Both the position numbers and the translations under genes were made by a program. A stretch of 64,000 nucleotides of DNA from a virus. Under the pieces are notes generated by a model that was not told the origin of the DNA, did not search any database, and saw only the letters and a list, made by a program, of their open reading frames with translations. Position 1 is the stretch's first letter, and the number at the start of each line of letters is the position of its first letter. Positions 1 through 64,000 of this stretch are shown one piece after another. The DNA is taken from positions 1 to 64,000 of IMG/VR virus record IMGVR_UViG_3300021085_000025, one strand, 5' to 3'.

Positions 1-459
1 TGGATGCATAAGGATATATGTTCCGGACGTATGCTTGATATGGATACGCTCGGCACCGGAGGTATTGTCGACCTCCATTAAATGGCCGGCTTCGGTTTTG
101 TGTACCTTATTGGTAGGAGGGTTGAGTTGTGCTTCTTCCGGTATGTCAATCGTCCCATCAGTCGAGGATGCGATCGACCCCAGTATAATGGCATCCTGCG
201 CACTTGGACCGTCACGGAAAAACCCCACGACCCAGGATCCAACCATGAGCTCATGATTCGAGCCGAACCCTTTAAAGGAAGAGGAGGTATTTGGCATCAT
301 GACAGTCGACCAGTTCAGATGCTCCTTTGGTATGGTCTCATCATAGAAACCATAAGGCATCACCTTCACTCTATTGGATAAGAGAGGATCGTCGATATCA
401 ACAACTGATCCAATGAACCAGGTAAACTGACTACCTATAAATTGATCTAAGTTTTTCAT
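1..459 (-). CDS. 5: Baseplate hub gp5 (5' part, runs off the window)
   Basis: The first 153 residues of a gp5/VgrG-type protein read from an ATG at 459 to the window edge. The N-terminal part (GSQFTWFIGSVVDIDDPL...) looks like the gp5 OB-fold. It ends with the hallmark of the gp5 family, AGHLMEVDNTSGAERIHIKH, where the triple-stranded beta-helix region begins. In T4, gp5 forms the cell-puncturing spike with gp27. Whether the lysozyme domain of T4 gp5 is present cannot be seen. It is the last gene of the minus-strand baseplate group, 70 bases after the gp27-like gene. Confidence 0.85.
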   Translation of the reverse strand, partial: MKNLDQFIGSQFTWFIGSVVDIDDPLLSNRVKVMPYGFYDETIPKEHLNWSTVMMPNTSSSFKGFGSNHELMVGSWVVGFFRDGPSAQDAIILGSIASSTDGTIDIPEEAQLNPPTNKVHKTEAGHLMEVDNTSGAERIHIKHTSGTYILMHP

Positions 460-529
460 CGCGGCCTCCACACCAATTTTTTACCCGGGAAAATTTTTTG
501 AGTGCATATGTCGTGAAACAAATCCATGA

Positions 530-1834
530 TTACACCTTCTCTATGTTATCTAATGACTCTATATAGGAGTCTTTCTTGAGTAGTATCTGCATAGTATATT
601 CATCTTCAAATTTGTGTTCAATAGATGTAACAAGGTATTTACCTGATAGGTATAGATCTCTTCCTGGTCTTTCATTACCTTCAATTACAGATTTCATTAT
701 ATTACACTCAATGACCATACCCACACACAGTTTAAAGTCTCCGTATATATTAATGGTAAGTTCTGTGCCATTCATATTTTCTATGTATGCATTTGCTGTG
801 AGCATATCGGTATCATTTGGTGCATGGTAGTTAGACCCACCGCTGACAGCTGAAGTGTTCAAGCTCACATAAAAGTTAGTCGATTCGCGGTGCGACTCAA
901 TGGCTCTATCATCAAAAGCAAGCTTACTAGGAAGTACACCATTCTTATTCAACATAAGGTCATTACCATACTCATACGCAAACTTAGCATACTTCTTCTG
1001 AGCAATATCAATTGTATGTAGTGTAGATGAATAGGCACCCGCTGCGCAATCAACATACTTCGACATATTTAAATCGGTTGTTAACTTAAGTATTTTATTC
1101 TTTAAATCTTTAATAAAGTCTTCTGATCCTGGTGTTGATTGCAATGAAGGAGTATGTAAATATGTATTATGATTCTTCTTATTAATCATATTCTCATAGG
1201 AATCAAAGTGAATACCTTGACCTAATGTCTCATAGAAGAAAAAAGGACTTCCGTTGTCATACGATCTCCTTGTTAACCAGTTAATTAGATACATTGGTCG
1301 CATACGTGGATATACACCAGTAATAGTTTGTTTAGTCTCTGTGTTGATTGAGAGCTCTTCTGAGTCAATACCTAGTTCATCTGTACATATATTTTGTATC
1401 AACTGTCCGGGTACATTGTTAAACGGTTTAGATAGAGTCTTTAGTTGTGACATATACGCATGCTCTGAGATACATTTGAATACATATGTCTGTGTGCCTG
1501 GTTTTAGTTTGGCGAATGATGCAACCTCTGCTATTCTAAATGAATGTCTGTACTCATCCGATTCCCCTCCAGCTAGCCTTCTCGTTATCAGAAGGTCCAG
1601 TACCTCTCCACTCACTACTTTTAGTTTTTCGAGCACATTTGCAGCATCCATTATATTGATATCACATTGCAATGAACCTGCATATAGGCTCTCTCTTATA
1701 GATATTTGTGCACACAGGTCTGTTATATCTACTGTCTTTCCATTACTAGGTGTGAGTACTACCTCTGCAAGGTTATATGACGATGGTATTAATGCCTCAG
1801 AACCATTGGCCAGCTTACTATTGACTCTACTCAT
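530..1834 (-). CDS. Baseplate hub protein, gp27-like
   Basis: A 434-residue protein between gp53 and gp5. Its size (T4 gp27 is 391 residues) and position suit the hub protein that seats the gp5 spike. The opening region (VDITDLCAQISIRESLYAGS) describes a structural protein that begins with a VgrG/gp27-like beta domain. No enzyme motif is visible. The ATG overlaps the end of gp53 by 8 bases, so the two are translationally coupled. The gp27 identity rests mainly on context and general pattern, so it is less certain than its neighbours. Confidence 0.6.
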   Translation of the reverse strand: MSRVNSKLANGSEALIPSSYNLAEVVLTPSNGKTVDITDLCAQISIRESLYAGSLQCDINIMDAANVLEKLKVVSGEVLDLLITRRLAGGESDEYRHSFRIAEVASFAKLKPGTQTYVFKCISEHAYMSQLKTLSKPFNNVPGQLIQNICTDELGIDSEELSINTETKQTITGVYPRMRPMYLINWLTRRSYDNGSPFFFYETLGQGIHFDSYENMINKKNHNTYLHTPSLQSTPGSEDFIKDLKNKILKLTTDLNMSKYVDCAAGAYSSTLHTIDIAQKKYAKFAYEYGNDLMLNKNGVLPSKLAFDDRAIESHRESTNFYVSLNTSAVSGGSNYHAPNDTDMLTANAYIENMNGTELTINIYGDFKLCVGMVIECNIMKSVIEGNERPGRDLYLSGKYLVTSIEHKFEDEYTMQILLKKDSYIESLDNIEKV

Positions 1835-2648
1835 TATTGATGACTGCCTTATACTTGTCTGCGAACTGTGTGATATACTTAGGATCTATGACTCTTATCT
1901 TAGATCTTGCCTCATTTGCATCGAATAGATATGCTCTATTGGTTCGAAATGCTAATTGTCCGGCCGGCTCTCCTCCAGATATGAATGTTCCGTTTGTGAC
2001 GACTCTCTTTTCAGGATCATCATTACGATAATATGAATGAGGGGCATCCAGGTACTTATAGACGTCATATGTGTCCACGCTATCTTCTGATTTGTTACCT
2101 GTTACTGCTTCTTTTGCATTACTTGGGCCTGGGGCAGAGGATCCAATGAATGAGCCAGTGACATCTTGCAATACTAATTGATTCATGTCTATATTCTTCT
2201 TGATCAACGTGCCGGTGGCTCCACTGTTTGTACCCGTGAGAGTCTCTCCTAGCTCGAATCTACCTGATAGAGAGTTTTCTTGACTAAGTATGACACCTAT
2301 ATCGCCGGTTTCATTCACGATAGGGTTGGTCGTGATCACTGTTCCGGCGAATTCCTCTGCCATATACTTATGCAGCTTCTCTTGGCTCATCGGCCAGGCA
2401 GATAATCCATCATGTAGAAAGTCATTCATGATGAAGAAGGTCCAGTAATACTGTGTCGTGCCATATAGGCGTTGCGATACGATGTCTGGTCTCTCTCCAT
2501 TCTTGATATCATAGAACGTATATGCATTGAGATCATCAAGAAATGCAGCCAATGGACGTGCTGCCCTATAGATATCGACAACCTTTTGATTGACTCCATT
2601 ACGATCGAAGTCGTAGTTTAACTGTGGAAACTGTTTGAAATAACTCAT
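1827..2648 (-). CDS. 53: Baseplate wedge protein gp53
   Basis: A 273-residue protein with the strongly conserved N-terminal gp53 signature: YxFYDIKNGERPDIVSQRLYG followed by TTQYYWTFFIMNDF. In T4, gp53 joins neighbouring baseplate wedges around the hub. The N-terminal 100 residues carry the family core. The middle (about 100-190) is rich in Gly, Ser and Thr and looks like an added beta domain. It starts 6 bases after the gp48 stop and overlaps the next gene, as expected for a baseplate operon. Confidence 0.85.
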   Translation of the reverse strand: MSYFKQFPQLNYDFDRNGVNQKVVDIYRAARPLAAFLDDLNAYTFYDIKNGERPDIVSQRLYGTTQYYWTFFIMNDFLHDGLSAWPMSQEKLHKYMAEEFAGTVITTNPIVNETGDIGVILSQENSLSGRFELGETLTGTNSGATGTLIKKNIDMNQLVLQDVTGSFIGSSAPGPSNAKEAVTGNKSEDSVDTYDVYKYLDAPHSYYRNDDPEKRVVTNGTFISGGEPAGQLAFRTNRAYLFDANEARSKIRVIDPKYITQFADKYKAVINNE

Positions 2649-2654
2649 GGTGTC

Positions 2655-3500
2655 TTATGCTCCTCCGGAAACATTATTACTTGTCTCGTTTGTACGTACG
2701 GCTGATTCGCCTGGCATATCACCAGGTGCACCGACTGAATGACCTGCATTATCGTATCCTTCTATATATGACAGACCAGCTGAATCGGAATATAGATCGT
2801 CTCTTGTCAGTGCTCTCACCTCTTGGAAGGTTAATGATATGTCTATCTCAGAAGGTGCCGCACCAAGATCTCCGTCATTTGTATGAAATGCATTACCGGT
2901 TGCATTGTAATTTGTTGCCATTGTTGTCAGATATGTGTCGATAATACGTGGCATATACTTGTTTGGTAGGCCTCCTGCCATGAATTCGATACGAAATGTA
3001 GGTGGATATTCGAGTGTACCGGCTCCTCTGGACTTTGGATACATGTATTTGCGAAAGGCATTCTCTATCTGATGGGCAGTCAATGACTCTTCTTTTGATG
3101 TAGGAACAAGCTTAAATGCAAACTCGAATGATCTGACATTGACACCTTCGAATGTCACTGATGTAAATGGATTTACCACGACTCCGCTTTTTAACTCTGC
3201 AGCCTGGGCTACCTTGCTACCACCTTTTTTGAATTGTGCGGTGACGTTTGAAACAATATCAGAAGAATCAGCTGTATTACCGCCTGCAGCTCCGGCATCT
3301 GCTGCAGCTCCGACTATCCCTAGTTCTGCAGATCCATAATTCATGCTATCGCTTGATGCCATACCGATTGGAATGAAGAGATGTATATCTGTATATTCTC
3401 CCATTTCGCCTCTGACCATTGAAAATGCAATGTGTGGAAAGCCATCTTCAGATACTCTAGACCTAAGAGTCGATGGAAATGTTAATATTGTGTGTGACAT
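2655..3500 (-). CDS. 48: Baseplate tail-tube cap gp48-like
   Basis: A 281-residue protein with the tail-tube-like ending shared by gp48 proteins (ISLTFQEVRALTRDDLYSDS, compare the T4 gp48 C-terminus with its TLEITMREI pattern). The central part (FEGVNVRSFEFAFKLVPTS) fits the gp19/gp48/gp54 tube fold. In T4, gp48 caps the baseplate and nucleates the tail tube with gp54. It is the first gene of the minus-strand baseplate unit and has a late-type promoter 48 bases upstream, inside the gp4 start region. Confidence 0.75.
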   Translation of the reverse strand: MSHTILTFPSTLRSRVSEDGFPHIAFSMVRGEMGEYTDIHLFIPIGMASSDSMNYGSAELGIVGAAADAGAAGGNTADSSDIVSNVTAQFKKGGSKVAQAAELKSGVVVNPFTSVTFEGVNVRSFEFAFKLVPTSKEESLTAHQIENAFRKYMYPKSRGAGTLEYPPTFRIEFMAGGLPNKYMPRIIDTYLTTMATNYNATGNAFHTNDGDLGAAPSEIDISLTFQEVRALTRDDLYSDSAGLSYIEGYDNAGHSVGAPGDMPGESAVRTNETSNNVSGGA

Positions 3501-3514
3501 ATGCCTTTTACCTT

Positions 3515-3522
3515 TATAAATA
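3515..3522 (+). promoter_or_regulatory. Late promoter TATAAATA for gp4
   Basis: An exact T4-type late promoter box in the gap between the divergent gp48 and gp4 genes. With the usual T4 spacing the +1 would be near 3528, leaving a leader of about 27 bases before gp4. Late promoters of this type are read by RNA polymerase with gp55 and gp33; a gp33 candidate is present at 9975-10214. Confidence 0.7.
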
Positions 3523-3547
3523 GTAATACATTTAATAACTATAGATC

Positions 3548-3555
3548 TATTTATA
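3548..3555 (-). promoter_or_regulatory. Late promoter TATAAATA for gp48-53-27-5
   Basis: The plus strand reads TATTTATA, that is TATAAATA on the minus strand. The predicted +1 near 3542 gives a 42-base leader before gp48. The box overlaps the first base of the gp4 start codon on the other strand, so the two late units diverge from overlapping control regions. Confidence 0.7.
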
Positions 3556-3998
3556 TGGCTTACAAAGGCAAATACACAGTAAAGAACAAAAAGAAATACG
3601 CAGGCGATCCTACCAAGGTGACATATCGGTCATTGTGGGAGCGCAATGCATTCCGTTGGGCAGAGTCTAATCCACAGGTACGTGCATGGAACAGCGAAGA
3701 GGTTGTTGTACCATATAAGTGCAAGACAGATAATAAGCTGCATCGCTATTTTGTTGATATGCTCATTGAGATGACCAATGGCGAAGTTATTCTGGTCGAG
3801 ATTAAGCCTAAGAAGCAGACAACTCCTCCAAAGGCTGCACGTAAGACAAAAAAGCATATCAATGAGGTCACCACATATATCAAGAATACGTCTAAATGGA
3901 ATGCTGCACAGCAATATGCAGAACATAAGGGTTGGAAGTTTCAAATATGGACTGAAGATACTTTAAAGAATTTAGGTATCAAAGTGTTGAAAGGATAG
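3555..3998 (+). CDS. 4: Head completion protein gp4 (gp50)
   Basis: A 147-residue protein very close in pattern to T4 gp4 (150 residues): it starts MAYKGKYTVKNKKKYAGDP, has TYRSLWERNAFRWAE and then YFVDMLIEM...VEIKPKKQT. The D...ExK arrangement resembles a PD-(D/E)XK nuclease core. gp4 completes the head after packaging. An upstream in-frame ATG at 3501 would add 18 residues with no family match, so 3555 was chosen. Confidence 0.9.
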   Translation: MAYKGKYTVKNKKKYAGDPTKVTYRSLWERNAFRWAESNPQVRAWNSEEVVVPYKCKTDNKLHRYFVDMLIEMTNGEVILVEIKPKKQTTPPKAARKTKKHINEVTTYIKNTSKWNAAQQYAEHKGWKFQIWTEDTLKNLGIKVLKG

Positions 3999-4006
3999 TA
4001 TAAATA
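3999..4006 (+). promoter_or_regulatory. Late promoter TATAAATA for gp2
   Basis: An exact late box starting one base after the gp4 stop. T4 spacing puts the +1 at about 4012, the A of the gp2 ATG, so transcripts from here would be leaderless or nearly so. Confidence 0.6.
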
Positions 4007-4011
4007 GTATC

Positions 4012-4602
4012 ATGGCAAGTTTATTCGATACATTACAGGCACAAGCGTTTAGGGCTGGAGTTACTCCTCGTACGAAAGAGTCTCAGAACTGGTTTAGACG
4101 TAATGTCAAAAAATTAGGTGACGTTGGCGGTAGGAAAGTACTTAAGGATGATGCATTAGATCCTACGACGAAGCCTAGAGTAGGCGATATGATTATGTAT
4201 TTCTATGATCCGAAATATAAGGCAACTCTACCATACTATGATAGATTTCCTCTTACGATCATGGTAGAACCTGCAAAGGGTGGATTCTATGGGCTAAATC
4301 TGCACTACCTTGCTCCTGGTGTGCGTGCAAGATTCCTTGATGAGCTCATGAAGTTAGCTCCAAAAAATATGAATGACACAACACGTTTGCAAAGAATGAG
4401 ATATAAAACTTTAACGGGAGTTAGAAAGTATAAAGAGTTCGAACCTTGCTTTAAGCACTATTTGATGGAACATGTCAAATCGAAAATGGTAAGAGTTCCT
4501 ATGACTGAATGGGAAATTGCAATATTTTTACCCACTGAAGAGTTTAAGAAAGTTAAAGCCGAATCAGTGTGGAGATACTCAAGGAAACAATACGCAAGAT
4601 GA
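4012..4602 (+). CDS. 2: DNA end protector gp2
   Basis: A 196-residue protein with the motif order of marine T4-like gp2 proteins: an N-terminal QAQAFRAGVTPRTKESQNWF, then MIMYFYDPKYKATLPYYDRF and KGGFYGLNLHYLAPGVRA. In T4, gp2 (274 residues) binds the ends of packaged DNA and protects them from RecBCD after injection; this form is shorter. Its stop overlaps the start of the next gene (ATGA). Confidence 0.75.
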   Translation: MASLFDTLQAQAFRAGVTPRTKESQNWFRRNVKKLGDVGGRKVLKDDALDPTTKPRVGDMIMYFYDPKYKATLPYYDRFPLTIMVEPAKGGFYGLNLHYLAPGVRARFLDELMKLAPKNMNDTTRLQRMRYKTLTGVRKYKEFEPCFKHYLMEHVKSKMVRVPMTEWEIAIFLPTEEFKKVKAESVWRYSRKQYAR

Positions 4603-5261
4603 ATAGCATAGACAACTTAAAGTCAACAATTTCTAAGAAAGGCGGCCTTGCAATGCAGAACCGCTTTCAAATATTCTTTACTCCTCCAACAGCAAACAGT
4701 CTTAAATCCCTAGTCAATAAAGACCCTAAGGCTTTGGTTGGAGATATTGCAAAGAATGCAATATCCGGCGGTTCGTTAAAGAATATGATTCCAGATCCTC
4801 GTGATATATCAATATTGTGTGAATCAGTGCAGCTTCCTGGTAGGCAAATAACTACAATAGATTATACTGCAGATAGACAGACAATTAAGATTCCATATGG
4901 TATAATCAACGAAGATGTAACTATGTCATTTCTGCTCACCAATGATTTTTATATAAAGAAGCTATTTGATAGTTGGATGTCGGGTATAGTTGATGTCGAA
5001 AAATATAGAGTGGGCTACAAGAAAGATTTTACAACTGATATAGTTATACAACAACTAAATCAACAGAATATTCCAGTATATGGAGTAAGATTAGAGGGTG
5101 CATTCCCTATCACTGTTAACGCAGTAAATTTGGATAGCAATGCTGAAAATACTATCCAAAAAATGAGTGTGACATTGAGTTACGAAAACTATGTACCAGA
5201 AGATATAGTAGACACTATTAAATCTACTGCTGGTGTCATAGGTGCAACGATTGGTATTTAA
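4599..5261 (+). CDS. 54: Baseplate tail-tube initiator gp54-like
   Basis: A 220-residue protein with a tail-tube-like pattern: N-terminal LAMQNRFQIFFTPP, then ISILCESVQLPGRQITTIDY and a C-terminal NTIQKMSVTLSYENY. This matches gp54/gp19 folds, in which the chain runs from a core strand through a loop ('vQlPGR') to a closing strand. It sits between gp2 and gp26, the place of gp54 in related phages. It starts at the ATG overlapping the gp2 stop. The main alternative is the tail tube protein gp19, which usually lies next to the sheath gene gp18; that gene is not in this window. Confidence 0.7.
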   Translation: MNSIDNLKSTISKKGGLAMQNRFQIFFTPPTANSLKSLVNKDPKALVGDIAKNAISGGSLKNMIPDPRDISILCESVQLPGRQITTIDYTADRQTIKIPYGIINEDVTMSFLLTNDFYIKKLFDSWMSGIVDVEKYRVGYKKDFTTDIVIQQLNQQNIPVYGVRLEGAFPITVNAVNLDSNAENTIQKMSVTLSYENYVPEDIVDTIKSTAGVIGATIGI

Positions 5262-5278
5262 TATAATAGGAGAATATA

Positions 5279-5983
5279 ATGGCATTACCAAAGCTGGAGA
5301 CATCACGATTTGAGAGCGTGATTCCTTCTACAGGACAAAGGGTTTCTTACAGACCTTATCTTGTTAAAGAAGAAAAAATATTAATGATGGCTATGGAGAC
5401 AAGCGATCAAAAACAAATTGTAAGAGCAACAAAGGATATTATTAAGTCATGTGTGTTTGATGATATTGACGTAAATAGCTTAGCAGTATTTGATGTAGAA
5501 CACTTGTTTTTAGAGCTACGATCTAAATCAGTAGGTGAATCTATAGACTTAAAGATCAAATGCGAACATTGTGAAGCTTTAAACGAACAAAATGTTGATT
5601 TTAGTGAAATTAACGTTGATGTACCAGAATCAAATAATATTATCATGCTAACTGATGATATTGGATTGACTATGAGATATCCATCATTTGATGATGTAAG
5701 TAAACTCGATGGAGATGATCAAGAGTCTATAGAGACTGCTTTTAATATCATACAGACTTGCATTGAAAATATATTTAATGAAGATGACGTGTGGTTGGCA
5801 AAAGATGAAGGGCCAAAGAAGATGAAAGAATTTGTAGAGTCAATGACATCTTCACAGTTTGTTATGATACAAGAATTCTTTGAGAAAATGCCAGCTTTAA
5901 AGGCTGAGATTAAATTCGAATGTGTATCATGTGGTGAGCATAATACAACAGAATTAAAGGGTCTGCAAAGTTTTTTTACATAG
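5279..5983 (+). CDS. 26: Baseplate hub assembly protein gp26
   Basis: A 234-residue protein matching T4 gp26 (208 residues). It begins MALPKLETSRFESVIPSTG and has two CxxC-type pairs (CEHCE near residue 98 and CVSCGEH near 216) that could hold a metal. It ends in GLQSFFT at a run of seven T. A clear Shine-Dalgarno (AGGAG) precedes the ATG. gp26 acts in hub and tail assembly, probably as a tape-measure chaperone. The 3' end carries a -1 slippery site leading into the gp51-like frame (separate entry). Confidence 0.9.
   Translation: MALPKLETSRFESVIPSTGQRVSYRPYLVKEEKILMMAMETSDQKQIVRATKDIIKSCVFDDIDVNSLAVFDVEHLFLELRSKSVGESIDLKIKCEHCEALNEQNVDFSEINVDVPESNNIIMLTDDIGLTMRYPSFDDVSKLDGDDQESIETAFNIIQTCIENIFNEDDVWLAKDEGPKKMKEFVESMTSSQFVMIQEFFEKMPALKAEIKFECVSCGEHNTTELKGLQSFFT
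5971..5977 (+). promoter_or_regulatory. -1 frameshift site TTTTTTT in gp26
   Basis: In the gp26 frame the run reads T TTT TTT followed by ACA TAG, an X XXX XXX slippery heptamer two codons before the stop. A -1 slip gives TTT TTT TAC ATA GGC and enters an open frame encoding GLSHDSLVNHYKTNF and onwards to 6165. No downstream pseudoknot was folded. Confidence 0.75.
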
Positions 5984-6165
5984 GCCTCTCTCACGATAGT
6001 TTAGTCAATCATTATAAGACTAACTTTGCGATGATGCAGCATCATCAGTATAGTTTGACTGAACTAGATAATATGTTGCCGTGGGAGAGGGAGATATATG
6101 TTGCTCTCCTACAGGAGTGGATTAAAGAAGAAAACGATAGAATTAAGAAGGAAACAAGGAAATGA
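5983..6165 (+). CDS. 51: gp51-like extension, made by -1 frameshift from gp26
   Basis: A 60-codon frame (relative -1 to gp26) encoding GLSHDSLVNHYKTNFAMMQ, then HHQYSLTELDNMLPWEREIY and ALLQEWIKEENDRIKKETRK. This is the pattern of cyanophage gp51 and of the downstream frames of tail-assembly chaperones in other phages. The frame has no start near its beginning; the first ATG (6031) lies inside the conserved NFAMMQHH motif. Expression as a gp26-gp51 fusion (5279-6165) is therefore the best reading. The TGA overlaps the ATG of the next gene. Confidence 0.8.
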   Translation, partial: GLSHDSLVNHYKTNFAMMQHHQYSLTELDNMLPWEREIYVALLQEWIKEENDRIKKETRK

Positions 6166-6485
6166 CAGAAGAGATCGATGATAAATTAGACCACCCTGCC
6201 GATACCAACGGTGATGGTAAAGTATCTGACGACGAGCATGCGATGTACGTAGAAGCTAAGAGAAAAGAGCTTGACGATCAGGATGCTATGCGAGATGCAC
6301 AACGGAAAATGACATGGTTTGCATTAGGCGGATTATTGTTATATCCTGGAGCAGTCGTAATTGCATCTTTAGTCGGACTTGACGAGGCGATGAAGACTTT
6401 AGGTAGTATGGCACCAACATACTTTGTTGCCGTTGCCGGTATTGTAGCAGCCTTCTTTGGTACACAGAACTTTGGTAAAAAATAG
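6162..6485 (+). CDS. Small EF-hand membrane protein
   Basis: A 107-residue protein with a canonical 12-residue EF-hand loop (D14-T-N-G-D-G-K-V-S-D-D-E25, ligands at positions 1, 3, 5, 7, 9, 12). It continues with a charged helix (residues 26-48) and two hydrophobic helices (about 50-72 and 82-101). It lies between gp51 and the tape measure and is co-translated with both. A calcium-sensing tail or membrane role, or a holin-like role, is possible, but neither is shown. I do not recognise a named family. Confidence 0.75.
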   Translation: MTEEIDDKLDHPADTNGDGKVSDDEHAMYVEAKRKELDDQDAMRDAQRKMTWFALGGLLLYPGAVVIASLVGLDEAMKTLGSMAPTYFVAVAGIVAAFFGTQNFGKK

Positions 6486-6494
6486 GAATATACC

Positions 6495-8237
6495 ATGGCA
6501 AAAGATAACGTAGAACAACAAAATGAAGAGAGAAATGTTAAGCTTGATGAGATGCTAAAAACTTTGCAAAAGGCAAAGGAAGAAGAGCAAGAGTCACAGC
6601 AAAGGCTAGAAGCTTCAGATAAGTTAAATTATGCCTTACAGGAAAGAGGCAATGAATTAAACTTTGCACAAGCAAATGCTATAAATGAGTTATTGGATAG
6701 CATGAATAGTGAAGGCCAAGATGCAGAACAACGTAAAGAAGATACTGCAAGAGCCGAAAAGCTATTAGACCTCCTTGGCGACATTGCAAATAACACTGAA
6801 GATCTAGGTAATATTAGCGGTCCTGTAGAAGCAGCTTCCATGAGTATCTTATCTTTACCAGGTTTAATACTTGGATTAGGTGCTGGTTTGGTTGTTGGTA
6901 TAGCATCATCGTTTACAACACTTATTAAACTTCTAGGGAAGGGTCTTCTTAAAGCAGTTGCACCAATTGTAAAAAGTGTATTACGTCTTTGGAAAACGCT
7001 TTTTGGCGGAGTTTTTAAGTTACTTAATAAGATACCATTTGTCAAATCGTTTACTTCAAGTGTCAGAGGGTTTTTTAGTAATTTAGGGGGGCGATTTACC
7101 AAAGCCGGCAAATCTATTAGTCAAGCCTTTAAGCCATTAACTAACGGTATAAAAAATATCAAAAGCGCTTTTACTGCCGGGTTTTCCGGACTTAAAAGTT
7201 TCAGAACAGCGTCAGGACAGTTTGCCAAGCTTGGTAAAATTGGTAATATCGGAAAGGGTATAGCTCAGGGTTTAAAAAATGTTAGTAATGCAGCCGCAGG
7301 AATAAAGAACTCTCTATTAGCACCATTTAAGCAGATTGGCAAAGACTTAGCACCTATTAAGAAGCTAATGCCAAGCGGTGGAGCTAGTAAAATAATGAAA
7401 CCAGCAATTGATACTTTCAAAAGAGTCATGAGTGTAATGCGATCTGTTACAAAAGCTGCCTTTGGTTTTGGTAGAATATTAGGTAAATTATTCCTTCCAA
7501 TTACGATTATTATGAGTGTGTTTGATACATTCAAAGGTGCATTGTCTGGTTTCGATAAGTATAAAGACAAAGGATTTCTTGAAGGTATTATTGGTGGTCT
7601 ATTTGGTGGTATATCCGGATTGCTCACGGGTTTAATTGGTATGCCTCTTGATCTATTAAAGAGTGGAGTAAGCTGGATTGCTTCGAAGTTAGGCTTTGAA
7701 AACTTCTCCGAACAGCTTGATGCATTCTCATTCTCTGATATGATCAGCAACCTATTTACTTCTATTACAGATACTATTGTAGGGTTTATTGGTAGTATTA
7801 AAGATTCTATTGCTGACATTGGTATTGGTGCTACAATAGCAAATGTAGCCCTTGAAATGCTAAAGATCTTTAAGAAGATCGCTACCTTTCCACTTGCAGT
7901 TGCTGCAGGTGCTGTGGCTGGATTAGCAGCTGCTTGGCCAGGTGGTGATAGTCCGGGTGAAGCCTTTATGAAAGGATTTAATAAAGTACAATCCTTTGGC
8001 GATGCTCAAATTGATTCTATGAAGATTCAAGGTGATGGTATGACGGAATCAGGTGAAGAAATTAAACAAACTTCAGCTGAAAATGCCCAAGGGCAAGCTT
8101 CTAATAATGCTAACGCTGCAGCGAATGTTACTGCTGCTGCCATAAATAATAGTAAGAGCTCTTCCAGTGTAACGACGAACGTTAATATGTCTCCTCAAAA
8201 CCGTACAGCCGCAACAATCGCTGGTCCATACGGATAA
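6495..8237 (+). CDS. 29: Tail tape-measure protein gp29
   Basis: A 580-residue protein, almost the length of T4 gp29 (590). Residues 1-110 form a charged coiled coil. They are followed by several long hydrophobic stretches rich in Gly and Ala (about 118-150, 330-350, 365-395, 455-480) and a Ser/Asn/Ala-rich tail, typical of tape measures that sit inside the tube and enter the membrane. It follows gp26/51, the expected chaperones, and ends the plus-strand late unit. Confidence 0.85.
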   Translation: MAKDNVEQQNEERNVKLDEMLKTLQKAKEEEQESQQRLEASDKLNYALQERGNELNFAQANAINELLDSMNSEGQDAEQRKEDTARAEKLLDLLGDIANNTEDLGNISGPVEAASMSILSLPGLILGLGAGLVVGIASSFTTLIKLLGKGLLKAVAPIVKSVLRLWKTLFGGVFKLLNKIPFVKSFTSSVRGFFSNLGGRFTKAGKSISQAFKPLTNGIKNIKSAFTAGFSGLKSFRTASGQFAKLGKIGNIGKGIAQGLKNVSNAAAGIKNSLLAPFKQIGKDLAPIKKLMPSGGASKIMKPAIDTFKRVMSVMRSVTKAAFGFGRILGKLFLPITIIMSVFDTFKGALSGFDKYKDKGFLEGIIGGLFGGISGLLTGLIGMPLDLLKSGVSWIASKLGFENFSEQLDAFSFSDMISNLFTSITDTIVGFIGSIKDSIADIGIGATIANVALEMLKIFKKIATFPLAVAAGAVAGLAAAWPGGDSPGEAFMKGFNKVQSFGDAQIDSMKIQGDGMTESGEEIKQTSAENAQGQASNNANAAANVTAAAINNSKSSSSVTTNVNMSPQNRTAATIAGPYG

Positions 8238-8260
8238 AAAAAGGGATCCCGAAGGATCCC
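8236..8260 (-). terminator. Rho-independent terminator after gp32
   Basis: On the minus strand: GGGATCC-TTCG-GGATCCC followed by seven T. A perfect 7-bp stem with a stable UUCG loop and a U tail, 120 bases past the gp32 stop. It overlaps the last bases of gp29, so it ends early/middle transcription converging on the tape-measure gene. Confidence 0.85.
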
Positions 8261-8270
8261 TCAAATGTTT

Positions 8271-8290
8271 GCTACCAGGGCCCTGGTAGC
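8271..8290 (+). repeat. 20-bp perfect palindrome
   Basis: GCTACCAGGG followed directly by CCCTGGTAGC, with no loop bases. It lies between converging gp29 and gp32. It could be a transcription barrier, a protein-binding site or a cruciform. Confidence 0.7.
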
Positions 8291-8293
8291 GGT

Positions 8294-8329
8294 AGTGTGC
8301 GTTAATAAAGCTTCCCGCTTACTCACACT
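8294..8329 (+). terminator. Possible terminator after gp29
   Basis: Nested hairpin: AGTGTG (8294-8299) pairs with CACACT (8324-8329), and inside it AAGC pairs with GCTT. It is followed by a T-rich tail TATTATTATTTAT. This is the likely end point for plus-strand late RNA, weaker than the gp32 terminator. Confidence 0.45.
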
Positions 8330-8379
8330 TATTATTATTTATCTCATATAGTTAGTATATTTTGCTAAACAAACTGACC

Positions 8380-9285
8380 TTAGCTTTGTTGAGCAAGTTT
8401 GTCGAAGTAAGACAGTGTGTCTTCTTCACCCTCATCACTACTATTAAGCGAAGCACTATCAGCCGCAGCCATTACAGGTTGCTCTACCACAGGGGCTGAT
8501 TCCATCATTGGGGCAGTATCCATTGACGCATGTCCTGCATCAATACCTAGTACTTTATTTAACTTAGCTTTAAGTTCGTCGTACGACTTATAGTTTTTAG
8601 GATCAGTGAAGTCTGCTAGAGAATATAGCTTATTGTATACCTCTTCTAGTTGACCTTCATCACCGTTATACAGTGCCGCTGCTGTAGCAAACTCTGACTT
8701 ATCATAGTTTACCCAACCTTCAACCTTTCGAATCTTAAGTTTAAAGTCAGCACCTTCCCAAAAATCATAAGGATTTACTGGTTGTTCATCTGCAAATTGT
8801 GGTTGCATTACATCCATGATTTTATCAAAGATCTTTTTACCAAATTTGTAAAGGAATACCTTTCCTTCGTTTTGTGGGTTAGCAGGGTCAGATACAACTA
8901 AGATGTTTGACGCATAGTGTAAACGTCTCTTTCTATCCCTTGCTGTTGCTTTATCCTCATCACGACCAGAGTTCCATAACACAGAGTTCATCTCTGATAC
9001 TGGATCATCTTGACCGATAGTAGTTAAGCTATTTTCGATATACCATAGACCAGTAGGACCTTTAAAACCATGATCCCAATACCTTACCCAAGGAAGATCT
9101 TCACCTTCTTTAGCTGGTAGGAATCTGATTACGGCATAACCGTTTCCTGCTTTATCTCTGGTTGGTTTCCAAAACCTATCATCGTCATATGACTTTGTTT
9201 CGGCTTTAGTAGACACAGCTTCCGCTGCTTGTACGAGTTTGTCGATTGACGAGCCTCGTGAGCTCTTTAGATTTGCAAATGACAT
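8380..9285 (-). CDS. 32: Single-stranded DNA-binding protein gp32
   Basis: A 301-residue protein (T4 gp32 is 301). It has the basic N-terminal self-association segment (SSRGSSIDKL), the aromatic-rich OB core (GNGYAVIRFLPAKEGEDLPW; RRLHYASNILVVSDPANPQN; GKVFLYKFGKKIFDKIMDVM) and an acidic C-terminal tail (SSDEGEEDTLSYFDKL) used for partner binding. Unlike T4 gp32 it has no cysteine at all, so the Zn site is absent. It has its own promoter at 9371-9400 and a strong terminator downstream. Confidence 0.95.
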   Translation of the reverse strand: MSFANLKSSRGSSIDKLVQAAEAVSTKAETKSYDDDRFWKPTRDKAGNGYAVIRFLPAKEGEDLPWVRYWDHGFKGPTGLWYIENSLTTIGQDDPVSEMNSVLWNSGRDEDKATARDRKRRLHYASNILVVSDPANPQNEGKVFLYKFGKKIFDKIMDVMQPQFADEQPVNPYDFWEGADFKLKIRKVEGWVNYDKSEFATAAALYNGDEGQLEEVYNKLYSLADFTDPKNYKSYDELKAKLNKVLGIDAGHASMDTAPMMESAPVVEQPVMAAADSASLNSSDEGEEDTLSYFDKLAQQS

Positions 9286-9370
9286 ATATTTTCTCCGTAT
9301 TGCATTGTATTAAGACGTAATTGTCTTTTCTATTTTTATTGCTGAAATATCCACGTTATTCATAATGTAT

Positions 9371-9400
9371 ATTATAACACATATGTGTTACTTTGTAAAC
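9371..9400 (-). promoter_or_regulatory. Early/middle promoter for gp32
   Basis: TTTACA (9399-9394), 17 bases, TATAAT (9376-9371). It lies at the end of gp59 and gives gp32 a leader of about 80 bases, long enough for autoregulation as known for T4 gp32. Confidence 0.75.
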
Positions 9401-9978
9401 CCTTTTGTCAATAAATTTAAACATTTATTTCGATTAAAGCTTACGAACGGTTCATATTTTTCGATCAATCTACGAGTATCAGGCCATATAATGGTATCCG
9501 ATATGTTCTTAGACTCACGATCAATGAACTTAAATATGGCATTAAGAATGACAACAGTCTCTAAACTAATCTCTTCTTGCAGCCATAACTTTACAACAAG
9601 AGGATATGCATTGTCGCTTGCTTTAAACAAGTAATCAAATTGCACATTCTCTTCTGTTAATCTATTTATATCAATTGAAAACACACGATGGATGCTTTCT
9701 TGAATTCTTTTATGGTCTTTATAATTTTGTTCAGCCTCGCTATCCATCATATCACCAATGTATGTTTCTGTATTGATGAATTGTGAAACGTAGAAATCTT
9801 TTAATTCTCCGTTATATTTTTTGGCCAATTTAGCAAAGAAATACTTATCTTTGCGTTTAAAGAAAGAGCTAGGTGTTACGTTAGACTTAAAGTTGTATTT
9901 AACTGCATCATAGTTAGACTCGAAGTGTAGCTTTAATGCGTTATACAGCTTGTATGATTCAAATGGATCTGTACTCAT
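9388..9978 (-). CDS. 59: Helicase loader gp59
   Basis: A 196-residue protein with the gp59 pattern: SYKLYNALKLHFESNYDAVK, then FFKRKDKYFFAKLAKKYNGE near residues 38-58. In T4, gp59 (217 residues) binds forked DNA and gp32 and loads the gp41 helicase. The order gp33-gp59-gp32 is the same as in T4. Its ATG overlaps the gp33 stop. Confidence 0.85.
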   Translation of the reverse strand: MSTDPFESYKLYNALKLHFESNYDAVKYNFKSNVTPSSFFKRKDKYFFAKLAKKYNGELKDFYVSQFINTETYIGDMMDSEAEQNYKDHKRIQESIHRVFSIDINRLTEENVQFDYLFKASDNAYPLVVKLWLQEEISLETVVILNAIFKFIDRESKNISDTIIWPDTRRLIEKYEPFVSFNRNKCLNLLTKGFTK

Positions 9979-10214
9979 ATCGGTAGCTTATTGCCCTTTT
10001 TGCCTCTGATTAAATTAAGTCTTATTGCTTCAGCTTCCATTTTATCTTTCAGAGAATCGGTCAATAACTTCTTTAAGTTAGTATAGTCCATGCCTCTCTG
10101 CTCTATAATAAATGTAGCCGCATCTATATAAGACATATTGCCCTTTGCCACTAATTGTTCTACGGCTGTGGAGAACCGTTTCCTTGTCATAATTTTTTGT
10201 TCTAAATCAATCAT
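9975..10214 (-). CDS. 33: Late transcription coactivator gp33
   Basis: A 79-residue protein upstream of gp59, the T4 position of gp33 (112 residues). The core, SYIDAATFIIEQRGMDYTNL followed by LKDKMEAEAIRLNL, matches the short gp33 of marine T4-like phages. gp33 bridges RNA polymerase and the sliding clamp gp45 for transcription from TATAAATA promoters, which are found in this window. It overlaps its neighbours at both ends. Confidence 0.75.
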   Translation of the reverse strand: MIDLEQKIMTRKRFSTAVEQLVAKGNMSYIDAATFIIEQRGMDYTNLKKLLTDSLKDKMEAEAIRLNLIRGKKGNKLPI

Positions 10215-11362
10215 AATACCCTAAGTAGTATGCAATCGGCATTGATTCTACCATTAGGAACGCTAACCTTTGTAGTTAATGTATCCCAGACTTGTTTGTC
10301 GATTTGCTTTATTGTTTTACTTAAGATCAATGGAAGTATATCGTCTGGCTTTCTCAAAGTAGTCACTCTACTTTTCTCGCAAATATTCTTTATGGTAGTA
10401 CCACTTACCTCAAACCCTTTGGTTGAATTTGTGTTATACTGAGTCAACTTTCTAGTCTTAGTATTGTATACAAATAAAACTTCTTTACCAGGAATCATTA
10501 CAGGGTTTACCGACATTAGTTTTGCGTCGATATCTTCAACCTTATACTTAAGGTTTTTTACCTGTACATCTGAAGTTTTAGGCTTCTTGACCCTTGGAAT
10601 TCTTGCTGCTTTATTAGCAGTCTTTAACTTATCTAGATCTTCAAAGACATTTTCCATAGTGGCCATCATCTTCTTAAGATTTGATTTACTAATATGCGAA
10701 AAAGCTTCTACTGCTTGATCACATGTATTATCATGAGCATCCTTAACTGGAGCATATTCATTAGCAACTAAATCCCTAAACATGTTTAACGTCGTACCTT
10801 TCAAGCCGTAATGCTTAAATAATTTATACGTATCAAAGTTTGGTTTAAAGTCACCTTCCAGCCATCCATCAATGACTTTATCCCAGTCATCCATTATGGT
10901 ATCAAATATTTTCGCCTTTTGCCTCTGTTGAATAGTAACAACAGGCTTCGTTGGTGTTTGTTCTTTGATTTCTTCTACAGCAACAGTGGCCTTTTCGTAC
11001 AGTTCTTTAAGCTCTGTATTGTATCTTTCAAACTCTTGTTTATTATACTCAAAGCCTCTATAGTATATCTTAGCGACTTTACCTAAAGATCCAGTGAGTT
11101 CCCAGTCTTTGAGCTTTTTAAGGGTTTTGATTTGGTCTTTATCATATTCAAAGACCTCTTCAGCAAATTGTAATACTGTAGGCACGTAGTCCTTTGCGCT
11201 ATAAAAGTAGTTATACCATTGGGCAGCTTTTGACCATAAGACATGACGTTTCTCGTTTTTTAGAGTTTCGCCCTTTTCAAAGATTGGCTCAGGGCCCATA
11301 TACTTATCGTCAATGGTTACCCGATTCTTTCTCATACTTGTTCGTACTTTATTTTCTGCCAT
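10211..11362 (-). CDS. Conserved hypothetical protein next to gp33
   Basis: A 383-residue, Lys-rich soluble protein with no signal or membrane segment and no catalytic motif that I recognise. Residues 75-140 look helical and charged. It is the first long gene of the gp33-59-32 group (ATGA-type overlap with gp33), so a role in replication or late transcription is possible. No family assigned. Confidence 0.75.
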   Translation of the reverse strand: MAENKVRTSMRKNRVTIDDKYMGPEPIFEKGETLKNEKRHVLWSKAAQWYNYFYSAKDYVPTVLQFAEEVFEYDKDQIKTLKKLKDWELTGSLGKVAKIYYRGFEYNKQEFERYNTELKELYEKATVAVEEIKEQTPTKPVVTIQQRQKAKIFDTIMDDWDKVIDGWLEGDFKPNFDTYKLFKHYGLKGTTLNMFRDLVANEYAPVKDAHDNTCDQAVEAFSHISKSNLKKMMATMENVFEDLDKLKTANKAARIPRVKKPKTSDVQVKNLKYKVEDIDAKLMSVNPVMIPGKEVLFVYNTKTRKLTQYNTNSTKGFEVSGTTIKNICEKSRVTTLRKPDDILPLILSKTIKQIDKQVWDTLTTKVSVPNGRINADCILLRVL

Positions 11363-11376
11363 AATATAATCTAAAC

Positions 11377-11604
11377 CTATACTCTTTCGTAACTCTTGAT
11401 ACCGCTAACATAATTTTCAGCAGCGTCTTCTGCATACTGCTCACTATGACCCTTGTACCATTCAATACCTAATGACTCACCATCGATATACATACGTATA
11501 CCGTAATATGGATCATCTCCAAATGACCTTAGCACATCGGCTTTACGGTTTGCAAAGCTTTCTGAACCAGTGTACTCACTGAGTACCATATATTTATTTG
11601 ACAT
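11377..11604 (-). CDS. Small conserved hypothetical (75 aa)
   Basis: An acidic protein ending in HSEQYAEDAAENYVSGIKSY, a pattern seen in small early proteins of marine T4-like phages. No known function. Its start overlaps the end of the upstream membrane protein by 11 bases. Confidence 0.65.
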   Translation of the reverse strand: MSNKYMVLSEYTGSESFANRKADVLRSFGDDPYYGIRMYIDGESLGIEWYKGHSEQYAEDAAENYVSGIKSYERV

Positions 11605-11806
11605 TGCCGTTCTCCCACATTTCCTTTAGCTTAATGTATGACAACACTCGTATTTCTTCTCGAGATAAATCCGGATGTCTCTCTTGCAAATCTTTGCGAA
11701 CCTGGTATTTTATCTCAGAGTCTTTTAATAAAAGATATGCACCCCCGCAAAGGACTACAAATACTACTAGTGCTACCAATGTTAAAATTGTTGATAATAT
11801 TTCCAT
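11594..11806 (-). CDS. Small membrane protein (70 aa)
   Basis: One N-terminal hydrophobic helix (about residues 4-27, ending GGAYLLL) and a charged cytoplasmic C-terminal half (KDLQERHPDLSREEIRVLSY). It belongs to a chain of small overlapping early genes. Function unknown. Confidence 0.65.
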   Translation of the reverse strand: MEILSTILTLVALVVFVVLCGGAYLLLKDSEIKYQVRKDLQERHPDLSREEIRVLSYIKLKEMWENGNVK

Positions 11807-11807
11807 A

Positions 11808-12113
11808 CTACTTTCCTATATGTTCCACATCGTTGTGCGGAATCACTTGATATGCACCTTTGTTGTATGCTGGTGCGACTGTAAAATTCTTGGATTCTTC
11901 TGCTTTCCAAGAGGTGTCTTCAGGAACCTCATAACGAGAATTTCCTGTGTGCGATGGATATTTATTGTTAAACTCTTCCATCCTTTGTTCCGCAAAAGTC
12001 TTTTCTTTTTTAAGCGGAGTGAATACTTGTTTGGCCTTACGCCTTGGGGCAAGTGCTTTCGTCTTTCTCTTCCGGCCGTGTTGATCGTACCGTATCGAAC
12101 CTATGTAATTCAT
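11808..12113 (-). CDS. Basic hypothetical protein (101 aa)
   Basis: A Lys/Arg-rich N-terminal half (RYDQHGRKRKTKALAPRRKA) that could bind nucleic acid. The C-terminal half is neutral and probably disordered. It overlaps the upstream gene by 4 bases and ends 2 bases before the next ATG. Function unknown. Confidence 0.6.
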   Translation of the reverse strand: MNYIGSIRYDQHGRKRKTKALAPRRKAKQVFTPLKKEKTFAEQRMEEFNNKYPSHTGNSRYEVPEDTSWKAEESKNFTVAPAYNKGAYQVIPHNDVEHIGK

Positions 12114-12328
12114 ACGGTACCAGGAGCCTCAAGTAACAATGAGCTCATTGGTTTTTCTTCTGATACAACAACAAAGGTTCCATCACGGAACTCGCGGGTT
12201 ACTAAACCAGAGTTGTATGCCTTCTCTACGTATCCATCTTGTCCTAAGATGTATTCAATTTGTCCTGCCCATTGTTCTACAGCCATCTTGCGTCTTTGAT
12301 ATTCCACCGAATCAGTGTATTGGGTCAT
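12110..12328 (-). CDS. Hypothetical protein (72 aa)
   Basis: Begins MTQYTDSVEYQRRKMAVEQW. The ATG at 12328 is preceded by GGAGAGG at about 9 bases; an earlier in-frame start at 12358 would overlap the upstream gene by 47 bases. Function unknown. Confidence 0.6.
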   Translation of the reverse strand: MTQYTDSVEYQRRKMAVEQWAGQIEYILGQDGYVEKAYNSGLVTREFRDGTFVVVSEEKPMSSLLLEAPGTV

Positions 12329-12536
12329 TGGATACCTCTCCGTCAGTTGGCCAGCCATTTAAAATATCGCCTTCGTACGGTACATTTAGTGTAACATACG
12401 GATTTAATAGCTGACTCTTTTTTTGGGCCCAAAGCTTTTTAAACTCAGGATTCTGAGCACGTGCTTGGGCCCTTTCTAATGCAAGCATTCGCCTTCGAAT
12501 GCGACCACGAATGACTATTCTATTAGTCCCAGTCAT
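12312..12536 (-). CDS. Hypothetical basic protein (74 aa)
   Basis: The Arg-rich start (TNRIVIRGRIRRRMLALERA) suggests nucleic-acid binding. It overlaps genes on both sides in the small early cluster. No function recognised. Confidence 0.55.
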   Translation of the reverse strand: MTGTNRIVIRGRIRRRMLALERAQARAQNPEFKKLWAQKKSQLLNPYVTLNVPYEGDILNGWPTDGEVSNDPIH

Positions 12537-12792
12537 TCTTCATCTCGTTGTACACATCCATATACGAAGATCCCGCAATATAGTCTTGGGTCTCCTTTTC
12601 GGTGTAATACATGTTCTCTTCTTTAAAACATTCCAGCGAACCTGGAGATTGTCTAGCTGCTTTCTTCATTGAAGCAGTTAGTCTCGGCGCTTTGTACCTA
12701 GGCTTAGAATAAACCTTAGTTACAGCGCTTTTAAATTCTTTTTTAGCGCGTGCCTTTTCAGCAGCTGCTTTGATCATTGCTAATCTATCCAT
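12523..12792 (-). CDS. Hypothetical protein (89 aa)
   Basis: A Lys/Ala-rich N-terminal helix (MIKAAAEKARAKKEFKSAVT) and an acidic, Tyr-rich C-terminus. It is the first gene after promoter 12820-12848, so it leads this small early operon. Function unknown. Confidence 0.6.
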   Translation of the reverse strand: MDRLAMIKAAAEKARAKKEFKSAVTKVYSKPRYKAPRLTASMKKAARQSPGSLECFKEENMYYTEKETQDYIAGSSYMDVYNEMKNDWD

Positions 12793-12819
12793 AACGTATT
12801 CCTTTTAAATAATAGATAT

Positions 12820-12848
12820 ATTATAACACAGTATACAGTAAATGTACA
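12820..12848 (-). promoter_or_regulatory. Early promoter
   Basis: TGTACA (12848-12843), 17 bases, TATAAT (12825-12820). Drives the small early cluster that runs on towards gp33, gp59 and gp32. Confidence 0.75.
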
Positions 12849-12856
12849 CAGTTATT

Positions 12857-13066
12857 TTAAATTTCTTCTACAGTAATCCTGTATTTTTTGCCATTGGTGT
12901 CTTCGCACTCGATGGTCTTTGTGGTCGTTTGCATCCAACCTTCTTGATGTAGGTCCATCTTTATATTACCTACACGCGTAATCAATCCGTTAAAACTGGT
13001 GCAATCTTCATCCAGTCCAGGTTTGATGATAGTATGCGCGATGTAATCGCAATACGCCATGTGCAT
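12857..13066 (-). CDS. Small hypothetical protein (69 aa)
   Basis: Begins MHMAYCDYIAHTIIKPGLDE at an ATG one base after the upstream stop, with GGAGG 9 bases before it. A longer in-frame reading from 13198 would lie entirely within the upstream gene, so it was not used. No function recognised. Confidence 0.65.
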   Translation of the reverse strand: MHMAYCDYIAHTIIKPGLDEDCTSFNGLITRVGNIKMDLHQEGWMQTTTKTIECEDTNGKKYRITVEEI

Positions 13067-13067
13067 C

Positions 13068-13400
13068 TTACGCGTCCTCCGGACGTAAAGGCGCGCCCTC
13101 CTCTTCGTACTCGTTAGCATCAAAGTCCGCTGGATGGTCGAAAGTTTCATCCATAACATAACCCATGGATTCCTCCATATCAGCTTGTTCGGCCGCATTT
13201 TGTGGTGGGAACATATTAGCCCAATCCGCCGGCGTAAGACCGGAGATTAAGAACTCCCGCTGGTCTGCGGTTGCTTCAGGCATCGCGTCCTGAATAAGAA
13301 CACCTTCGTCCTGCCATAAAGCAAACTGGGCTGGAGATGCATTGATCTGCATCATGTTGGTGTTACCAGTGGCCGGGCTTGTTTTTTCACATAAAATCAT
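13068..13400 (-). CDS. Acidic hypothetical protein (110 aa)
   Basis: Rich in Asp, Glu and Ala with a strongly acidic C-terminal half (EADMEES...DANEYEEEG), like DNA-mimic or host-takeover proteins, although that is only a composition-based thought. Its local GC looks higher than that of its neighbours. It is the first gene after promoter 13438-13466. Confidence 0.65.
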   Translation of the reverse strand: MILCEKTSPATGNTNMMQINASPAQFALWQDEGVLIQDAMPEATADQREFLISGLTPADWANMFPPQNAAEQADMEESMGYVMDETFDHPADFDANEYEEEGAPLRPEDA

Positions 13401-13437
13401 AATATATTCCTTATCAATTTGTTTTGTTTATAGGTGT

Positions 13438-13466
13438 ATTATACCATGCTTTTAAAGGTTTGTACA
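13438..13466 (-). promoter_or_regulatory. Early promoter with conserved upstream element
   Basis: TGTACA (13466-13461), 17 bases, TATAAT (13443-13438). Just upstream is the A-rich element and hairpin (13468-13512) found at three other sites. Confidence 0.8.
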
Positions 13467-13467
13467 C

Positions 13468-13512
13468 CTTTTTTTAGACTATTTTGTTATATAAAGCACT
13501 TTTCATATAACT
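13468..13512 (-). repeat. Promoter-upstream repeat, copy A
   Basis: Minus strand: hairpin GTTATAT...ATATAAC (13511-13486), then AAAATAGTCTAAAAAAAG up to the -35 box. The same block recurs at 14089-14131, 14634-14661 and 47174-47216. The A-tracts sit where an UP element would contact the RNA polymerase alpha subunit. Confidence 0.75.
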
Positions 13513-13523
13513 TAATAATGATA

Positions 13524-13745
13524 TTATTTCACCCATACTTTGTTGTATTTCTTGGGAAAGTTCTCACAAGAGAACTCACCATCTTCTTTGTGGTTTACTA
13601 CGCTAACGCATTCGTTAGTAGTAGTTGACCAATGCACATCTGGTATATCCATAGCCTCTATAAACGCGTTTACCATAAATCCTAGTACTGAACCATATAG
13701 TGCAGCAATAAAGAGTGGATGCAGTTTGTCGTTTGGCTTTCGCAT
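13524..13745 (-). CDS. Small membrane protein (73 aa)
   Basis: Begins MRKPNDKLHPLFIAALYGSV: one membrane helix (about residues 9-33), then a probable periplasmic part with two Cys (NECVS, FSCENFP) ending in NKVWVK. The ATG overlaps the upstream TAA (TAATG). A similar layout is seen in small membrane proteins of marine T4-like phages. Function unknown. Confidence 0.65.
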   Translation of the reverse strand: MRKPNDKLHPLFIAALYGSVLGFMVNAFIEAMDIPDVHWSTTTNECVSVVNHKEDGEFSCENFPKKYNKVWVK

Positions 13746-14023
13746 TATGCTACCTCTAACATTCCAAGGGGACAGTTCCAAAGTTGACCGTCAATTCTCA
13801 CAAGAGCTTTTGCTCTGTTGATCTTAGTGACTTCACCGTACTCAACACCATTTTTACTGTTGAGCTTTACTTTAGCACCAACAAAAAGCGAAGACTTAAC
13901 ACCTTGAGCTTTGATAGCTCTTAGCTGTTTTTGTTTAATTTTAATCAATTCAATAACTTCACTCATTTCTTCAAGAGAGCTGATTGAGTCAATTGCATCG
14001 ATTATCAGTATAGATTTGTTCAT
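13745..14023 (-). CDS. Hypothetical protein with KOW/SH3-like end (92 aa)
   Basis: An N-terminal helical half (MSEVIELIKIKQKQLRAIKA) and a C-terminal small beta-domain pattern (VGAKVKLNSKNGVEYGEVTK, then INRAKALVRIDG), which suggests an RNA- or protein-binding SH3-like fold. First gene after promoter 14057-14085. Confidence 0.65.
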   Translation of the reverse strand: MNKSILIIDAIDSISSLEEMSEVIELIKIKQKQLRAIKAQGVKSSLFVGAKVKLNSKNGVEYGEVTKINRAKALVRIDGQLWNCPLGMLEVA

Positions 14024-14056
14024 AATTTAGATTCCTTATCAATTTTGTATGTATAC

Positions 14057-14085
14057 ATTATACTACAGTTTTTAGGGTTTGTACA
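14057..14085 (-). promoter_or_regulatory. Early promoter with conserved upstream element
   Basis: TGTACA (14085-14080), 17 bases, TATAAT (14062-14057), followed by a leader of about 27 bases. The upstream repeat is copy B. Confidence 0.8.
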
Positions 14086-14088
14086 CTC

Positions 14089-14131
14089 TTTTTTTAGACT
14101 ATTTTGTTATATAAAGCACTTTTTATATAAC
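14089..14131 (-). repeat. Promoter-upstream repeat, copy B
   Basis: Almost identical to copy A: hairpin GTTATAT...ATATAAC (14131-14106) next to AAAATAGTCTAAAAAAA. Confidence 0.75.
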
Positions 14132-14134
14132 CTT

Positions 14135-14560
14135 TTATCCCATAGAGCGCCAGCAATAGTCGTACAGATCTTCTTCTCTTGCGTATGCTTCTTTTTCCCA
14201 AGGAGCATTATCGTAACTATAGTTACGAGGTTTTTTACCTTTCCATGATTGATTCCAACCATTTAGCTCACCGCGGAGATACTGCTTTGCATGTACCATC
14301 TCGTGAGCTAGAGTTTGCATCATCTGATCATGAGGAATTTTTATACCCTCAGAATTACGGGCTATGTTTATATCAACATAACCTTCTTTTGCATCACCCC
14401 AACAGTTTCCCTGGTTATCATCGTCGATAACGGTTTTAAATGTTATGAATATAGCCTTCGACCACATACGACCAATACCTAGCTCTTTACAGAGAGAATC
14501 GACGTAAGCGTAGACTTTCTTCTTATCTTTGATCTGGCCTTTCAAAACAATATGTGGCAT
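14135..14560 (-). CDS. SprT-like zinc metallopeptidase
   Basis: A 141-residue protein with the metzincin-type motif HEMVH (about residues 90-94) inside QMMQTLAHEMVHAKQYLRGE, and a downstream WEKEAYAREEDLY that supplies the further Glu or His seen in SprT-like proteins. This suggests a Zn-dependent protease, perhaps acting on DNA-bound or host proteins early in infection. It is expressed from its own early promoter (14587-14615). Confidence 0.75.
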   Translation of the reverse strand: MPHIVLKGQIKDKKKVYAYVDSLCKELGIGRMWSKAIFITFKTVIDDDNQGNCWGDAKEGYVDINIARNSEGIKIPHDQMMQTLAHEMVHAKQYLRGELNGWNQSWKGKKPRNYSYDNAPWEKEAYAREEDLYDYCWRSMG

Positions 14561-14586
14561 GAGTGACTCCGCGTTAATATGTGTAT

Positions 14587-14615
14587 ATTATACTCCAGTT
14601 TCTAGGTATTGTACA
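14587..14615 (-). promoter_or_regulatory. Early promoter for the SprT-like gene
   Basis: TGTACA (14615-14610), 17 bases, TATAAT (14592-14587). The conserved A-rich block lies further upstream than at other copies (14634-14640), separated by a second A-rich stretch. Confidence 0.75.
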
Positions 14616-14633
14616 CAACTATTTTAACTTTTT

Positions 14634-14661
14634 TTAGACTATTTTGTTATAAGGTTATAAC
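14634..14661 (-). repeat. Promoter-upstream repeat, copy C
   Basis: Hairpin GTTATAA-GG-TTATAAC (14661-14646) then AAAATAGTCTAAAAAAA. The hairpin contains the stop codon of the cyclase gene. Confidence 0.65.
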
Positions 14662-16493
14662 TTTGGTGAATAAATGGTTATAAGCTCTTCTTTACCCTTA
14701 ACCTTGATTTTGCCTATTTCTTCGCATTTATACTCATCTGGAAGCTGTTCTTGAGTATATGACGAGATGATTGTCTTATAGTCTACATACTCATGTCGTG
14801 CGGCAGTTGCCTCGAGACGGGCTGCAAGATTGACTGCATCTCCAATGACTGAGTAATCAAATCTGGATTCAGAGCCCATGTTACCAACAATGCAATCCCC
14901 GGTGTTAACGCCAGTACCGACATTAATATCAGGAAGGCCTCTTGATTTATATACTTCTTTAAGTTCATTTGTTTTAGCCTCTATTTCTATTGATGATTTA
15001 ACCGCCATTTCGGCATGGTTATCACAAGGCAATGGCGCATTCCAGAATGCCATGATACAATCGCCCATGTATTTGTCTATAGTTCCGCCATTGTTTAATA
15101 TGATCTTGGTCATAGCATCTAAGAATTCATTGACTAATTCTACTAATCCTTCTGGATCATTATTGTTTTTGTAGTGCTCACTAATAGGAGTAAATCCACA
15201 TATATCCATAAATAAGAATGACATTTCTTTACGGTCTCCACCTAATCTTAACAGCTCAGGATTCTTCTGCAACAAGTATACCTGCTTTGGATCTAAATAA
15301 GTCTCAAACTGTTTTTTGATTTGTTGCCTTAGCATGAATTGTTTGTAAAAGTTGCTAAAACTTGATGAAGCAAACACGATTATATATAGTATCATCGAGT
15401 AAGTCATATCAAGGAGAATTTGAGATTCGTACCAGAAGTAGAAAGAGGCGCCAACTGAAGCAGCAACAATCCCGAAGAAGACAATCATTGACCAAACAAT
15501 CGGTAGATAATATACGGCTAAAACAATCACCAGAAACCCAATTACCATTGACAGAATTTCAAGTAGATCAGCCCATAGAGGACGAGATATCGATATTTCA
15601 TCCATTATTGACTGGATGGACGCAGCCTGAATATGATGAGCTGATTGAAGACCAGCAGGAGTCGGAATCTGTGCCGCTAACCCCTTCGCTGTCAATCCAA
15701 TTAGAACTGTTTGGCCCTGAAGATCAGGCAGCTTGGTCCCGACCTCTATTTCCATAAATGTATAATTATGGTTAATCCAGAATGATCCATTAGGATCTGT
15801 AGTAATTCTGAATGGCCTAATAATTATCTCTTCTATACCCACATCGTTTACCTTTACGGTATAAGATAATCGTTCGTTAGACACTCTAAGAAGTTCTAGT
15901 GCAAACGATGGGTATAGTTCCTTATTAATTTGACTTAATAAAGGTATTCTACGCACTAATCCATCAACTTCTGGCATACCATTTATTAATCCAGTACCCC
16001 ATGCACCTTGTTCTATTTCAGTTATATTTGTAACCAATCCTTTATATCTTATAGCCCAATCCAATGGATCACCTGTACCAAATGTTGCTGAACCTACATA
16101 CGGTGCTTTAGTGCTTCTGCCTCTTTCATCTGCATCTTGAGCTAATATAATACCATTGTCGTTTACCCAAGAAGCAAACACTTCATCTCCACCAAATCTA
16201 TCGGCTTCTGGAAACATTAAAGTAAATCCAATTAAGCCTGCATTAGCGTTTCTTAAATCTGATATTAATTGCGCATAGGTTTGACGAGGGAATGGGTATT
16301 GTCCTAATAGACCTAAGGATTCTTCTCCTATATTCAACAGAACAATGTCTGATTTCTTTTCCGGAATTGTAGAAATATATTGATCAAACGTGTTGAGTCT
16401 TAATTGTTCTACCGGAGTTGGATCTGACACCCTTATGCCTATAAGTAAAAAGGCTAAGATGATTGTAGTCCATATTGATGTTAAGTATTTCAT
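14655..16493 (-). CDS. CHASE2-domain adenylate cyclase
   Basis: A 612-residue membrane enzyme. Residues 1-22 are an N-terminal membrane helix; about 30-300 form a CHASE2 sensor domain on the outer side of the membrane (TFDQYI, FPRQTYAQLI, GLIGFTLMFPEADR). Three membrane helices follow (about 311-330, 332-353, 359-378), then a class III nucleotide cyclase domain (about 420-600). All key residues are present: metal Asp430 (FMDICGF) and Asp478 (YMGDC), adenine-specifying Lys474 and Asp546 (RFDYSVIGD), and transition-state Asn555 and Arg559 (NLAARLE). The Lys/Asp pair predicts ATP to cAMP rather than GTP. It is the last gene of the curli-like set. A complete, apparently intact signalling enzyme of this type is unusual in a phage. 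Confidence 0.9.
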   Translation of the reverse strand: MKYLTSIWTTIILAFLLIGIRVSDPTPVEQLRLNTFDQYISTIPEKKSDIVLLNIGEESLGLLGQYPFPRQTYAQLISDLRNANAGLIGFTLMFPEADRFGGDEVFASWVNDNGIILAQDADERGRSTKAPYVGSATFGTGDPLDWAIRYKGLVTNITEIEQGAWGTGLINGMPEVDGLVRRIPLLSQINKELYPSFALELLRVSNERLSYTVKVNDVGIEEIIIRPFRITTDPNGSFWINHNYTFMEIEVGTKLPDLQGQTVLIGLTAKGLAAQIPTPAGLQSAHHIQAASIQSIMDEISISRPLWADLLEILSMVIGFLVIVLAVYYLPIVWSMIVFFGIVAASVGASFYFWYESQILLDMTYSMILYIIVFASSSFSNFYKQFMLRQQIKKQFETYLDPKQVYLLQKNPELLRLGGDRKEMSFLFMDICGFTPISEHYKNNNDPEGLVELVNEFLDAMTKIILNNGGTIDKYMGDCIMAFWNAPLPCDNHAEMAVKSSIEIEAKTNELKEVYKSRGLPDINVGTGVNTGDCIVGNMGSESRFDYSVIGDAVNLAARLEATAARHEYVDYKTIISSYTQEQLPDEYKCEEIGKIKVKGKEELITIYSPKL

Positions 16494-16512
16494 ACGTATA
16501 TATCTATGAATC

Positions 16513-16536
16513 TTCCCTTGAGTGCAAGAGGGAATC
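16513..16536 (-). promoter_or_regulatory. Hairpin upstream of the cyclase
   Basis: Inverted repeat TTCCCT...AGGGAA in the 79-base gap between the second curlin-like gene and the cyclase. There is no T-run after it on the minus strand, so it is more likely an RNA-stability or translation-control hairpin than a terminator. Confidence 0.35.
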
Positions 16537-16572
16537 CGTATTTCATTCGTATTTTTCTTCTTAAATTACTCA

Positions 16573-17289
16573 TCACTCTTGTGTTACCGTTGTAGAGCAG
16601 CCACCAATCGTCATACAGTCTACACTTAGAGTATATGTTTGATTAGTACCACTCATTTGTTTCAAGATTAGATCTGTTCCGTATAAACCGTCAAGTGTTA
16701 TGTTTGCATTGTGAGTTGCGCCAGTGCCTTTTTGACGAATGAACACGTCATTATAATCATTGTAAATAGTAAGGCCTACATTCTTTGCACCATTACTTTG
16801 TTGTTTTATTTGAACTTTATTATAATCTCCGGCTAGATGTAAATCAAAATCATGGCCATCGGATGCACCCGTTTGGTTTGTTTGTTGAACTGCTAATTCA
16901 TTGTTGTCGCCGTATAAAGTAATATCTATTTCATGGCCTCCACTTTCATAGTTATCTACCCACCAAGTTAAATCAGTATCAGAATCAAGTGTAGTCCATG
17001 CAGCGCCTTGAGCAAGTTTCATTTGATTACCTATTCCACTTACTTCATCAAAGGTAATTTTATTAGGGAGTCCACCTGTTGATGTGTTAACCTGGACCAA
17101 ATACATATCTAAACTTGATGCCGTAATATATGAATTCGAGTCTAACATTTCAATATTATTATTATAACCAATTTGATCAACACCCAATTGAAAGTTATCG
17201 CCAGATTGCTCTAATGATATTACGTTATCGTCAGCAAAACAAATTGCTGGTAATAATAACATACTTAAAACAAATATTAATTCTTTCAT
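16573..17289 (-). CDS. Secreted curlin-like repeat protein 2
   Basis: A 238-residue protein with a clear signal peptide (MKELIFVLSMLLLPAICFAD). The mature part has curlin-like repeats of the form N-x-hydrophobic-x-hydrophobic-x-Q-x-G...N (ISLEQSGDNFQLGVDQIGYN; GDNNELAVQQTNQ; GDYNKVQIKQQSNG; DYNDVFIRQKG; LILKQMSG). Two Cys lie near the C-terminus. In bacteria such repeats form the beta-stacked amyloid fibre exported through CsgG. Here csgG and csgF homologues lie upstream in the same operon, which supports export by that channel. Confidence 0.75.
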   Translation of the reverse strand: MKELIFVLSMLLLPAICFADDNVISLEQSGDNFQLGVDQIGYNNNIEMLDSNSYITASSLDMYLVQVNTSTGGLPNKITFDEVSGIGNQMKLAQGAAWTTLDSDTDLTWWVDNYESGGHEIDITLYGDNNELAVQQTNQTGASDGHDFDLHLAGDYNKVQIKQQSNGAKNVGLTIYNDYNDVFIRQKGTGATHNANITLDGLYGTDLILKQMSGTNQTYTLSVDCMTIGGCSTTVTQE

Positions 17290-18399
17290 TTAATTCACCT
17301 GATTTATATAAATGAAGATATCCTCACCCTCATTTCCTGTAATTATTCCATCCCATGTTGGCGTGTATGCTTCTATTGTAAAATTATTACCAGCACCAAT
17401 CTTCAAGTTTATAGCTCCATTTAAATTTCTATATAATACTAATGAGCCATCCTGTAGAAACACATTAAACTGTGATTCATCGTTAAATCCTCTTCTTGCG
17501 CCCTTAATCGTAAATTCACCTAATGTGTCAAATAGATCAGAGCTATCTATAATATCTAATACATCTACTAAGTAATCAACGTTTAATTCATCAATATCTA
17601 ATTCGTTAAAATCATCAAGTTCATCCTTTTCTAACTCATCCTTTTCTAACTCATCAAACTCAAGAAAATCTATATCTAATATTCCCTGGTCTTCATTTGC
17701 ATCATCGGCCATTTCTTCCTTTATCCTCTCCGTTACTGCTGGTGGAGGTGATACAATAAACATGTTATCGATTAATGCAGGTGTAATGCCATTCACTACT
17801 ATCGACTGTGTTGGTGATGAATCTAATGATGATACCATGGTTGCGGCATAGGCTTCGTTTAATGTAACTACCCCACCTTCATTAGAAACTATTATTTCTC
17901 CAGATGGATTACCAGTATCATCTGGTAGTAGTATGATTAGGCTTCTGCCTAATTCATCTACAGTTGTTGTAAAATCTGTTCCCCGTACGGCAATCGAGGC
18001 AGTAGGAGTCTTGATATCAATATTGGCTTTATTCACTAATCCCAATCTTCCAGATGCGAATCTTGCCGTTCCCATTGTAAACTTCATACTCATCTTTGAG
18101 AGTGAAGGGTCAGGATCATAATATATTTCGTCTATTAGTACTTCAGAATGTTCTTTTAAAGACAGTTGAGCTTTATCTAAAAACTCAATGAGCATTCTTC
18201 CGTTACCAGTTTTTGCTTCATCATTTAGTTCTATAGGTATTTGATTAGATACTTTAATTTCTTTACTATTACGCACAATCTGGCTAATGCCAGTCGACTC
18301 TACTATATCACCAATGGAATTAGCTTCAACTCCACTGGCGAATAGTATAAAACTAACTATCGTTAGCTGCGTCTTTCTGATTAATTTGTACAGTAGCAT
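17290..18399 (-). CDS. Secreted FecR-domain protein
   Basis: 369 residues from the ATG at 18399, which gives a good signal peptide (YKLIRKTQLTIVSFILFASG, cleavage after VEA). Residues about 30-200 match a FecR domain (GDIVESTGISQIVRNSKEIK; LSLKEHSEVLIDE; TPTASIAVRGTDFTTTVDE). Then comes a very acidic linker with two copies of ELEKD and a C-terminal beta-rich domain (NVFLQDGSLVLYRNLNGAIN). FecR domains usually sit in periplasmic sensors or surface proteins. Between two curlin-like genes it may anchor or nucleate the fibre. An earlier in-frame start at 18507 would read through the upstream gene. Confidence 0.75.
   Translation of the reverse strand: MLLYKLIRKTQLTIVSFILFASGVEANSIGDIVESTGISQIVRNSKEIKVSNQIPIELNDEAKTGNGRMLIEFLDKAQLSLKEHSEVLIDEIYYDPDPSLSKMSMKFTMGTARFASGRLGLVNKANIDIKTPTASIAVRGTDFTTTVDELGRSLIILLPDDTGNPSGEIIVSNEGGVVTLNEAYAATMVSSLDSSPTQSIVVNGITPALIDNMFIVSPPPAVTERIKEEMADDANEDQGILDIDFLEFDELEKDELEKDELDDFNELDIDELNVDYLVDVLDIIDSSDLFDTLGEFTIKGARRGFNDESQFNVFLQDGSLVLYRNLNGAINLKIGAGNNFTIEAYTPTWDGIITGNEGEDIFIYINQVN
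17621..17650 (-). repeat. 15-bp tandem repeat in the FecR gene
   Basis: Two exact copies of TCATCCTTTTCTAAC (plus strand), coding the repeated acidic unit ELEKD. A likely site of slippage that changes linker length in 5-residue steps without breaking the frame. Confidence 0.8.
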
Positions 18400-19090
18400 T
18401 ATCTGACGTAATATCCAAATTAATGATCGCGTTAGGAGTTGCACAAGGTGAACCTCCCACACAAGTACCTGAAATCTGATTAATATCAATGTCACCACTA
18501 TCTCCATTCCACTCTACAGTCAATGATTGAGAACCATCGTTTTGTAATGTGTTGAAGTTATTGCTGTCACCAGTAATATCAAAATTCCAAGTTATATCAT
18601 CAGATTCAAAATCTAAATCAAATACGTTTGAACTACCTAATAGAATTAAATCAGCATCTAGTCTTTCTGCACTTGATCCAACTTTACCTTGATCTATATC
18701 AAATGTATTACTGTCTCCAGTAATAGCAAAGGCGTAATTAGAAGAATCTGAACTTCCAGTATCTCCAATATTCCAATCAACTTCGTTTGAATCTCCAGTT
18801 GTTGAGAAAGTCAAAGAAGAAGAATCTAAAACCAAAGGACCAAATATTAAGTTCTGATTACCAATTTGATCAATATTAAACGTCAAGCTTGAGCCAACAA
18901 TTGTCATATCTGCCGGACTTGATGAAAAATCATTTAAACCAATCTTGTTACCATAACCTACCTGATCAATAAATAATGTTAATGTGTCACCCGTCTGGTC
19001 TATCCTAATTTCATTATCATCAGTAGCCTGCCCGAAAACAAACGGTGTTAATAACAATCCAACGATAGTTATACTTAAAAGTTTATTCAT
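18353..19090 (-). CDS. Secreted curlin-like repeat protein 1
   Basis: 245 residues from the ATG at 19090. Signal peptide MNKLLSITIVGLLLTPFVFG. The mature protein is rich in Asp, Ser, Asn and Gly with repeated units such as DNEIRIDQTGD, LFIDQVGYGNKIG, FNIDQIGNQN, GDSNTFDIDQGKVG, GDSNNFNTLQNDG and DNATVQINQKD, very like the curlin repeat. It is probably a fibre subunit. Its start overlaps the csgG stop and its end overlaps the FecR gene, so expression is coupled. Confidence 0.8.
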   Translation of the reverse strand: MNKLLSITIVGLLLTPFVFGQATDDNEIRIDQTGDTLTLFIDQVGYGNKIGLNDFSSSPADMTIVGSSLTFNIDQIGNQNLIFGPLVLDSSSLTFSTTGDSNEVDWNIGDTGSSDSSNYAFAITGDSNTFDIDQGKVGSSAERLDADLILLGSSNVFDLDFESDDITWNFDITGDSNNFNTLQNDGSQSLTVEWNGDSGDIDINQISGTCVGGSPCATPNAIINLDITSDNATVQINQKDAANDS

Positions 19091-20039
19091 TTTCGTTTTC
19101 CTCCTTATTTGCATGTCTTACGTTTTTCCCATCGTGTTGATGTGGATGACGATGACCTGCTGTTATATCCCAGAATTTACGGTCGTGACCCTGGTAGATT
19201 AATTCCAGTACGGCCGCTTCAATAGCTGCACGTACTGCATACGTCACACTCTCATTATTACCCACCCCGTCCTCATATTCTATAAGTTGTGTTCCTTGCT
19301 CAATGAATTTGAACAAGTCGCCACCACTTCCGTAAGATAATACCGATTTCTTACTCTGGACGTTTAACAATACTTCACCTGTTAATACTGACACTGCTCT
19401 CACAGATACAGTAACAACATCTTTACGATACATTTTACTAAAACCTATACCAAGAGTCCGTGCACCACGACCACCTGTTTCGGTGTTAGTGTCATAACCA
19501 ATAATTCCTCCCTCTATAATCATTCCAGCGAATAAGAGAGGTCCAACTCCTTTTGATTCACCACCTGCGGCTTTAGCCACATCTTGCCGTGTGGATCTTA
19601 CAATCTGCCTTTCCCTTACAAGATTGTCAATACCTTGTCTTTCTACTACTCTGAACCATGTACCACCACCGGCTGTTTTGAGTGCGTCTATCAATAATTC
19701 AGTACCACCCTGAGTAACTGCGGTAGAGAACGATGCTATGTTATCTACTGATTTTCGTTGGCCTGTTAGATCTTTAAATCCATATACTGCAACAACTGGT
19801 TTATCCTTTGCTGGAGGTAGATTTAATAGGTCTACATACGCTGGTAATCTAACTGCAGTTGGTTCATCAATACAGATATATTTTCTAGCCATTGCTTTTT
19901 GTATACCCATCTGCACATGTCTATTAAAACCTTCGTCATACTTTCCTTCCAAGTCATTGCAATCTTGGTAGTTATCACTCCACTGCGGAACCGACGCGCA
20001 TCCGCTAAGCAATAGCAATATGGCTAGATACTTAACCAC
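19083..20039 (-). CDS. csgG: Curli secretion channel lipoprotein CsgG
   Basis: A 318-residue protein with a lipoprotein signal (LAILLLLSGC, lipid on Cys14) and the CsgG core: KPVVAVYGFKDLTGQRKS, GTWFRVVERQGIDNLVRERQ, GGIIGYDTNTETGGRGARTL, then a transmembrane beta region (VTVSVRAVSVLTGEVLLNVQ). CsgG forms a nonameric outer-membrane pore through which curlin subunits leave. The C-terminus has an unusual His-rich tail (HRHPHQHDG). It follows csgF and precedes the putative substrates, so the operon looks functional. Confidence 0.93.
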   Translation of the reverse strand: MVKYLAILLLLSGCASVPQWSDNYQDCNDLEGKYDEGFNRHVQMGIQKAMARKYICIDEPTAVRLPAYVDLLNLPPAKDKPVVAVYGFKDLTGQRKSVDNIASFSTAVTQGGTELLIDALKTAGGGTWFRVVERQGIDNLVRERQIVRSTRQDVAKAAGGESKGVGPLLFAGMIIEGGIIGYDTNTETGGRGARTLGIGFSKMYRKDVVTVSVRAVSVLTGEVLLNVQSKKSVLSYGSGGDLFKFIEQGTQLIEYEDGVGNNESVTYAVRAAIEAAVLELIYQGHDRKFWDITAGHRHPHQHDGKNVRHANKEENENE

Positions 20040-20517
20040 CGTCTGAGTCCTGACTAAAGTTGCCGCTGCCTACTGGTATTTCAATAACTGTGGTAGTTCC
20101 ATCTGAATCTACAATAGTCATTTTAATAAATTCTGAACCATCATCATTAGTAATAACCTCGTATGTTACAACGTTACCTTCTAACGTAAACGATCCGTAT
20201 CGTACAGAACCATCATTACTAAACATAGATTCTACTAGCTGTTTAGACATCTGTGCATATATTCTACTTTCCAAGTTTCTTATAAACTTAGCCATAGTAG
20301 TATTTGCTTCTTCTCTTTCAGCAGCCTTTCTTGCGGCTACCAATGCATCATGTATTGCCTTTTTACGAGAATGTTCTTGGTTCTCAATCGTTAAATAATG
20401 TGCTCCAGTTCCAGATCCACTGAATGATGGATTTTTGAACCCAAATTTAATCTCGTCAGCTTGTACAGCCAAGGGAAATATACACATCGCTAATACGACT
20501 TTAAATTTCATCTTCAT
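20032..20517 (-). CDS. csgF: Curli assembly factor CsgF
   Basis: A 161-residue protein with a signal peptide (ending AVQADE) and the CsgF start motif IKFGFKNPSFSGSGTGAHYL (compare the NPNFGG segment of E. coli CsgF, which plugs the CsgG pore). A helical middle follows and then a beta C-terminal part (TYEVITNDDGSEFIKMTIVD...VIEIPVGSGNF). CsgF binds the outer mouth of CsgG and guides fibre nucleation. No CsgE was found in the window. Confidence 0.88.
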   Translation of the reverse strand: MKMKFKVVLAMCIFPLAVQADEIKFGFKNPSFSGSGTGAHYLTIENQEHSRKKAIHDALVAARKAAEREEANTTMAKFIRNLESRIYAQMSKQLVESMFSNDGSVRYGSFTLEGNVVTYEVITNDDGSEFIKMTIVDSDGTTTVIEIPVGSGNFSQDSDGG

Positions 20518-20779
20518 CTTTAATCTCTTTTAATTTCTTTTGCCTCTCTCTGTATTCTAGGACTACTTTTACCTTTTCTTGTAATCGTATCATATCTTGA
20601 TCAAGCATTCGGATTTGATCAATAAGTCGTATAAGGCCCATATGCATTTCTTCTAGCTTTGGATCCAATTCTTCATGGATAAACTTCCATATAAAGAAGA
20701 CGAAATAAGCCATCCCTACAATGGCTACACTCGTAAATCCGTACTGCTCGATTAAAACCGCGGGGTTTAAAGCATCCAT
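20501..20779 (-). CDS. Holin-like protein: membrane helix plus coiled coil (92 aa)
   Basis: One hydrophobic helix (about residues 12-34, VAIVGMAYFVFFIWKFI) followed by a charged coiled coil (about 40-85). This layout matches small phage holins of the BhlA/UviB type, but the family match is only in architecture. It lies between the lysozyme group and csgF. A role in lysis or in placing the secretion channel is possible. Confidence 0.6.
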   Translation of the reverse strand: MDALNPAVLIEQYGFTSVAIVGMAYFVFFIWKFIHEELDPKLEEMHMGLIRLIDQIRMLDQDMIRLQEKVKVVLEYRERQKKLKEIKDEDEI

Positions 20780-20782
20780 ATA

Positions 20783-21079
20783 TTAGTCTCTTCTAACGTC
20801 TATTTTGCCGTCTTCTACGAAGTTTTCCGACCTTGCTATTCTATCTATAGGTGGGGTTAACTCCAACGCGCTAGAAACTAACATATCTATCTTTATTATT
20901 TCATTATTCATCGTTCGAGCTCTATTTTCTAGGCTCTTTGTGAATATATTAAGGGTGTCTATTTGGTCTAAAACGCTTGATAGCATTTGTTTTATAATCG
21001 TAAATATAAAAAACCCAGACGCTAATGCGCCTGCAATCGGCAATCCTACATCATTGATTAGACCAAATATTTCTGGCAT
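20783..21079 (-). CDS. Holin-like protein: membrane helix plus coiled coil (98 aa)
   Basis: A second protein of the same design: hydrophobic segment (LPIAGALASGFFIFTIIKQM, about 13-32), then a coiled coil (QIDTLNIFTKSLENRARTMN). It ends in DVRRD. It is directly adjacent to the preceding one; the two could work as a holin/antiholin pair or form a hetero-complex. Confidence 0.6.
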   Translation of the reverse strand: MPEIFGLINDVGLPIAGALASGFFIFTIIKQMLSSVLDQIDTLNIFTKSLENRARTMNNEIIKIDMLVSSALELTPPIDRIARSENFVEDGKIDVRRD

Positions 21080-21324
21080 TAGCTGCTTTTTGCAATACTG
21101 ACTGCTTTAAGCCCAGCACCACCTTCTAAGGTATCAGCTGGCATCTTAGAAACTAATTCGATTGCTTTACTTGGAATAGTCATAGTTCCAATAACCGTAG
21201 ATCCAGTTTTCTGAGTCATGACAACATCCGCTGCAGTACTGTTATATACTCTTACCAATGTCGCTTTACCCATATCAGTAGCTGATGCTAAATCGCCCTG
21301 ACTTCCTAATAATCTGATTTTCAT
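21079..21324 (-). CDS. Small conserved beta-rich protein (81 aa)
   Basis: MKIRLLGSQGDLASATDMGK, then VRVYNSTAADVVMTQKTGST. Resembles small proteins found next to structural or lysis genes of marine T4-like phages, probably a beta-sandwich virion part. It overlaps the next ATG by one base. Confidence 0.65.
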   Translation of the reverse strand: MKIRLLGSQGDLASATDMGKATLVRVYNSTAADVVMTQKTGSTVIGTMTIPSKAIELVSKMPADTLEGGAGLKAVSIAKSS

Positions 21325-21336
21325 TCTTTTCTCCTG

Positions 21337-21528
21337 TTATAAACTAATTAAATTCAGTTCTTCTAAACTTTTATGCCAGTCTGAGTATCTAAAAAGGCCT
21401 TGCTTTTTATGACACCAATACCAACCTTTACTTTCTTGTTCCTCTTGTGGAATACTAGATTCTACCTTTAAAGGGCCTCTAGCCTTCCCATAAGTCGTTC
21501 TGCTCTGTTCGTCACTTGCTTGTACCAT
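21337..21528 (-). CDS. Small hypothetical protein (63 aa)
   Basis: The conserved-looking C-terminal half (SKGWYWCHKKQGLFRYSDWH) suggests a real gene. It overlaps the 3' end of the lysozyme gene by 61 bases in another frame. The true start could be later with a non-ATG codon. Confidence 0.5.
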   Translation of the reverse strand: MVQASDEQSRTTYGKARGPLKVESSIPQEEQESKGWYWCHKKQGLFRYSDWHKSLEELNLISL

Positions 21529-21932
21529 CTTGAATCTCTCCCTTCAATAGCCGCTGTCGGCCAATCACCACATTGCAGCGCTGCGTTGTGTTTATTAAAT
21601 TTACTTAAGCGCGTAAGTCCCATGTTGAACATCATGTTCGCAATGACTTGTTTCACTTCTTGGGGATAACCTTCCCATTCTTCGTGTAATTTTTTACAAT
21701 CTTCGACTACTGTTTCTACATCCTTGGCAAAACATTCAACGACTCTATCCTCTGCCACTGGAGTACCGACCTCCAGCCCATGTTCTGGGTCTCCTTCAAG
21801 TACCAAGTGTCCAATGCCAAATGTAGCATAACCGAGGTGATCATTATAAATTTCATTTACTTGTCCCTCATCTATAATTAATTGTTCTCTTAATTGATCA
21901 ATATCAATATCTGTGTCTTTATTCCAAAACAT
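21468..21932 (-). CDS. e: Endolysin, T4-type lysozyme (GH24)
   Basis: A 154-residue protein matching T4 lysozyme (164). The catalytic triad positions are conserved: Glu in LIIDEGQ (T4 Glu11), Asp in IYNDHLGY (Asp20) and Thr in ATFGIGH (Thr26). The C-terminal signature DSRWYKQVTNRAERLM matches SRWYNQTPNRAKRV of T4. It cuts peptidoglycan after holin release; there is no signal peptide. It is shorter at the C-terminus than T4 by about 10 residues. Confidence 0.93.
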   Translation of the reverse strand: MFWNKDTDIDIDQLREQLIIDEGQVNEIYNDHLGYATFGIGHLVLEGDPEHGLEVGTPVAEDRVVECFAKDVETVVEDCKKLHEEWEGYPQEVKQVIANMMFNMGLTRLSKFNKHNAALQCGDWPTAAIEGRDSRWYKQVTNRAERLMGRLEAL

Positions 21933-21942
21933 GTTATTTTCC

Positions 21943-22812
21943 TTAGAATATTACCTGTGCTTGCGCGTTTAAGTCAGCTTTAACGTATACGTAGTATGTT
22001 GGTGAGCTAGTTTTAGTAAATGTGAATTTAAATATTGGATCAGCTGATACTGTGCAAAAAGTTTGACCGAATGGGAAACCGCCATAAGCGTCAGCAAAAC
22101 ATTCAATATCTACCCTTAAAGTTTGAGGGGTAAAAGAGCTACTTGTTTGAACTGGTATTGTTGCAGTACCGGTATGTGTCCACAGATCTGTTCCGCTGTT
22201 ATAGGTCAATGTATTAAAACCAGTCTTAGTCACACTAATTTCTGCATTACTAGTACCACCACTAACAGTTCCATTTTGATCTATTTCAACTGCACATTTA
22301 TATCCGCTATCAATACCTATAATTTCAATTGAAGGGTTGGGTGGTAAATCACCAGCACCAGTACCTAAAGTAATTTCAGTTCCGTCTGGTTCGTAATAGC
22401 GATCGTCATCATCCGCTTGCAAGCGGGCGTTTGCAATTGGCTGAGCACGAATTCCAACATTCCCTGCAAGATTATAATATATATAAAACCTAGCCATAGC
22501 TTGAGCATCACATTGTTCACCTGAGCCTTGTATGTCAGATTCCGCTTGTGAGAAAATACCTTTACTTGGATTGCCGGTTTCATTACCTCTAACTGTAAAA
22601 TCAGCATAGACTGCCGACCAACCATGAAATTCTGAAATGCCATATGGCGCAGTCCCATTCGGTGTTCCGGTAAGATCCACTGAGGCGTAATCGTTTGTAC
22701 CATTTACTGATAATCCTTTAAGACTTACGTTGGTTCTTTCAGTAGTAGATCCTTGTTTTTCATCAAGAATCGTCTGTAACGATATCTGGTTTGGTGAACT
22801 TGGTAGTGCCAT
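21943..22812 (-). CDS. Virion structural or fibre-like protein
   Basis: A 289-residue protein starting MALPSSPNQISLQTILDEKQ, the start typical of phage appendage and structural proteins, with an SEFHG motif near residue 63. The rest is Thr/Ser/Gly-rich beta structure with several Cys. It may be a fibre tip or head decoration. No membrane segment. It belongs to the late unit started at 23096-23103. Confidence 0.6.
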   Translation of the reverse strand: MALPSSPNQISLQTILDEKQGSTTERTNVSLKGLSVNGTNDYASVDLTGTPNGTAPYGISEFHGWSAVYADFTVRGNETGNPSKGIFSQAESDIQGSGEQCDAQAMARFYIYYNLAGNVGIRAQPIANARLQADDDDRYYEPDGTEITLGTGAGDLPPNPSIEIIGIDSGYKCAVEIDQNGTVSGGTSNAEISVTKTGFNTLTYNSGTDLWTHTGTATIPVQTSSSFTPQTLRVDIECFADAYGGFPFGQTFCTVSADPIFKFTFTKTSSPTYYVYVKADLNAQAQVIF

Positions 22813-23075
22813 TACTTAATAATCTCCGTAATCAAATCTTCGAATTGTTCTATCTTCTCGACCCTGTTAGGCCATAGAATATATTCCTTTTCAGGATTCT
22901 TCTTTAAATTTGTTAATAAGGGAAGTATAGAATTATAAAGCTTATTTAGCTTATCTTCTAATTCATGAGCAGTGGCCGAAGCAGTAGATGCCTCAGACTT
23001 TACCGATTGTACGGCTTCAAGCTCGTTTTCATCAACGGCAGTAAAGCCAAAATCAAAATCTAATAAATCACTCAT
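22812..23075 (-). CDS. Conserved T4-like hypothetical (87 aa)
   Basis: Begins MSDLLDFDFGFTAVDENELE and ends NPEKEYILWPNRVEKIEQFE, both highly conserved patterns in cyanophage-type T4-like phages. A helical, acidic protein with no known function. It is first in the late operon; RBS AAGGAGAG precedes the ATG. Confidence 0.75.
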   Translation of the reverse strand: MSDLLDFDFGFTAVDENELEAVQSVKSEASTASATAHELEDKLNKLYNSILPLLTNLKKNPEKEYILWPNRVEKIEQFEDLITEIIK

Positions 23076-23095
23076 GTAATTCTCTCCTTTACTAT

Positions 23096-23103
23096 TATTT
23101 ATA
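23096..23103 (-). promoter_or_regulatory. Late promoter for the lysis/curli operon
   Basis: TATAAATA on the minus strand (TATTTATA on plus) in the gap upstream of the gene at 22812-23075. The +1 is expected near 23090. No other clear promoter lies between here and 14655, so the structural, lysis, curli and cyclase genes may form one late transcript of about 8.4 kb. Confidence 0.65.
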
Positions 23104-23127
23104 CAAGTAAAGAAGCTAAAATCATGA

Positions 23128-23241
23128 TTAATCAGTTGAGCATTGACGCTGGAGTTCTTTTAGTGTTTCTATAAGTTCTTCTATTGTATTGACATCGTGT
23201 GAATTCTCTGTATCAATTTCAACGTTTATTGTTATCTTCAT
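23128..23241 (-). CDS. Very small acidic protein (37 aa)
   Basis: MKITINVEIDTENSHDVNTI then EELIETLKELQRQCSTD. Strand plus helix, similar to other tiny marine T4-like proteins. It overlaps the end of the upstream gene by 23 bases. Function unknown. Confidence 0.5.
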   Translation of the reverse strand: MKITINVEIDTENSHDVNTIEELIETLKELQRQCSTD

Positions 23242-23434
23242 AAGTTATGGCCGTGACCTTAAGTAATTGTAAAGCCCGCCTCTTTAGTTCGTTTCTAATT
23301 TTTTGTTTTCTTTTATTTGGAGTACTACTATTCTCCACTGCAGATAATAGTTCATCCATAGGAGTCGATTTCATATAAAAGTTTTGAACAGAGCCGTCTC
23401 TGTTTTTCATAGATTCTTTAAATTTTATAGGCAT
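23219..23434 (-). CDS. Small conserved hypothetical (71 aa)
   Basis: MPIKFKESMKNRDGSVQNFY...ELKRRALQLLK: a basic protein with a pattern shared by cyanophage-type phages. It ends the group that starts at promoter 24278-24306. Function unknown. Confidence 0.65.
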   Translation of the reverse strand: MPIKFKESMKNRDGSVQNFYMKSTPMDELLSAVENSSTPNKRKQKIRNELKRRALQLLKVTAITYEDNNKR

Positions 23435-24028
23435 TTAACTTTCTCCTGTAATATGGTTATATATATACTTCCATTTCCAGAATCTTGGAATATCACCGTG
23501 ATAATATGCGTTATGTTCGTGTGCAACTAGTATTGAATTAAGACCGAATGTTTTACCGACTTCGGCGTTTTCAGGTTTATCTTCTACCCAGAAACATTCA
23601 GTGCCTTCATATTTTTTAAGCACTTCATCTTTGTCGGCGCCGCAAGGCAAATAAATAAAGTCGTCAAACATTTCTTTACCAAACAACAATTCGAGATTTT
23701 GAGTTCTTAACCTTTGAGCATACTTGTTATCACTTAAAGACGTAATACAGTGGAACCTATATCCATGCAACATATTAAGTCTTTTCATGTAATATACAGC
23801 ATCTCTTAAAGGCGGTAAGAATGCTATAGCCGCCGAGTCGTTAAAGTCTTCTACGCGTCTCTTTCCAAAATCTTTAGAAATGCCGAATCTTTGTCCAACA
23901 TTATATTGACCTTTATCGACTGTTGGGTAACCTTTGTGATTCATATATTGAGTAAACGCGTATTCCCAATCACATAATACACCATCGCAATCTACTAGAA
24001 TTATATTGTCTTTCATGTTCTTATCCAT
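23435..24028 (-). CDS. HAD-family phosphatase (5'-nucleotidase-like)
   Basis: A 197-residue protein with HAD motif I DCDGVLCDW (about residues 13-21), motif II around CITSLSDN, a motif III Lys (about 131-140) and motif IV FWVEDKPENAE. The layout is similar to small deoxyribonucleotidases. It probably removes phosphate from a nucleotide or a small metabolite. TAATG overlap with the upstream gene. Confidence 0.75.
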   Translation of the reverse strand: MDKNMKDNIILVDCDGVLCDWEYAFTQYMNHKGYPTVDKGQYNVGQRFGISKDFGKRRVEDFNDSAAIAFLPPLRDAVYYMKRLNMLHGYRFHCITSLSDNKYAQRLRTQNLELLFGKEMFDDFIYLPCGADKDEVLKKYEGTECFWVEDKPENAEVGKTFGLNSILVAHEHNAYYHGDIPRFWKWKYIYNHITGES

Positions 24029-24252
24029 TAGTGAAACCTCCTTGCAACGCCATCAATTATCAATTGATCCACGTGGAGGTTACCTCTGATATCCATAAAC
24101 CCATGTTCCATTAACATTTCACATAAGATATCCCAGGCATCGTCTTCTTTAGAAATAGCCAGTTTAACCATTTCCTCATTCATTAAAGGTATGTGGACAA
24201 TTCCCATTTCTGGGTTATCTACAGGCCTTCCTATTATTCCGTTTTTCATCAT
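24028..24252 (-). CDS. Hypothetical protein (74 aa)
   Basis: MKNGIIGRPVDNPEMGIVHI then an acidic helical part. First gene after promoter 24278-24306. No family recognised. Confidence 0.6.
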   Translation of the reverse strand: MMKNGIIGRPVDNPEMGIVHIPLMNEEMVKLAISKEDDAWDILCEMLMEHGFMDIRGNLHVDQLIIDGVARRFH

Positions 24253-24277
24253 ATTTATTACCTCTCAATATATTCAT

Positions 24278-24306
24278 ATTATAACATACTTTTGAGAGTT
24301 TGTACA
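24278..24306 (-). promoter_or_regulatory. Early promoter
   Basis: TGTACA (24306-24301), 17 bases, TATAAT (24283-24278). Drives the HAD phosphatase group. Confidence 0.75.
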
Positions 24307-24310
24307 CTGT

Positions 24311-24520
24311 TTATTTGAAATATTTATCCAATATTTCGTACTTGTCGACGTATTCAGCCATCAAGCCAAGTTCTTTTTCAAGTGTTTCCATTTGATCTGA
24401 ATGTTCACCAACTGAAACTTGATTACATAAAATGATTTCTGCGTTCATTTTATGTTTTGCAAGTTGCGCTTGCATATATTGCATAGATATTTTTACCATC
24501 TGATCTCTAAAGCTTTTCAT
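24311..24520 (-). CDS. Small helical hypothetical (69 aa)
   Basis: MKSFRDQMVKISMQYMQAQL...: its start has some likeness to the capsid-targeting starts at 36-45 kb, but there is no xxE|A site nearby. The ATG at 24520 follows GGGAGA with good spacing. Confidence 0.55.
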   Translation of the reverse strand: MKSFRDQMVKISMQYMQAQLAKHKMNAEIILCNQVSVGEHSDQMETLEKELGLMAEYVDKYEILDKYFK

Positions 24521-24521
24521 A

Positions 24522-25205
24522 TTATCTCCCAAATAATTTTCGTCTTTTATACTCAGCTATTGTGCTTAATAGCTTCTCAGTCCAGTTATCACGATGCTCG
24601 ATAAATACTTGAGCTCCTTGATCACCAGCAATTAAGGTTACCAATTGTGTAATAGGCATACCCGTTCTTTCTTCCCACATGATTGCATATGCAGTTTCTT
24701 GTGTAAAGTAACCTTCGCAATACTCTTTCTTCTTTGGTTTTGCGGAGGTTTTATAATCGATAATAGAAGGCTTACCATTCCATATACCCACACAATCCAC
24801 TCTTCCTGCTACACCTAAATGTTCAGAATAAAGAGCAGCTTCTTGGGCATAAACCTTTGTAAGGTTCGCATCAAGGATTTCTTTTACTTCCATGAAGTTT
24901 GACTTAACAACAAGATTTGCATCTTGAAAATAATCCTCTTCATTATCAACGTACCTTTCTAATACTTCATGAACTGCCGTTCCACGGGTCGAAGCTCTAT
25001 GAGAAACTCTATTAGCTTCTTCGTCTCCGACCCGTGCTCTCCACCTTTGTATAGCTTCTTCGCTTAAGATTGAAAGTACTGTTGTAATAGAAGGATACTT
25101 AACACCATTAGGGGCGGCATATTTTCTGCCAGTATCAGTAGTGTTTGCCACCATGTCATCGTAACCGAGATCAATAGATTCATGTTTAAAGTTTCCCATT
25201 TTCAT
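24522..25205 (-). CDS. PD-(D/E)XK exonuclease (Cas4/RecB-like)
   Basis: A 227-residue protein with a RecB-like nuclease core: GTAVHEVLERYV (His motif, about 73-84), GRVDCVGIWNGKPSIIDYKT (Asp ... D-Y-K, about 130-149), then a QTxxYAIMWEE helix. It probably degrades DNA ends in recombination or host DNA breakdown. It follows the PhoH gene with an overlap. Confidence 0.8.
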   Translation of the reverse strand: MKMGNFKHESIDLGYDDMVANTTDTGRKYAAPNGVKYPSITTVLSILSEEAIQRWRARVGDEEANRVSHRASTRGTAVHEVLERYVDNEEDYFQDANLVVKSNFMEVKEILDANLTKVYAQEAALYSEHLGVAGRVDCVGIWNGKPSIIDYKTSAKPKKKEYCEGYFTQETAYAIMWEERTGMPITQLVTLIAGDQGAQVFIEHRDNWTEKLLSTIAEYKRRKLFGR

Positions 25206-25869
25206 ATAATTCCTTTGTCATAATAAAGTCTCTCACAAATCCACTTCGAACAATGTCTTCCCATTTAAATTCGATGTGATCAAAAGAGTTCATGTGTTGG
25301 ATAATATTAATAAATTCTTTAATACCATCTTGATCACCCTTTCGAGTGAAGTCTGATTGATAATAATCACCAGACATAATAAATCTGCAGTCTTCTCCAA
25401 GACGTGTAATTACCGAGCATAGTTCATGATAGTTACAGTTTTGCGACTCATCAACTATTACAATTGCGTTCTTAATAGTCAATCCTCTTATAAACGATGT
25501 TGTAAGAAACTCTATAGACTTGCTCTGAATCATTTTGTTCCATCCGTCGCTATCTTCAAATAAGTCGTTAACGATTGCTTTATAGGGAGCAGTATATGCG
25601 TCCTCTTTTTCTTCCTGAGTTCCTGGTAGAAATCCCATGTCTCTTGTAGGAACGGCAGATCTTACAATAATAACCTTTTGATAATCTTTATTAAGCACTG
25701 CTTCTAACGCAAGATAAAGTGAAATAAACGTTTTACCAGTTCCGGCTGAACCATCTAAACATAAATGGTTACCTGAAGCAAAAGAATCAAATGCAAGTTT
25801 TTGATTTGCGGTCAATGGCTCGAGCTTTACTAAATGCTCTAATCTTAAACGTGATGGTTTCTTATTCAT
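25186..25869 (-). CDS. phoH: PhoH-like ATPase
   Basis: A 227-residue protein: the N-terminal TANQKLAFDSF Q-motif-like region, Walker A GSAGTGKT (about residues 40-47), RSAVPTRDMGFLPGTQEEKE, Walker B IVIVDESQN and a sensor SGDYYQSDF. These are the hallmarks of PhoH, very common in marine phages. It is an RNA/DNA-linked ATPase of uncertain role. Confidence 0.93.
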   Translation of the reverse strand: MNKKPSRLRLEHLVKLEPLTANQKLAFDSFASGNHLCLDGSAGTGKTFISLYLALEAVLNKDYQKVIIVRSAVPTRDMGFLPGTQEEKEDAYTAPYKAIVNDLFEDSDGWNKMIQSKSIEFLTTSFIRGLTIKNAIVIVDESQNCNYHELCSVITRLGEDCRFIMSGDYYQSDFTRKGDQDGIKEFINIIQHMNSFDHIEFKWEDIVRSGFVRDFIMTKELYENGKL

Positions 25870-26108
25870 TTTGTATTAATATTATCCCTTAGTCTTGGTG
25901 GTAAACCTTTTTTAATTTTCTGTTGAACTTCTTTCCAGCCATCGCCAGCTTTACGGCCGACAGATCCTGATACTTCCCCAATGATCATTGGCGTACCAAC
26001 AACTTGCTGAATATTCGGATCTTTGACATATTCTTGCATATCAGCAATAGTCATCATTTTAGTTTCTACTTCACCCGTTTCTAAATTTTTAAAGTCATAT
26101 AATGGCAT
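25866..26108 (-). CDS. FmdB-like small protein without the zinc ribbon
   Basis: An 80-residue protein starting MPLYDFKNLETGEVETKMMT. The start and length match FmdB-type proteins, but the usual Cys pairs are missing, as in several marine phage forms. Chosen start 26108; an earlier in-frame reading would lie in the upstream gene. Role unknown. Confidence 0.65.
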   Translation of the reverse strand: MPLYDFKNLETGEVETKMMTIADMQEYVKDPNIQQVVGTPMIIGEVSGSVGRKAGDGWKEVQQKIKKGLPPRLRDNINTK

Positions 26109-26649
26109 TGAACCACTCCGGTTGTTTACGTTTGGTCCAAAGCATTTTGAACCTTTCTTGTTTTGTTTGGTAAAATGCACGATATGATTTAACTGCGTCT
26201 TCGAAGATACATTCCGGATTAGAACTCATTGCTAATTTGAATGGGGTCATGACAGTTGTTTGAGTAATTTTATGTGGAAGATTACTTAATATCTTTCTAA
26301 GCTTTGCGTCAGCCGCGTGAACTTTACCATACCTATATGTATACTCATCGCATAAAGCGATGAAATGTTTGTAGTGCCATCTATAGTTTTGGTCACTCTC
26401 ACGTGTCCATACTGTTGACGGATGATTATAATGACAAGCCTTATAAAGAACATCTTCACGATGGTCGTCAAGCTTATAATATTGTAACATAGAACCAGAC
26501 TTCGAAGGTCTGCGCTCCATTACTCCATCCACCATGCGGTGAACTGTTGATAGCATCTGTGCAGATTCTACGGCCATTTTTACTACATGTTTGTCGCATT
26601 GCTGTTGTGCAGCTTGCACTGGATCATCGTCTAAAATAAATATATTCAT
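26095..26649 (-). CDS. Conserved phage hypothetical (184 aa)
   Basis: MNIFILDDDPVQAAQQQCDK HVVKM is a highly conserved start found in many marine phages and T4-like relatives. His- and Trp-rich middle (HYNHPSTVWTRESDQNYRWH). Perhaps a metal- or nucleic-acid-binding protein; the function is unknown to me. The ATG is only 8 bases past the -10 box, so its mRNA may be leaderless. Confidence 0.75.
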   Translation of the reverse strand: MNIFILDDDPVQAAQQQCDKHVVKMAVESAQMLSTVHRMVDGVMERRPSKSGSMLQYYKLDDHREDVLYKACHYNHPSTVWTRESDQNYRWHYKHFIALCDEYTYRYGKVHAADAKLRKILSNLPHKITQTTVMTPFKLAMSSNPECIFEDAVKSYRAFYQTKQERFKMLWTKRKQPEWFNAII

Positions 26650-26656
26650 AATGTAT

Positions 26657-26686
26657 ATTATACCATGGTTTCAATCAAAAGTAAAC
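26657..26686 (-). promoter_or_regulatory. Early promoter, T4 consensus type
   Basis: GTTTACTTTTG (from 26686) with TTTACT, 17 bases, TATAAT (26662-26657): close to the T4 early consensus. Expected +1 near 26650, next to the ATG at 26649. Confidence 0.8.
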
Positions 26687-26722
26687 CCCTTTTTGAAATT
26701 ATTTTCGCAAAGGGGTCATTGC

Positions 26723-26893
26723 TTATTGTAGCTTGTTTATTGCCTCCATATCATCTAGGAAGTGATTTAAGTGAGCGATCTTTTTTTCCATCTTGTACGC
26801 TAGCACATCTTTTCCTTTTTTCATTAATTTCTTTTGATAGTATAATGCCTCATTTCTATCTTTCTTAAGGCGTTCAATTTGAATATAACTCAT
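26723..26893 (-). CDS. Small charged protein (56 aa)
   Basis: MSYIQIERLKKDRNEALYYQ..., a Lys-rich helical protein ending NKLQ. The ATG at 26893 follows GGAG with 8-base spacing. It fills the gap between the 27 kb gene and the promoter at 26.66 kb. Function unknown. Confidence 0.6.
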   Translation of the reverse strand: MSYIQIERLKKDRNEALYYQKKLMKKGKDVLAYKMEKKIAHLNHFLDDMEAINKLQ

Positions 26894-26958
26894 AAGCAAT
26901 CTCCGGGTTAAGTGAATTGAAAAACTATCATGATATAGATTGTATCGTTAGACTTCTC

Positions 26959-27378
26959 CTATTTTTTAATTAAATCTGGAAATGCTGCCTTAACTAACGT
27001 CTTTGTGATGTACTTGTACTTTAGTTTTTTATCTTTGGCATTACAGAAAAGAACTGCATCTTCCGGATGAATAGATTCAAGCATGTCGATAAAACTCGTC
27101 TCACGCTTAAATTGATTTAAATTGGGTGAAGCTGCCTGCACAAAATTCCGAAACTTAGGATATTCGAATCTGAGTTCTAATAGAGTTTTTTCGGGGTCAG
27201 CTTTTTTAAAAGGCGGTTCGCCTTCAGGTAATGATAATGTTATACTATCGTCTAAACCGATACGTAAAATGTCTTTAAGAGCAGTACAATCGTGCTCCTG
27301 TAAATAGTTAATCCTTTTTCCTTTGGATCCTAGTTTATTAGCCGCGGCTAATATTTCTGATATTAATGGTTTATCCAT
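26959..27378 (-). CDS. Conserved T4-like hypothetical next to RNase H
   Basis: 139 residues from the ATG at 27378 (GGAGG 9 bases upstream). The pattern KPLISEILAAANKLGSKGKR...LLPEGEPPF-type core is found next to rnh genes in T4-like phages. Small, helical, no catalytic motif seen. Possibly a replication accessory, from context only. Confidence 0.7.
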   Translation of the reverse strand: MDKPLISEILAAANKLGSKGKRINYLQEHDCTALKDILRIGLDDSITLSLPEGEPPFKKADPEKTLLELRFEYPKFRNFVQAASPNLNQFKRETSFIDMLESIHPEDAVLFCNAKDKKLKYKYITKTLVKAAFPDLIKK

Positions 27379-28225
27379 TATAAAATTCCTCCACACTTTC
27401 AATCAATAGATTGCATCTTTTTTTAATTAAATAGTTTAATACTTTCATTTTCATTGGGATTTTTTGTCCCTCAAAAGTATTTATAATATTATTTCTATGA
27501 GTGTCAGGCATTTCATTTAAATCAATCAGAGTTTTATTTCGTTGATAGTTCCTATACTCTTCCTCAGTCATAACTGCTTTTAAGTTATCCGAGTTTTCAG
27601 CCCAATGTTGTATTTTCTTTTTAGTCATTGGAGACTGCCTGATTTCATCCATGATAGCATTATCGGGTGATAATATATTAGGAATACCGTCACCTTTGTC
27701 TCCCTTACATATATGCTCGAAACAATATGTTCTAGGATTAGGATCAGATACCATTTTCTTTTGAATCGGCGAATACTGCTTGACGTTATTATATTTGTGT
27801 AGCTGAATAAAGTCTTTGTCAGAAGAGATAATCATCACAGGTTCATGTTTGCCAAACTCTTGAGTTTCCATAGCAAGGGCTCCAATAACATCATCGGCCT
27901 CACAACCTTCTAAATGAATAACCTTATATGGAAGGTTTTCTTTGATCTCTTCTCTGACTAAATTTAGAATCCTAAATATTTCAGGCCAATCTTGATCTGA
28001 TTCAGCCCTATTCTTTTTACGATGTGCTTTATACAAAGGAAAATAATCCTTTCTCCATGTATTCATTCCGTCGGCACAAATTACCATTTGTCCGTACTCA
28101 CCACGATACTTTTTGTTGTACATGCGAATACTATTGAGAATCATATGTCGTATCATATTCTCATCATTAAGTTTTTGTACTATAATATTAGATAGCGCTA
28201 TTTGGCTATAGTCAAGTAAAATCAT
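27371..28225 (-). CDS. rnh: Ribonuclease H / 5' nuclease
   Basis: A 284-residue protein of the FEN/T4 RNase H family (T4: 305). Acidic metal-site motifs: LLDYSQIALSN, EGCEADDVIGALA, SSDKDFIQL, GDKGDGIPN. It removes RNA primers from Okazaki fragments together with gp32. It overlaps genes on both sides. Confidence 0.93.
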   Translation of the reverse strand: MILLDYSQIALSNIIVQKLNDENMIRHMILNSIRMYNKKYRGEYGQMVICADGMNTWRKDYFPLYKAHRKKNRAESDQDWPEIFRILNLVREEIKENLPYKVIHLEGCEADDVIGALAMETQEFGKHEPVMIISSDKDFIQLHKYNNVKQYSPIQKKMVSDPNPRTYCFEHICKGDKGDGIPNILSPDNAIMDEIRQSPMTKKKIQHWAENSDNLKAVMTEEEYRNYQRNKTLIDLNEMPDTHRNNIINTFEGQKIPMKMKVLNYLIKKRCNLLIESVEEFYNG

Positions 28226-28554
28226 TCTTTAGCTTCCATTAGTTTTTCATATAACACGTCAAAGTACTCATGCATAAAATGATGCACTCCGCCGTATCTC
28301 ATTAGCATCGAAGATATTAAATTTACAATTACAAACATATCCCTAGCTTCAGGGAATTGGTTGTCTCTAAAATCAATATGTTCAAATGAGCTACTATCAT
28401 TTAATAGCAACTCTTCAATCATCAATAGTATGACTTGAGATGTATCTTTACATTCTTCGGTGAATGCTTCGTATTCTTCTCTCTCATACTCAAGCTCGTC
28501 TTCTATTTGTTGTATTCTTTCCTTAAGGGGAAAGTGTATTATATTGTCTTTCAT
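28222..28554 (-). CDS. Helical acidic hypothetical (110 aa)
   Basis: MKDNIIHFPLKERIQQIEDE..., a helical, acidic protein upstream of rnh. ATGs exist at 28560 and 28554; the promoter -10 box is at 28563-28568, so only 28554 lies downstream of the likely +1 (about 28556). Function unknown. Confidence 0.6.
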   Translation of the reverse strand: MKDNIIHFPLKERIQQIEDELEYEREEYEAFTEECKDTSQVILLMIEELLLNDSSSFEHIDFRDNQFPEARDMFVIVNLISSMLMRYGGVHHFMHEYFDVLYEKLMEAKE

Positions 28555-28562
28555 ATGCATAT

Positions 28563-28591
28563 ATTATATCACAGTTTCTACGAAAAGTAAA
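28563..28591 (-). promoter_or_regulatory. Early promoter, T4 consensus type
   Basis: GTTTACTTTTC with TTTACT (28591-28586), 17 bases, TATAAT (28568-28563). The start of the downstream gene is at or next to +1. Confidence 0.8.
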
Positions 28592-28607
28592 CACTTTTTT
28601 TATTTAA

Positions 28608-28802
28608 TTACACTACACCTATGTCATGACTCTTTATAGTTGTGGTTACCAACCGGCCAAACTTATCATAGATGTAAGTGGCGACTTCTTGTACTTCATC
28701 CTTTACTCTAACAGAGGTTTTTACATATCCCTGTTCTTTCTCGTAATCTACAGGAAGAGGTTCGTGAGGGACTCGTACAACTTGTGATATACCTTCAATC
28801 AT
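28608..28802 (-). CDS. Small beta-rich hypothetical (64 aa)
   Basis: MIEGISQVVRVPHEPLPVDY...YIYDKFGRLVTTTIKS. Probable small beta domain. Function unknown. Confidence 0.6.
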   Translation of the reverse strand: MIEGISQVVRVPHEPLPVDYEKEQGYVKTSVRVKDEVQEVATYIYDKFGRLVTTTIKSHDIGVV

Positions 28803-28811
28803 ATTAGTTCC

Positions 28812-29465
28812 CTATTTAATTACATCCCAAAACCTTTGCTGAGGGACGTAATTAAGCCGCGAGTGTTCTCCGGAGGCTAGTACGATTTTACATATATGAT
28901 CTAGCCTTTCAACGTGCTCAAATGCTCTCCATGGGGTTTCATCAATTGCCACAACGCCGTGGCCTTTAATTCCTATAACATCAAAATAACAGGTTCCGTC
29001 TTCTTGTAGCCCCAGTCTTTTAAACGTTTCATCGGCCAATTTTTGACTTATCGGTGGAACGTCAGGCACATTGCTTGCAACCTTAGAGTATCTACCAAGC
29101 TCTGGAAAAATATCAACTAAGTTACTTAATTCAATGCCGGCATGCATCGCCGCAACAATATACGTCGGGTGGGTGTGTAACACTACTCGAGTATCTGTCG
29201 GAATGTGTTTTTGTAGACCCCAGTGTAAAGGCAATTCACCTGTAGCTTTTAACCCCGATGCAATATCAGTAAAATACATTTCTTCGCAATCAGCGACTTT
29301 TAGCTTTTTAAACATGTCGTATTGAATGACAGGTTTTCTAATACCCGAGGGCGTAACATAAAAGTGATCTCTATCAGCATGTCGTATTGACACATTACCA
29401 TCTCTGGTGCTTATCATACCTTTATCGTATGAATGTTTCATCACTTCACATATTGTTTCTAACAT
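28812..29465 (-). CDS. Class II aldolase/adducin-family protein
   Basis: A 217-residue protein with the class II aldolase signatures: phosphate-binding DGNVSIRHADRDHFYVTPSG (about residues 23-42), ATGELPLHWGLQ with the candidate catalytic Glu, the zinc motif HTHP (about 97-100) and a C-terminal zinc His (AFEHVERLDHI). The family includes L-fuculose-phosphate aldolase, ribulose-phosphate epimerase and related sugar enzymes. The zinc residues are intact, so it may be an active metabolic gene. Substrate unknown; its position next to nucleotide genes is not informative. Confidence 0.85.
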   Translation of the reverse strand: MLETICEVMKHSYDKGMISTRDGNVSIRHADRDHFYVTPSGIRKPVIQYDMFKKLKVADCEEMYFTDIASGLKATGELPLHWGLQKHIPTDTRVVLHTHPTYIVAAMHAGIELSNLVDIFPELGRYSKVASNVPDVPPISQKLADETFKRLGLQEDGTCYFDVIGIKGHGVVAIDETPWRAFEHVERLDHICKIVLASGEHSRLNYVPQQRFWDVIK

Positions 29466-29474
29466 AATATATCC

Positions 29475-29900
29475 TTATTTAATAATATTTTTAATAGCGT
29501 TTCCACCAAGTCGTATCTGAATAATACCGTTATAGTAATCATCAGTTAACAATACTCCTCTATCGAATTGCTCTTTAGCTTCCATATATGAGCATTCACC
29601 TTTTGTTTTACACAGATGCAGTATCTCTCTGTAAAACGTATCTTGACCCATCTTTTCAACATCTTCATTGAGATGTTTGTTTGATCCATAATAATCTTTC
29701 CAATCAGACTCAACCAACATTTTCTTTCGACGCTTTCGAGTCTTTGTTATCGGCAATGTTTTTTGACTCCAAAAAAACTTCTTGCCTATGTATTTCCGAC
29801 CCGTTGCTCGATTCGTTATCATGTATACAAAGCCATACACGTCTTTGTGATTGAATTCTTCTGGAGACTGCCAGTCTGTGCCTTGATAATGCCACGTCAT
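29475..29900 (-). CDS. GIY-YIG-like nuclease domain protein
   Basis: A 141-residue protein with VYGFVYMITNRATGRKYIGK (GIY...YIG equivalent VYM...YIG, about 21-40), then a KRRKK basic patch and WKDYYGSNKHLNEDV. Conserved as a lone gene in marine T4-like phages. It may be a homing-type or repair endonuclease. It does not interrupt a gene here. Confidence 0.7.
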   Translation of the reverse strand: MTWHYQGTDWQSPEEFNHKDVYGFVYMITNRATGRKYIGKKFFWSQKTLPITKTRKRRKKMLVESDWKDYYGSNKHLNEDVEKMGQDTFYREILHLCKTKGECSYMEAKEQFDRGVLLTDDYYNGIIQIRLGGNAIKNIIK

Positions 29901-29904
29901 ATCC

Positions 29905-30045
29905 TTATTCGTTGAAATCTAGTTCATCTAGATCTTCGTCCTGTTTCTCCCCACACATGGGACAAAATAAAACTATTTCGTCGTCTTCGTGGCCTATTAT
30001 ACTTTTATTATAACAATAATCACAATTGACGACTGTTCGTTTCAT
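29905..30045 (-). CDS. Small zinc-ribbon protein (46 aa)
   Basis: MKRTVVNCDYCYNK...FCPMCGEKQDEDLDELDF: CxxC and CPMCG pairs form a zinc ribbon, with an acidic tail. It sits between the glutaredoxin and nuclease genes. It may bind nucleic acid or RNA polymerase; the function is not known. Confidence 0.65.
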   Translation of the reverse strand: MKRTVVNCDYCYNKSIIGHEDDEIVLFCPMCGEKQDEDLDELDFNE

Positions 30046-30048
30046 ATT

Positions 30049-30270
30049 TTATCCTAGTAGTTTTTTTAAGTTATCGTACCCACCAATCTTTTCTTCGTTC
30101 ACTATAATCTGCGGAAATGTTCTTGCTGTTGGAAATGTACTTACCATTTCGTTTCTATCAAAATCTATTCCGTAATGCTTATAGTTGTATTCTAATCCTT
30201 TTTGCTCACACAAATTTTTAGCCATTACACAAAACTGGCATAGCTCTTTACCCCAAATTTCTATATTCAT
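30049..30270 (-). CDS. nrdC: Glutaredoxin
   Basis: A 73-residue protein with active site CQFC (residues 11-14), cis-Pro motif TFPQIIV and the C-terminal GGYDNL signature. It reduces ribonucleotide reductase, whose genes lie directly upstream with a 4-base overlap. Confidence 0.9.
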   Translation of the reverse strand: MNIEIWGKELCQFCVMAKNLCEQKGLEYNYKHYGIDFDRNEMVSTFPTARTFPQIIVNEEKIGGYDNLKKLLG

Positions 30271-31340
30271 AAGCTTAACCCCGATAATACGTTACTATCT
30301 ATATCTTGTTTTACGCCACCGATTACATATGAACTAATTTCAGTTTCTTGAGGAGCAACTTGTACATTACTACCGCCAATCCATTTTTCGGTCCATGGTA
30401 ATGGGTTTGCTTGTGGAACTATATAAGGGCATGGTAACCCAATAGCTCTCATTCTTTTACATCCAATCCATTCAATGTAGTCAGCTAGAATCTTTTCATT
30501 AAGACCAATCATAGAACCGTTTTGAAATAAGTATTGAGCCCATTCTTTTTCTTGATTAATCACTTCTTCATATAAAGCAATTGACTCTGGCTCTAACTCT
30601 TTTGCAATCTTTTCAAAGTCTTTATCTTCTTTCTTAAGAAGCTTGAGCATAGTAGTAGTTGATGCTAGGTGAACATTCTCATCTCGAGCAATCAACTTAA
30701 TAATCTTTGCATTACCTTCCATCTTCTTAAGTTCAGCAAATGCCCATGAACATGCAAACGATACATAGAACCTTACACCCTCTAATGCATTAGCACTCAT
30801 CATGGCCATCCAAATTGCTCGCTTATGATCCAGCTTATTTGTTGGGCCATGATTCGCATCAATCAGATCGTCATAGTATTTGCCAATAGAATTACCACAA
30901 TCCATAATATTCTTTTGCGATAATAAGTCATCAAACACAAACGATGGATCTGGATAGATGTTACGAATAATATGTGTGTATGATCTACTATGAATAGTTT
31001 CTGAGAATGACCAGGTTTCAATCCAGTTCTCTACTTCAGGCAATGATACAATAGGTAAGAACGCTAAGTTGGGCGCACGACCTTGAACACTATCAAGTAA
31101 GATTTGTCTCTTTAAATTGCTGGTAAAAATGTGTTGCTCGTTTTCAGTAAGAGCATTAAAATCTTTTTTGTCTTTTGACACATCAACTTCTTCAGGTCTC
31201 CAAAAGAAGCCTAATTGTTTATCTGTGATTTTATCCATTTGTGGATATTTTACTTCATCATATCTTTGAATATCAACCGCTTCATCAAGAAACATATTTT
31301 TCAATAAGTGCGATTTTTTATTCTTCTTCAATACTGCCAT
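30267..31340 (-). CDS. nrdB: Ribonucleotide reductase beta subunit NrdB (class Ia)
   Basis: A 357-residue protein. Iron ligands and radical Tyr are in order: Asp in ILLDSVQGR, Glu/His/Tyr in SETIHSRSYTHI (E. coli Glu115, His118, Tyr122), Glu in NALEGVRFYVS, Glu/His in RDENVHL. The Tyr shows class Ia type. It supplies the radical for NrdA. It is separated from nrdA by iscU and a small gene. Confidence 0.95.
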   Translation of the reverse strand: MAVLKKNKKSHLLKNMFLDEAVDIQRYDEVKYPQMDKITDKQLGFFWRPEEVDVSKDKKDFNALTENEQHIFTSNLKRQILLDSVQGRAPNLAFLPIVSLPEVENWIETWSFSETIHSRSYTHIIRNIYPDPSFVFDDLLSQKNIMDCGNSIGKYYDDLIDANHGPTNKLDHKRAIWMAMMSANALEGVRFYVSFACSWAFAELKKMEGNAKIIKLIARDENVHLASTTTMLKLLKKEDKDFEKIAKELEPESIALYEEVINQEKEWAQYLFQNGSMIGLNEKILADYIEWIGCKRMRAIGLPCPYIVPQANPLPWTEKWIGGSNVQVAPQETEISSYVIGGVKQDIDSNVLSGLSL

Positions 31341-31491
31341 TCACTTTTCCTTTTTGTCTTAATCGTTTATTATAACCTTTTTTAATACTTTTTGTAACAC
31401 CCGGTTTTGTTAAATAACAATAAAACTTGCGGGCCTTTGTTAGAGCATCGTATTCAGCCCCACCTTTTAATGGGATTCTTTCTTTCTTCAT
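31318..31491 (-). CDS. Small basic conserved protein (57 aa)
   Basis: MKKERIPLKGGAEYDALTKA..., a very basic protein (KSIKKGYNKRLRQKGK), widely seen in marine T4-like phages. ATGA overlap with iscU and a 23-base overlap with nrdB. Possibly RNA-binding. Confidence 0.65.
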   Translation of the reverse strand: MKKERIPLKGGAEYDALTKARKFYCYLTKPGVTKSIKKGYNKRLRQKGKVNGSIEEE

Positions 31492-31874
31492 CGTACATCT
31501 CTTTTTTCTCTTATAGCGCTTACAGCAGATTTTATAGCATCTTCTGCTAGGACACTACAATGTATTTTAACCGGAGGAAGCGCTAATTCGTTCGCTATTT
31601 GAGTATTTTTAATTTGCTCAGCTTCATCCAAATGTTTACCTTTAACCCATTCGGTCAACAAAGAACTAGAAGCTATTGCCGAACCACAACCATAAGTTTT
31701 AAACTTTGCATCTTCAATAATACCCTCATCGTTAACTCGGATTTGTAGTTTCATAACATCACCACACGCCGGAGCTCCTACCATTCCAGTTCCTACATTT
31801 ATATCGCTATCATCCATAGTCCCGACATTTCTAGGGTTTTCATAATGGTCTAATACCTGTTTGCTGTAAGCCAT
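31488..31874 (-). CDS. iscU: Fe-S cluster scaffold IscU
   Basis: A 128-residue protein starting MAYSKQVLDHYENPRNVGTM, with all three cluster-binding Cys (GAPACGD, TYGCGSAIASSS, IHCSVLAEDAI) and the Asp next to the first Cys. IscU assembles 2Fe-2S clusters. The LPPVK motif recognised by HscA is also present (ALPPVKIHC). Found between nrdA and nrdB, it could serve iron delivery to NrdB or support a host Fe-S need during infection. Looks like a host-derived gene. Confidence 0.93.
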   Translation of the reverse strand: MAYSKQVLDHYENPRNVGTMDDSDINVGTGMVGAPACGDVMKLQIRVNDEGIIEDAKFKTYGCGSAIASSSLLTEWVKGKHLDEAEQIKNTQIANELALPPVKIHCSVLAEDAIKSAVSAIREKRDVR

Positions 31875-31897
31875 GGCGCATTCGCCCTCTGGGTAGG

Positions 31898-34219
31898 TTA
31901 AATTTTACAACTGTCACAATCGTCTTCGTCTTCATACACAGGCGTTTCACCGTCATATGCATGATGTGTTGCTTCGTCGGTCATTTCTCCAGCACCGTCA
32001 AAAGTGTTGAAGTAGTATAACTGCTTTAAACCATATTTGTATGCAGTGACTAGATCGGTTAACATTACAGACATCGGTATCTTATGGTCTTCATAATGCT
32101 CTGGATTATAAGACGTATTTACACTGATCCCCTGATCAATATATTTTTGTAAGATACTACAAATCTTAAGATAACCATCGGGAGACTTTTGATCCCACAA
32201 TAAGTCGTACTTATTTTTAAGATGGTGATAACCTGGAACAACTTGTGCCATAACACCGTCTTTTGACTGCTTGTAACTGACTAATGCACGAGGTGGTTCA
32301 ATACCATTAGTGCTATTAGAAATTTGAGCGCTTGTTTCAGCTGGCATAAGTGCCATGAGCGTGGAATTCCGAGTGCCCGTTTCTTGGAGTTTTTTACGAA
32401 GCTCTTTCCACGGTAATCTTTCCGTATGCTCTATTATATTATCTAGCTCTCGTTTATATGTATCAATTGGAAGAACTCCACCGGCATATTTTGTGTCATT
32501 TTTTGCGTTTATTTCGCCTTTTTCTTCAGCTAATTTTTGAGAAGCTTCAATTAGGTAATATGACCATGCTTCTGCATATTCGTCCACTATGTCAAACGCC
32601 GTTTCATTGTATTTAAGACCGCGTTTAGCCAAGAAGTATGCTAAGTTTATAATACCAATACCTAGTGGTCGGCGGTTCATAGTTCCAACCTCGGCTGCAC
32701 GTACAGGATAAGATTGATAATCAAGTAACTCATCAAGAGCGCGTACAGAAAGATCACAGTATTTCTTAAACTCTTCAGGATGATTAATTAATCCCCAGTT
32801 GATCGCTGACAATGTACATAAAGAAATCTCACCTTCATCCGGATTGTCTGATAATGGGCTTGTAGGCAAGTCAATTTCGCAACATAGATTACTCATACGA
32901 ATTGGAGCCTTTTTAGCAACAAACGCTCCATGATCATTGGCATGATCGACATTCATTACATAGATTCTACCAGTGTCTTTTCTTTGCTGCATTAAAGTAG
33001 AAAATACTTCTGTTGCAGGCAATGTCTTTTTACGAATAGAACGCGTTTTTTCGTATTTTTCGTATAATGTTTTAAACTTATCTTGATCATCAAAAAACGA
33101 TTCATATAAACCTGGGACGTCATTAGGATCGAAGAAGGTTATATTACCACCTGTCAATAATCTTTCATACATCAATTTATTTAATTGAAATGCATAGTCC
33201 ATATGACGTACTCGATTTTCTTCTATACCCTTATTGTTTTTAAGTACTACAAGATCCTCAAATTCGTAATGCCATATTGGCAGATATACTGTTGCTGCAC
33301 CACCACGAACTCCACCTTGTGAACAAGATTTTACTGCAGCTTGAAAGTATTTTAAGAATGGTATTAATCCAGTATGCACTACTGAACCATCACCAACTCT
33401 TGCACCCTCACCACGTATAGATCCTACCCCAATACCAATACCAGCTTTTTTACTAATATATTTTACGATGGAAGTTGCAGTAGCATTAATAGAATCGAGA
33501 CTATCGCCAGATTCGATAAGCACACAACTTGAAAACTGACGGGTTGGAGTACGTACTCCTGCCATAATTGGAGTAGGTAGTGATATATAGAATTGAGAAA
33601 TTGCATCATAATAATCCTTTACGTATTTTATACGCGTATCTTTAGGGTAGTTAGAAAATAGTGTAGCAGATATCATCATATACAATATCTGAGGTGTTTC
33701 AAAATGTTGTTTTGTTTTGCGATCTTGTACTAGGTACTTACCTCTAAATTGTTCCATACCAGCATACGTAAAGGTATCATCGCGGTCGTGCTTAATATAC
33801 GAGTCTAATTCGTCAATTTCTTCGCGCGTATACGACGTCATAATACCACCATCGTAAATTTCTTTATCGACATTATCGATAATAATATGCGCTAATGGCT
33901 TGGGTTTGTAATCGCCATACACTTCTTTACGTAACTTATAAGACACAAGCCTGGCTGCTACAAACTGGTAATTTGGGGTATGCTCTGAAATAAGTTCAGA
34001 CGCACTCTTGATAAGCAGTTCATGAATATCATAAGCCGGAATCTTGTCGTATAGTTGTATATTTGCTTTTAACTCGATTTCGGAGATAGACACTCCGGAT
34101 ATATCAGCGGTAGCCCACTCTAAAACTTTGTGTATTTTTTCTAAGTCAAAGTCTTGAGATGTGCCATTCCGCTTGGTTACATTCATCGTCATAGGTGGTT
34201 GTCCATTATTCATAGTCAT
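31898..34219 (-). CDS. nrdA: Ribonucleotide reductase alpha subunit NrdA
   Basis: A 773-residue protein: N-terminal ATP-cone (about 12-100), then catalytic residues FSSCVLIE (E. coli Cys225), NLCCEI (Asn437, Cys439, Glu441), LCTLSAINWG (Cys462), radical-path Tyr pair QLYYFNTFDG, and the redox tail DDCDSC. It makes dNDPs from NDPs for phage DNA. First gene after promoter 34238-34266. Confidence 0.96.
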   Translation of the reverse strand: MTMNNGQPPMTMNVTKRNGTSQDFDLEKIHKVLEWATADISGVSISEIELKANIQLYDKIPAYDIHELLIKSASELISEHTPNYQFVAARLVSYKLRKEVYGDYKPKPLAHIIIDNVDKEIYDGGIMTSYTREEIDELDSYIKHDRDDTFTYAGMEQFRGKYLVQDRKTKQHFETPQILYMMISATLFSNYPKDTRIKYVKDYYDAISQFYISLPTPIMAGVRTPTRQFSSCVLIESGDSLDSINATATSIVKYISKKAGIGIGVGSIRGEGARVGDGSVVHTGLIPFLKYFQAAVKSCSQGGVRGGAATVYLPIWHYEFEDLVVLKNNKGIEENRVRHMDYAFQLNKLMYERLLTGGNITFFDPNDVPGLYESFFDDQDKFKTLYEKYEKTRSIRKKTLPATEVFSTLMQQRKDTGRIYVMNVDHANDHGAFVAKKAPIRMSNLCCEIDLPTSPLSDNPDEGEISLCTLSAINWGLINHPEEFKKYCDLSVRALDELLDYQSYPVRAAEVGTMNRRPLGIGIINLAYFLAKRGLKYNETAFDIVDEYAEAWSYYLIEASQKLAEEKGEINAKNDTKYAGGVLPIDTYKRELDNIIEHTERLPWKELRKKLQETGTRNSTLMALMPAETSAQISNSTNGIEPPRALVSYKQSKDGVMAQVVPGYHHLKNKYDLLWDQKSPDGYLKICSILQKYIDQGISVNTSYNPEHYEDHKIPMSVMLTDLVTAYKYGLKQLYYFNTFDGAGEMTDEATHHAYDGETPVYEDEDDCDSCKI

Positions 34220-34237
34220 TTAATTAATAATATATAT

Positions 34238-34266
34238 ATTATAACACAAAACTCAAGTTTTGTACA
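34238..34266 (-). promoter_or_regulatory. Early promoter for nrdA-iscU-nrdB-nrdC
   Basis: TGTACA (34266-34261), 17 bases, TATAAT (34243-34238), then a short leader of about 12 bases. Confidence 0.8.
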
Positions 34267-34274
34267 TGGTTTTT

Positions 34275-34655
34275 TTACTTATTTTCTGGTGTTTTTGCTA
34301 GGTGCTTTACAATCTGTCTGGCGTTAACTTCCCATACTACATTAAGGTCTTCTTCTACGGCCTCTATTCTATCTATCAGTTCTGGATATGCTTCAAACTC
34401 ATGTAACTCTTTGCAAGGATGCGAATTCTTCTCAAGTCTATCAAGTCTTGCGGCTGCTAATGGATATTGCTTTCTAAATTTGGCATCTTTCTTAGCTAAT
34501 TCTAAATCATACTTCTCAGCGAAATACTCCATATATTGATCAACTTTCTTTTGAAACCATATACCCATAGTGGTACCCTGAAACCACTGGTAGAATGATG
34601 ATCCGATTATAGAACCTAATATCGATTTAAGCGTAAGTATTAATAGCCAATGCAT
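34275..34655 (-). CDS. Membrane-anchored helical protein (126 aa)
   Basis: The N-terminal hydrophobic stretch (LLILTLKSILGSIIGSSFYQ, about 4-23) is followed by a long charged helical part. Co-transcribed with the lipase and spanin genes, so a lysis or envelope role is possible. Not assigned to a family. Confidence 0.6.
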   Translation of the reverse strand: MHWLLILTLKSILGSIIGSSFYQWFQGTTMGIWFQKKVDQYMEYFAEKYDLELAKKDAKFRKQYPLAAARLDRLEKNSHPCKELHEFEAYPELIDRIEAVEEDLNVVWEVNARQIVKHLAKTPENK

Positions 34656-34656
34656 G

Positions 34657-35412
34657 TCACTTCTCCGTTTTAGCTAAGGTTTTAATTGCTTTGACATAGT
34701 TAGGCATTCCGTGATCTACAACTCCATCAAAGAATTTCCATCTTTTCCATGAGTTAATAATACCATAGAACGCATCGGCCCAAGTAGGCTTAAGTTGCTT
34801 ATCACCAAATCTATTAAAGTAAATCATTTGACCATGATGTCTAAATCCTAACCATGCTGGAGGGATTCTACATACGATATCATTATTATTCATAAACCTA
34901 TAATGATCTGATTTTATATTTTTGATGAAGTGTTTACCTCCGACTCTTGGTGAGCCAAAAGTAAATAACTCTTCTGGTTGATAACGAGTTGCTGCAATGG
35001 TTGCCATAGCAGCGCCTAATGAATGACCAGTGAAATATATATCCTTTCTCACTTTTAGTTGATCGTTGTGATCAAGCTCTTTTACAATGTCCATCCATAC
35101 GTCATCGACCTCTTCTTGGAATCCTCCATGAACTTTACCTCCGGCCTTGGCTGTATTTTTAATTACTTTTAAATCTGCTAATACGTCATTTAATTTTGCA
35201 GGTTCAGTTCCTCTAAAAGCAAACCACATATCGTTTCTATCTTTGGCAATAAGTACCTCAGCACCGTCTCTACTAATAATCTTACCTGAAGCAAATCCTA
35301 ATTTTTTACAAGCTGCATCGGCGGGCTTAGGATTCATATATGCTATAGCTGATAACTTTGCCGCTACTTCAGCTCTTTCCCATAATGTCATATCATCTTT
35401 CATTCTACTCAT
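34657..35412 (-). CDS. Class 3 lipase-like alpha/beta hydrolase
   Basis: 251 residues from the ATG at 35412 (GGAGAAAG upstream; an earlier in-frame ATG at 35460 overlaps more of the spanin gene). Core motifs: WFAFRGTEPAK (oxyanion region), HGGFQEEVD, nucleophile elbow IYFTGHSLGAAMATIAA, FGSPRVGGK, then Asp in NNNDIVCRIPP and His in VVDHGMPNYV, a full Ser-Asp-His triad. No signal peptide, so it acts in the cytosol or leaves through a membrane lesion. In a lysis group it may damage membrane lipids. Confidence 0.85.
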   Translation of the reverse strand: MSRMKDDMTLWERAEVAAKLSAIAYMNPKPADAACKKLGFASGKIISRDGAEVLIAKDRNDMWFAFRGTEPAKLNDVLADLKVIKNTAKAGGKVHGGFQEEVDDVWMDIVKELDHNDQLKVRKDIYFTGHSLGAAMATIAATRYQPEELFTFGSPRVGGKHFIKNIKSDHYRFMNNNDIVCRIPPAWLGFRHHGQMIYFNRFGDKQLKPTWADAFYGIINSWKRWKFFDGVVDHGMPNYVKAIKTLAKTEK

Positions 35413-35902
35413 TTTCTTCTTTCTCCACTTTGATTTCAACTGCTGCAGCTTGCTCATCATTTATTGTTACGTTCCTATAGTAGACTATCACCTCACCGAG
35501 CTGATTAATATATCTTTTGATTTCCTGCGTATTATATGACATTAACTCATAATCTGCAACTGTCATAGCATAGAATACAATGTCTCCGCCATGTTTCTTT
35601 TTGATATCATCGATAAACTTATCAAGATACGTATGTCCTTCTGGATATAAATCTTCTTTACCTAACTTACAATCACGTTCCTTGGTCTCTGGATTCTTTA
35701 AACAATTCTCAATTATCTTAGCATCAGATACTACATACCACTTAGGTTCTTTTAAATCAATTGCTCTTGGTAATACAGGCTGAACAATTTCTATTTTTAT
35801 CGGCTTAGTTATAATCTCAACTTCTCTTGGCGCCTGTTGCCATAGACTACAACCACTAATCGTTAAGAGAGCTAATACGCTGACTATCTGCTTCAATCGC
35901 AT
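35405..35902 (-). CDS. Outer-membrane spanin (Rz1-like lipoprotein)
   Basis: A 165-residue lipoprotein: signal ALLTISGC with the lipid-modified Cys at about residue 18, a Pro-rich segment (PVLPRAIDLKEPKWYV) and a periplasmic domain. The start overlaps the membrane-anchored coiled-coil gene upstream by 47 bases, the typical Rz/Rz1 overlap. Spanins fuse inner and outer membranes in the last step of lysis. It is longer than Rz1 of lambda, as in other marine phages. Confidence 0.75.
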   Translation of the reverse strand: MRLKQIVSVLALLTISGCSLWQQAPREVEIITKPIKIEIVQPVLPRAIDLKEPKWYVVSDAKIIENCLKNPETKERDCKLGKEDLYPEGHTYLDKFIDDIKKKHGGDIVFYAMTVADYELMSYNTQEIKRYINQLGEVIVYYRNVTINDEQAAAVEIKVEKEENE

Positions 35903-36248
35903 CAAAGACCTCCTTCGTTTTATTATTGGCTCTAAGTTCTATCATACCAGGTTTGGCTGATGCTAACTTAGCAAGATTATGACGTCTAAATATGTCTAGA
36001 TATTCAGCCATCTCTGTTTCGTATTGTTGATTTTTAACTTGTAAACCGCTCAAGGCTTGAGTAGTCTGCTGTAGATTGTTTTGAATTGCTTCAATAGCCG
36101 CTTTCTGCTCTTGATCTCTTAGGTCTTGTGCTAGTATGACTTTAGTCTGTTCTTCCAACTTATTCATCATGGGTATAACAGAAAAATTGTAGTACATAAA
36201 TCCTGCTACTCCCATCGCCATTATAATACCCATCAATAATTTGCTCAT
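35856..36248 (-). CDS. Inner-membrane spanin (Rz-like)
   Basis: A 130-residue protein with one N-terminal membrane helix (LMGIIMAMGVAGFMYYNFSV) and a long periplasmic coiled coil (MNKLEEQTKVILAQDLRDQE...), the layout of i-spanins. Paired and overlapping with the lipoprotein gene that follows. Confidence 0.75.
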   Translation of the reverse strand: MSKLLMGIIMAMGVAGFMYYNFSVIPMMNKLEEQTKVILAQDLRDQEQKAAIEAIQNNLQQTTQALSGLQVKNQQYETEMAEYLDIFRRHNLAKLASAKPGMIELRANNKTKEVFDAIEADSQRISSLND

Positions 36249-36252
36249 ACTA

Positions 36253-36453
36253 TTATTTCTCTATTTTTTTAGACTCGGCCTTTTTCCTTCTTGCAAGTAT
36301 TCTTTCAACAAATTTACGGCCAGCTTTTGTTCTACCGTCGTAAATATCTTTCTTTTTCTTTTTCTTATCGTGCACTGCGTCTGACGGCATTGATACACCA
36401 CCACCGCCTACTGAATTAGCAGCTTCTTCCCACATATCTTTAAATTTTTTCAT
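36253..36453 (-). CDS. Small basic putative internal protein (66 aa)
   Basis: MKKFKDMWEEAANSVGGGGV: an MKxF start and WEE|A resemble the capsid-targeting peptides of T4 internal proteins. The rest is very basic (DKKKKKKD, ARRKKAESKK), suiting DNA contact in the head. It ends a long late gene chain. Confidence 0.6.
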   Translation of the reverse strand: MKKFKDMWEEAANSVGGGGVSMPSDAVHDKKKKKKDIYDGRTKAGRKFVERILARRKKAESKKIEK

Positions 36454-37043
36454 CTTTTTATATCCGCACTCGTTATGAGTATTTTTTGTTTTGTTAGAAC
36501 ATGTTCCACTTGAAATACATTCAATCCAAATATAGAACCACTAGGTTTCGTAAAATCGCCCACGCGTACTACACCATTTCTATGTGCAATAAAATCACCA
36601 GTAATAGGTGAAGCAATATCTTGAGTAAGAGTATATGATCCTGGAGACAGTTTTCCATCCCTTTCAAACCATGCTGTATTCTCTGATAGATCGATTGTTT
36701 CTTCTAAATCATCAAATACCTTACATAAAACATCTTTTATTTCTTCATCTGTTAATTTAGCATTTTCTTTGATTAAGAATAGTGCTGCGGCATAAGTAGC
36801 CAATCTCGTACTTCCACCAGGAACTTTTTGCATTATCCTCTTTACATTAAAAACTAATCTATGAAAAACAGTATATGATGATTTTTCCTGTGGTGTTTTA
36901 CGATCTGCAGCTTTCTTAATTGCCTTTCCAGACTTATCTATTATACCCAACTCAAAAGCTTCAGTTTTTTCCCAAGGTGTGACTAAGAGCTTTAGGAATC
37001 TAAAGGCGTAGAATAAGTCTGCTGTTCTTGATACTATACTCAT
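36450..37043 (-). CDS. Conserved T4-like hypothetical (197 aa)
   Basis: Pattern MSIVSRTADLFYAFRFLKLL, FHRLVFNVKRIMQKVPGGST, LATYAAALFLIKE, shared by marine T4-like phages. The C-terminal part looks beta-rich. No targeting peptide. Probably a virion or assembly protein, from context only. Confidence 0.7.
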   Translation of the reverse strand: MSIVSRTADLFYAFRFLKLLVTPWEKTEAFELGIIDKSGKAIKKAADRKTPQEKSSYTVFHRLVFNVKRIMQKVPGGSTRLATYAAALFLIKENAKLTDEEIKDVLCKVFDDLEETIDLSENTAWFERDGKLSPGSYTLTQDIASPITGDFIAHRNGVVRVGDFTKPSGSIFGLNVFQVEHVLTKQKILITSADIKR

Positions 37044-37414
37044 TAAATGTTCCTAAGTCTTTCTATTACGTTTGTGTCTAAAGGTATTTCAACCATATAA
37101 TCTTCTGGTAAATAGTTTAAGAATACCAAAAAGGTTTTTAGCTGAGAGTAATGCTCTGGTTCTATTTTAAACCACATCATCCTATTAGCAGCTTTTATAC
37201 CAAATACGTTATACAAAACTATAATGTGATTTAATATTAGCCTTTCTTGTAAATCACCAGATTGTTCATAACGTCTAAGTAATCTTTTAAGATACTTAAA
37301 TCTTGTCAAATCTTCTTTAAACTCTTCGATCTCAATACATTCCGGATTGTTATAATGTTGAGATGCGAAGAGTTCAAAGTTTCTACTAGTCAGCTTTTCA
37401 AAAATTTTCATCAT
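37043..37414 (-). CDS. Conserved T4-like hypothetical (123 aa)
   Basis: MKIFEKLTSRNFELFASQHY then a helical body (RFKYLKRLLRRYEQSGDLQE, RLILNHIIVLYNVFGIKAAN). A compact helical protein known from several T4-like groups, no function known. Overlaps the next ATG by one base. Confidence 0.7.
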   Translation of the reverse strand: MMKIFEKLTSRNFELFASQHYNNPECIEIEEFKEDLTRFKYLKRLLRRYEQSGDLQERLILNHIIVLYNVFGIKAANRMMWFKIEPEHYSQLKTFLVFLNYLPEDYMVEIPLDTNVIERLRNI

Positions 37415-37429
37415 ATATTATATATAATA

Positions 37430-38131
37430 TTAGTCTGATTCGTTATCAGCCTCATAGTTCTTATCAACATAATCAAAAAACTCTTTTTTCTTCTCGCCTT
37501 CAAGCTCGCCAGGTGAAGTTACGCCGAACTTCTTAAGAGCAGCTTTAAAGAATTTTTGATATCTTTCTTTATCTTCCTGCATCTTAGTTTTCTTTTTGTT
37601 CATGCCATAAGCTTCTTCTACTACTTGCTCTGTAACTTCTTCATTGGCAAGTTGTAATGCGGCTGCGACTTCTTTATCTTTAGATAAGCCTTTCTTTAAT
37701 TTTTCAATTTTCTTTACGGCTCCTGTCATATTACCACCCATCTTAAGAGCAATATCTACGGCTTTCTTAAGAAGTTTCTTATCAACAGCTTCGTCAATAG
37801 CTTCTTCTTCAACTTTTTCTTCTAAGTCTTCATTTTCTTTAACTACAGAACCATCTTCTTTAGCACCAGATTTTTTAACAGTGTGCTTAGCTTTAAAGTC
37901 CTTTTCACCCTTTGCTTTTGGCTCAGCAACTTCGTCTACTTCAGGCTTTTCGTGTGTATAACCCTTATCGGCAAGAGCTTTATGCTCTGCTTCGTCCTTG
38001 GCTACTTCTTTTTCGCCAGTTTCAGGATGAAACATATCATGTGGATATTTTCCTTCCTCTTTTACTTTGCCTTCAAGCACATCGCTAACGGTGTCAGCAA
38101 TGCTTAAAGTCGTGTTATCTTTAAGTTTCAT
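37430..38131 (-). CDS. Highly charged putative internal/scaffold protein (233 aa)
   Basis: Very rich in Lys and Glu with low complexity (KAKGEKDFKAKH; EEKVEEEAIDEAVDKKLLKK). N-terminal DVLE|G (about residues 16-20) could be a prohead protease site. C-terminal AALKKFGVTSPGELEGEKKK is a conserved short domain in marine phage internal proteins. Suggests a head-core or internal protein. Confidence 0.6.
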   Translation of the reverse strand: MKLKDNTTLSIADTVSDVLEGKVKEEGKYPHDMFHPETGEKEVAKDEAEHKALADKGYTHEKPEVDEVAEPKAKGEKDFKAKHTVKKSGAKEDGSVVKENEDLEEKVEEEAIDEAVDKKLLKKAVDIALKMGGNMTGAVKKIEKLKKGLSKDKEVAAALQLANEEVTEQVVEEAYGMNKKKTKMQEDKERYQKFFKAALKKFGVTSPGELEGEKKKEFFDYVDKNYEADNESD

Positions 38132-38141
38132 ATTAGTTCTC

Positions 38142-38441
38142 CTATTTTATGAAAAACATTCCTGTAATTGCTGTAGCCGAGGCTGCGATTACTATCCAGA
38201 ATAATTTATTTATTATGTTTACGGTTTGGGCATTTTCACGCACAAGTATTTCTAACCTATCAACTCTATTTATAAGAGTTAATATCTGTTCTCCTTGTTG
38301 TTTACCGAATTCAGTTATGGTTGAGATTCTCTCCTCGGCTCTGGCCAGCGAGATTATTACATCCGACATCTTATCGATTTTTTCTTCGATTCGATCAAGT
38401 CTTGCGGCTTGCTCTAATCTTTGCTCAGCTGCACTAGCCAT
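38142..38441 (-). CDS. C-tail-anchored coiled-coil membrane protein (99 aa)
   Basis: A long coiled coil (about residues 5-75, LDRIEEKIDKMSDVIISLAR) and one C-terminal membrane helix (FWIVIAASATAITGMFF). A mirror image of the holin-like proteins at 20.5-21 kb. A holin, antiholin or membrane-tether role is possible. Confidence 0.6.
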   Translation of the reverse strand: MASAAEQRLEQAARLDRIEEKIDKMSDVIISLARAEERISTITEFGKQQGEQILTLINRVDRLEILVRENAQTVNIINKLFWIVIAASATAITGMFFIK

Positions 38442-38730
38442 AGTTACATATCCTTAATTTCAGAGGGGTTGCACCCTTGATTAATCTATGGTATTCAGAT
38501 TTTTGTATTCTAAACACCATACCTTTTTTTAGAAGCCAAGGGAGACAGTCCTGAATTTGAAATTGCCATCCCTCTCCTTCTAAAATTTCTATTTCTCTAT
38601 CATCATGATCACGATGCCATACATATTCAGCATCTTCCCTCGAAAGGTCAAATTCCCTTATTACTCCATCTTCCCAATACGGTTTACCAAAAGTAAGATC
38701 CACCACCTTTAAGCCCCAAGTCTTTGGCAT
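38434..38730 (-). CDS. Cupin-like protein (98 aa)
   Basis: Conserved region DREIEILEGEGWQFQIQDCL and YHRLIKGATPLKLRI, a double-stranded beta-helix (cupin-like) pattern seen in marine phages, perhaps binding a small ligand or metal (HRD, YHR). Start uncertain: ATG at 38730 or GTG at 38706; both overlap the upstream gene. Confidence 0.6.
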   Translation of the reverse strand: MPKTWGLKVVDLTFGKPYWEDGVIREFDLSREDAEYVWHRDHDDREIEILEGEGWQFQIQDCLPWLLKKGMVFRIQKSEYHRLIKGATPLKLRICNYG

Positions 38731-39055
38731 ATTTAGGTAATCTGCACGCCCAATAGCCAGCTTTAGTTTTATCGGTTTTAGTATCACAGTTATGACGAGC
38801 AGCAAAATTTCTTGCAGCGTCTCGGTCATTAATCTTAGATGTTAAACCGCCCTTTTCGTCACCAAATTCAATCTTTTTCACATTACCCGTTTTAGGATTT
38901 TTCACATAAACAACATACTTCTTTTTCCCACTAGATCGTTTTGGTTTGTTTAACTCCTGCTCTTCATCAATTTCTATCATTGGTTGATCCAAAGGTACAT
39001 GTTGACCTTCATATAAACCAAATCTCTCTTCAATATGTTCTAAAAACGTATGCAT
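38684..39055 (-). CDS. Putative packaged protein, conserved C-terminal domain (123 aa)
   Basis: The start MHTFLEHIEERFGLYEGQHV fits a capsid-targeting peptide with LYE|G. The body YVKNPKTGNVKKIEFGDEKG, then NDRDAARNFAARHNCDT and KAGYWACRLPKYAK is a conserved, Cys-containing domain widespread in cyanophage-type phages. Function unknown; capsid delivery is inferred. Confidence 0.65.
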   Translation of the reverse strand: MHTFLEHIEERFGLYEGQHVPLDQPMIEIDEEQELNKPKRSSGKKKYVVYVKNPKTGNVKKIEFGDEKGGLTSKINDRDAARNFAARHNCDTKTDKTKAGYWACRLPKYAKDLGLKGGGSYFW

Positions 39056-39507
39056 TATTTTCCCTTGATAGTCCTTACAACTTTACTTACTATCATTTTA
39101 CTCGCTACTTGATATGCAAATCCATATCCCCATATTGCATGAAATGTATGATTCTTTTCTATTGCTTCTTTGCCACCAAAGTTTTTAGTCCAGTTATCTA
39201 CATATTCACCTTTATATCTTAGCACGGCGTGTGATACTTTCCATTTACTAGGACCAACCAAACATATACCGGCCTGGTGTGTTAATAGCATCCACCACAT
39301 CTTAAGATGACTTTCTCCACATAATCTCCAAAGAATAGTAAGCGCATAGTCTTCGCAATCACCTACTAGTTTACCGTTTTCATCTTCGGAATAAATAATT
39401 TTCCATGCATCATTCATGCCATATTGCTCTTTATCGTATCGGTATTTCCATTTACTATTAAACGATGATACAATTTTATCTCTTGCGTATTCTTCTGCGG
39501 TCTTCAT
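39055..39507 (-). CDS. Transglutaminase-like cysteine peptidase
   Basis: 150 residues from the ATG at 39507. GDCEDYALTILWRL supplies the Cys, SHAVLRYKGEYVDNW gives His and Asp, in the order and spacing of bacterial transglutaminase-like cysteine peptidases. The start MKTAEEYARD is only weakly like the targeting peptides. It may cut host or head proteins. Confidence 0.7.
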   Translation of the reverse strand: MKTAEEYARDKIVSSFNSKWKYRYDKEQYGMNDAWKIIYSEDENGKLVGDCEDYALTILWRLCGESHLKMWWMLLTHQAGICLVGPSKWKVSHAVLRYKGEYVDNWTKNFGGKEAIEKNHTFHAIWGYGFAYQVASKMIVSKVVRTIKGK

Positions 39508-40172
39508 TTCTTTTGCCCCTTTATCCATTTTAATGCTATTGCATTTTCTGGTGATTTTGCAGCCCAGGTTTTTATGTCTTTATACGCTTCTAACGTTGAG
39601 GCTTCTATATCGGATCCTTTAGAGTTATCTATAATAATCATTCTATTTCTAAACAACCCTTGGAATTTACCAATGTTTTGTTGTACACCTTTCCACATTT
39701 TAGTCACCATATCATCAGGCAGTGATCGAGGCCTCATTTTATTTCTTTCTAATGCTGTGTCTAAGTCTGTGTTTACAAAAATCATATGCACTGCATATCC
39801 AATTGTCCTTAACATATCAACCTGTTTTTTAATCTTAGTGTAGTCTTTACCAGTACCATCAATAACAAGACCTAATCTACCGTTTAAAGCCAATTTCATC
39901 TGCTTACCGGTTAAAGATTTTGCACTAGCTCTTACTGCCTGCCCTTGAGCCGAAGCTATATCTTTTGGATCAGTTGTTAGGCCGGCCTTTTTTAATCCTT
40001 TTTCAAATGCATCATCTGAGTTTATCAATCTAAATCCCAATGCTTGCAAGGCAGTTTTACCCACAATGAATGATTTACCGCTTCCAGGTCCGCCTGCTAA
40101 GAATACAGCTTTAAATATAGAAGGATCATTTACACCTTCCATTATGTCAAAATGTTCTTTAAAATTATCCAC
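39504..40172 (-). CDS. P-loop kinase (zeta-toxin/PNK-like), putatively packaged
   Basis: A 222-residue protein. N-terminal MDNFKEHFDIME|GVND looks like a capsid-targeting peptide with an IME|G site. Walker A GGPGSGKS at residues 27-34, a DGTGKDY motif (about 105-111) and RNKMRPRSLPDDMV (lid-like Arg). Fits kinases that phosphorylate nucleic-acid ends, nucleotides or UDP-sugars. Packaged and injected with DNA if the peptide works. Confidence 0.75.
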   Translation of the reverse strand: MDNFKEHFDIMEGVNDPSIFKAVFLAGGPGSGKSFIVGKTALQALGFRLINSDDAFEKGLKKAGLTTDPKDIASAQGQAVRASAKSLTGKQMKLALNGRLGLVIDGTGKDYTKIKKQVDMLRTIGYAVHMIFVNTDLDTALERNKMRPRSLPDDMVTKMWKGVQQNIGKFQGLFRNRMIIIDNSKGSDIEASTLEAYKDIKTWAAKSPENAIALKWIKGQKK

Positions 40173-40626
40173 CGAATTCGTGCCCTGCTACTCTTTTCAT
40201 TTGCTTTTTAAATTCAGCAAAGTCTGGTTTACTTTTGTAAAGCTTAATTGATATCTCACTTCTATCTTTACCTTTAATTCTCCAGTTATAACCTTGTTCT
40301 TTATGTTCCGGTTTTGTCGTCTTTACTACTCTACGCTTAAAACCATTTTCCCATGATTCTGAACCTTCCGATAACTGTTCATCAATCATTATAGCAAGGA
40401 CGTGAGGATCAAGACCAAACTGATTCGCAATCCTGCCTGCGTAATATTCTTTACCATGCCTTGGTTTAGGACCATGTTTATACATGATCTCTTTTACTTT
40501 ATCAATTGCACGTTGATACTTCTTTTTAAAAATTGTATCTGCAGCAAGTTTTTTAATCAATTGATGAGTAGTTAATTCACCTAACGCTACTGGCAATTTA
40601 TCAAACATTTCTTGAAATGTTTTCAC
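40165..40626 (-). CDS. Putative packaged internal protein (153 aa)
   Basis: Starts MKTFQEMFDKLPVALGELTT, very like T4 IPIII MKTYQEFIAEA, with an LGE|L site. The body is Lys-rich with a helix (ADTIFKKKYQRAIDKVKEIM). No enzyme motif seen. Confidence 0.7.
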   Translation of the reverse strand: MKTFQEMFDKLPVALGELTTHQLIKKLAADTIFKKKYQRAIDKVKEIMYKHGPKPRHGKEYYAGRIANQFGLDPHVLAIMIDEQLSEGSESWENGFKRRVVKTTKPEHKEQGYNWRIKGKDRSEISIKLYKSKPDFAEFKKQMKRVAGHEFGG

Positions 40627-40877
40627 TTTATTCTTTTTCCTTTTTTTAATACTGCCATAGCATCTTTCTTATCCATTCCCATACTATATGGATCTACTAG
40701 CCATGCTAAAAGATCTTTGACATTTCCTGACACTTTAATAGTAGCATTTTTTCTGTCCCATCGATCTAGATAAACACCGACATCTTGGAAATCACCTTGG
40801 TATTCCCTAGGATCACCCATGTCCCAATTAACTTCTATCTGCTTATTTGCTTCTCGTATTTCTTGAAATGTTTTCAC
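40623..40877 (-). CDS. Putative packaged internal protein (84 aa)
   Basis: Starts MKTFQEIREANKQIE, the closest match to T4 internal proteins: MKTFQE and IRE|A. After cleavage a small domain of about 75 residues remains (GDFQDVGVYLDRWDRKNATI). Function unknown. Confidence 0.75.
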   Translation of the reverse strand: MKTFQEIREANKQIEVNWDMGDPREYQGDFQDVGVYLDRWDRKNATIKVSGNVKDLLAWLVDPYSMGMDKKDAMAVLKKGKRIK

Positions 40878-40878
40878 T

Positions 40879-41376
40879 TTATTTTAGCACCTTCGCTAAT
40901 TCTTGAACTGTCATAACTTTAATATTGCCTTCCTGATCGACAGTACCAAACTTTAAAGTTTTACCGTCAAGTCTTGGCTTAATGGTATATGCAGATAGTC
41001 CACCCTTTTTACCTGGGATATTATGGACTGTTCCATCTTTATCCATTTTAGGCTTTCCTCTATGACTTGGATTGTCGTTGCCAAGTGCTTCATCAACAGA
41101 CTCTTTCTTAACCACCTTTGAACTATTTTTGTCAATGAAATCAGCTGATTTATTTTGAGCACTACGATCGCCTCCTCTAGCATATGCATCTAGATATGCT
41201 TGAGCATGAGCTTCGGCATGTTTAGGTGATTTCCAGCCAACTGATCCAAGGTACATCACTTTACCAGTTTTTTTGTTTTTAACTTCGGCTCGATGGCCGC
41301 CGAATTTAGACTTTTCTGACCCTACAACATATTCTGCTGGATCAAATCTCTCTCTTAATTGCGTAAATTGTTTCAT
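40879..41376 (-). CDS. Putative packaged internal protein (165 aa)
   Basis: Starts MKQFTQLRERFDPAEYVVGS with LRE|R or PAE|Y as possible sites. Lys/Gly/Ser-rich, very basic middle; a second VDE|A site lies near residue 98. Probably a DNA-associated head protein. Confidence 0.65.
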   Translation of the reverse strand: MKQFTQLRERFDPAEYVVGSEKSKFGGHRAEVKNKKTGKVMYLGSVGWKSPKHAEAHAQAYLDAYARGGDRSAQNKSADFIDKNSSKVVKKESVDEALGNDNPSHRGKPKMDKDGTVHNIPGKKGGLSAYTIKPRLDGKTLKFGTVDQEGNIKVMTVQELAKVLK

Positions 41377-42563
41377 TAACTTCCCCTTACTTTAGCAGCT
41401 AGGTCTTTATCAGCCCCGCCCCATGTTCCTTTTGATTTTGTTGCAAATGAATTAACCCGTGCTAATCCCCATTGTGTTGGATTTGTTCCTGGTCTATGAC
41501 TTGATTTCCAAGCTGCGTATCCTCTATCAAATACCTTTTTTAATATGCCATAAGGCATACCAGATTTATCAGCTTTCTTTTGAAGTGCTTTCTTTGCATC
41601 AGCTTCTTCTAAAGATTGTGAGAAGCTTTTCATTTCTCCAAACTTCCTTTTAAACTCTTTCGTATGATCGCTTTCTGGAGCATTAGGTCTTGGCTTATTA
41701 TGTGCCTCTTTTTCCTTTGCATTCATATCAGAGTATTTCTTTTCTTCCAAATGCTCAACGTCATCTAACCAAACACGTTTCTTCCATTCACCAAATTCGA
41801 CAACCAAGAAGTTCGTACCACATCTCTGAATCATTCCAATTTGATTTGTTTCTTTTAGAACAACCTCATCTCCAGGCTTAAACAACTCACCCTCGATAAA
41901 TTTTTCTCTTTGCTCGGATACTGGTTCTAGCTCTACATGTTTGCGGTGCATGTGAGTTTCTTTTAGTCCCATACCTTTTCTAATTGTATTAAATAATGCT
42001 TTTGAATCTTTATAACCTTGTGGCATTCCTTTAGTAAAGTTTTCTAAATCATTATCTGAGGCATAAGCTCTGAGTTTAGACGCTGACATACCAGCTACAC
42101 CTTCAGCGTCTGGATCTCTTTCTCCAGCTGAAACCACTTTTATACCTTTTTCAAAATTATAGAAACCGTGTCTAGAATCAACACCATTATATTTGTTGAG
42201 CAGAGTGTCAAACTCTTTTAGCCTATCTGAACCAGCAATCATTGTTACTGATGTAAAGCCTTGGCCATATAACTTAACACAAATATCTAATGCAGTTCTA
42301 ACGTCGGCATCGGCCATTACGCTTCGCGCGTGCTTTGGAAACATTTTACGTAGAAACTTTACTTTATCTTTAAACGACAAAGGGTTTTTCTTAGGATCTT
42401 GAGACTTTGAACCGTATATTCTATATGGATTAGATCCGGCCGTTTTCTTTAGCTTATCAAAAAGTTTTTCATGACCCGACGTTGGTGGATTAAATCGACC
42501 AAAAACGAAGTATACTTCGCCTTTAGCTTCAGTCAAATATTGGCTAAAACTCTTAAATTCCAT
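41376..42563 (-). CDS. Packaged nucleotidyltransferase fused to a second cargo domain
   Basis: 395 residues from the ATG at 42563, one base after the upstream stop. N-terminal MEFKSFSQYLTE|AKGE is a targeting peptide. Then a HIGH-superfamily nucleotidyltransferase: FGRFNPPTSGHEKLF near the start and GMSASKLRAYA (ISSTxxR-like) about 135 residues later, as in NMN/nicotinate or pantetheine adenylyltransferases and cytidylyltransferases. In the middle (coding position 41633) a second MKSFSQSLEE|ADAKK peptide starts a C-terminal domain (MPYGILKKVFDRGYAAWKSS, RPGTNPTQWGLARVNSFATK) that occurs alone in other phages. It looks like a fusion of two cargo proteins, each with its own peptide. Substrate unknown. 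Confidence 0.75.
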   Translation of the reverse strand: MEFKSFSQYLTEAKGEVYFVFGRFNPPTSGHEKLFDKLKKTAGSNPYRIYGSKSQDPKKNPLSFKDKVKFLRKMFPKHARSVMADADVRTALDICVKLYGQGFTSVTMIAGSDRLKEFDTLLNKYNGVDSRHGFYNFEKGIKVVSAGERDPDAEGVAGMSASKLRAYASDNDLENFTKGMPQGYKDSKALFNTIRKGMGLKETHMHRKHVELEPVSEQREKFIEGELFKPGDEVVLKETNQIGMIQRCGTNFLVVEFGEWKKRVWLDDVEHLEEKKYSDMNAKEKEAHNKPRPNAPESDHTKEFKRKFGEMKSFSQSLEEADAKKALQKKADKSGMPYGILKKVFDRGYAAWKSSHRPGTNPTQWGLARVNSFATKSKGTWGGADKDLAAKVRGS

Positions 42564-42564
42564 T

Positions 42565-42951
42565 TTACGCATCACCACCTTTGCTTTTTAACTTGGCTCT
42601 ATCTTTCGCCTTTACTTGAGGAAGCAATTTCTTAGCGATTTTCTTAATAGCAGCTTTTTTCTTATCTAACTTCTTTTCAATACTTTGACGTCCAGCAAAT
42701 GACAAGTCGCTTTTGCTTTTGTTTTTTAGTATTTTTTTAATTAGAATTTCGCGAGCTTGTTTCTCTGCACGCTGCTTTAGTTTTTCTGGGGATGCTAACT
42801 TTTTGGATGCTTTCTTTTTTCCAAGTGCTATTTTAGCTTTGTTTTTTCTGAATGCGGCTTTCATCTTCATACGATGTTGAAGAGACATTGCCTCTGAAAA
42901 ATCTGCATTTTCTTCAGATATATCTGCGCTGTGATCTTTGAACGATTTCAT
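42565..42951 (-). CDS. Very basic packaged internal protein (128 aa)
   Basis: Starts MKSFKDHSADISEENADFSE|A with ISE and FSE|A sites. The rest is Lys-rich and helical (MKMKAAFRKNKAKIALGKKK; RAEKQAREILIKKILKNKSK). Matches a conserved basic protein in marine T4-like phages and the composition of T4 IP proteins that sit with DNA in the head. Confidence 0.75.
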   Translation of the reverse strand: MKSFKDHSADISEENADFSEAMSLQHRMKMKAAFRKNKAKIALGKKKASKKLASPEKLKQRAEKQAREILIKKILKNKSKSDLSFAGRQSIEKKLDKKKAAIKKIAKKLLPQVKAKDRAKLKSKGGDA

Positions 42952-42968
42952 CTTATCCTCGGTTCCAT

Positions 42969-44210
42969 TTAGTTAGGATTATCCCAACCTTTAATTATAT
43001 CTTTGCTAAAGTTATTAGTAGAAAATTCTAATCTATCAACAAGCTTAACAGCTCCACCTTCCATACGATCTATAGCAACAAAACCCTCTGGGTTGGTCAC
43101 TTTAAATCCGGACTTAGTCTTAACAAACGTATTAATTTTACTTAGTTTGTTAAGTTTATTTATAATAATTAATTTGCTATCTGTCACCAAATTATGCAAA
43201 TCAAACACTTTTTGTAAACTTTTTATATTTGATTTGTCAAAAAATGCAAGTAATTCGTCACGTTTTGCTATTTGTACATCTTTTCCCTTTTGGCTGCTTC
43301 TCTTATCGATTTCTTTTTGGTATCTAGCTTGAACAAACATAACAAGCCCAGTTGCATGTTTCTTAGTATCAGTAATACGTTGACCATCTCTTACTTTAGT
43401 GTTGTTATATACATTAATCATAAGATTCAGTTCTTTGTTACCTTCGATTGTTTTAAGAGTTGATGATGATATTGTTCTAAATATTTTGCCAGCTTCTGAT
43501 AATTTTTTATTTAAATCATCAGTTTCTTTCTTAGTTAAAGTCGCAGTCCCGGATAAATCATCTAGGGTTGCATCTTGCATCCATACGTCTTTAGAAGGTC
43601 TAAGTTTGCTAACAATTTCTTTCCCAAACTCAGCTCTCATTGTTTCGAACGTTGCTCCAGAATAAGTTGTATGCCACACAATTCCGATTTTAGCCGATTG
43701 AATCGTCTTACCAAGTGTGCTGCCAGTAGGTACTGCATAAGCGATAGTGTTAGGATGAAACACAACATGACTAACTCCATTTATATTCTCCTTCTTAAGG
43801 TCAGACTTATCAAACATAAAGTCGCCTTGTACAACGCCTTTAATTCCTAAAGGCTTTAGATAATCATAGGCCATCTTTAATTTCTTAGATAAATCACCGG
43901 ATGTATCTGCATCGATATCAGCATGAGACTTATAAATTTTTGGATTGGCATTAAAGATACCCTTTTTTGCAACAAAGAATTGCCCATCCGATGGATCTTC
44001 ACCTGCAAATACGGCGGGGGCGCCGTCCCACTTTACGGTTATGTCTACTGCAGCTTTTGCATTACCGGATAACATATCTCGCAACGACCTGAGTGCAAGT
44101 ATAGCCTGGCGCGCCCCCTTAACTCCGCCGTCAAGAATGAGATCCTCGATATGAATCATATGAGTGTTCTTTCCTGCGGCTTCTGATAATTGATTTTTAA
44201 ATGATTTCAT
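42969..44210 (-). CDS. Ligase-like nucleotidyltransferase, putatively packaged
   Basis: A 413-residue protein. N-terminal MKSFKNQLSE|AAGK is a near-ideal targeting/cleavage peptide. Covalent nucleotidyltransferase motifs follow: K60-W-D-G (motif I, KxDG), FVAKKGIF, GDFMF (129-133, motif III-like), PEGFVAI (374-380, motif IV) and KLVDR (389-393, motif V-like). This is the order of DNA/RNA ligases and capping enzymes, with a long insertion before motif IV. Probable ATP-dependent nucleic-acid ligase; activity not proven. Confidence 0.7.
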   Translation of the reverse strand: MKSFKNQLSEAAGKNTHMIHIEDLILDGGVKGARQAILALRSLRDMLSGNAKAAVDITVKWDGAPAVFAGEDPSDGQFFVAKKGIFNANPKIYKSHADIDADTSGDLSKKLKMAYDYLKPLGIKGVVQGDFMFDKSDLKKENINGVSHVVFHPNTIAYAVPTGSTLGKTIQSAKIGIVWHTTYSGATFETMRAEFGKEIVSKLRPSKDVWMQDATLDDLSGTATLTKKETDDLNKKLSEAGKIFRTISSSTLKTIEGNKELNLMINVYNNTKVRDGQRITDTKKHATGLVMFVQARYQKEIDKRSSQKGKDVQIAKRDELLAFFDKSNIKSLQKVFDLHNLVTDSKLIIINKLNKLSKINTFVKTKSGFKVTNPEGFVAIDRMEGGAVKLVDRLEFSTNNFSKDIIKGWDNPN

Positions 44211-45574
44211 TATTGATATACCTTTACATATGCGCTAGAATCTTCGGATTTAGATCCAGCGTAATTTACTATTTTTGTTATCCATCGATTTGCTTTTGGA
44301 CCCATGTTTTTATCTACGTTATATAGTGTATATAAGCATGCTAATTTAGAATGTATCCAGATAGCATCTTTAGCAAACAATTCTTTTTCGAATTCTTCAT
44401 AAGAATCATTTTTATAAAAATGACTATACATATCGTAAAATATTTTAATAGATCTTTTATCTTTTTTAGTAATATTTTTAGCTATTTTATTGACTAATTT
44501 ATTGTCTGGTATTTTTCTTCTAAAGACTTGTTTCAAAGCTTCTTGCATAACACCGTATCCAGCTCCACCGCCTCTAGCAGTTTTAAGTCTAATTTCACCT
44601 TTAATAGCTCCGCCGGCAGAACCTGCTCTTAAATCAAGTTTGCCATCATCGAATATTACAGTGGCTCCTTTATTAGACCAGAAAGTACCACGCTTTTCGC
44701 CTTGAAATATGATAGATTGAATTTTGTGATCGTCAGTGTCAGGGGGTAGTTTGATATTGTATTCTTTCAACTTGGCTGTTTTTTTGACGAGCTTAAGTGA
44801 TATTGCTACAAGGTTTCGATCAACAAAGGCTTGTAACAATGCTTTATTATATGCGGCAATATTTTCAGTATTTAGAGTTGATAATTTGTAACTTTTTTCA
44901 ACGGCCCAGATATCTCCAGGATTCCATTTATCATCTTTGACAGGTTTTTGATCTGAATTTTTATATGCAACATTTTTATATGCATATATTGTATTCATCA
45001 ATTTGCTATTTCTATGGAACGTTTGTGACTTATTGATATAGCCATTTTTAATAAGAAGAAGTGCAGATTCGTATGATGAGTGAAACCAACCATCTTCAAC
45101 TGATAATACTTCATCCAAAGTTGCATCAACGTAAACTCTTTTATATGCGGATTTAATTATCTCTTCGCTCATAAAGAATTCTTTATCTTGAATGCCGTTA
45201 TCTAGCATAGCTTGACAAATAACGCATTGGTGCGATTCGGTTATTTTGGTATTAAGAGTACCGCCACCTGAACCGCCGCCGCCACCAAAGACAGAACCTT
45301 TTCCAAGCTCTGACGAACTAATAGTTTTACCGTCTCCATGCAGCGGAAATGGCTTATTTAGTTTTTTGAAAATTTCAATTTGAGAAAGAGCATCATCAAT
45401 TTCAGTGACAATAAATGTACCACCCTTAGCTAGTTCAAGGGGCTTTTTGTCTCTTATAAGTCTAGTAAGAATATCTAAACGATCTTCACCAGTAACTGAA
45501 TTCGGTTTATTTAGCTCTGAAGGAGTTAATTTTACTGCCTCTTTGACAGTATCGAAAGATAAAAAATTTTTCAT
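44210..45574 (-). CDS. Large putative packaged protein (454 aa)
   Basis: Starts MKNFLSFDTVKE|AVKL. Contains a Gly-rich stretch (VFGGGGGSGGG), then ESHQCVICQAML, NPGDIWAVEK and a second Gly-rich segment (KTARGGGAGYGVMQEALKQV). The layout resembles large conserved head-region proteins of marine phages; no enzyme class is certain. It is the first gene of the packaged-protein operon and has an early and a late promoter directly upstream. Confidence 0.65.
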   Translation of the reverse strand: MKNFLSFDTVKEAVKLTPSELNKPNSVTGEDRLDILTRLIRDKKPLELAKGGTFIVTEIDDALSQIEIFKKLNKPFPLHGDGKTISSSELGKGSVFGGGGGSGGGTLNTKITESHQCVICQAMLDNGIQDKEFFMSEEIIKSAYKRVYVDATLDEVLSVEDGWFHSSYESALLLIKNGYINKSQTFHRNSKLMNTIYAYKNVAYKNSDQKPVKDDKWNPGDIWAVEKSYKLSTLNTENIAAYNKALLQAFVDRNLVAISLKLVKKTAKLKEYNIKLPPDTDDHKIQSIIFQGEKRGTFWSNKGATVIFDDGKLDLRAGSAGGAIKGEIRLKTARGGGAGYGVMQEALKQVFRRKIPDNKLVNKIAKNITKKDKRSIKIFYDMYSHFYKNDSYEEFEKELFAKDAIWIHSKLACLYTLYNVDKNMGPKANRWITKIVNYAGSKSEDSSAYVKVYQ

Positions 45575-45580
45575 AATAGC

Positions 45581-45609
45581 ATTATACCATTCCTAGTGAA
45601 GTTTGTACA
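45581..45609 (-). promoter_or_regulatory. Early-type promoter before the packaged-protein operon
   Basis: TGTACA (45609-45604), 17 bases, TATAAT (45586-45581). Expected +1 at about 45574, the A of the ATG: leaderless start possible. Confidence 0.7.
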
Positions 45610-45613
45610 ATAC

Positions 45614-45621
45614 TATTTATA
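45614..45621 (-). promoter_or_regulatory. Late promoter before the packaged-protein operon
   Basis: TATAAATA on the minus strand, +1 near 45608, inside the -35 of the early-type promoter. Gives a 33-base leader and late expression, as needed for head proteins. Confidence 0.65.
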
Positions 45622-45807
45622 CTATTTTTTACTTCGGTGTTTAGGATTGTACGACTTATTTGGCCAGACATCGTCATTTTCATCAACAGTAATAATGCCG
45701 ATTAGTTCTAACATATCTATCATTTTTTCTCCGCCTTGCTTTATTCCTATATTATAGGAAGAAAAGCCGACGCCAAGTACACAACAAACAAATATAATAT
45801 ATTCCAT
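45622..45807 (-). CDS. Small membrane protein (61 aa)
   Basis: N-terminal hydrophobic helix (YIIFVCCVLGVGFSSYNIGI), then a short soluble part (MIDMLELIGIITVDENDDVW). Typical small marine T4-like protein. TAATG overlap with the gene before. Confidence 0.65.
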   Translation of the reverse strand: MEYIIFVCCVLGVGFSSYNIGIKQGGEKMIDMLELIGIITVDENDDVWPNKSYNPKHRSKK

Positions 45808-45959
45808 TAAACCTCACCATTATAACGAAAACAAACCGATTCATGACCATGCGCAAGCATGCCTTTATGAAATCGCCGTGCCTCATCTTCATATTTAAAG
45901 ATATATTCAGCTACTAAATCACTATGATTGTTAACTGCTATTACTTTCCAGCTATCCAC
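45807..45959 (-). CDS. Small protein with GTG start (50 aa)
   Basis: Reads VDSWKVIAVNNHSDLVAEYI...HGHESVCFRYNGEV from GTG at 45959. The GTG overlaps the upstream TAG (TAGTG) and the stop overlaps the next ATG (TAATG), a tidy coupled chain that supports this frame. Function unknown. Confidence 0.6.
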   Translation of the reverse strand: MDSWKVIAVNNHSDLVAEYIFKYEDEARRFHKGMLAHGHESVCFRYNGEV

Positions 45960-46192
45960 TATCCGTTCCTCATGTATTTTGACGCGGGCTTTAGTTCAAC
46001 AAACTTCCTACGAGATTTCGAAAATTGCTTCATAGGAGACTTAAATTGAGTATACTTCTTTGTGCCAGTAGCTTTAAAGCCAACGCATTGGCCATGCTCG
46101 TTTAAAATGTAAGTATGATTAGGAACTGCATATCCTGCATCATCCCAATTGGTTATTTCTTTTAACGCTTTATACTGTGTAGACATAAACAT
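45959..46192 (-). CDS. Small basic hypothetical (77 aa)
   Basis: MSTQYKALKEITNWDDAGYA...FVELKPASKYMRNG. Basic, beta-rich pattern. ATG at 46192 or 46186. Function unknown. Confidence 0.6.
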   Translation of the reverse strand: MFMSTQYKALKEITNWDDAGYAVPNHTYILNEHGQCVGFKATGTKKYTQFKSPMKQFSKSRRKFVELKPASKYMRNG

Positions 46193-46496
46193 CTAACCTT
46201 TCTGCATGTTTTAATGGAAGAGACTGATCGTACGCTCTAGGATGTTTTCCATCAGCAATTGCTGCTGCGGTTCTTGGCCCTCTACCTTGACACTTAACTC
46301 GGTATCTAGTAGACTTAACAGGTTCGACGTCAGTCCAACCACTTTGAAATCTATAGTTGTTCGTTTTGTCTTTCTGAGCAGCCATTTTGTTTATAGCTTT
46401 TACAGTTGACCTAACAGTTTCGAGTTCTAACATATCACCTGCACTTTTAGCGTGTGCAGTCATTACATAGCTATCACTTATATTTCCTTTTTTCAT
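46170..46496 (-). CDS. Hypothetical protein (108 aa)
   Basis: MKKGNISDSYVMTAHAKSAG...RGPRTAAAIADGKHPRAYDQ. Basic C-terminal half. First gene after promoter 46532-46560. No family recognised. Confidence 0.6.
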   Translation of the reverse strand: MKKGNISDSYVMTAHAKSAGDMLELETVRSTVKAINKMAAQKDKTNNYRFQSGWTDVEPVKSTRYRVKCQGRGPRTAAAIADGKHPRAYDQSLPLKHAERLDVYVYTV

Positions 46497-46531
46497 AATA
46501 TAATTCCTTATCAATTGTTTAATATAAAGCT

Positions 46532-46560
46532 ATTATACAATAGTTTTACACATTTGTACA
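46532..46560 (-). promoter_or_regulatory. Early promoter
   Basis: TGTACA (46560-46555), 17 bases, TATAAT (46537-46532), A-rich upstream. Confidence 0.75.
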
Positions 46561-46590
46561 CACTTTTTTGTTAAAAAAGTATATAAGTTT

Positions 46591-46767
46591 CTATACGCCG
46601 TGAGTCATGTGCTCGTAAGAATCTTTGCATTCTTTAAGCTTGTCGCCACACGCACATGTTTCTGATTCTTCGATTGAAGGAGCTCCTACAATAGATCTGA
46701 CTTGATCTTCAGCGAGAGTCACTCCTACCAGAGTTGCGATTACTTCTTCTAAATTTGGTTCATACAT
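46591..46767 (-). CDS. Small Cys-containing hypothetical (58 aa)
   Basis: MYEPNLEEVIATLVGVTLAE...ETCACGDKLKECKD. The C-terminal Cys cluster (CACG...C) could bind metal. The ATG at 46767 follows the upstream stop; a longer reading overlaps that gene. Confidence 0.6.
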   Translation of the reverse strand: MYEPNLEEVIATLVGVTLAEDQVRSIVGAPSIEESETCACGDKLKECKDSYEHMTHGV

Positions 46768-46777
46768 AATATTTTCC

Positions 46778-47110
46778 TTAAATTCCTGTCCATCGTACTG
46801 CAGCTTTGTTGTAACCTTCGAGGATATTTCCTCTTGCAAAGTTAGTAGCTGGAGCATTATATCCAGCAGCCATTAGCATATCACCAATCTTAAACTTCTC
46901 ATTAGTTTTGTTATCGATGGCTTTAGGTGATTTTTTGACGATGAAACCGACTACGCTTGAAGCACCGCTTTCTTCTTGTCTCAGCAACTTAATATAGTTT
47001 CTTCCTTCTTCGAAGACATACTTATCATTTTTAGTGTGCTCGTACTTAGCATGCAATTGGTTTTGCATGATAGTTAAAAGTTCTTGGGTTTTTTCAATTA
47101 GTTCGTTCAT
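46778..47110 (-). CDS. Hypothetical protein (110 aa)
   Basis: MNELIEKTQELLTIMQNQLH...GFIVKKSPKAIDNKTNEKFK, ends KAAVRWTGI. A soluble domain with no known family. First gene after promoter 47142-47170. Confidence 0.65.
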   Translation of the reverse strand: MNELIEKTQELLTIMQNQLHAKYEHTKNDKYVFEEGRNYIKLLRQEESGASSVVGFIVKKSPKAIDNKTNEKFKIGDMLMAAGYNAPATNFARGNILEGYNKAAVRWTGI

Positions 47111-47141
47111 ATTCGCTTTCCTCATCATTTAATATAGGTAT

Positions 47142-47170
47142 ATTATACACCACTTTTATGGCTTTGTACA
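47142..47170 (-). promoter_or_regulatory. Early promoter with conserved upstream element
   Basis: TGTACA (47170-47165), 17 bases, TATAAT (47147-47142). Confidence 0.8.
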
Positions 47171-47173
47171 CCC

Positions 47174-47216
47174 TTTTTTTAGACTATTTTGTTATATTAA
47201 ATTGCGTTTATATAAC
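47174..47216 (-). repeat. Promoter-upstream repeat, copy D
   Basis: Hairpin GTTATAT...ATATAAC (47216-47191), then AAAATAGTCTAAAAAAAG, matching copies A-C more than 32 kb away. Confidence 0.75.
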
Positions 47217-47867
47217 ATCATCTAAAGGAAATATTTGATATATCGCTTCTGCGCAAGCTTTAGCAATTTCTTGGTGTTCTTTTTGAGTACCATTTGCCGC
47301 TCTCAACTGAATGTAATGAATCCAAGATCTCAATGTTCCGTTGACATACATACGAGACATTGTTAAACCTTCAGGTAGTATTGCTCTAGCCTGTTCCTTT
47401 GCGATGCCGGCCTCAATAGCCCATTCATAAGCATGTTTACAACGCTCAATAATCACCTCTTGATATGATTCCCATATATGATGAATAGGATCATCACTTC
47501 CAAGAACGACTGAATTTTGGCGATTCTTATTATCCTGCATTCTAGCTTCTCTAGTAACAAAGCTCAAATCTTTGATAGGATCAGCATACCGCTGGCTAAA
47601 TTCTTGAAACGAAAAAGACCGATGTCTAAGAATTTGCCGAGCGATATCCCTGGTTGTATCTATTTCCATGCAGACACTGGCCATCTCTAAAGGTGACCAG
47701 TGCTGGTGTTTAATCAGATACTTGACCAACTTTTCCGCAGTTTCTTCATTATTTTGGTTTTCTGGATTTGAAACACGAGCGCAATATGCGACCATTTGTA
47801 ATAAATCATCCTTCAAATCAACGCCAATTGCTGGCTTACTATACGAAATAACGCGTACTTTAAACAC
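47208..47867 (-). CDS. thyX: Flavin-dependent thymidylate synthase ThyX
   Basis: A 219-residue protein with the ThyX motif RHRSFSFQEFSQRYADP (RHRxxSxxxxSxRY). It makes dTMP from dUMP using FAD and methylene-THF. Together with the dCMP hydroxymethylase-like gene it supplies modified and standard pyrimidines. Confidence 0.95.
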   Translation of the reverse strand: MFKVRVISYSKPAIGVDLKDDLLQMVAYCARVSNPENQNNEETAEKLVKYLIKHQHWSPLEMASVCMEIDTTRDIARQILRHRSFSFQEFSQRYADPIKDLSFVTREARMQDNKNRQNSVVLGSDDPIHHIWESYQEVIIERCKHAYEWAIEAGIAKEQARAILPEGLTMSRMYVNGTLRSWIHYIQLRAANGTQKEHQEIAKACAEAIYQIFPLDDVI

Positions 47868-47870
47868 TAA

Positions 47871-48035
47871 TTAATCCTCTTTCTTTACCAAGGTGTAGAT
47901 ACCATATACTAAACCAACCCAAGCTAACATTTTAGCCAAGCCGCCAAATAATACAACTGAACCGCAAACCGCAATCAACGCAATACCGTCGTGCGAGGTT
48001 CTTTCAACCAATCTAGATTTCATCCAATCTAACAT
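47871..48035 (-). CDS. Small two-helix membrane protein (54 aa)
   Basis: MLDWMKSRLVERTSHDGIAL followed by two hydrophobic stretches (about 18-30 and 35-50, LAWVGLVYGIYTLV). Similar small proteins occur in marine phages; a holin role is possible but unproven. Ends 4 bases before thyX. Confidence 0.6.
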   Translation of the reverse strand: MLDWMKSRLVERTSHDGIALIAVCGSVVLFGGLAKMLAWVGLVYGIYTLVKKED

Positions 48036-48044
48036 ATATTTCTC

Positions 48045-49433
48045 CTATACTTTAAATTCCGCAAACGTGTCTTTATTTTCCTTATCCCCCCACGTCGCGA
48101 TGGGTTTATCGGGGATACTCATATCTGACATAATATCAGATTGAGCAGATTCTTCTACATCATACAATTTCATACGTGCACGATCGATACCGACTACAAA
48201 TCGTTTAAATTTAGTCGGATCATTATATCTATTTTTAAGTTGCTTAACCATTACTTGGTTAAGTTCATCCAATTCTTCAGTTGCTATTAATGCAAACATC
48301 AAATCAGCTGTAGCAGGGAGGCCAAAAGATTCTGATGTATCTTCAAGTCCTACATCAGTATTGCTGAAACCTGATCGAGTCGTTTGAGTTGCTGTCATAA
48401 TTGGCAGATTAAACTCAATCGCTAAACCACGTAATTCTTCAGCAATAGCTTTGATGTAGGTATAACTATTTATACTACCACCCATGGCTTTCATGCGCGA
48501 TGACGAACATATATTTAGGTAATCTATATATATGATATCAGGAGCAAACTTCTTTTTAAGCTTTAATTCATTCAATAAAGCTCGAAAGTGACCAGAATGC
48601 GCAGCGCCGGTTGGATATTCTTTAATCAATAATTTACCGATTGTGCCTGTTGCAATCTTTTGTATCTTTTCAGAAAATACATCTTTAGGCAATGATTCTA
48701 GTTGTTGAATAGGTAGATCCATTAAGTTTGCATCAATACGTTCAGCGATTCTTTCTTCAGCCATTTCCATAGTAATATAAAGAACATTCTTACCTTGTTG
48801 TAAAACTGATGCTGCGTTATGACACATAAACAAAGATTTACCTACACCAGTACCAGCCAAACATACATTTAGTGTTTTATTCGGTATACCGCCTTTAGTA
48901 ATTTTATTGAAATAGTCAAGATCCCATGGAATACGTTCTTCCGTTTTATTATAGAAATCAAAACGAGCAGACGAATCGTCGATGTAATCATGGCCAATTG
49001 CTTGATCAAATGATACGCCAAGAGCTGTTGAAAGTATTTCTGGTATAGCACCTTCGCTTTTTTCCGGATCCTTTCCATCAATAATACCAATAGAATCCAT
49101 AATCGCGAGATATACTGCACGATCTTTACACCACTTTTCAGTTTCATTAATAAGATAATCAGTATCTAAATCAGTTTTATTACCGATCTCGTTGATTAAC
49201 ATTGATGATTGGTTTAATACATCTTCTGGCGCTGACACTTTTTGTAGCTCAATATCTAGCACTCTACCAGTAGGTAATTTGTTATGCGCCGCTACAAAGC
49301 TAACAATAAGGTCGAATACTACTTTATGGATCCCTTCGAAATATTCTTTTTGAAGGTACGGTATTACCCGTCTGCAATATTCTTCGTTATTAAGTAGATG
49401 ACTTAGTACGTGTGTCGGTATTTCGTTCTGCAA
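48045..49433 (-). CDS. 41: Replicative DNA helicase gp41
   Basis: A 462-residue DnaB-family helicase (T4 gp41: 475). N-terminal domain, then Walker A in VCLAGTGVGKSLFM (about 192-205), Walker B DIIYIDYLNICSS, and TATQTTRSGF. It unwinds DNA at the fork, loaded by gp59. Confidence 0.93.
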   Translation of the reverse strand: MQNEIPTHVLSHLLNNEEYCRRVIPYLQKEYFEGIHKVVFDLIVSFVAAHNKLPTGRVLDIELQKVSAPEDVLNQSSMLINEIGNKTDLDTDYLINETEKWCKDRAVYLAIMDSIGIIDGKDPEKSEGAIPEILSTALGVSFDQAIGHDYIDDSSARFDFYNKTEERIPWDLDYFNKITKGGIPNKTLNVCLAGTGVGKSLFMCHNAASVLQQGKNVLYITMEMAEERIAERIDANLMDLPIQQLESLPKDVFSEKIQKIATGTIGKLLIKEYPTGAAHSGHFRALLNELKLKKKFAPDIIYIDYLNICSSSRMKAMGGSINSYTYIKAIAEELRGLAIEFNLPIMTATQTTRSGFSNTDVGLEDTSESFGLPATADLMFALIATEELDELNQVMVKQLKNRYNDPTKFKRFVVGIDRARMKLYDVEESAQSDIMSDMSIPDKPIATWGDKENKDTFAEFKV

Positions 49434-49704
49434 GTTTCGTTGTCCCTTCTTGAATAATATGTGTTAATAGATCTCCGAGGTAGTTATTAAAAGCCTCGTC
49501 ATCTCTCAATGTGTCGTGGTCATAATCACCTGGATCATTTATGTTATACGTAAATGATAGTGTGGCCACATCTAGTTCCGGACTTTCTTTAATGGATACG
49601 GTGCCATAAATAAATCTTACACCGTCATATGGTGAATTGTCATTTAACTGAATAGCATAAAAATCAGATTCTGGGTGTTCTACTGTAATAAAATGATTAT
49701 CCAT
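49390..49704 (-). CDS. Conserved hypothetical between uvsX and gp41 (104 aa)
   Basis: MDNHFITVEHPESDFYAIQL..., a beta-rich domain and helical end. ATG at 49704. Overlaps uvsX by 8 and gp41 by 44 bases. The location suggests a replication or recombination accessory; function unknown. Confidence 0.65.
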   Translation of the reverse strand: MDNHFITVEHPESDFYAIQLNDNSPYDGVRFIYGTVSIKESPELDVATLSFTYNINDPGDYDHDTLRDDEAFNNYLGDLLTHIIQEGTTKLAERNTDTRTKSST

Positions 49705-50752
49705 GTTCTTGCTCAATATCGAGTTCGATGTCTAGTAACGGTTTATGACCTATTTGATAATGGCCTTTCAAAAACTCTTTAAAGTTTGTATTTTCAAATA
49801 TAGGCTTCCAGAACTCTTCTTCTAAAGTATCTTTTTCTCTTACTTTAGGTTGAACTAGTTCTCCTGTTTCCATATCAACTCTGCAGTACCAACCTACATT
49901 CGGCTTTTGGACATAACCACCGGCCAATGCCACATCTAGTAATCCTGAGTATGGAGCAATACCACCTTCCCAAGTTACGCTGATTGGAATCTTAGACTTC
50001 TCTTTTACAAACCGTGATTTCTCGACGTTGATCACAAAGTTATAACCTTTAATTTCGGTTCCTTGCTTTTGTTGTTGCCTTCCAAGAATCCAAATGTTGT
50101 CTGCTGAATAATAAATTCCAGTACCACCAGAAACAATAGCTTTAGGAAATAATCCAATCTCTTGATATGTGTGATTAACAGCAAGCAAAGGGATATTCTT
50201 CATAGCCAGATAAGGAGTGACCATTCTGAATAAACCTTTGAGCGCTTTGGCTCTTGACATATCAGCAACTGATTTTTCATTTAGCGCATCTTCTAATTCT
50301 TTCTTCGAAGCAAGATTGCCAATAGAATCAATGACGACAATAACCTTGTCATTTCTTTCAATATTTTCTAATTGACCTACTAAATCAAACTTAAGCTGCT
50401 CGACGTCAGTAATTGGTGTATGCAATACTCTATCAGTATCGATACCGAATGATTCAAAATATGATTGCGGTGAACCAAACTCTGAATCATAAAATAGTAA
50501 CACTGCATCCTCGTGTTCCTTTAAATATGCACCTGCCATTAATAAGGCAAATGATGTTTTAAAGTGTTTAGAAGGACCGGCTAATACTGTCAAACCAGGA
50601 CTTAATCCACCATCCGGATCTCCCGATAAAGCGACGTTAACCATCGGCACTTCTGTTTTAGTCATTTCTTTATCACTAAAGAATACTGACTTTGATAGAA
50701 CATCTGAAGCTTTAATCTTAGAGTTCTTTTTTAGTTTGTCCATTACTGACAT
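49697..50752 (-). CDS. uvsX: Recombinase UvsX
   Basis: A 351-residue RecA-family protein: Walker A VLAGPSKHFKTSFALLM (about 55-71), LLFYDSEFGSPQSYF, Walker B VIVVIDSIGNL, and C-terminal acidic end. It carries out strand exchange and recombination-dependent replication, as in T4 (391 residues). Confidence 0.95.
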   Translation of the reverse strand: MSVMDKLKKNSKIKASDVLSKSVFFSDKEMTKTEVPMVNVALSGDPDGGLSPGLTVLAGPSKHFKTSFALLMAGAYLKEHEDAVLLFYDSEFGSPQSYFESFGIDTDRVLHTPITDVEQLKFDLVGQLENIERNDKVIVVIDSIGNLASKKELEDALNEKSVADMSRAKALKGLFRMVTPYLAMKNIPLLAVNHTYQEIGLFPKAIVSGGTGIYYSADNIWILGRQQQKQGTEIKGYNFVINVEKSRFVKEKSKIPISVTWEGGIAPYSGLLDVALAGGYVQKPNVGWYCRVDMETGELVQPKVREKDTLEEEFWKPIFENTNFKEFLKGHYQIGHKPLLDIELDIEQEHG

Positions 50753-51030
50753 TATCTTTTTCTCCTACCAAACTGGGTTTGTTCTTGGGCTCTCAATTCT
50801 CGCTTATGACGCGAAATTGCTTCGGCCTTTTTACGCTTGCGTTTTGCTGTAGGTTTCTCATAGAATTCCTTAGCTCGGACATCTTGTAAGATACCTGCAG
50901 CTTCTACAGCTTTTTTGAACTTTCTCAATCCTACTTCAAAAGGCATATCTTGAGGCGGACGATTGTCTCGTTTACCTTTCCGATTTTTGTTGAACTTTCT
51001 TGGTTGAGCTTGTAAATTTATACTTGGCAT
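50752..51030 (-). CDS. rpsU: Ribosomal protein bS21
   Basis: A 92-residue protein with the bS21 core [20 protein letters not shown], then [20 protein letters not shown] and RHKRELR, with basic extensions. Phage bS21 is thought to enter host ribosomes and steer translation toward phage mRNA. Overlaps uvsX start. Confidence 0.93.
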
Positions 51031-51058
51031 ATTTCCTCTTTTATTAATTAATGTGTAT

Positions 51059-51087
51059 ATTATAACATGAAATCAGTCAATTGTACA
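51059..51087 (-). promoter_or_regulatory. Early promoter for bS21-uvsX-gp41
   Basis: TGTACA (51087-51082), 17 bases, TATAAT (51064-51059), inside the end of the upstream gene; leader about 22 bases. Confidence 0.75.
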
Positions 51088-52013
51088 CAGTTAATTCCCC
51101 AATTTTTGCGTCTATATGACTCAGGAGATAGGTGTACCGATGATGTGCTTTCCATATGGTCCTTCGCGTATGCTTCACTATTCATAGTGAGCCACTCTTC
51201 AGGATATTCAACCCTCTTCATACCTAGATCATCCATGTTGGATATCCATTGGTTTAAAGCGTTGATTCTTTCTTCGCGAGAACCCCAAAATGGTTTATCT
51301 TTATAATAACCGGTTTTTGGTAGTTTTCGTTCTTCGAACTCTATTGGCCATGGTGTTGAGTATTCTACTTTTATTCCCTTACGTTCTAACTCTTCACCGA
51401 ACTTTTTCCATTCTTTTAACATAGGCATACTATCTGCATTTAATCTGCAAAGGTGGTGCCTAATATCTATGTTTCCAAAGGACATTGTAATTCCCCTTGG
51501 CATACACTCTAATATATGTTTCATTACGTATTCAAAGTTTGTTTTTATTTGTCCGTTAAGCGTAAGTCCATCAGTTTTTATAACCATCGAACCTTCCTTT
51601 GAATACGCGGCAGTATGTGAATCGCCAATAGTCAGCCAATGCAAATCAGATATATCTGTAGATTTTAACGTTCTTGCGGTTGCACATTTTTCTGATACTT
51701 TATCACACCAATCTTTATCTAATACATCCTTACGTTTTTTAAGCATTGCGCCATAATCTGGCATATCAATGTCTAGTGAATATACAAGCCTTGCTTCTAA
51801 AAAGTTGTTAATTCGTTTCTCTAGATCTTCGGTAAATCCACCAAACAGATTCAGTGATCCACCAAAATTAACACCATGATCTAAATACAACACGTCAACA
51901 ATTTCCGCTTCGTGATTAATACCTACATCTAGGTTTTCAGACCACGTTCTGGCCCAACCATACCCATGACTATTTTTCTTTTTAGGTATTTTATTAAACG
52001 TTCCTGTGATCAT
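51060..52013 (-). CDS. SGNH/GDSL-hydrolase-like protein
   Basis: A 317-residue protein. [14 protein letters not shown] fits block I (GDS) with Ser as nucleophile, [11 protein letters not shown] resembles block III, and [12 protein letters not shown] fits block V with the catalytic His. The rest ([20 protein letters not shown]) is unknown to me. It forms a three-gene group with the PLP enzyme and the 52.9 kb gene. Confidence 0.65.
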
Positions 52014-52885
52014 AAATTTTTATCCCAATCTCTATAACTATCAACTGTCTCGTATAGTGTTTCATCCGACAATGTAGGCTCTGGTCCTACATTCCAGAAT
52101 AATATATTTCTTCCAGTATTCTTAGGTATAAACTTCCAAACCTTACCGTCGTACGTATCAATGCACGGAAATGGCGGTAGGTTCTCATTCTTCTCAGGAG
52201 CAGTGAACGCCTTTGGTTCACTTATAACTTCTGCCCTACCCAACTCTCCAGCTTTCATATTTCGTGACACTGCAACCGATGTAAACTTAGCGTTAGGCCA
52301 TGCTATTTGCAAAGCTCTCGTAAGAACTCCAGTTGATGTAGCCACATATACTTCGTCTGGTTCACGAATTGCACTCGCAACTTTAACTATACCAGCAGTG
52401 ACCATTTCATGTTTTAGACCTAGAGGAACAAAGTAGTAACCGTGTTTCCTCGAATCTTCTAATGCTATTTTATTCAAGTTTGGCATTGCGGCTATTCGGT
52501 GGAAGCTTACGTCAGCTCCTTGCTCTATACAACACGCTTGATGGTGTGAAATCTTTTTACTAGATGGCATATACAATCTAACTTTTTTATTATGCCTTCT
52601 AGCAACATCTAAGATACTCACTCCAGCTAATCCTGTACGTGGTTGAACATATGCAATAGTATCTTCTTTAATTGTGCTAATAAGACAATCTCCGCCTCTT
52701 GTTTTAGAGCCTACGATCATATCGTCACGAATAACCCTAACTCCTTGGTGGGTTTTTTCGAATGGCTTTGGATTTGGATCTTCCCAGTTCTTAGCCAAGT
52801 CAAGGTAATATTCCTTAGCTTCATCGGCTTGCATTAACCCAATATCCTTATTAAATCCGTCTTCTACGTGTTTATTATGAGGCAT
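52010..52885 (-). CDS. PLP-dependent enzyme (tryptophan-synthase-beta fold)
   Basis: A 291-residue protein of the fold type II PLP group (cysteine synthase, threonine synthase, ACC deaminase relatives). VIRDDMIVGSKTRGGDCLIS could hold the PLP Lys (GSKTRGG), followed by GLAGVSILDVARRHNKKVRL and CIEQGADVSFHR, then EVYVATSTGVLTRALQIAW. It is compact, with shortened ends. It could change an amino-acid side chain on a base or make a precursor. ATGA overlap with the next gene. Confidence 0.75.
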   Translation of the reverse strand: MPHNKHVEDGFNKDIGLMQADEAKEYYLDLAKNWEDPNPKPFEKTHQGVRVIRDDMIVGSKTRGGDCLISTIKEDTIAYVQPRTGLAGVSILDVARRHNKKVRLYMPSSKKISHHQACCIEQGADVSFHRIAAMPNLNKIALEDSRKHGYYFVPLGLKHEMVTAGIVKVASAIREPDEVYVATSTGVLTRALQIAWPNAKFTSVAVSRNMKAGELGRAEVISEPKAFTAPEKNENLPPFPCIDTYDGKVWKFIPKNTGRNILFWNVGPEPTLSDETLYETVDSYRDWDKNL

Positions 52886-54050
52886 TTCTTATATTCTTAT
52901 CCATTGCTGAGTGTAGTATCATTGCTTTGTAATCATCTACTGTTAAATTGTTACTATGTAAAATTTTAAGGTCGGACGGATGCGATGACATTCCGTTAAA
53001 GGTTTCAACTAAACCTAGTTCTAACATTGCTTTTTGTCTACCACGTGGGTGATCTTTAATGTCACTGCTAGACCATAAATTATCGTAATCCAAATGCGCA
53101 TAATCATCACCAGGCCTTACATAATTCTCAACCCATCTAATATAATCACAACATACATCTTCTGCATTATATGGAACACTTCCAGTATCTTCATATATTT
53201 GCGTCATGACCTCATCTAGAAAATCTTGTTTTTTAAGTTTGTTGTCGTTTTTGGCCAGGTAAGAAATACATTCAACGGCATTCGTTCCATAATAAAACAT
53301 ACTTTCGGTGTTAACAAAATGCGGGAACCAATCAGCAATATCCGCGACAACGGCTGCGTACTGGAATTTATACTGTCTCAATCCGTTTTTAACATTCCAG
53401 CTTAGCATAAACTCGCCAACTTCTCTTAAATCCTTTTTACCAGGGATTGCCAAAAAGTGTGATAATTCTTTTGCAAGTCTTGGAGCGTATTCACATAAGT
53501 AATAGTCTCCACCTTTTTTATAATCTGATGTTGGTTTTGGAAATGCTGGAAATTGATATCCAATTGAAGTATAAAATGGCTTTCCTAATTTACCTTCAGC
53601 CTTAATTATTTTTTTCATATCATCTATGTCTTCTGCTAGATGAAGTTTAAACAGTAATGTGTTATGATATCCAGATGGTTTAGTTCCGTAATTGATAGCA
53701 GAACCTGTAACTCTATGTAGAATAAAAAGATATAACCAAGTATCAAGAGAATGAGTCTTACCAGTCCAGTTTTTAGCAACTAGTTCTCTTTGAGCAGTCG
53801 CTTCTCCAGCTTGCATTCTATCCCAATAAGGATGTTTATCAGTCCATCCGTAAAAGATGTCGTTAATAATCTGGGAAAACCCGGCGTACTTACGCTCAAC
53901 TACATCATATAGTTCTACGTTTTCCATTAGATCATCACTCATATTGCTTTCACGGTGTGGCATAAAGTTTGGCACATTACACTTAATCTGTTGATCTTTT
54001 GCAAGTTTAAAGTACTTTAAAAAGTCATAATAATATTCAGTTTTTATCAT
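52875..54050 (-). CDS. Large helical protein, possible base-modification partner
   Basis: 391 residues from the ATG at 54050 (ATGA overlap upstream). Helical, Trp/Tyr-rich: GFSQIINDIFYGWTDKHPYW, LYLFILHRVTGSAINYGTKP, YHNTLLFKLHL. The layout vaguely recalls DNA-glycosylase-like proteins placed with thymine hypermodification genes, but I cannot confirm a family. Found beside PLP and SGNH-like genes and 3 kb from dCMP hydroxymethylase. Confidence 0.55.
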   Translation of the reverse strand: MIKTEYYYDFLKYFKLAKDQQIKCNVPNFMPHRESNMSDDLMENVELYDVVERKYAGFSQIINDIFYGWTDKHPYWDRMQAGEATAQRELVAKNWTGKTHSLDTWLYLFILHRVTGSAINYGTKPSGYHNTLLFKLHLAEDIDDMKKIIKAEGKLGKPFYTSIGYQFPAFPKPTSDYKKGGDYYLCEYAPRLAKELSHFLAIPGKKDLREVGEFMLSWNVKNGLRQYKFQYAAVVADIADWFPHFVNTESMFYYGTNAVECISYLAKNDNKLKKQDFLDEVMTQIYEDTGSVPYNAEDVCCDYIRWVENYVRPGDDYAHLDYDNLWSSSDIKDHPRGRQKAMLELGLVETFNGMSSHPSDLKILHSNNLTVDDYKAMILHSAMDKNIRNAS

Positions 54051-54343
54051 AGTATTGTAAACAAATTCCTCACTAAAAATAATAATCCTACACCATTGAG
54101 AAGTATGAGTGCACGATCTTTCCATAAAATAGACACTACCAACCACAGCAAAATGCCTATAATTGATAGAACTACATCATAAGTTTGATATCCTTCAATA
54201 CCTCTAATCGACATAGCACATAGCACAAACACAGAAGCAACCCACTTAATATACCAGTCTATTGTATATTTAGGAGTTGCACTCTTAAAAATTCTTTTAC
54301 TTTTCTCTAGCTCTTCTTTACTAAAGTCAACCATCTTATTCAT
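54047..54343 (-). CDS. Membrane protein (98 aa)
   Basis: MNKMVDFSKEELEKSKRIFK, then about three hydrophobic stretches (WVASVFVLCAMSI; VVLSIIGILLWLVVSILW; ILLNGVGLLFLV). ATG at 54343, 8-base overlap with the gene upstream. Function unknown. Confidence 0.6.
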   Translation of the reverse strand: MNKMVDFSKEELEKSKRIFKSATPKYTIDWYIKWVASVFVLCAMSIRGIEGYQTYDVVLSIIGILLWLVVSILWKDRALILLNGVGLLFLVRNLFTIL

Positions 54344-54536
54344 GCTCAATTGGATTAAGCGATTTACGGTCGTACTTGCTTTTGTCTTTATGAACTTTTG
54401 TACTACCATGATCAGGTGTAGTTTTACGCACTTTTATATTTTTCTTACCAAAGATTTTATCCCAGTTATCCCTACCTTGTTTAGATAGACCTTTAGATTT
54501 AATTGAATCTCCAGTTATATCATTTTTTGTTGCCAT
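54336..54536 (-). CDS. Small basic conserved hypothetical (66 aa)
   Basis: MATKNDITGDSIKSKGLSKQ...NWDKIFGKKN. Pattern typical of small T4-like early proteins. Function unknown. Confidence 0.65.
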   Translation of the reverse strand: MATKNDITGDSIKSKGLSKQGRDNWDKIFGKKNIKVRKTTPDHGSTKVHKDKSKYDRKSLNPIEHE

Positions 54537-54538
54537 AG

Positions 54539-54772
54539 TTATTTCTCGAAATTTAGCTCTAATTGCATAGGCGTGAATAAATGATTAAACCTTTGCTTTG
54601 TTTTACGAAAAAACAGATTTCCATTTTTAGTTTGTGTCAATACAAAACAATCGCCAACTTTAAATGGAGTCTTTTCTATTTTTAATAGACAGTCTGGCTC
54701 CAATATCGAATCAGCATCGACAAAAGTTAAACCCGCATCGGTCATTTCAAATTTGTAATCTATATAAAGCAT
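54539..54772 (-). CDS. Small beta-rich hypothetical (77 aa)
   Basis: MLYIDYKFEMTDAGLTFVDA..., ends QLELNFEK. RBS GAGG 9 bases before the ATG. It follows the tRNA gene by 18 bases. Function unknown. Confidence 0.6.
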   Translation of the reverse strand: MLYIDYKFEMTDAGLTFVDADSILEPDCLLKIEKTPFKVGDCFVLTQTKNGNLFFRKTKQRFNHLFTPMQLELNFEK

Positions 54773-54790
54773 TTGCTTTTCCTCTTTTTT

Positions 54791-54867
54791 TGGCGCGCCT
54801 GTCAGGATTCGAACCTGAGACCCTCGGCTTAGAAGGCCGATGCTCTATCCAGCTGAGCTACAAGCGC
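54791..54867 (-). tRNA. trnR: tRNA-Arg (anticodon UCU)
   Basis: Minus strand: acceptor GCGCTTG (54867-54861) pairs with CAGGCGC (one G-U), discriminator G, CCA encoded at 54793-54791. D arm AGCTCAGCTGGATAGAGC, anticodon stem TCGGC with loop CTTCTAA (anticodon TCT), variable region, T arm with TTCGAAT. All arms close. Decodes AGA/AGG, codons common in AT-rich phage genes. Placed 9 bases after the dCMP deaminase stop, within an operon. Confidence 0.95.
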
Positions 54868-54875
54868 ATAACGCT

Positions 54876-55337
54876 TTAGATAAAGTCGTAAATAACTCCG
54901 GCTTCATCAAACATTTTTTTAGTCAATTGAGTCGAATCAACCCAGCGCTCTGGCATGGTGCTGTCAATCTCATTAGTGACTACCCTTTTTATACCGACTT
55001 GAATAATGCCTTTCGCACATTCGGAACAAACCGGTAATCCGTGTATATACATTGTAGCTCCATCAAGTGACGTTCCATTGTATGTAGCATTATATATACA
55101 ATTCATTTCAGCATGAACAACATGCTGGTATTTTGTAACTTTATTCTCGTACATAGAATCATCATCAGATATTCCACGTGGAAACCCGTTATAACCCTGA
55201 GCTAACACTTGTCCCTTTTCTCCAACGGCCACCGCACCAATCTTTCGTGACGGATCTTTCGACCATGTAGAAATATGTTCGGCTAAAGCTAAATAGCGTT
55301 TATCCCATTTATAAATTTTTGCAGTGTCCCAATTCAT
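54876..55337 (-). CDS. cd: dCMP deaminase
   Basis: A 153-residue zinc enzyme: HAEMNCIYNA (zinc His, catalytic Glu) and PVCSECAKGI (PCxxC zinc Cys). SKDPSRKIGAVAV and GYNGFPRGI are the substrate-loop signatures. Converts dCMP to dUMP, feeding ThyX. Its ATG overlaps the hydroxymethylase stop. Confidence 0.93.
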   Translation of the reverse strand: MNWDTAKIYKWDKRYLALAEHISTWSKDPSRKIGAVAVGEKGQVLAQGYNGFPRGISDDDSMYENKVTKYQHVVHAEMNCIYNATYNGTSLDGATMYIHGLPVCSECAKGIIQVGIKRVVTNEIDSTMPERWVDSTQLTKKMFDEAGVIYDFI

Positions 55338-56002
55338 TACTTTACCAAATCAAAATGACGTTCGTAAACGTGTAAGTTTTGTACTTGCCAATGGATATCA
55401 CCATCATTAACACTTAAATCGTCTGCTAGTGAACATAACACATATTCCTGCCACGCATAATCATTACGGTAACCAAAGATCACATCGTTAGATCGCATTT
55501 GAACTACACAATGTAATGCACCATCACGAATATAGTATGTCACAGCATTTGTACAAATAAAATCGTTTTTGCCTTGGTCATTATATTCTACCCATATCGA
55601 AGGACGTTGATAAATCATTGACGCTCTACGAGAATCGGGATTACTAGTCAATTCAATAAGAACTTGGTCATATTGAGCATGATACTTTTCATTAAAAATC
55701 AAATGACCATAATTTGAATTGATTTCACCGTGTTCGTTTGCAGTCATTTTCCATGCTGCAGGTGGATTTTTAGAATCAAAATCGGTTCCATATATGTCAT
55801 TAATATTTGTAGACTGTGATTCGTACCACGAAAGTTCTGCATCGATATATTCCTGATTAGGAGTACCGAAGATAGCAGGTTCACTAGCATGAAATGATGC
55901 ACCTAGCAATTCAATAGTTTTACTACCATTGCGGTCGATAACAAAGTTTTCTTCTGCAAGTTCCTGTTTGAAGTGTTCTCTAATTGCGTTTAAATAAATC
56001 AT
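55337..56002 (-). CDS. 42: dCMP hydroxymethylase-like (gp42 family)
   Basis: A 221-residue member of the thymidylate-synthase fold, much closer to T4 gp42 (246 residues) than to cellular ThyA: ENFVIDRNGSKTIELLGASF, INSNYGHLIF, CTNAVTYYIRD (catalytic Cys), QMRSNDVIFGYRNDYAWQ (with the Asp that favours cytosine over uracil in T4, where ThyA has Asn) and LHVYERHFDLV. Predicts 5-hydroxymethyl-dCMP, so phage DNA may carry hmC or a derivative. It lacks the T4 C-terminal ~25 residues. Confidence 0.88.
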   Translation of the reverse strand: MIYLNAIREHFKQELAEENFVIDRNGSKTIELLGASFHASEPAIFGTPNQEYIDAELSWYESQSTNINDIYGTDFDSKNPPAAWKMTANEHGEINSNYGHLIFNEKYHAQYDQVLIELTSNPDSRRASMIYQRPSIWVEYNDQGKNDFICTNAVTYYIRDGALHCVVQMRSNDVIFGYRNDYAWQEYVLCSLADDLSVNDGDIHWQVQNLHVYERHFDLVK

Positions 56003-56304
56003 TTTTTATACCTATCGTCTAGTTCTGGATGTTCTGTGCAATGCATCATTAATATCATTAATTGAGTTGCGGCATGAGATAAATGTGTTTTACCAGATTC
56101 TGGATCTAGGTCTTCACCTGCATGCCATGCGTTAAGATGCCTTTGAATTGATGAATAAGTTCGTAGCTTACTGGTTGAATCACCGTCATCACGCCAGTTG
56201 TTTACGCCATACTTTTCAGCACCGAAGCCAAAGACTTCAGCGATTTCTAATAATGCTTCTGGTGGAATTAAAGCTAGTGGAGCTTTGCCTTCATCGAATT
56301 TCAT
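55999..56304 (-). CDS. dATP/dGTP pyrophosphohydrolase-like
   Basis: A 101-residue all-alpha NTP-pyrophosphatase-like protein: KFDEGKAPLALIPPEALLEI, FGFGAEKYGVNNW, RHLNAWHAGEDLDPESGKTH, LSHAATQLMILM. Members of this family (related to MazZ) cleave dATP or dGTP to the monophosphate, sometimes to favour altered bases. Forms a unit with gp42 and dCMP deaminase. Confidence 0.8.
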   Translation of the reverse strand: MKFDEGKAPLALIPPEALLEIAEVFGFGAEKYGVNNWRDDGDSTSKLRTYSSIQRHLNAWHAGEDLDPESGKTHLSHAATQLMILMMHCTEHPELDDRYKK

Positions 56305-56333
56305 AATAATGCCTTTTTAATTTTGATATGGTT

Positions 56334-56362
56334 ATTATAACACAAGTAACTTAGAATGTACA
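56334..56362 (-). promoter_or_regulatory. Early promoter for the gp42 operon
   Basis: TGTACA (56362-56357), 17 bases, TATAAT (56339-56334), leader about 23 bases. Runs into pyrophosphohydrolase, gp42, dCMP deaminase and tRNA-Arg. Confidence 0.8.
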
Positions 56363-56371
56363 CACTTTTTT

Positions 56372-56926
56372 TCACAAAATACAATATTCTGAGTGCTTGG
56401 ACATTTGCATTATACTTTTAATTGGAATACTACCATACTTAGTTGGTTTGCAAGAAAACACAGTATGAGGATCTGATATACATAAGAACTCAACTGTCAA
56501 CTCGGTATTTGCTTCTATTACTAATGGTATATTTTTATCAGCTCTTTCTCTATTCGTTCTATAAAAACAAAAGTGTGTTAGTTTACCTTCGGCAAACGCT
56601 CTTAGATATCTTTCAACGTCATGCTGAGGATTAAAAAAATCTCCTGCTATTTCTTTAAAGTCAATAAGTGTTTTATAATCCGATTGCAATCTAATATCCG
56701 CAAAAAACTTTAACGGATTCTCAGTAATTTTTTCTAAATCATCTGGAAAAGTTTTCGCGAGGTGTTCCTCGACGTACTCTGAATCAACATTTGCTCGGCT
56801 TGAATAACCAGACTTATCTTGGTATCCTTCGACGCTATTATATTCGTTAGTGTGTCTTTCAACATCTTCTTGAGTAACAGTAAATTTTAATCCGTCAATA
56901 TGATTTTTTAAATCACTTAGCCACAT
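56372..56926 (-). CDS. Hypothetical protein (184 aa)
   Basis: MWLSDLKNHIDGLKFTVTQE..., soluble, acidic, aromatic C-terminal half. ATG at 56926; the nuclease gene upstream overlaps it by 14 bases. No family recognised. Confidence 0.6.
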   Translation of the reverse strand: MWLSDLKNHIDGLKFTVTQEDVERHTNEYNSVEGYQDKSGYSSRANVDSEYVEEHLAKTFPDDLEKITENPLKFFADIRLQSDYKTLIDFKEIAGDFFNPQHDVERYLRAFAEGKLTHFCFYRTNRERADKNIPLVIEANTELTVEFLCISDPHTVFSCKPTKYGSIPIKSIMQMSKHSEYCIL

Positions 56927-57332
56927 ATACAATACCTTGTTCGTTTAAAGCTTTGCGATTTGCCATATGATGGTTTTCAGTTTCTTCTTTATTACCACCG
57001 TAATATGGAACAGCATGATTGTTATTAATCATAGTTTGATTAACTGAAGTTTCTAATCCGTCTATAAAGAGTTCACCTAAAATTCTACCGAACTTACCTT
57101 TGTCGTGAGACACTAGTTGAATTTTTTGATCTTTTAATAAACCTTCTAAAAAGTACTTTGATTGTTTACCATAGAATTTTTCTTCTAAATCTCTGGTTCT
57201 AGATTCTGGAGTATCAATTGCCATCATTCGAACTCTTTGCTTTTTTAGAACTGTACTAAAACCTAAGTCAACATCTACGTCAACAGTATCTCCATCAACT
57301 ACTCTCGTGATATAAACTCTGTACCTATACAC
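56913..57332 (-). CDS. Staphylococcal-nuclease-like endonuclease
   Basis: A 139-residue SNase-fold protein: VVDGDTVDVDVDL (metal Asp), RVRMMAIDTPESRTRD (Arg, Asp, Glu) and GKFGRILGEL (catalytic Arg). Ca2+-dependent, may degrade host DNA or RNA. No signal peptide. Overlaps the GroES gene. Confidence 0.88.
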   Translation of the reverse strand: MYRYRVYITRVVDGDTVDVDVDLGFSTVLKKQRVRMMAIDTPESRTRDLEEKFYGKQSKYFLEGLLKDQKIQLVSHDKGKFGRILGELFIDGLETSVNQTMINNNHAVPYYGGNKEETENHHMANRKALNEQGIVYVAK

Positions 57333-57591
57333 TTATCACCGCCTTGATATGTTCAACATCAATAATCGCTGCAGCATTTCCATCGTAATCTACCGGCATT
57401 GCCTTACTCCAATCAAGAAATACTCTATCTCCTGACATAACCTTACCGAGTGCGCCTCCGCTTACATCTAATACTAAAGCTGGTTTTGAGCCCTTTGTAG
57501 TATCAGCCGTAAGGATAATACCACCTGCTGTAGTTTCCTCTTTTTCAGCCGCTGTCACTAAGACGTGATTATGTAACATTTTAATTTCCAT
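57325..57591 (-). CDS. GroES-like cochaperonin (gp31 analogue)
   Basis: An 88-residue protein with the Cpn10 pattern MLHNHVLVTAAEKEETTAGG IIL, a mobile loop (TADTTKGSKPALV) and GDRVFLDWSKAMPVDYDG. Like T4 gp31 it may pair with host GroEL to fold the major capsid protein. RBS GGAG before the ATG. Confidence 0.85.
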   Translation of the reverse strand: MEIKMLHNHVLVTAAEKEETTAGGIILTADTTKGSKPALVLDVSGGALGKVMSGDRVFLDWSKAMPVDYDGNAAAIIDVEHIKAVISV

Positions 57592-57600
57592 TTTTTTCTC

Positions 57601-58518
57601 CTATATATTATTTCGAAAGACAAAATCAATTGCTCTTTCTGCTTCTTTTACCATATCCCGTTTACCATACCATCCACCAGTGTCATTGTCCAAGTCTGAA
57701 CAAATCCAGGCAATTTCTTTTGCTGAGATGGGATAACCTCTCTGCATTGCATTGCCTGCGGTAGAAACCATAATTTTGTACATCTGTAAATACCAGCCAG
57801 AGCCAGTAATTTTTTTGTAATCTTCAATTTGTTTCTTATTTACAAAAGGGCAGTCTTGATATCCTGTCCATGAAAAGTCAGTGTTATTGAGTTTTTCTTG
57901 TCGATGTTGTATAAGACTCCTTTTAATAGAGTCAGGTAACTTATCGAAAAACGATTCATTTTGTACGACGTATCTGTGTCGTTCCATGAGTTCATTTGGA
58001 TCCATGGTAATTCCATCGTGTGTGAATATGAAGTTATACGACCCTTTGTATCTTGAAGGGACGTAGTACATTCTGCTAAGATCTTTTGTTTGGGCATCTG
58101 CGATGTCTCCTATTTCTTTGTTTAGTGCAAACCAAAAATGTTTGATTTTATCAGCATCAACATATTGTGTTAATGGAAATACTAATCTAAACTTTGGATG
58201 TGCTTCGGTTGAGCTTGCTGTCGAATAGCAAACGTATTTGTATTTAGAATACTTTTCATGAATATCATCAATAGATCCTTCATAATCATCGACATCGACA
58301 ATGCCGAAACCACCCCAACTAACAACATTCGCATTAGCTCGAGTAGTTTCGGTCTTATATGTGGCCGGTGATATTAAAGGAGCATCAGCTTTTTTCTGAT
58401 ACTTATCACTATTGGCCAATTTGTATAATACTTTTTCAAAGTCATCAAACGAATTATAATCAACTCGCTTATCAGTTTTGTTATCGTATATACTATCGAA
58501 TATCGTTAAAGATACCAT
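57601..58518 (-). CDS. AEP-type primase-like protein
   Basis: A 305-residue protein: WGGFGIVDVDDYEGSIDDIH (DxD, metal site), YSTASSTEAHPKFRLVFPLT (phage primase pattern, Arg/His), LSRMYYVPSRYKGSYNF. Fits the archaeo-eukaryotic primase superfamily rather than DnaG-type gp61 of T4, which I did not find here. C-terminal region like PriCT domains (ISAKEIAWICSDLD). Probably makes primers or assists gp41. Confidence 0.65.
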   Translation of the reverse strand: MVSLTIFDSIYDNKTDKRVDYNSFDDFEKVLYKLANSDKYQKKADAPLISPATYKTETTRANANVVSWGGFGIVDVDDYEGSIDDIHEKYSKYKYVCYSTASSTEAHPKFRLVFPLTQYVDADKIKHFWFALNKEIGDIADAQTKDLSRMYYVPSRYKGSYNFIFTHDGITMDPNELMERHRYVVQNESFFDKLPDSIKRSLIQHRQEKLNNTDFSWTGYQDCPFVNKKQIEDYKKITGSGWYLQMYKIMVSTAGNAMQRGYPISAKEIAWICSDLDNDTGGWYGKRDMVKEAERAIDFVFRNNI

Positions 58519-58906
58519 GGTTACCTTCGTGAGATGGAGCTTTCCAACCTTCGGGTTTCATTAGGTCTGGAAGTCCTAATGGATTTGGTCGGCCTTCTTT
58601 TACGCCGACAGTTTTTGTTATATTAGCTTTTAGAACTTCATCCCAAGCTTTATACGCATCAACGTTGAAAGCGTCAAGTGTTCCGATTGCTACAACACAG
58701 AGATCAATTAAACCATCGACGATTTCTTCACCATCCATAGTCTCATATGCTTTTTTAGTTTCGTCCAGTTCTTCTTGCAAAAAGTCAATACGGAACTTTA
58801 AAAACTTTTTAAGCTTTTCAGTGTCTGCTTTATTATCGAATACCCAATCAAGAGTTCCAAATTTATCTTGCATCTTTTCGATGTCTTCTACCCAGTTCTT
58901 ACTCAT
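58493..58906 (-). CDS. mazG: MazG-like nucleotide pyrophosphohydrolase
   Basis: A 137-residue protein with the EEIVDGLIDLCVVAIGTLDA motif (ExxD metal site) and ELDETKKAYETMDG. Cleaves nucleoside triphosphates; in a phage with a gp42-like enzyme it might remove dCTP. MazG is common in marine phages. Confidence 0.85.
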   Translation of the reverse strand: MSKNWVEDIEKMQDKFGTLDWVFDNKADTEKLKKFLKFRIDFLQEELDETKKAYETMDGEEIVDGLIDLCVVAIGTLDAFNVDAYKAWDEVLKANITKTVGVKEGRPNPLGLPDLMKPEGWKAPSHEGNHGIFNDIR

Positions 58907-59178
58907 ACTATGATTCCTTGCTTTTGGGGCGTAACAATTCCACTAGTCATAGATCTGATTTGATCTACAATTTCGTCAACCGGATCTACAATCATGACTA
59001 CAAATTTCTTATCAATTATGAATTGCTCATTTTTAGCATAGGCCATAAATGGAATAAATCCAATCTTGCCCGGCTCTGTAGCAATCATAGAAAACGCATC
59101 TGTAATAGCTACTACATTTTCTGTTTCTACGACATTACAAATGACTTCATCACCTGTTGTCAATCTTACTATTTTCAT
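58903..59178 (-). CDS. Conserved small beta-barrel-like protein (91 aa)
   Basis: MKIVRLTTGDEVICNVVETE...GFIPFMAYAKNEQFI, an Sm-like beta-rich pattern seen in marine T4-like phages. May bind RNA; function unknown. ATGA overlap with mazG. Confidence 0.7.
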   Translation of the reverse strand: MKIVRLTTGDEVICNVVETENVVAITDAFSMIATEPGKIGFIPFMAYAKNEQFIIDKKFVVMIVDPVDEIVDQIRSMTSGIVTPQKQGIIV

Positions 59179-59201
59179 TTTTTTTCTCCTGTATATGGTA
59201 T

Positions 59202-59230
59202 ATTATAACACAACTCTAGTGGTTTGTACA
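59202..59230 (-). promoter_or_regulatory. Early promoter
   Basis: TGTACA (59230-59225), 17 bases, TATAAT (59207-59202), leader about 17 bases. Starts the MazG-primase-GroES-nuclease group. Confidence 0.75.
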
Positions 59231-59239
59231 CAGTTATTT

Positions 59240-61756
59240 TTAAAAGAATTCATCTAGGGTTGCTATCTCTTTAGAATTCCATCCAACTGCTAATAGAATT
59301 GGATCGATAACATCTAAGAACGTCTTATTAAATTGTGTATCATAATCAATATAGCGATGTAAGCCAAACTCTTCTGGAAGGTAGTCTAAGAAAGAAATTA
59401 CATTTTCCTTAATGTGGTTTGGTGTTCGTAAGTATATAAACTTAATTTTCTCGCCATTTTGAATTTTATTGTATTGCTTATCTAGTGAAAGATCTTTTAA
59501 CATTTTGTTGTACAAGATACCGCCGCGGGCATGGATCGGAGTTCCTTTGCGGTAGATTGTTTGTTTGTCTCTAAATTGAGTGAGATTTGTAATTCCTCTA
59601 GGGAATGCAATCTGATCTGGAGACAGCGTTTTAAAGTACGTTCGGAATGATTCGATGTTGTTTTGCACATCACGTTCAGTTCCGACAATGATAGTTTTAA
59701 ACATCTCTTTTAAAGCTTCACGACATGGTGCCGGAGTCGAAGATTTAATAGCTTCGATACCCATAATTTTTAGTTTAGGTTCAGCATAACGAACACCTTC
59801 ATTATCTAGGACATTTAGAATGTAGCGTTTCTTAGCAGTCCAAATACCACGATCAGCAATAGCTTCACGTTTCATCACCATACGATTTTCGATACCACCC
59901 ATGATATCAAACAATTCTGTATAAGATTTTTCTAGGACGTCTTCAAGTTTTTCTTTACAAACTGTGTCGACAAACTCCAATGGATTTTTTGGATTAACGG
60001 CTGAAACAAGATCGTCTAAGCAGACATACACTGAATCGGTATCGATTGCGAGGACATAGTCTTTCTTAGTCTTAAGCACTGAGTTGAGGTAAGTATTAAT
60101 TGCTTTTTCAGCCCATCTGATTGTAAGCTGTCCAGTAAGTGTAATTCCTTCTGCGATTCGCTGATCGAAGAATCTGAAATATTTGTTGCCGAGAGCACCA
60201 TAAAGAGAATTAAGGAGAATTTTAATAGACATTTGTTGATTCTCTGCGATAGCGATATCTCGCTGCACTCTGTATAATTCTTGTTTGTCATTTTTATCAA
60301 TCCTTTCTAGTTCTTTCTGAGATGCGATCATTTGTCGTTTAATTACAACACGCTCGCTGTACATTTCATCAATGATCTTTGGTAGAATGCCTTGCTCATC
60401 GGTTTTGAAATACTGACCTGAGGCAGAAGCACATTCGTTAGCGTCAAGTCTAGGTTTAATTTCTCCAGAAAGAAGACTATCAACATTGACATTTGCAACT
60501 TTGCCTGGAATAATAGTTTCTGGAGACATGTTGTTCTGCATAATAATTGATGGATATAGTGAGTTTAAGTCAAAAGAAACTACCCATTCGTGCATTCCTA
60601 CATGTGGATCTTTTACATAACCACCCGGATATGGAGTTTTAAACTTCTCTTCAGCGAATGGAATTATAACTTGATTTGCATAAAGATTACGGAATATGAT
60701 AGCATCCCATATTGCAGTAGTACCCATGACATCGCTGTAGTTTACACCGCCACGATATGCCATAGTTAAAGCAAGTGTAATCAATCCCATTTTATCTTCG
60801 AATCGATCTACTAGATCAACGTCTTTGATGTTATAGTCAATAAACTTTTGATGATCATGTTTGTAAAGAGTATGCAAATTGCCATGTTCTTCGTAACTTA
60901 GTTTTTTCTCACCGAGAACAACTGAAGCAATATGATCAAGTTTATAAGTTTCTTGTGGGCCATAAGAGTAACCAAACTTTTTAAATAAGTCCAGGTAATC
61001 CATCTGAGCAATACCCTGTATTTCATATGCCATTTGCTTACGTTGCATTGTCGTAATATCACGACGATCGATCAATCCCCATGGGGATAATCTACGAACA
61101 AACTCTTCACCGTGAATTTTAATAATGCGATTTACAATATAAGGTATATCAAAAAACCGTGAATTCCATCCGGTGATTACATCTGGACATTGCGATGGTA
61201 AAGACCAATGCGCAATGAATTCAAGTAAAAGCTCTGATTCAGTTTTGCAATGCTTATAGACAACACGATTTTCTTGCATGATGCTGTTTTCTACATCATA
61301 GCCTTTAAGACCCCAAACATAGAACGTGTTGTCAATATTATTTTTCATACAGATTGCTGTAATTTCATGTGCAGCTTCTTCAGGCACTGGAAATCCTGCA
61401 TCTGATTGTACCTCGATATCGATCGTGGTTACATTAATGAGATTACGATCAAATTTGATTTCACCTGGGAATTCGTCGTTGATAAAAGCCGGAATGTGTT
61501 TGTTGTTACCGTAAATGTGTCTACCAACAACTTGTGAATTTACCTGTAACCACTCTTTTGCGTCGCGCATAGAATCAAATTTGATTGGAGACACCTTAGC
61601 TCCATCAAGCGATTTCCACGCAGAAGGTTTTGCCGTACTTACGAAATAAGTCGGTTGATATTTGATTTTTGTTTGTATTTTTTTGCCGCTTCTGTATCCG
61701 CGATACAGCAATGAATTGCCATAACGAGAAACGTTTGTGTAAAATTTTGTATTCAT
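59240..61756 (-). CDS. 43: DNA polymerase gp43 (family B)
   Basis: An 838-residue polymerase with proofreading: exonuclease motif TIDIEVQSD (Exo I), WNSRFFDIPY (Exo II), motif A SFDLNSLYPSI, motif B KILLNSLYGALGNK, motif C LAIDTDSVYV, and a C-terminal end probably binding the clamp (EIATLDEFF). T4 gp43 has 898 residues. Two promoters in tandem precede it. RegA and clamp loader genes lie upstream, as in T4. Confidence 0.96.
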   Translation of the reverse strand: MNTKFYTNVSRYGNSLLYRGYRSGKKIQTKIKYQPTYFVSTAKPSAWKSLDGAKVSPIKFDSMRDAKEWLQVNSQVVGRHIYGNNKHIPAFINDEFPGEIKFDRNLINVTTIDIEVQSDAGFPVPEEAAHEITAICMKNNIDNTFYVWGLKGYDVENSIMQENRVVYKHCKTESELLLEFIAHWSLPSQCPDVITGWNSRFFDIPYIVNRIIKIHGEEFVRRLSPWGLIDRRDITTMQRKQMAYEIQGIAQMDYLDLFKKFGYSYGPQETYKLDHIASVVLGEKKLSYEEHGNLHTLYKHDHQKFIDYNIKDVDLVDRFEDKMGLITLALTMAYRGGVNYSDVMGTTAIWDAIIFRNLYANQVIIPFAEEKFKTPYPGGYVKDPHVGMHEWVVSFDLNSLYPSIIMQNNMSPETIIPGKVANVNVDSLLSGEIKPRLDANECASASGQYFKTDEQGILPKIIDEMYSERVVIKRQMIASQKELERIDKNDKQELYRVQRDIAIAENQQMSIKILLNSLYGALGNKYFRFFDQRIAEGITLTGQLTIRWAEKAINTYLNSVLKTKKDYVLAIDTDSVYVCLDDLVSAVNPKNPLEFVDTVCKEKLEDVLEKSYTELFDIMGGIENRMVMKREAIADRGIWTAKKRYILNVLDNEGVRYAEPKLKIMGIEAIKSSTPAPCREALKEMFKTIIVGTERDVQNNIESFRTYFKTLSPDQIAFPRGITNLTQFRDKQTIYRKGTPIHARGGILYNKMLKDLSLDKQYNKIQNGEKIKFIYLRTPNHIKENVISFLDYLPEEFGLHRYIDYDTQFNKTFLDVIDPILLAVGWNSKEIATLDEFF

Positions 61757-61786
61757 AGTATAACCATTTCAATTTTATATGTACAT

Positions 61787-61815
61787 ATTATATCATATTT
61801 TAAACATGTTGTACA
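61787..61815 (-). promoter_or_regulatory. Early promoter proximal to gp43
   Basis: TGTACA (61815-61810), 17 bases, TATAAT (61792-61787). One of two near-identical copies. Confidence 0.8.
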
Positions 61816-61837
61816 CTTTTATGTGTGATATGTACAT

Positions 61838-61866
61838 ATTATATCGTTTTATAAACATGTTGTACA
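61838..61866 (-). promoter_or_regulatory. Early promoter distal to gp43
   Basis: TGTACA (61866-61861), 17 bases, TATAAT (61843-61838), same repeat unit 51 bases upstream of the first. Confidence 0.8.
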
Positions 61867-61912
61867 CTTTTATGTACGAAAAAGTGTCAATATACTACAC
61901 TTTTATGTAGGA

Positions 61913-61937
61913 AAATTGGGAGAGATTACTCTCTCCC
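61913..61937 (-). terminator. Probable terminator after the Hsp20 group
   Basis: GGGAGAG-AGTAAT-CTCTCCC then AATTTTC on the minus strand: a 7-bp perfect stem with a short U run. Separates late Hsp20 transcription from the polymerase promoters. Confidence 0.65.
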
Positions 61938-61949
61938 GCTCAGATTCCT

Positions 61950-62069
61950 TTAGAATGAATTCGATTGCAAATAAATTATAAATGGTGAAATTAATAAAAT
62001 CCCACTCATTAAAAATATTAGTTCGAATCCAGTCCTAATGCCATCTTTGTGTTTACGTATGTAACCCAT
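61950..62069 (-). CDS. Very small membrane protein (39 aa)
   Basis: MGYIRKHKDGIRTGFELIFL then MSGILLISPFIIYLQSNSF: one membrane helix with a basic N-terminus. GGAG 7 bases before the ATG. Function unknown. Confidence 0.6.
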   Translation of the reverse strand: MGYIRKHKDGIRTGFELIFLMSGILLISPFIIYLQSNSF

Positions 62070-62128
62070 GATTTGACTCCAGTAAATTGATTATTACAAT
62101 CCACTGAGTTTTCGCTGCTCACCAGAAT

Positions 62129-62584
62129 TTATTCTTGAATAAATTCCTTCTTCTTTGATGCCCCAGCAGACCCGATTTCGATCTTCCTAGGACGCCTCTC
62201 TTCAGGAACTTCCACTCTGGCATTCACCACAAGTATCCCATTCATAAGATTAGCCCCGTCTATTACGACAAATTCTGAGAGCCGGAAGGACTTCTCAAAT
62301 TTGCGGGATGAAATCCCTTTGTGTGCGTATTCACGATCATCATCATCAACGTGTTGACCCTTAATTAAAAGAATACCATCCTTAACTTCAATTGATATAT
62401 CATCATCTGAAAATCCAGCGACAGCAAGCTCAATGTTGAAATTATCAGCATCGATCTTTACTACATTATGGGGTGGGTAATTGTCCTGAGATCTTCCAGC
62501 TTGGTGGATTCTTTCAAGTTCATTTAATATTGGATCAAATCCAATGAATAGCGAACGCGGTACGTTCATAGTATTTCTTACCAT
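62129..62584 (-). CDS. Small heat-shock protein Hsp20
   Basis: A 151-residue alpha-crystallin protein: NVVKIDADNFNIELAVAGFS, KDGILLIKGQH, GISSRKFEKSFRLSEFVV, MNGILVVNARVEVPEERRPR with the I-x-I-like C-terminus KIEIG. Holdase chaperone, common in cyanophages and relatives, perhaps aiding virion assembly. RBS GGAGA supports the first ATG. Late promoter upstream. Confidence 0.92.
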   Translation of the reverse strand: MVRNTMNVPRSLFIGFDPILNELERIHQAGRSQDNYPPHNVVKIDADNFNIELAVAGFSDDDISIEVKDGILLIKGQHVDDDDREYAHKGISSRKFEKSFRLSEFVVIDGANLMNGILVVNARVEVPEERRPRKIEIGSAGASKKKEFIQE

Positions 62585-62645
62585 TTTGTTTCTCCTTTAT
62601 AAAGCAAGATTAATATACGGACCCGAACAATTCGGCATCCGTAAT

Positions 62646-62653
62646 TATTTATA
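62646..62653 (-). promoter_or_regulatory. Late promoter for Hsp20
   Basis: TATAAATA on the minus strand, +1 near 62640, 56-base leader with a strong RBS. Confidence 0.65.
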
Positions 62654-62665
62654 CAAGTTTATTTG

Positions 62666-62758
62666 TTAGTTTAAGCATTTATTGCAGACCTTGTTTAGTC
62701 TACTACACTTCATAAGCTTGTGGAACTTCTTCCACGCCTTTCTAATTTTTTTCTCCAT
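62666..62758 (-). CDS. Tiny Cys-containing ORF (30 aa)
   Basis: MEKKIRKAWKKFHKLMKCSR, ends KVCNKCLN. Basic with three Cys. AGGAA precedes the ATG; it overlaps the RegA stop by 17 bases. May be a real small gene; weak support. Confidence 0.35.
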   Translation of the reverse strand: MEKKIRKAWKKFHKLMKCSRLNKVCNKCLN

Positions 62759-63176
62759 TGTTACTATTTCCTATATTGTACTTAGGACATAGTTGCCATT
62801 GTGTTTTTTCCTTAAACGGAATTACTTTAATCTGCCTTAACGGTGCAATATCCTTAGCTTGATCGGCGGTAACGAAAGTTACAAGTCCCCAATCTGCCAG
62901 CAATGTAGCAATTGTATTCCTACGCTGGATATCGTTCAACATTAAGTTAGAAGGTTTCCCATCTAATAAGAATAACTCTTTAAAATGCACAATAAAGTAT
63001 CTACCTTGTTTGTGCAATATATGACATGATTGGTATAGCTTTTGATCTTTCCTAGACGCTACTCCAATTCGGGTTAATGTTTCTCTAATTTTGAGAAAGT
63101 CATCTGGTTCGTTGAGAGTAATCTCCAACATAGATGCTGGAGTCCACTGGACTTCAATACTATTTTCGTTTTCCAC
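62742..63176 (-). CDS. regA: Translational repressor RegA
   Basis: A 144-residue protein (T4: 122). IGVASRKDQKLYQSCHILHK, GRYFIVHFKELFLLDGK and RRNTIATLLADWGLV match RegA. Binds start regions of many early mRNAs. Order gp44-gp62-regA-gp43 is that of T4. Confidence 0.93.
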   Translation of the reverse strand: MENENSIEVQWTPASMLEITLNEPDDFLKIRETLTRIGVASRKDQKLYQSCHILHKQGRYFIVHFKELFLLDGKPSNLMLNDIQRRNTIATLLADWGLVTFVTADQAKDIAPLRQIKVIPFKEKTQWQLCPKYNIGNSNNGEKN

Positions 63177-63540
63177 CTTTATACATCCTTATTTTCAATT
63201 CGTTAATTTGTGCGTCATTTAATAATGACAGTACAGATTTAGCTTTTTCATTACTATATCCATAATATTCTTTTATAAATTCCAAGTTCTCTATGTTAAT
63301 AGGCTTTGCCCATTTAGAGAATCTCTTCTTCTTCTTAACTATATTTATAAAAAAATCAAATTGAAGACGGTGATCTATATGGTGATTCAAGTTCATTTCA
63401 TTTGCGAAAAGAATCGTGTCGGGAAAATACGAAAGTCCTCGATTGACCATAAATGACGTGTATGCTTTTTCAGCCACATCATCAACCATTATATCCTTTT
63501 TAGTTGTATTAATCGCGTTTAGATAATCGAAGGGGCTCAT
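63160..63540 (-). CDS. 62: Clamp loader small subunit gp62
   Basis: A 126-residue protein (T4: 187) starting MSPFDYLNAINTTKKDIMVD, with FMVNRGLSYFPDTILFANEM and KKKRFSKWAKP. Works with gp44 to load gp45. Overlaps gp44 (ATGA) and regA. Confidence 0.88.
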   Translation of the reverse strand: MSPFDYLNAINTTKKDIMVDDVAEKAYTSFMVNRGLSYFPDTILFANEMNLNHHIDHRLQFDFFINIVKKKKRFSKWAKPINIENLEFIKEYYGYSNEKAKSVLSLLNDAQINELKIRMYKGGKRK

Positions 63541-64000
63541 CGAAATGAAACCCCCGCCATTACCTCAGTGAGACAAGCAACAGTATTTAATTCATGATCA
63601 GCAACAAAAGAATTTTTGTATTGATAGTCTGCTAGAATAAGTACCAATTGAGGTATACTCTGAGGATCAATATAATCATTCATGTTATCATAAATTTTAC
63701 GATAAATTGCTGCAGGTTCAGAATCAATATTGTTACTTACCCACTGACGCATACCTTTAAAGTTCTTCTCTTTCAAATGAATCATAAGATCATTGAGAGA
63801 CACCTCCGATAAAGATACTAAGATGCCTGTGTCAATAGTACCGCTACTACTGTAACGCTGCAGTTCATTAAGAACCTTGCGCCAATCAGGCATATGTTTC
63901 ATAATAAGTTCAGCGACTACCCTCTCATCATAAGTAATACCCTCATCCTTAAGGATACTAGTACATCTTTTGAGAAATTGTCCACAAAGTGGTGCTGAAT
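63537..64000 (-). CDS. 44: Clamp loader large subunit gp44 (3' part, runs off the window)
   Basis: Open to the window edge: the C-terminal ~153 residues. QFLKRCTSILKDEGITYDER, VVAELIMKHMPDWRKVLNEL and QRYSSSGTIDTGILVSLSE match the AAA lid and C-terminal collar of gp44. The ATG at 63902 is internal, not the start. The ATPase domain lies outside the window. Confidence 0.92.
   Translation of the reverse strand, partial: SAPLCGQFLKRCTSILKDEGITYDERVVAELIMKHMPDWRKVLNELQRYSSSGTIDTGILVSLSEVSLNDLMIHLKEKNFKGMRQWVSNNIDSEPAAIYRKIYDNMNDYIDPQSIPQLVLILADYQYKNSFVADHELNTVACLTEVMAGVSFR

Follow-up and report, generated by a model that had tools for sequence, protein, structure and literature searches.

A cluster of genes at positions 36253-45574 of the window (the 64,000 nucleotides of viral DNA analysed here) very probably encodes about ten unrelated cargo proteins that carry capsid-targeting leaders of the phage T4 type. 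We infer docking on the prohead core, cleavage by a gp21-type protease and, by analogy with T4, ejection. Delivery of the cargoes into the host is the most likely outcome.

A shared leader in the proposed cargo operon

All eight N-termini that the sequence-only reading had quoted from this cluster are present there, on the minus strand. The leader rule required M.{1,4}[FY] at the start followed by [ILVMFW].E[AGS], with the cut (marked ↓ throughout) after residue 8-22. It was matched by exactly 8 of the 111 genes called in the window, all inside the cluster. Comparison of the genes inside (8/16) with those outside (0/95) gives a Fisher p of 2.9e-8, a value that is partly circular because the rule was written after the list had been seen. 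When residues 2-31 were shuffled, matches averaged 0.42 and never exceeded 4 over 2000 rounds, against the 8 real ones. The clustering was repeated in two relatives (8/20 inside versus 1/124 outside, and 7/24 versus 1/141). The rule recovered the positive controls, T4 ipII and ipIII (both MKTYQEFIAE↓A), and gave two false positives among the 17 other T4 genes checked. The earlier claim that the likeness goes beyond chance is therefore upheld. The bodies of the window cargoes are unrelated to one another, and paralogy was rejected on this basis.

Two further genes, g5 (MKQFTQLRE↓R) and g13 (..SDVLE↓G), probably belong to the leader-bearing set, and g4 was found to hold a second, internal leader at residues 316-325 (Table 1). 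For g16 the leader itself was borne out but the proposed site, MWEE↓A, was not: conservation places the cut at MWE↓, followed by Asp or Glu as P1', and homologues mostly begin MKTFKDMWE↓DAA. The start of g7 holds the targeting half only, with no Glu at P1, and its orthologues do not extend past one near-identical contig.

Table 1. Features of the cargo operon and its promoter (g, gene).
Feature	Position	Strand	Leader or remark
T4-type late promoter core TATAAATA	45614..45621	-	upstream of first cargo gene, g1
g1, 454 aa, phrog_1462	44210..45574	-	MKNFLSFDTVKE↓ at 45539-45574
g2, DUF6267, probable covalent nucleotidyltransferase (RNA-ligase-like)	42969..44210	-	MKSFKNQLSE↓ at 44181-44210
g3, 128 aa, very basic	42565..42951	-	MKSFKDHSADISEENADFSE↓ at 42892-42951
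g4, NMNAT/cytidylyltransferase-like domain fused to DUF5824	41376..42578	-	(M)EFKSFSQYLTE↓ at 42528-42563
Internal leader in g4	41604..41633	-	MKSFSQSLEE↓, directly before DUF5824 domain
g5, 165 aa, probable cargo	40879..41376	-	MKQFTQLRE↓R
g6, 84 aa, cargo	40623..40877	-	MKTFQEIRE↓A
g7, 153 aa, possible cargo	40165..40626	-	MKTFQEMFDK, targeting-like start without cut site
g8, 222 aa, P-loop kinase (AAA_33/zeta/polynucleotide-kinase-like)	39504..40172	-	MDNFKEHFDIME↓G
g10, 123 aa, phrog_7595	38684..39055	-	MHTFLEHIEERFGLYE↓G
g13, 233 aa, probable cargo	37430..38131	-	MKLKDNTTLSIADTVSDVLE↓G
g16, 66 aa, cargo	36253..36453	-	MKKFKDMWE↓(E)A
Leaderless neighbours 36450-37043, 37043-37414, 38142-38441	within 36450..38441	-	internal negative controls

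Leader junction, protease and promoter in relatives

Alignment of anchored N-termini across 80 IMG/VR relatives placed Glu at P1 in 189 of 189 distinct leaders, and this cut junction stays conserved while leader length varies from 9 to 21 residues. F4 and E12 are the sole invariant residues of the g1 leader across 20 homologues; those of g3 have leaders of 11-21 residues and retain the E↓A junction; and the V-x-E↓G junction of g13 is conserved among 25 homologues with leaders of 19-21 residues. The g8 leader is likewise conserved. MKTFQEIRE↓AN of g6 corresponds to MKKFNEVRQSILPE↓AYKQVEV in one relative, and g5, which has two orthologues only, starts MKKFTELRE↓R in G002, the closest long relative. 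Of 20 other leader-bearing families compared with Pfam, nearly all lack known function, a HAD/PNK-phosphatase-like protein being one exception.

The 65-kb record of the window yielded neither a gp21 gene nor a capsid gene, and the evidence on the protease is consequently drawn from relatives. There the gp21 homologue that had been expected outside the window is present: 5/6 of the long contigs from relatives, as well as four isolates, encode a PF03420 protease, which resembles T4 gp21 (5jbl, E 4e-23). Capsid-protein pre-sequences in relatives carry ISE↓A and ISE↓V, the cut being read from sequence. In G002, among others, a gp21-family protease is found together with a capsid protein that bears a comparable site.

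A late promoter had also been proposed for the operon. The window alone cannot judge it, because TATAAATA occurs there at chance level (12 found against 10 expected). Conservation settled the question: the core lies 13-77 nt upstream of the first cargo gene in 20/20 relatives checked, against a background of 0.027 per 100 nt, and late expression of the operon is predicted on this basis. A sigma70-like TTGTACA-N17-TATAAT at 45609-45581 overlaps the late promoter. The operon's neighbours are genes for replication and lysis rather than head genes.

Putative cargo proteins and virion proteomes

The g2 protein is assigned to Pfam DUF6267 (E 1e-102), a family found in 439 isolate records as well as in 563 IMG/VR stretches. 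Its motif I, KxDG, is invariant as K60-W-D-G63 in 37 sequences. The top VIA matches of its structural model are nearly all RNA or DNA ligases, the best being T4 Rnl2 and trypanosome REL1 at Z 6.8 (below 8), but plain Foldseek gave no match at E<=0.001. We regard g2 as a probable RNA-ligase-like covalent nucleotidyltransferase. The DUF6267 leader is found in 79/79 close relatives, whereas 80/80 cyanophage-type homologues are without it.

The likely start codon of g4 is ATG 42563. Its product matches phrog_3041 (E 9e-82), scores 22.0 bits against CTP_transf_like PF01467 (cut-off 21) and contains the GRFNPPTxGH motif, making it NMNAT/cytidylyltransferase-like by sequence, with a predicted enzyme activity. 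It is the sole two-domain combination among the window cargoes; the counterpart in phage Melnitz fuses three, and the Melnitz counterpart of g10 is fused to the NMNAT protein. The internal leader is kept in relatives even where Met is lost (TLTFEEFNITE↓K, TLSFEDFAVTE↓Q), and in phage C48C1 DUF5824 is a separate gene bearing its own leader. NMNAT of the HTVC008M type has a targeting-like start and no Glu cut site.

A fold search with g1 returned no credible match (best Z 2.6), although by eye its NPGDxWA...ISLK pattern is suggestive of a PD-(D/E)xK nuclease. Sequence searches of the PDB gave no credible match for DUF6267, g1 or g4 and weakly linked g8 to adenylate kinase, and PADLOC found nothing credible over the cargo genes. 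We also note that g3 and g16 are small and very basic.

Virion data were taken from the published proteomes of the related cyanophages S-CREM2, S-SCSM1, S-SZBM1 and S-SM1, which contain homologues of two window cargoes: g1 (S-SCSM1 gp90, E 1e-25) and g4 (S-CREM2 gp154, S-SCSM1 gp91, S-SZBM1 140, and S-SM1). Homologues of g3, g5-g8, g10, g13 and g16 were not detectable in the cyanophage proteomes examined. In S-CREM2 and S-SCSM1 combined, 7/12 rule-matching proteins were detected in virions against 83/466 others (p=0.002), leaving 5/12 undetected. Among the leader-bearing proteins in the S-CREM2 virion is one of the SAM-lyase family. A looser motif (aromatic plus [hydrophobic]xE at residues 8-14, any P1'; p 0.014 in S-CREM2, 0.12 in S-SCSM1 and 0.008 pooled) was dropped as noisy on these proteomes. 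Homologues of the leaderless gene 37043-37414 (S-SCSM1 gp96, S-CREM2 gp159) are absent from published virion proteomes. The body of the leaderless DUF6267 protein of S-SZBM1 begins at the predicted cut, and this protein was undetected in the virion.

Proposed mechanism, alternatives and known systems

Capsid targeting with gp21-type cleavage, as the sequence-only reading proposed, is thus supported on several grounds: the leaders match the T4 rules, the junction is conserved despite variable leader length, gp21 occurs in a close relative alongside a capsid protein that has a similar site, cyanophage homologues were found by virion proteomics, leaderless homologues start at the predicted cut and were undetected in virions, and fused precursors hold internal leaders. 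Several observations weigh against it: 5/12 rule-matching cyanophage proteins went undetected in virions, most cargo families of the window lack a detectable homologue in the proteomes examined, NMNAT of the HTVC008M type lacks the Glu cut site, the window record holds neither gp21 nor the capsid gene, the operon is not flanked by head genes, a sigma70-like promoter overlaps the late one, and the S-CREM2 authors caution that the virion enzymes may be contaminants. On the favoured reading, the cargo proteins would be made late in infection from the T4-type promoter, and the leader (M-K-x-F and a hydrophobic stretch) would dock each on the prohead core. A gp21-type prohead protease would then cut after [hydrophobic]-x-Glu, releasing the mature protein within the head, and a fused cargo with a second leader inside its chain would give two proteins from one precursor. 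By analogy with T4, the cargo would most likely be ejected alongside the viral DNA when the next cell is infected.

The proteins could instead be targeted and cut in the prohead and yet serve as core or scaffold parts, or as DNA-condensing filler, with no action in the next host. Several cargoes are indeed small and very basic, T4 IPIII partly aids head assembly (PMC9026906), and the gene in the gp68 position of one relative (G001) bears the same leader (MLSFVELRE↓K). We nevertheless consider this unlikely, since several cargoes appear to be enzymes (NMNAT-like, P-loop kinase, probable ligase), the S-CREM2 virion holds the leader-bearing SAM-lyase-family protein, and the cargo set varies by phage and turns over, unlike core proteins. 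A sorting or regulatory tag for the replication site, membrane or translation would suit the adjoining replication genes, with the virion homologues explained as contamination, against which the S-CREM2 authors themselves warn. This seems very improbable given that the constant part of the leader is the [hydrophobic]xE↓Ala/Gly junction, fitting a known protease and capsid-protein site, that leaderless forms start exactly there, and that virion detection correlates with leader presence. Chance or common descent, with the N-termini resembling one another through gene duplication or through a general frequency of Lys/Phe/Glu-rich starts, is scarcely credible: g6 and g7 open with nearly identical DNA and the loose rule gave some false positives, but the cargo bodies share no similarity, shuffles gave 0.4 matches against 8, and 0/95 other genes match.

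Under the capsid-targeting reading, the RNA-ligase-like DUF6267 protein and the P-loop kinase likely have a nucleotide or RNA repair job, the NMNAT-like cargo likely supplies NAD, and at time zero the cargoes likely act upon either the host or its defences. More tentatively, and as a serious possibility rather than an expectation, Kyanoviridae and their kin may share a modular system of protease-released cargoes that injects a phage-specific counter-defence and repair kit at time zero. If so, any protein with a leader of about 10 residues would load into the head, fused cargoes would be separated at internal leaders, and the kit would comprise RNA-ligase-like and polynucleotide-kinase-like proteins, NMNAT, SAM lyase and kinases. 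The shared leader and junction would make head cargo predictable from sequence across a widespread family of marine phages, turning hypothetical proteins into candidate injected effectors, and the leader might serve as a portable tag by which proteins are loaded into non-T4 phage heads.

Among the open-access papers searched, a T4 review alone joins T4-like phages, capsid targeting and cyanophages. The T4 capsid-targeting sequence spans 10-20 residues, with positions 4 and 7 targeting and 8 and 10 processing (PMC9026906, PMC5694885). T4 IPI, IPII, IPIII and Alt share with our set a leader of this length, the aromatic position 4, a hydrophobic P3, Glu at P1, Ala or Gly at P1', a T4-type late promoter and a gp21-family protease (here in relatives). 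They differ in that the operon described here, an accessory one between replication and lysis genes, holds about ten mostly larger, enzyme-bearing cargoes with leaders of 9-21 residues and internal leaders in fused precursors; family searches of the cargoes found no similarity to T4 internal proteins.

Cyanophage virion enzymes (NMNAT/cytidylyltransferase, SAM hydrolase, kinase) include g1 and g4 homologues, and several carry the same leader. They have been found repeatedly and unexplained in S-CREM2, S-SCSM1, S-SZBM1 and S-SM1, reported without a packaging signal and with contamination not excluded by the authors, one paper doubting true packaging; the leader offers a mechanism for their presence. 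In phage P1, an N-terminal segment also sends a defence-countering protein, DarB, into the head (PMC9024508), but that signal is about 30 residues long and serves a single very large protein, whereas here a short, shared, cut leader serves many cargoes. Injection is likewise predicted for the polyvalent proteins of phages and conjugative elements, in which activities are fused (PMC5512222); ours are mostly separate proteins with their own leaders, and the fusions retain an internal protease site. The phiKZ-like giant phage SPN3US, with its ejection proteins, also packages many proteins in its head, some cut by a T4-like protease, but several of its propeptides exceed 100 residues and just one is of capsid-targeting-sequence-like length (PMC5694885).

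Leaders and junctions in the putative cargo operon

A sequence-only reading of the window had pointed to eight N-termini as putative capsid-targeting leaders, each ending at a predicted cut (a slash below), and all eight were found on the minus strand of one putative cargo operon. Their likeness, which that reading held to be beyond chance, was supported by counting matches to a leader rule (M.{1,4}[FY], then [ILVMFW].E[AGS], cutting after residue 8-22): 8/16 operon genes match vs 0/95 of the remaining window genes (Fisher p=2.9e-8, partly circular as the rule was derived from the reading's own list), and shuffling residues 2-31 for 2000 rounds gave a mean of 0.42 matches and a maximum of 4. 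Matches cluster alike in two related contigs (8/20 vs 1/124; 7/24 vs 1/141). As a positive control, the rule recovers T4 ipII and ipIII (both MKTYQEFIAE/A), with false positives in 2 of 17 other T4 genes checked.

Features of the window (strand of all: minus), with leaders among relatives
Feature	Coordinates	Strand	Remarks
CHASE2/cyclase and curli-type genes	14655-20517	-	
Class 3 lipase domain protein	34657-35460	-	adjoins spanin genes
Putative cargo operon	36253-45574	-	
Leaderless operon gene	37043-37414	-	
123-aa gene	38684-39055	-	
222-aa P-loop kinase gene	39504-40172	-	
400-aa NMNAT-like + DUF5824 gene	41376-42578	-	
128-aa gene	42565-42951	-	MKSFKEHEAELSEDSGDFSE/AMSL, MLTFKEHSGVTE/AMSM, MLSFKDHTQLE/ALTP
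DUF6267 gene	42969-44210	-	
454-aa gene (first cargo gene)	44210-45574	-	MKSFLSLEPIKE/AV, MKSFLSTLEPIRE/GV, MIKFSNFESIQE/AV, MKSLRYFEQIEELQE/AV, MNSFLSHQINE/AV
TTGTACA-N17-TATAAT	45560-45625	-	overlaps late promoter
Late promoter core TATAAATA	45614-45621	-	upstream of first cargo gene
TTGTACA-N17-TATAAT	46532-46560	-	

A shared leader might signify gene duplication, but the cargo gene bodies have no mutual similarity (BLASTP E<=0.1), which rules this out. Among 80 close IMG/VR relatives, the junction is kept while leader sequence and length vary. We placed the cut by the conserved body start and allowed only E or D before it: 189/189 distinct leaders then have Glu at P1, residues at P3 are mainly L/V/I/M/F, and P1' holds A (94), G (69) or D (18). 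When 20 homologues of the 454-aa protein are aligned, F4 and E12 are the sole invariant leader residues; mutational work on T4 IPIII (PMC9026906) gave roles in targeting (4 and 7) and in processing (8 and 10) to positions of these kinds. Judged from these alignments, the leader is a unit under selection.

The phage is T4-like (tail, DNA replication, RNR, PhoH and ThyX genes), and the window covers 64 kb of its 65.2-kb record. Elsewhere in it, a CHASE2 and adenylate/guanylate-cyclase protein (PF05226 E 4e-37, PF00211 E 9e-20) adjoins curli-type genes encoding a FecR-domain protein, CsgG (E 5e-52) and CsgF (E 4e-15), along with two further proteins that are curlin-like by eye; it is odd for a phage to pair a membrane cyclase with curli export genes. 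The lipase-domain protein (PF01764 E 2e-22) has a possible role in lysis.

Putative cargo families and fused precursors

Family matches make the 400-aa protein NMNAT/cytidylyltransferase-like (PF01467, phrog_3041) and place the 222-aa protein among P-loop kinases (AAA_33/zeta/polynucleotide-kinase group); the 454-aa protein gave no known fold match in the fold search. Relatives add about two dozen leader-bearing families, nearly all without known function. Outside the cargo cluster of the long relative contig G001, a HAD/polynucleotide-kinase-phosphatase-like protein (71037-71642; L117:11037-11642) begins MKKFNEFLAE/R.

In DUF6267, KWDG is invariant and corresponds to motif I of covalent nucleotidyltransferases, and the conserved blocks NPEG(F/Y)VA and KLVDR resemble motifs IV and V. 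Its AlphaFold model (pLDDT 78) lies closest to RNA and DNA ligases, the best being T4 RNA ligase 2 and a trypanosome RNA-editing ligase (Z 6.8). Because Z is under 8 and plain Foldseek gave no significant match, we regard an RNA/DNA-ligase-like covalent nucleotidyltransferase as no more than probable. The leader is present in 79/79 close relatives, shrunken in the HTVC008M type (MYSLNNYLVE/DKNTH, MELLNE/DKNTH) and absent in 80/80 homologues of the cyanophage type, which begin M[SA]KNTHLEHLE, right at the predicted cut.

The 400-aa protein joins its NMNAT-like domain to DUF5824, with MKSFSQSLEE/ADAKK directly before the latter. More distant relatives have TLTFEEFNITE/K or TLSFEDFAVTE/Q there, without Met, and the internal leader is thus more than a relic start codon. 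The isolate C48C1 encodes DUF5824 separately, in a gene whose own start is leader-like (MITFKKYLEE..DLEE/G), and in Melnitz the counterpart of the 123-aa protein is fused to the NMNAT protein. Together, internal leaders and fusions suggest precursors that release at least two proteins upon cutting.

The annotated start of the C48C1 cytidyltransferase CDS0089 (L001:16688-18031) omits an in-frame leader, KNFSQYLLEE/, directly upstream, and annotation may miss leaders widely. HTVC008M-type NMNAT homologues (L004, L122-L201) keep a targeting-like start, MKTLKELLRK, with no Glu at a cut position, and may be packaged uncut or not packaged.

Homologues in cyanophage virions

NMNAT/cytidylyltransferase homologues are listed in published proteomes of purified virions of S-SM1 (PMC3037559), S-CREM2 (PMC10665884), S-SCSM1 (PMC9602691, record MK867354) and S-SZBM1 (PMC9146016), and the 454-aa protein has a homologue, gp90 (E 1e-25), in the S-SCSM1 virion proteome. 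S-SCSM1 and S-CREM2 encode homologues of the leaderless operon gene, and these are not in their virions. Pooling these two phages, 7/12 rule-matching proteins were virion-detected vs 83/466 others (p=0.002), S-SCSM1 detection following the record's 'virion protein' labels (47 tabulated vs 45 in the paper); the rule is imperfect, the other 5/12 being undetected. Leader-like starts occur on S-CREM2 virion proteins, among them one of the SAM-lyase family (PF23780 E 2e-19; MKDFDSFLE/E) and one kinase-like (MKRFDAFLTE/E). The authors left packaging vs contamination undecided for this phage (PMC10665884). The 30 virion proteins listed for S-SZBM1 include the NMNAT-like protein 140, with leader MRFRQFIIE/A, but not the adjoining DUF6267 protein (141), which lacks a leader; a gap in an MS list is weak evidence alone.

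The virion-detected S-CREM2 gp12 (L007:7704-10313), published as a Cas9 nuclease, gave no Pfam match and has a leader-like ...LRFASFMAE/A near its start, perhaps following a mis-set start codon.

Protease, late promoter and proposed mechanism

A homologue of the prohead protease gp21, expected outside the window, is absent from the window's own record and present in relatives: the long contig G002 (92% identical over DUF6267; protease matching T4 gp21, PDB 5jbl, E 4e-23), four further long contigs, along with the isolates C48C1, Melnitz, DLP_6 and HTVC008M. Capsid proteins have candidate pre-sequence cuts at ISE/A and ISE/V (G001 and G002) or FLAE/A (S-SCSM1), and between portal and gp21 G001 has, in the gp68 position, a small gene with the start MLSFVELRE/K.

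The late promoter proposed for the operon was borne out: in 20/20 loci a T4-type core precedes the first cargo gene by 13-77 nt, against an expectation of 0.027 per 100 nt. Its overlap with a sigma70-like element in the window makes some earlier expression possible as well. Upstream of the first cargo gene, GTATTGTAC...GTTATAATAC could also pair as the arms of a hairpin whose loop holds the AGGA ribosome site.

We propose that the operon would be expressed late, as the conserved promoter suggests; that the leader would dock cargo on the prohead core, by analogy with T4; and that gp21 would cut after [hydrophobic]xE, given the junction conservation, the protease and the capsid site. Cargo would be retained in the head, as others have shown for homologues of two cargoes, and then, as T4 IPI and Alt are injected, would most likely be ejected into the host, where it might act. 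We infer cargo roles beyond the family matches: a packaged RNA-sealing, end-phosphorylating and NAD-making set would fit repair of host-defence damage at entry. There is precedent in T4, whose Pnkp and RNA ligase counter an anticodon nuclease.

The leader is the same, already known kind of signal as the capsid-targeting sequence (CTS) of T4 internal proteins. What is new, as far as the open-access papers searched show, is that such a leader is recognised in marine T4-like phages; that it sits on a large set of enzyme cargoes, subject to turnover and encoded in a single operon; that it recurs as an internal leader within fused precursors; and that it connects to the unexplained enzymes of cyanophage virions.
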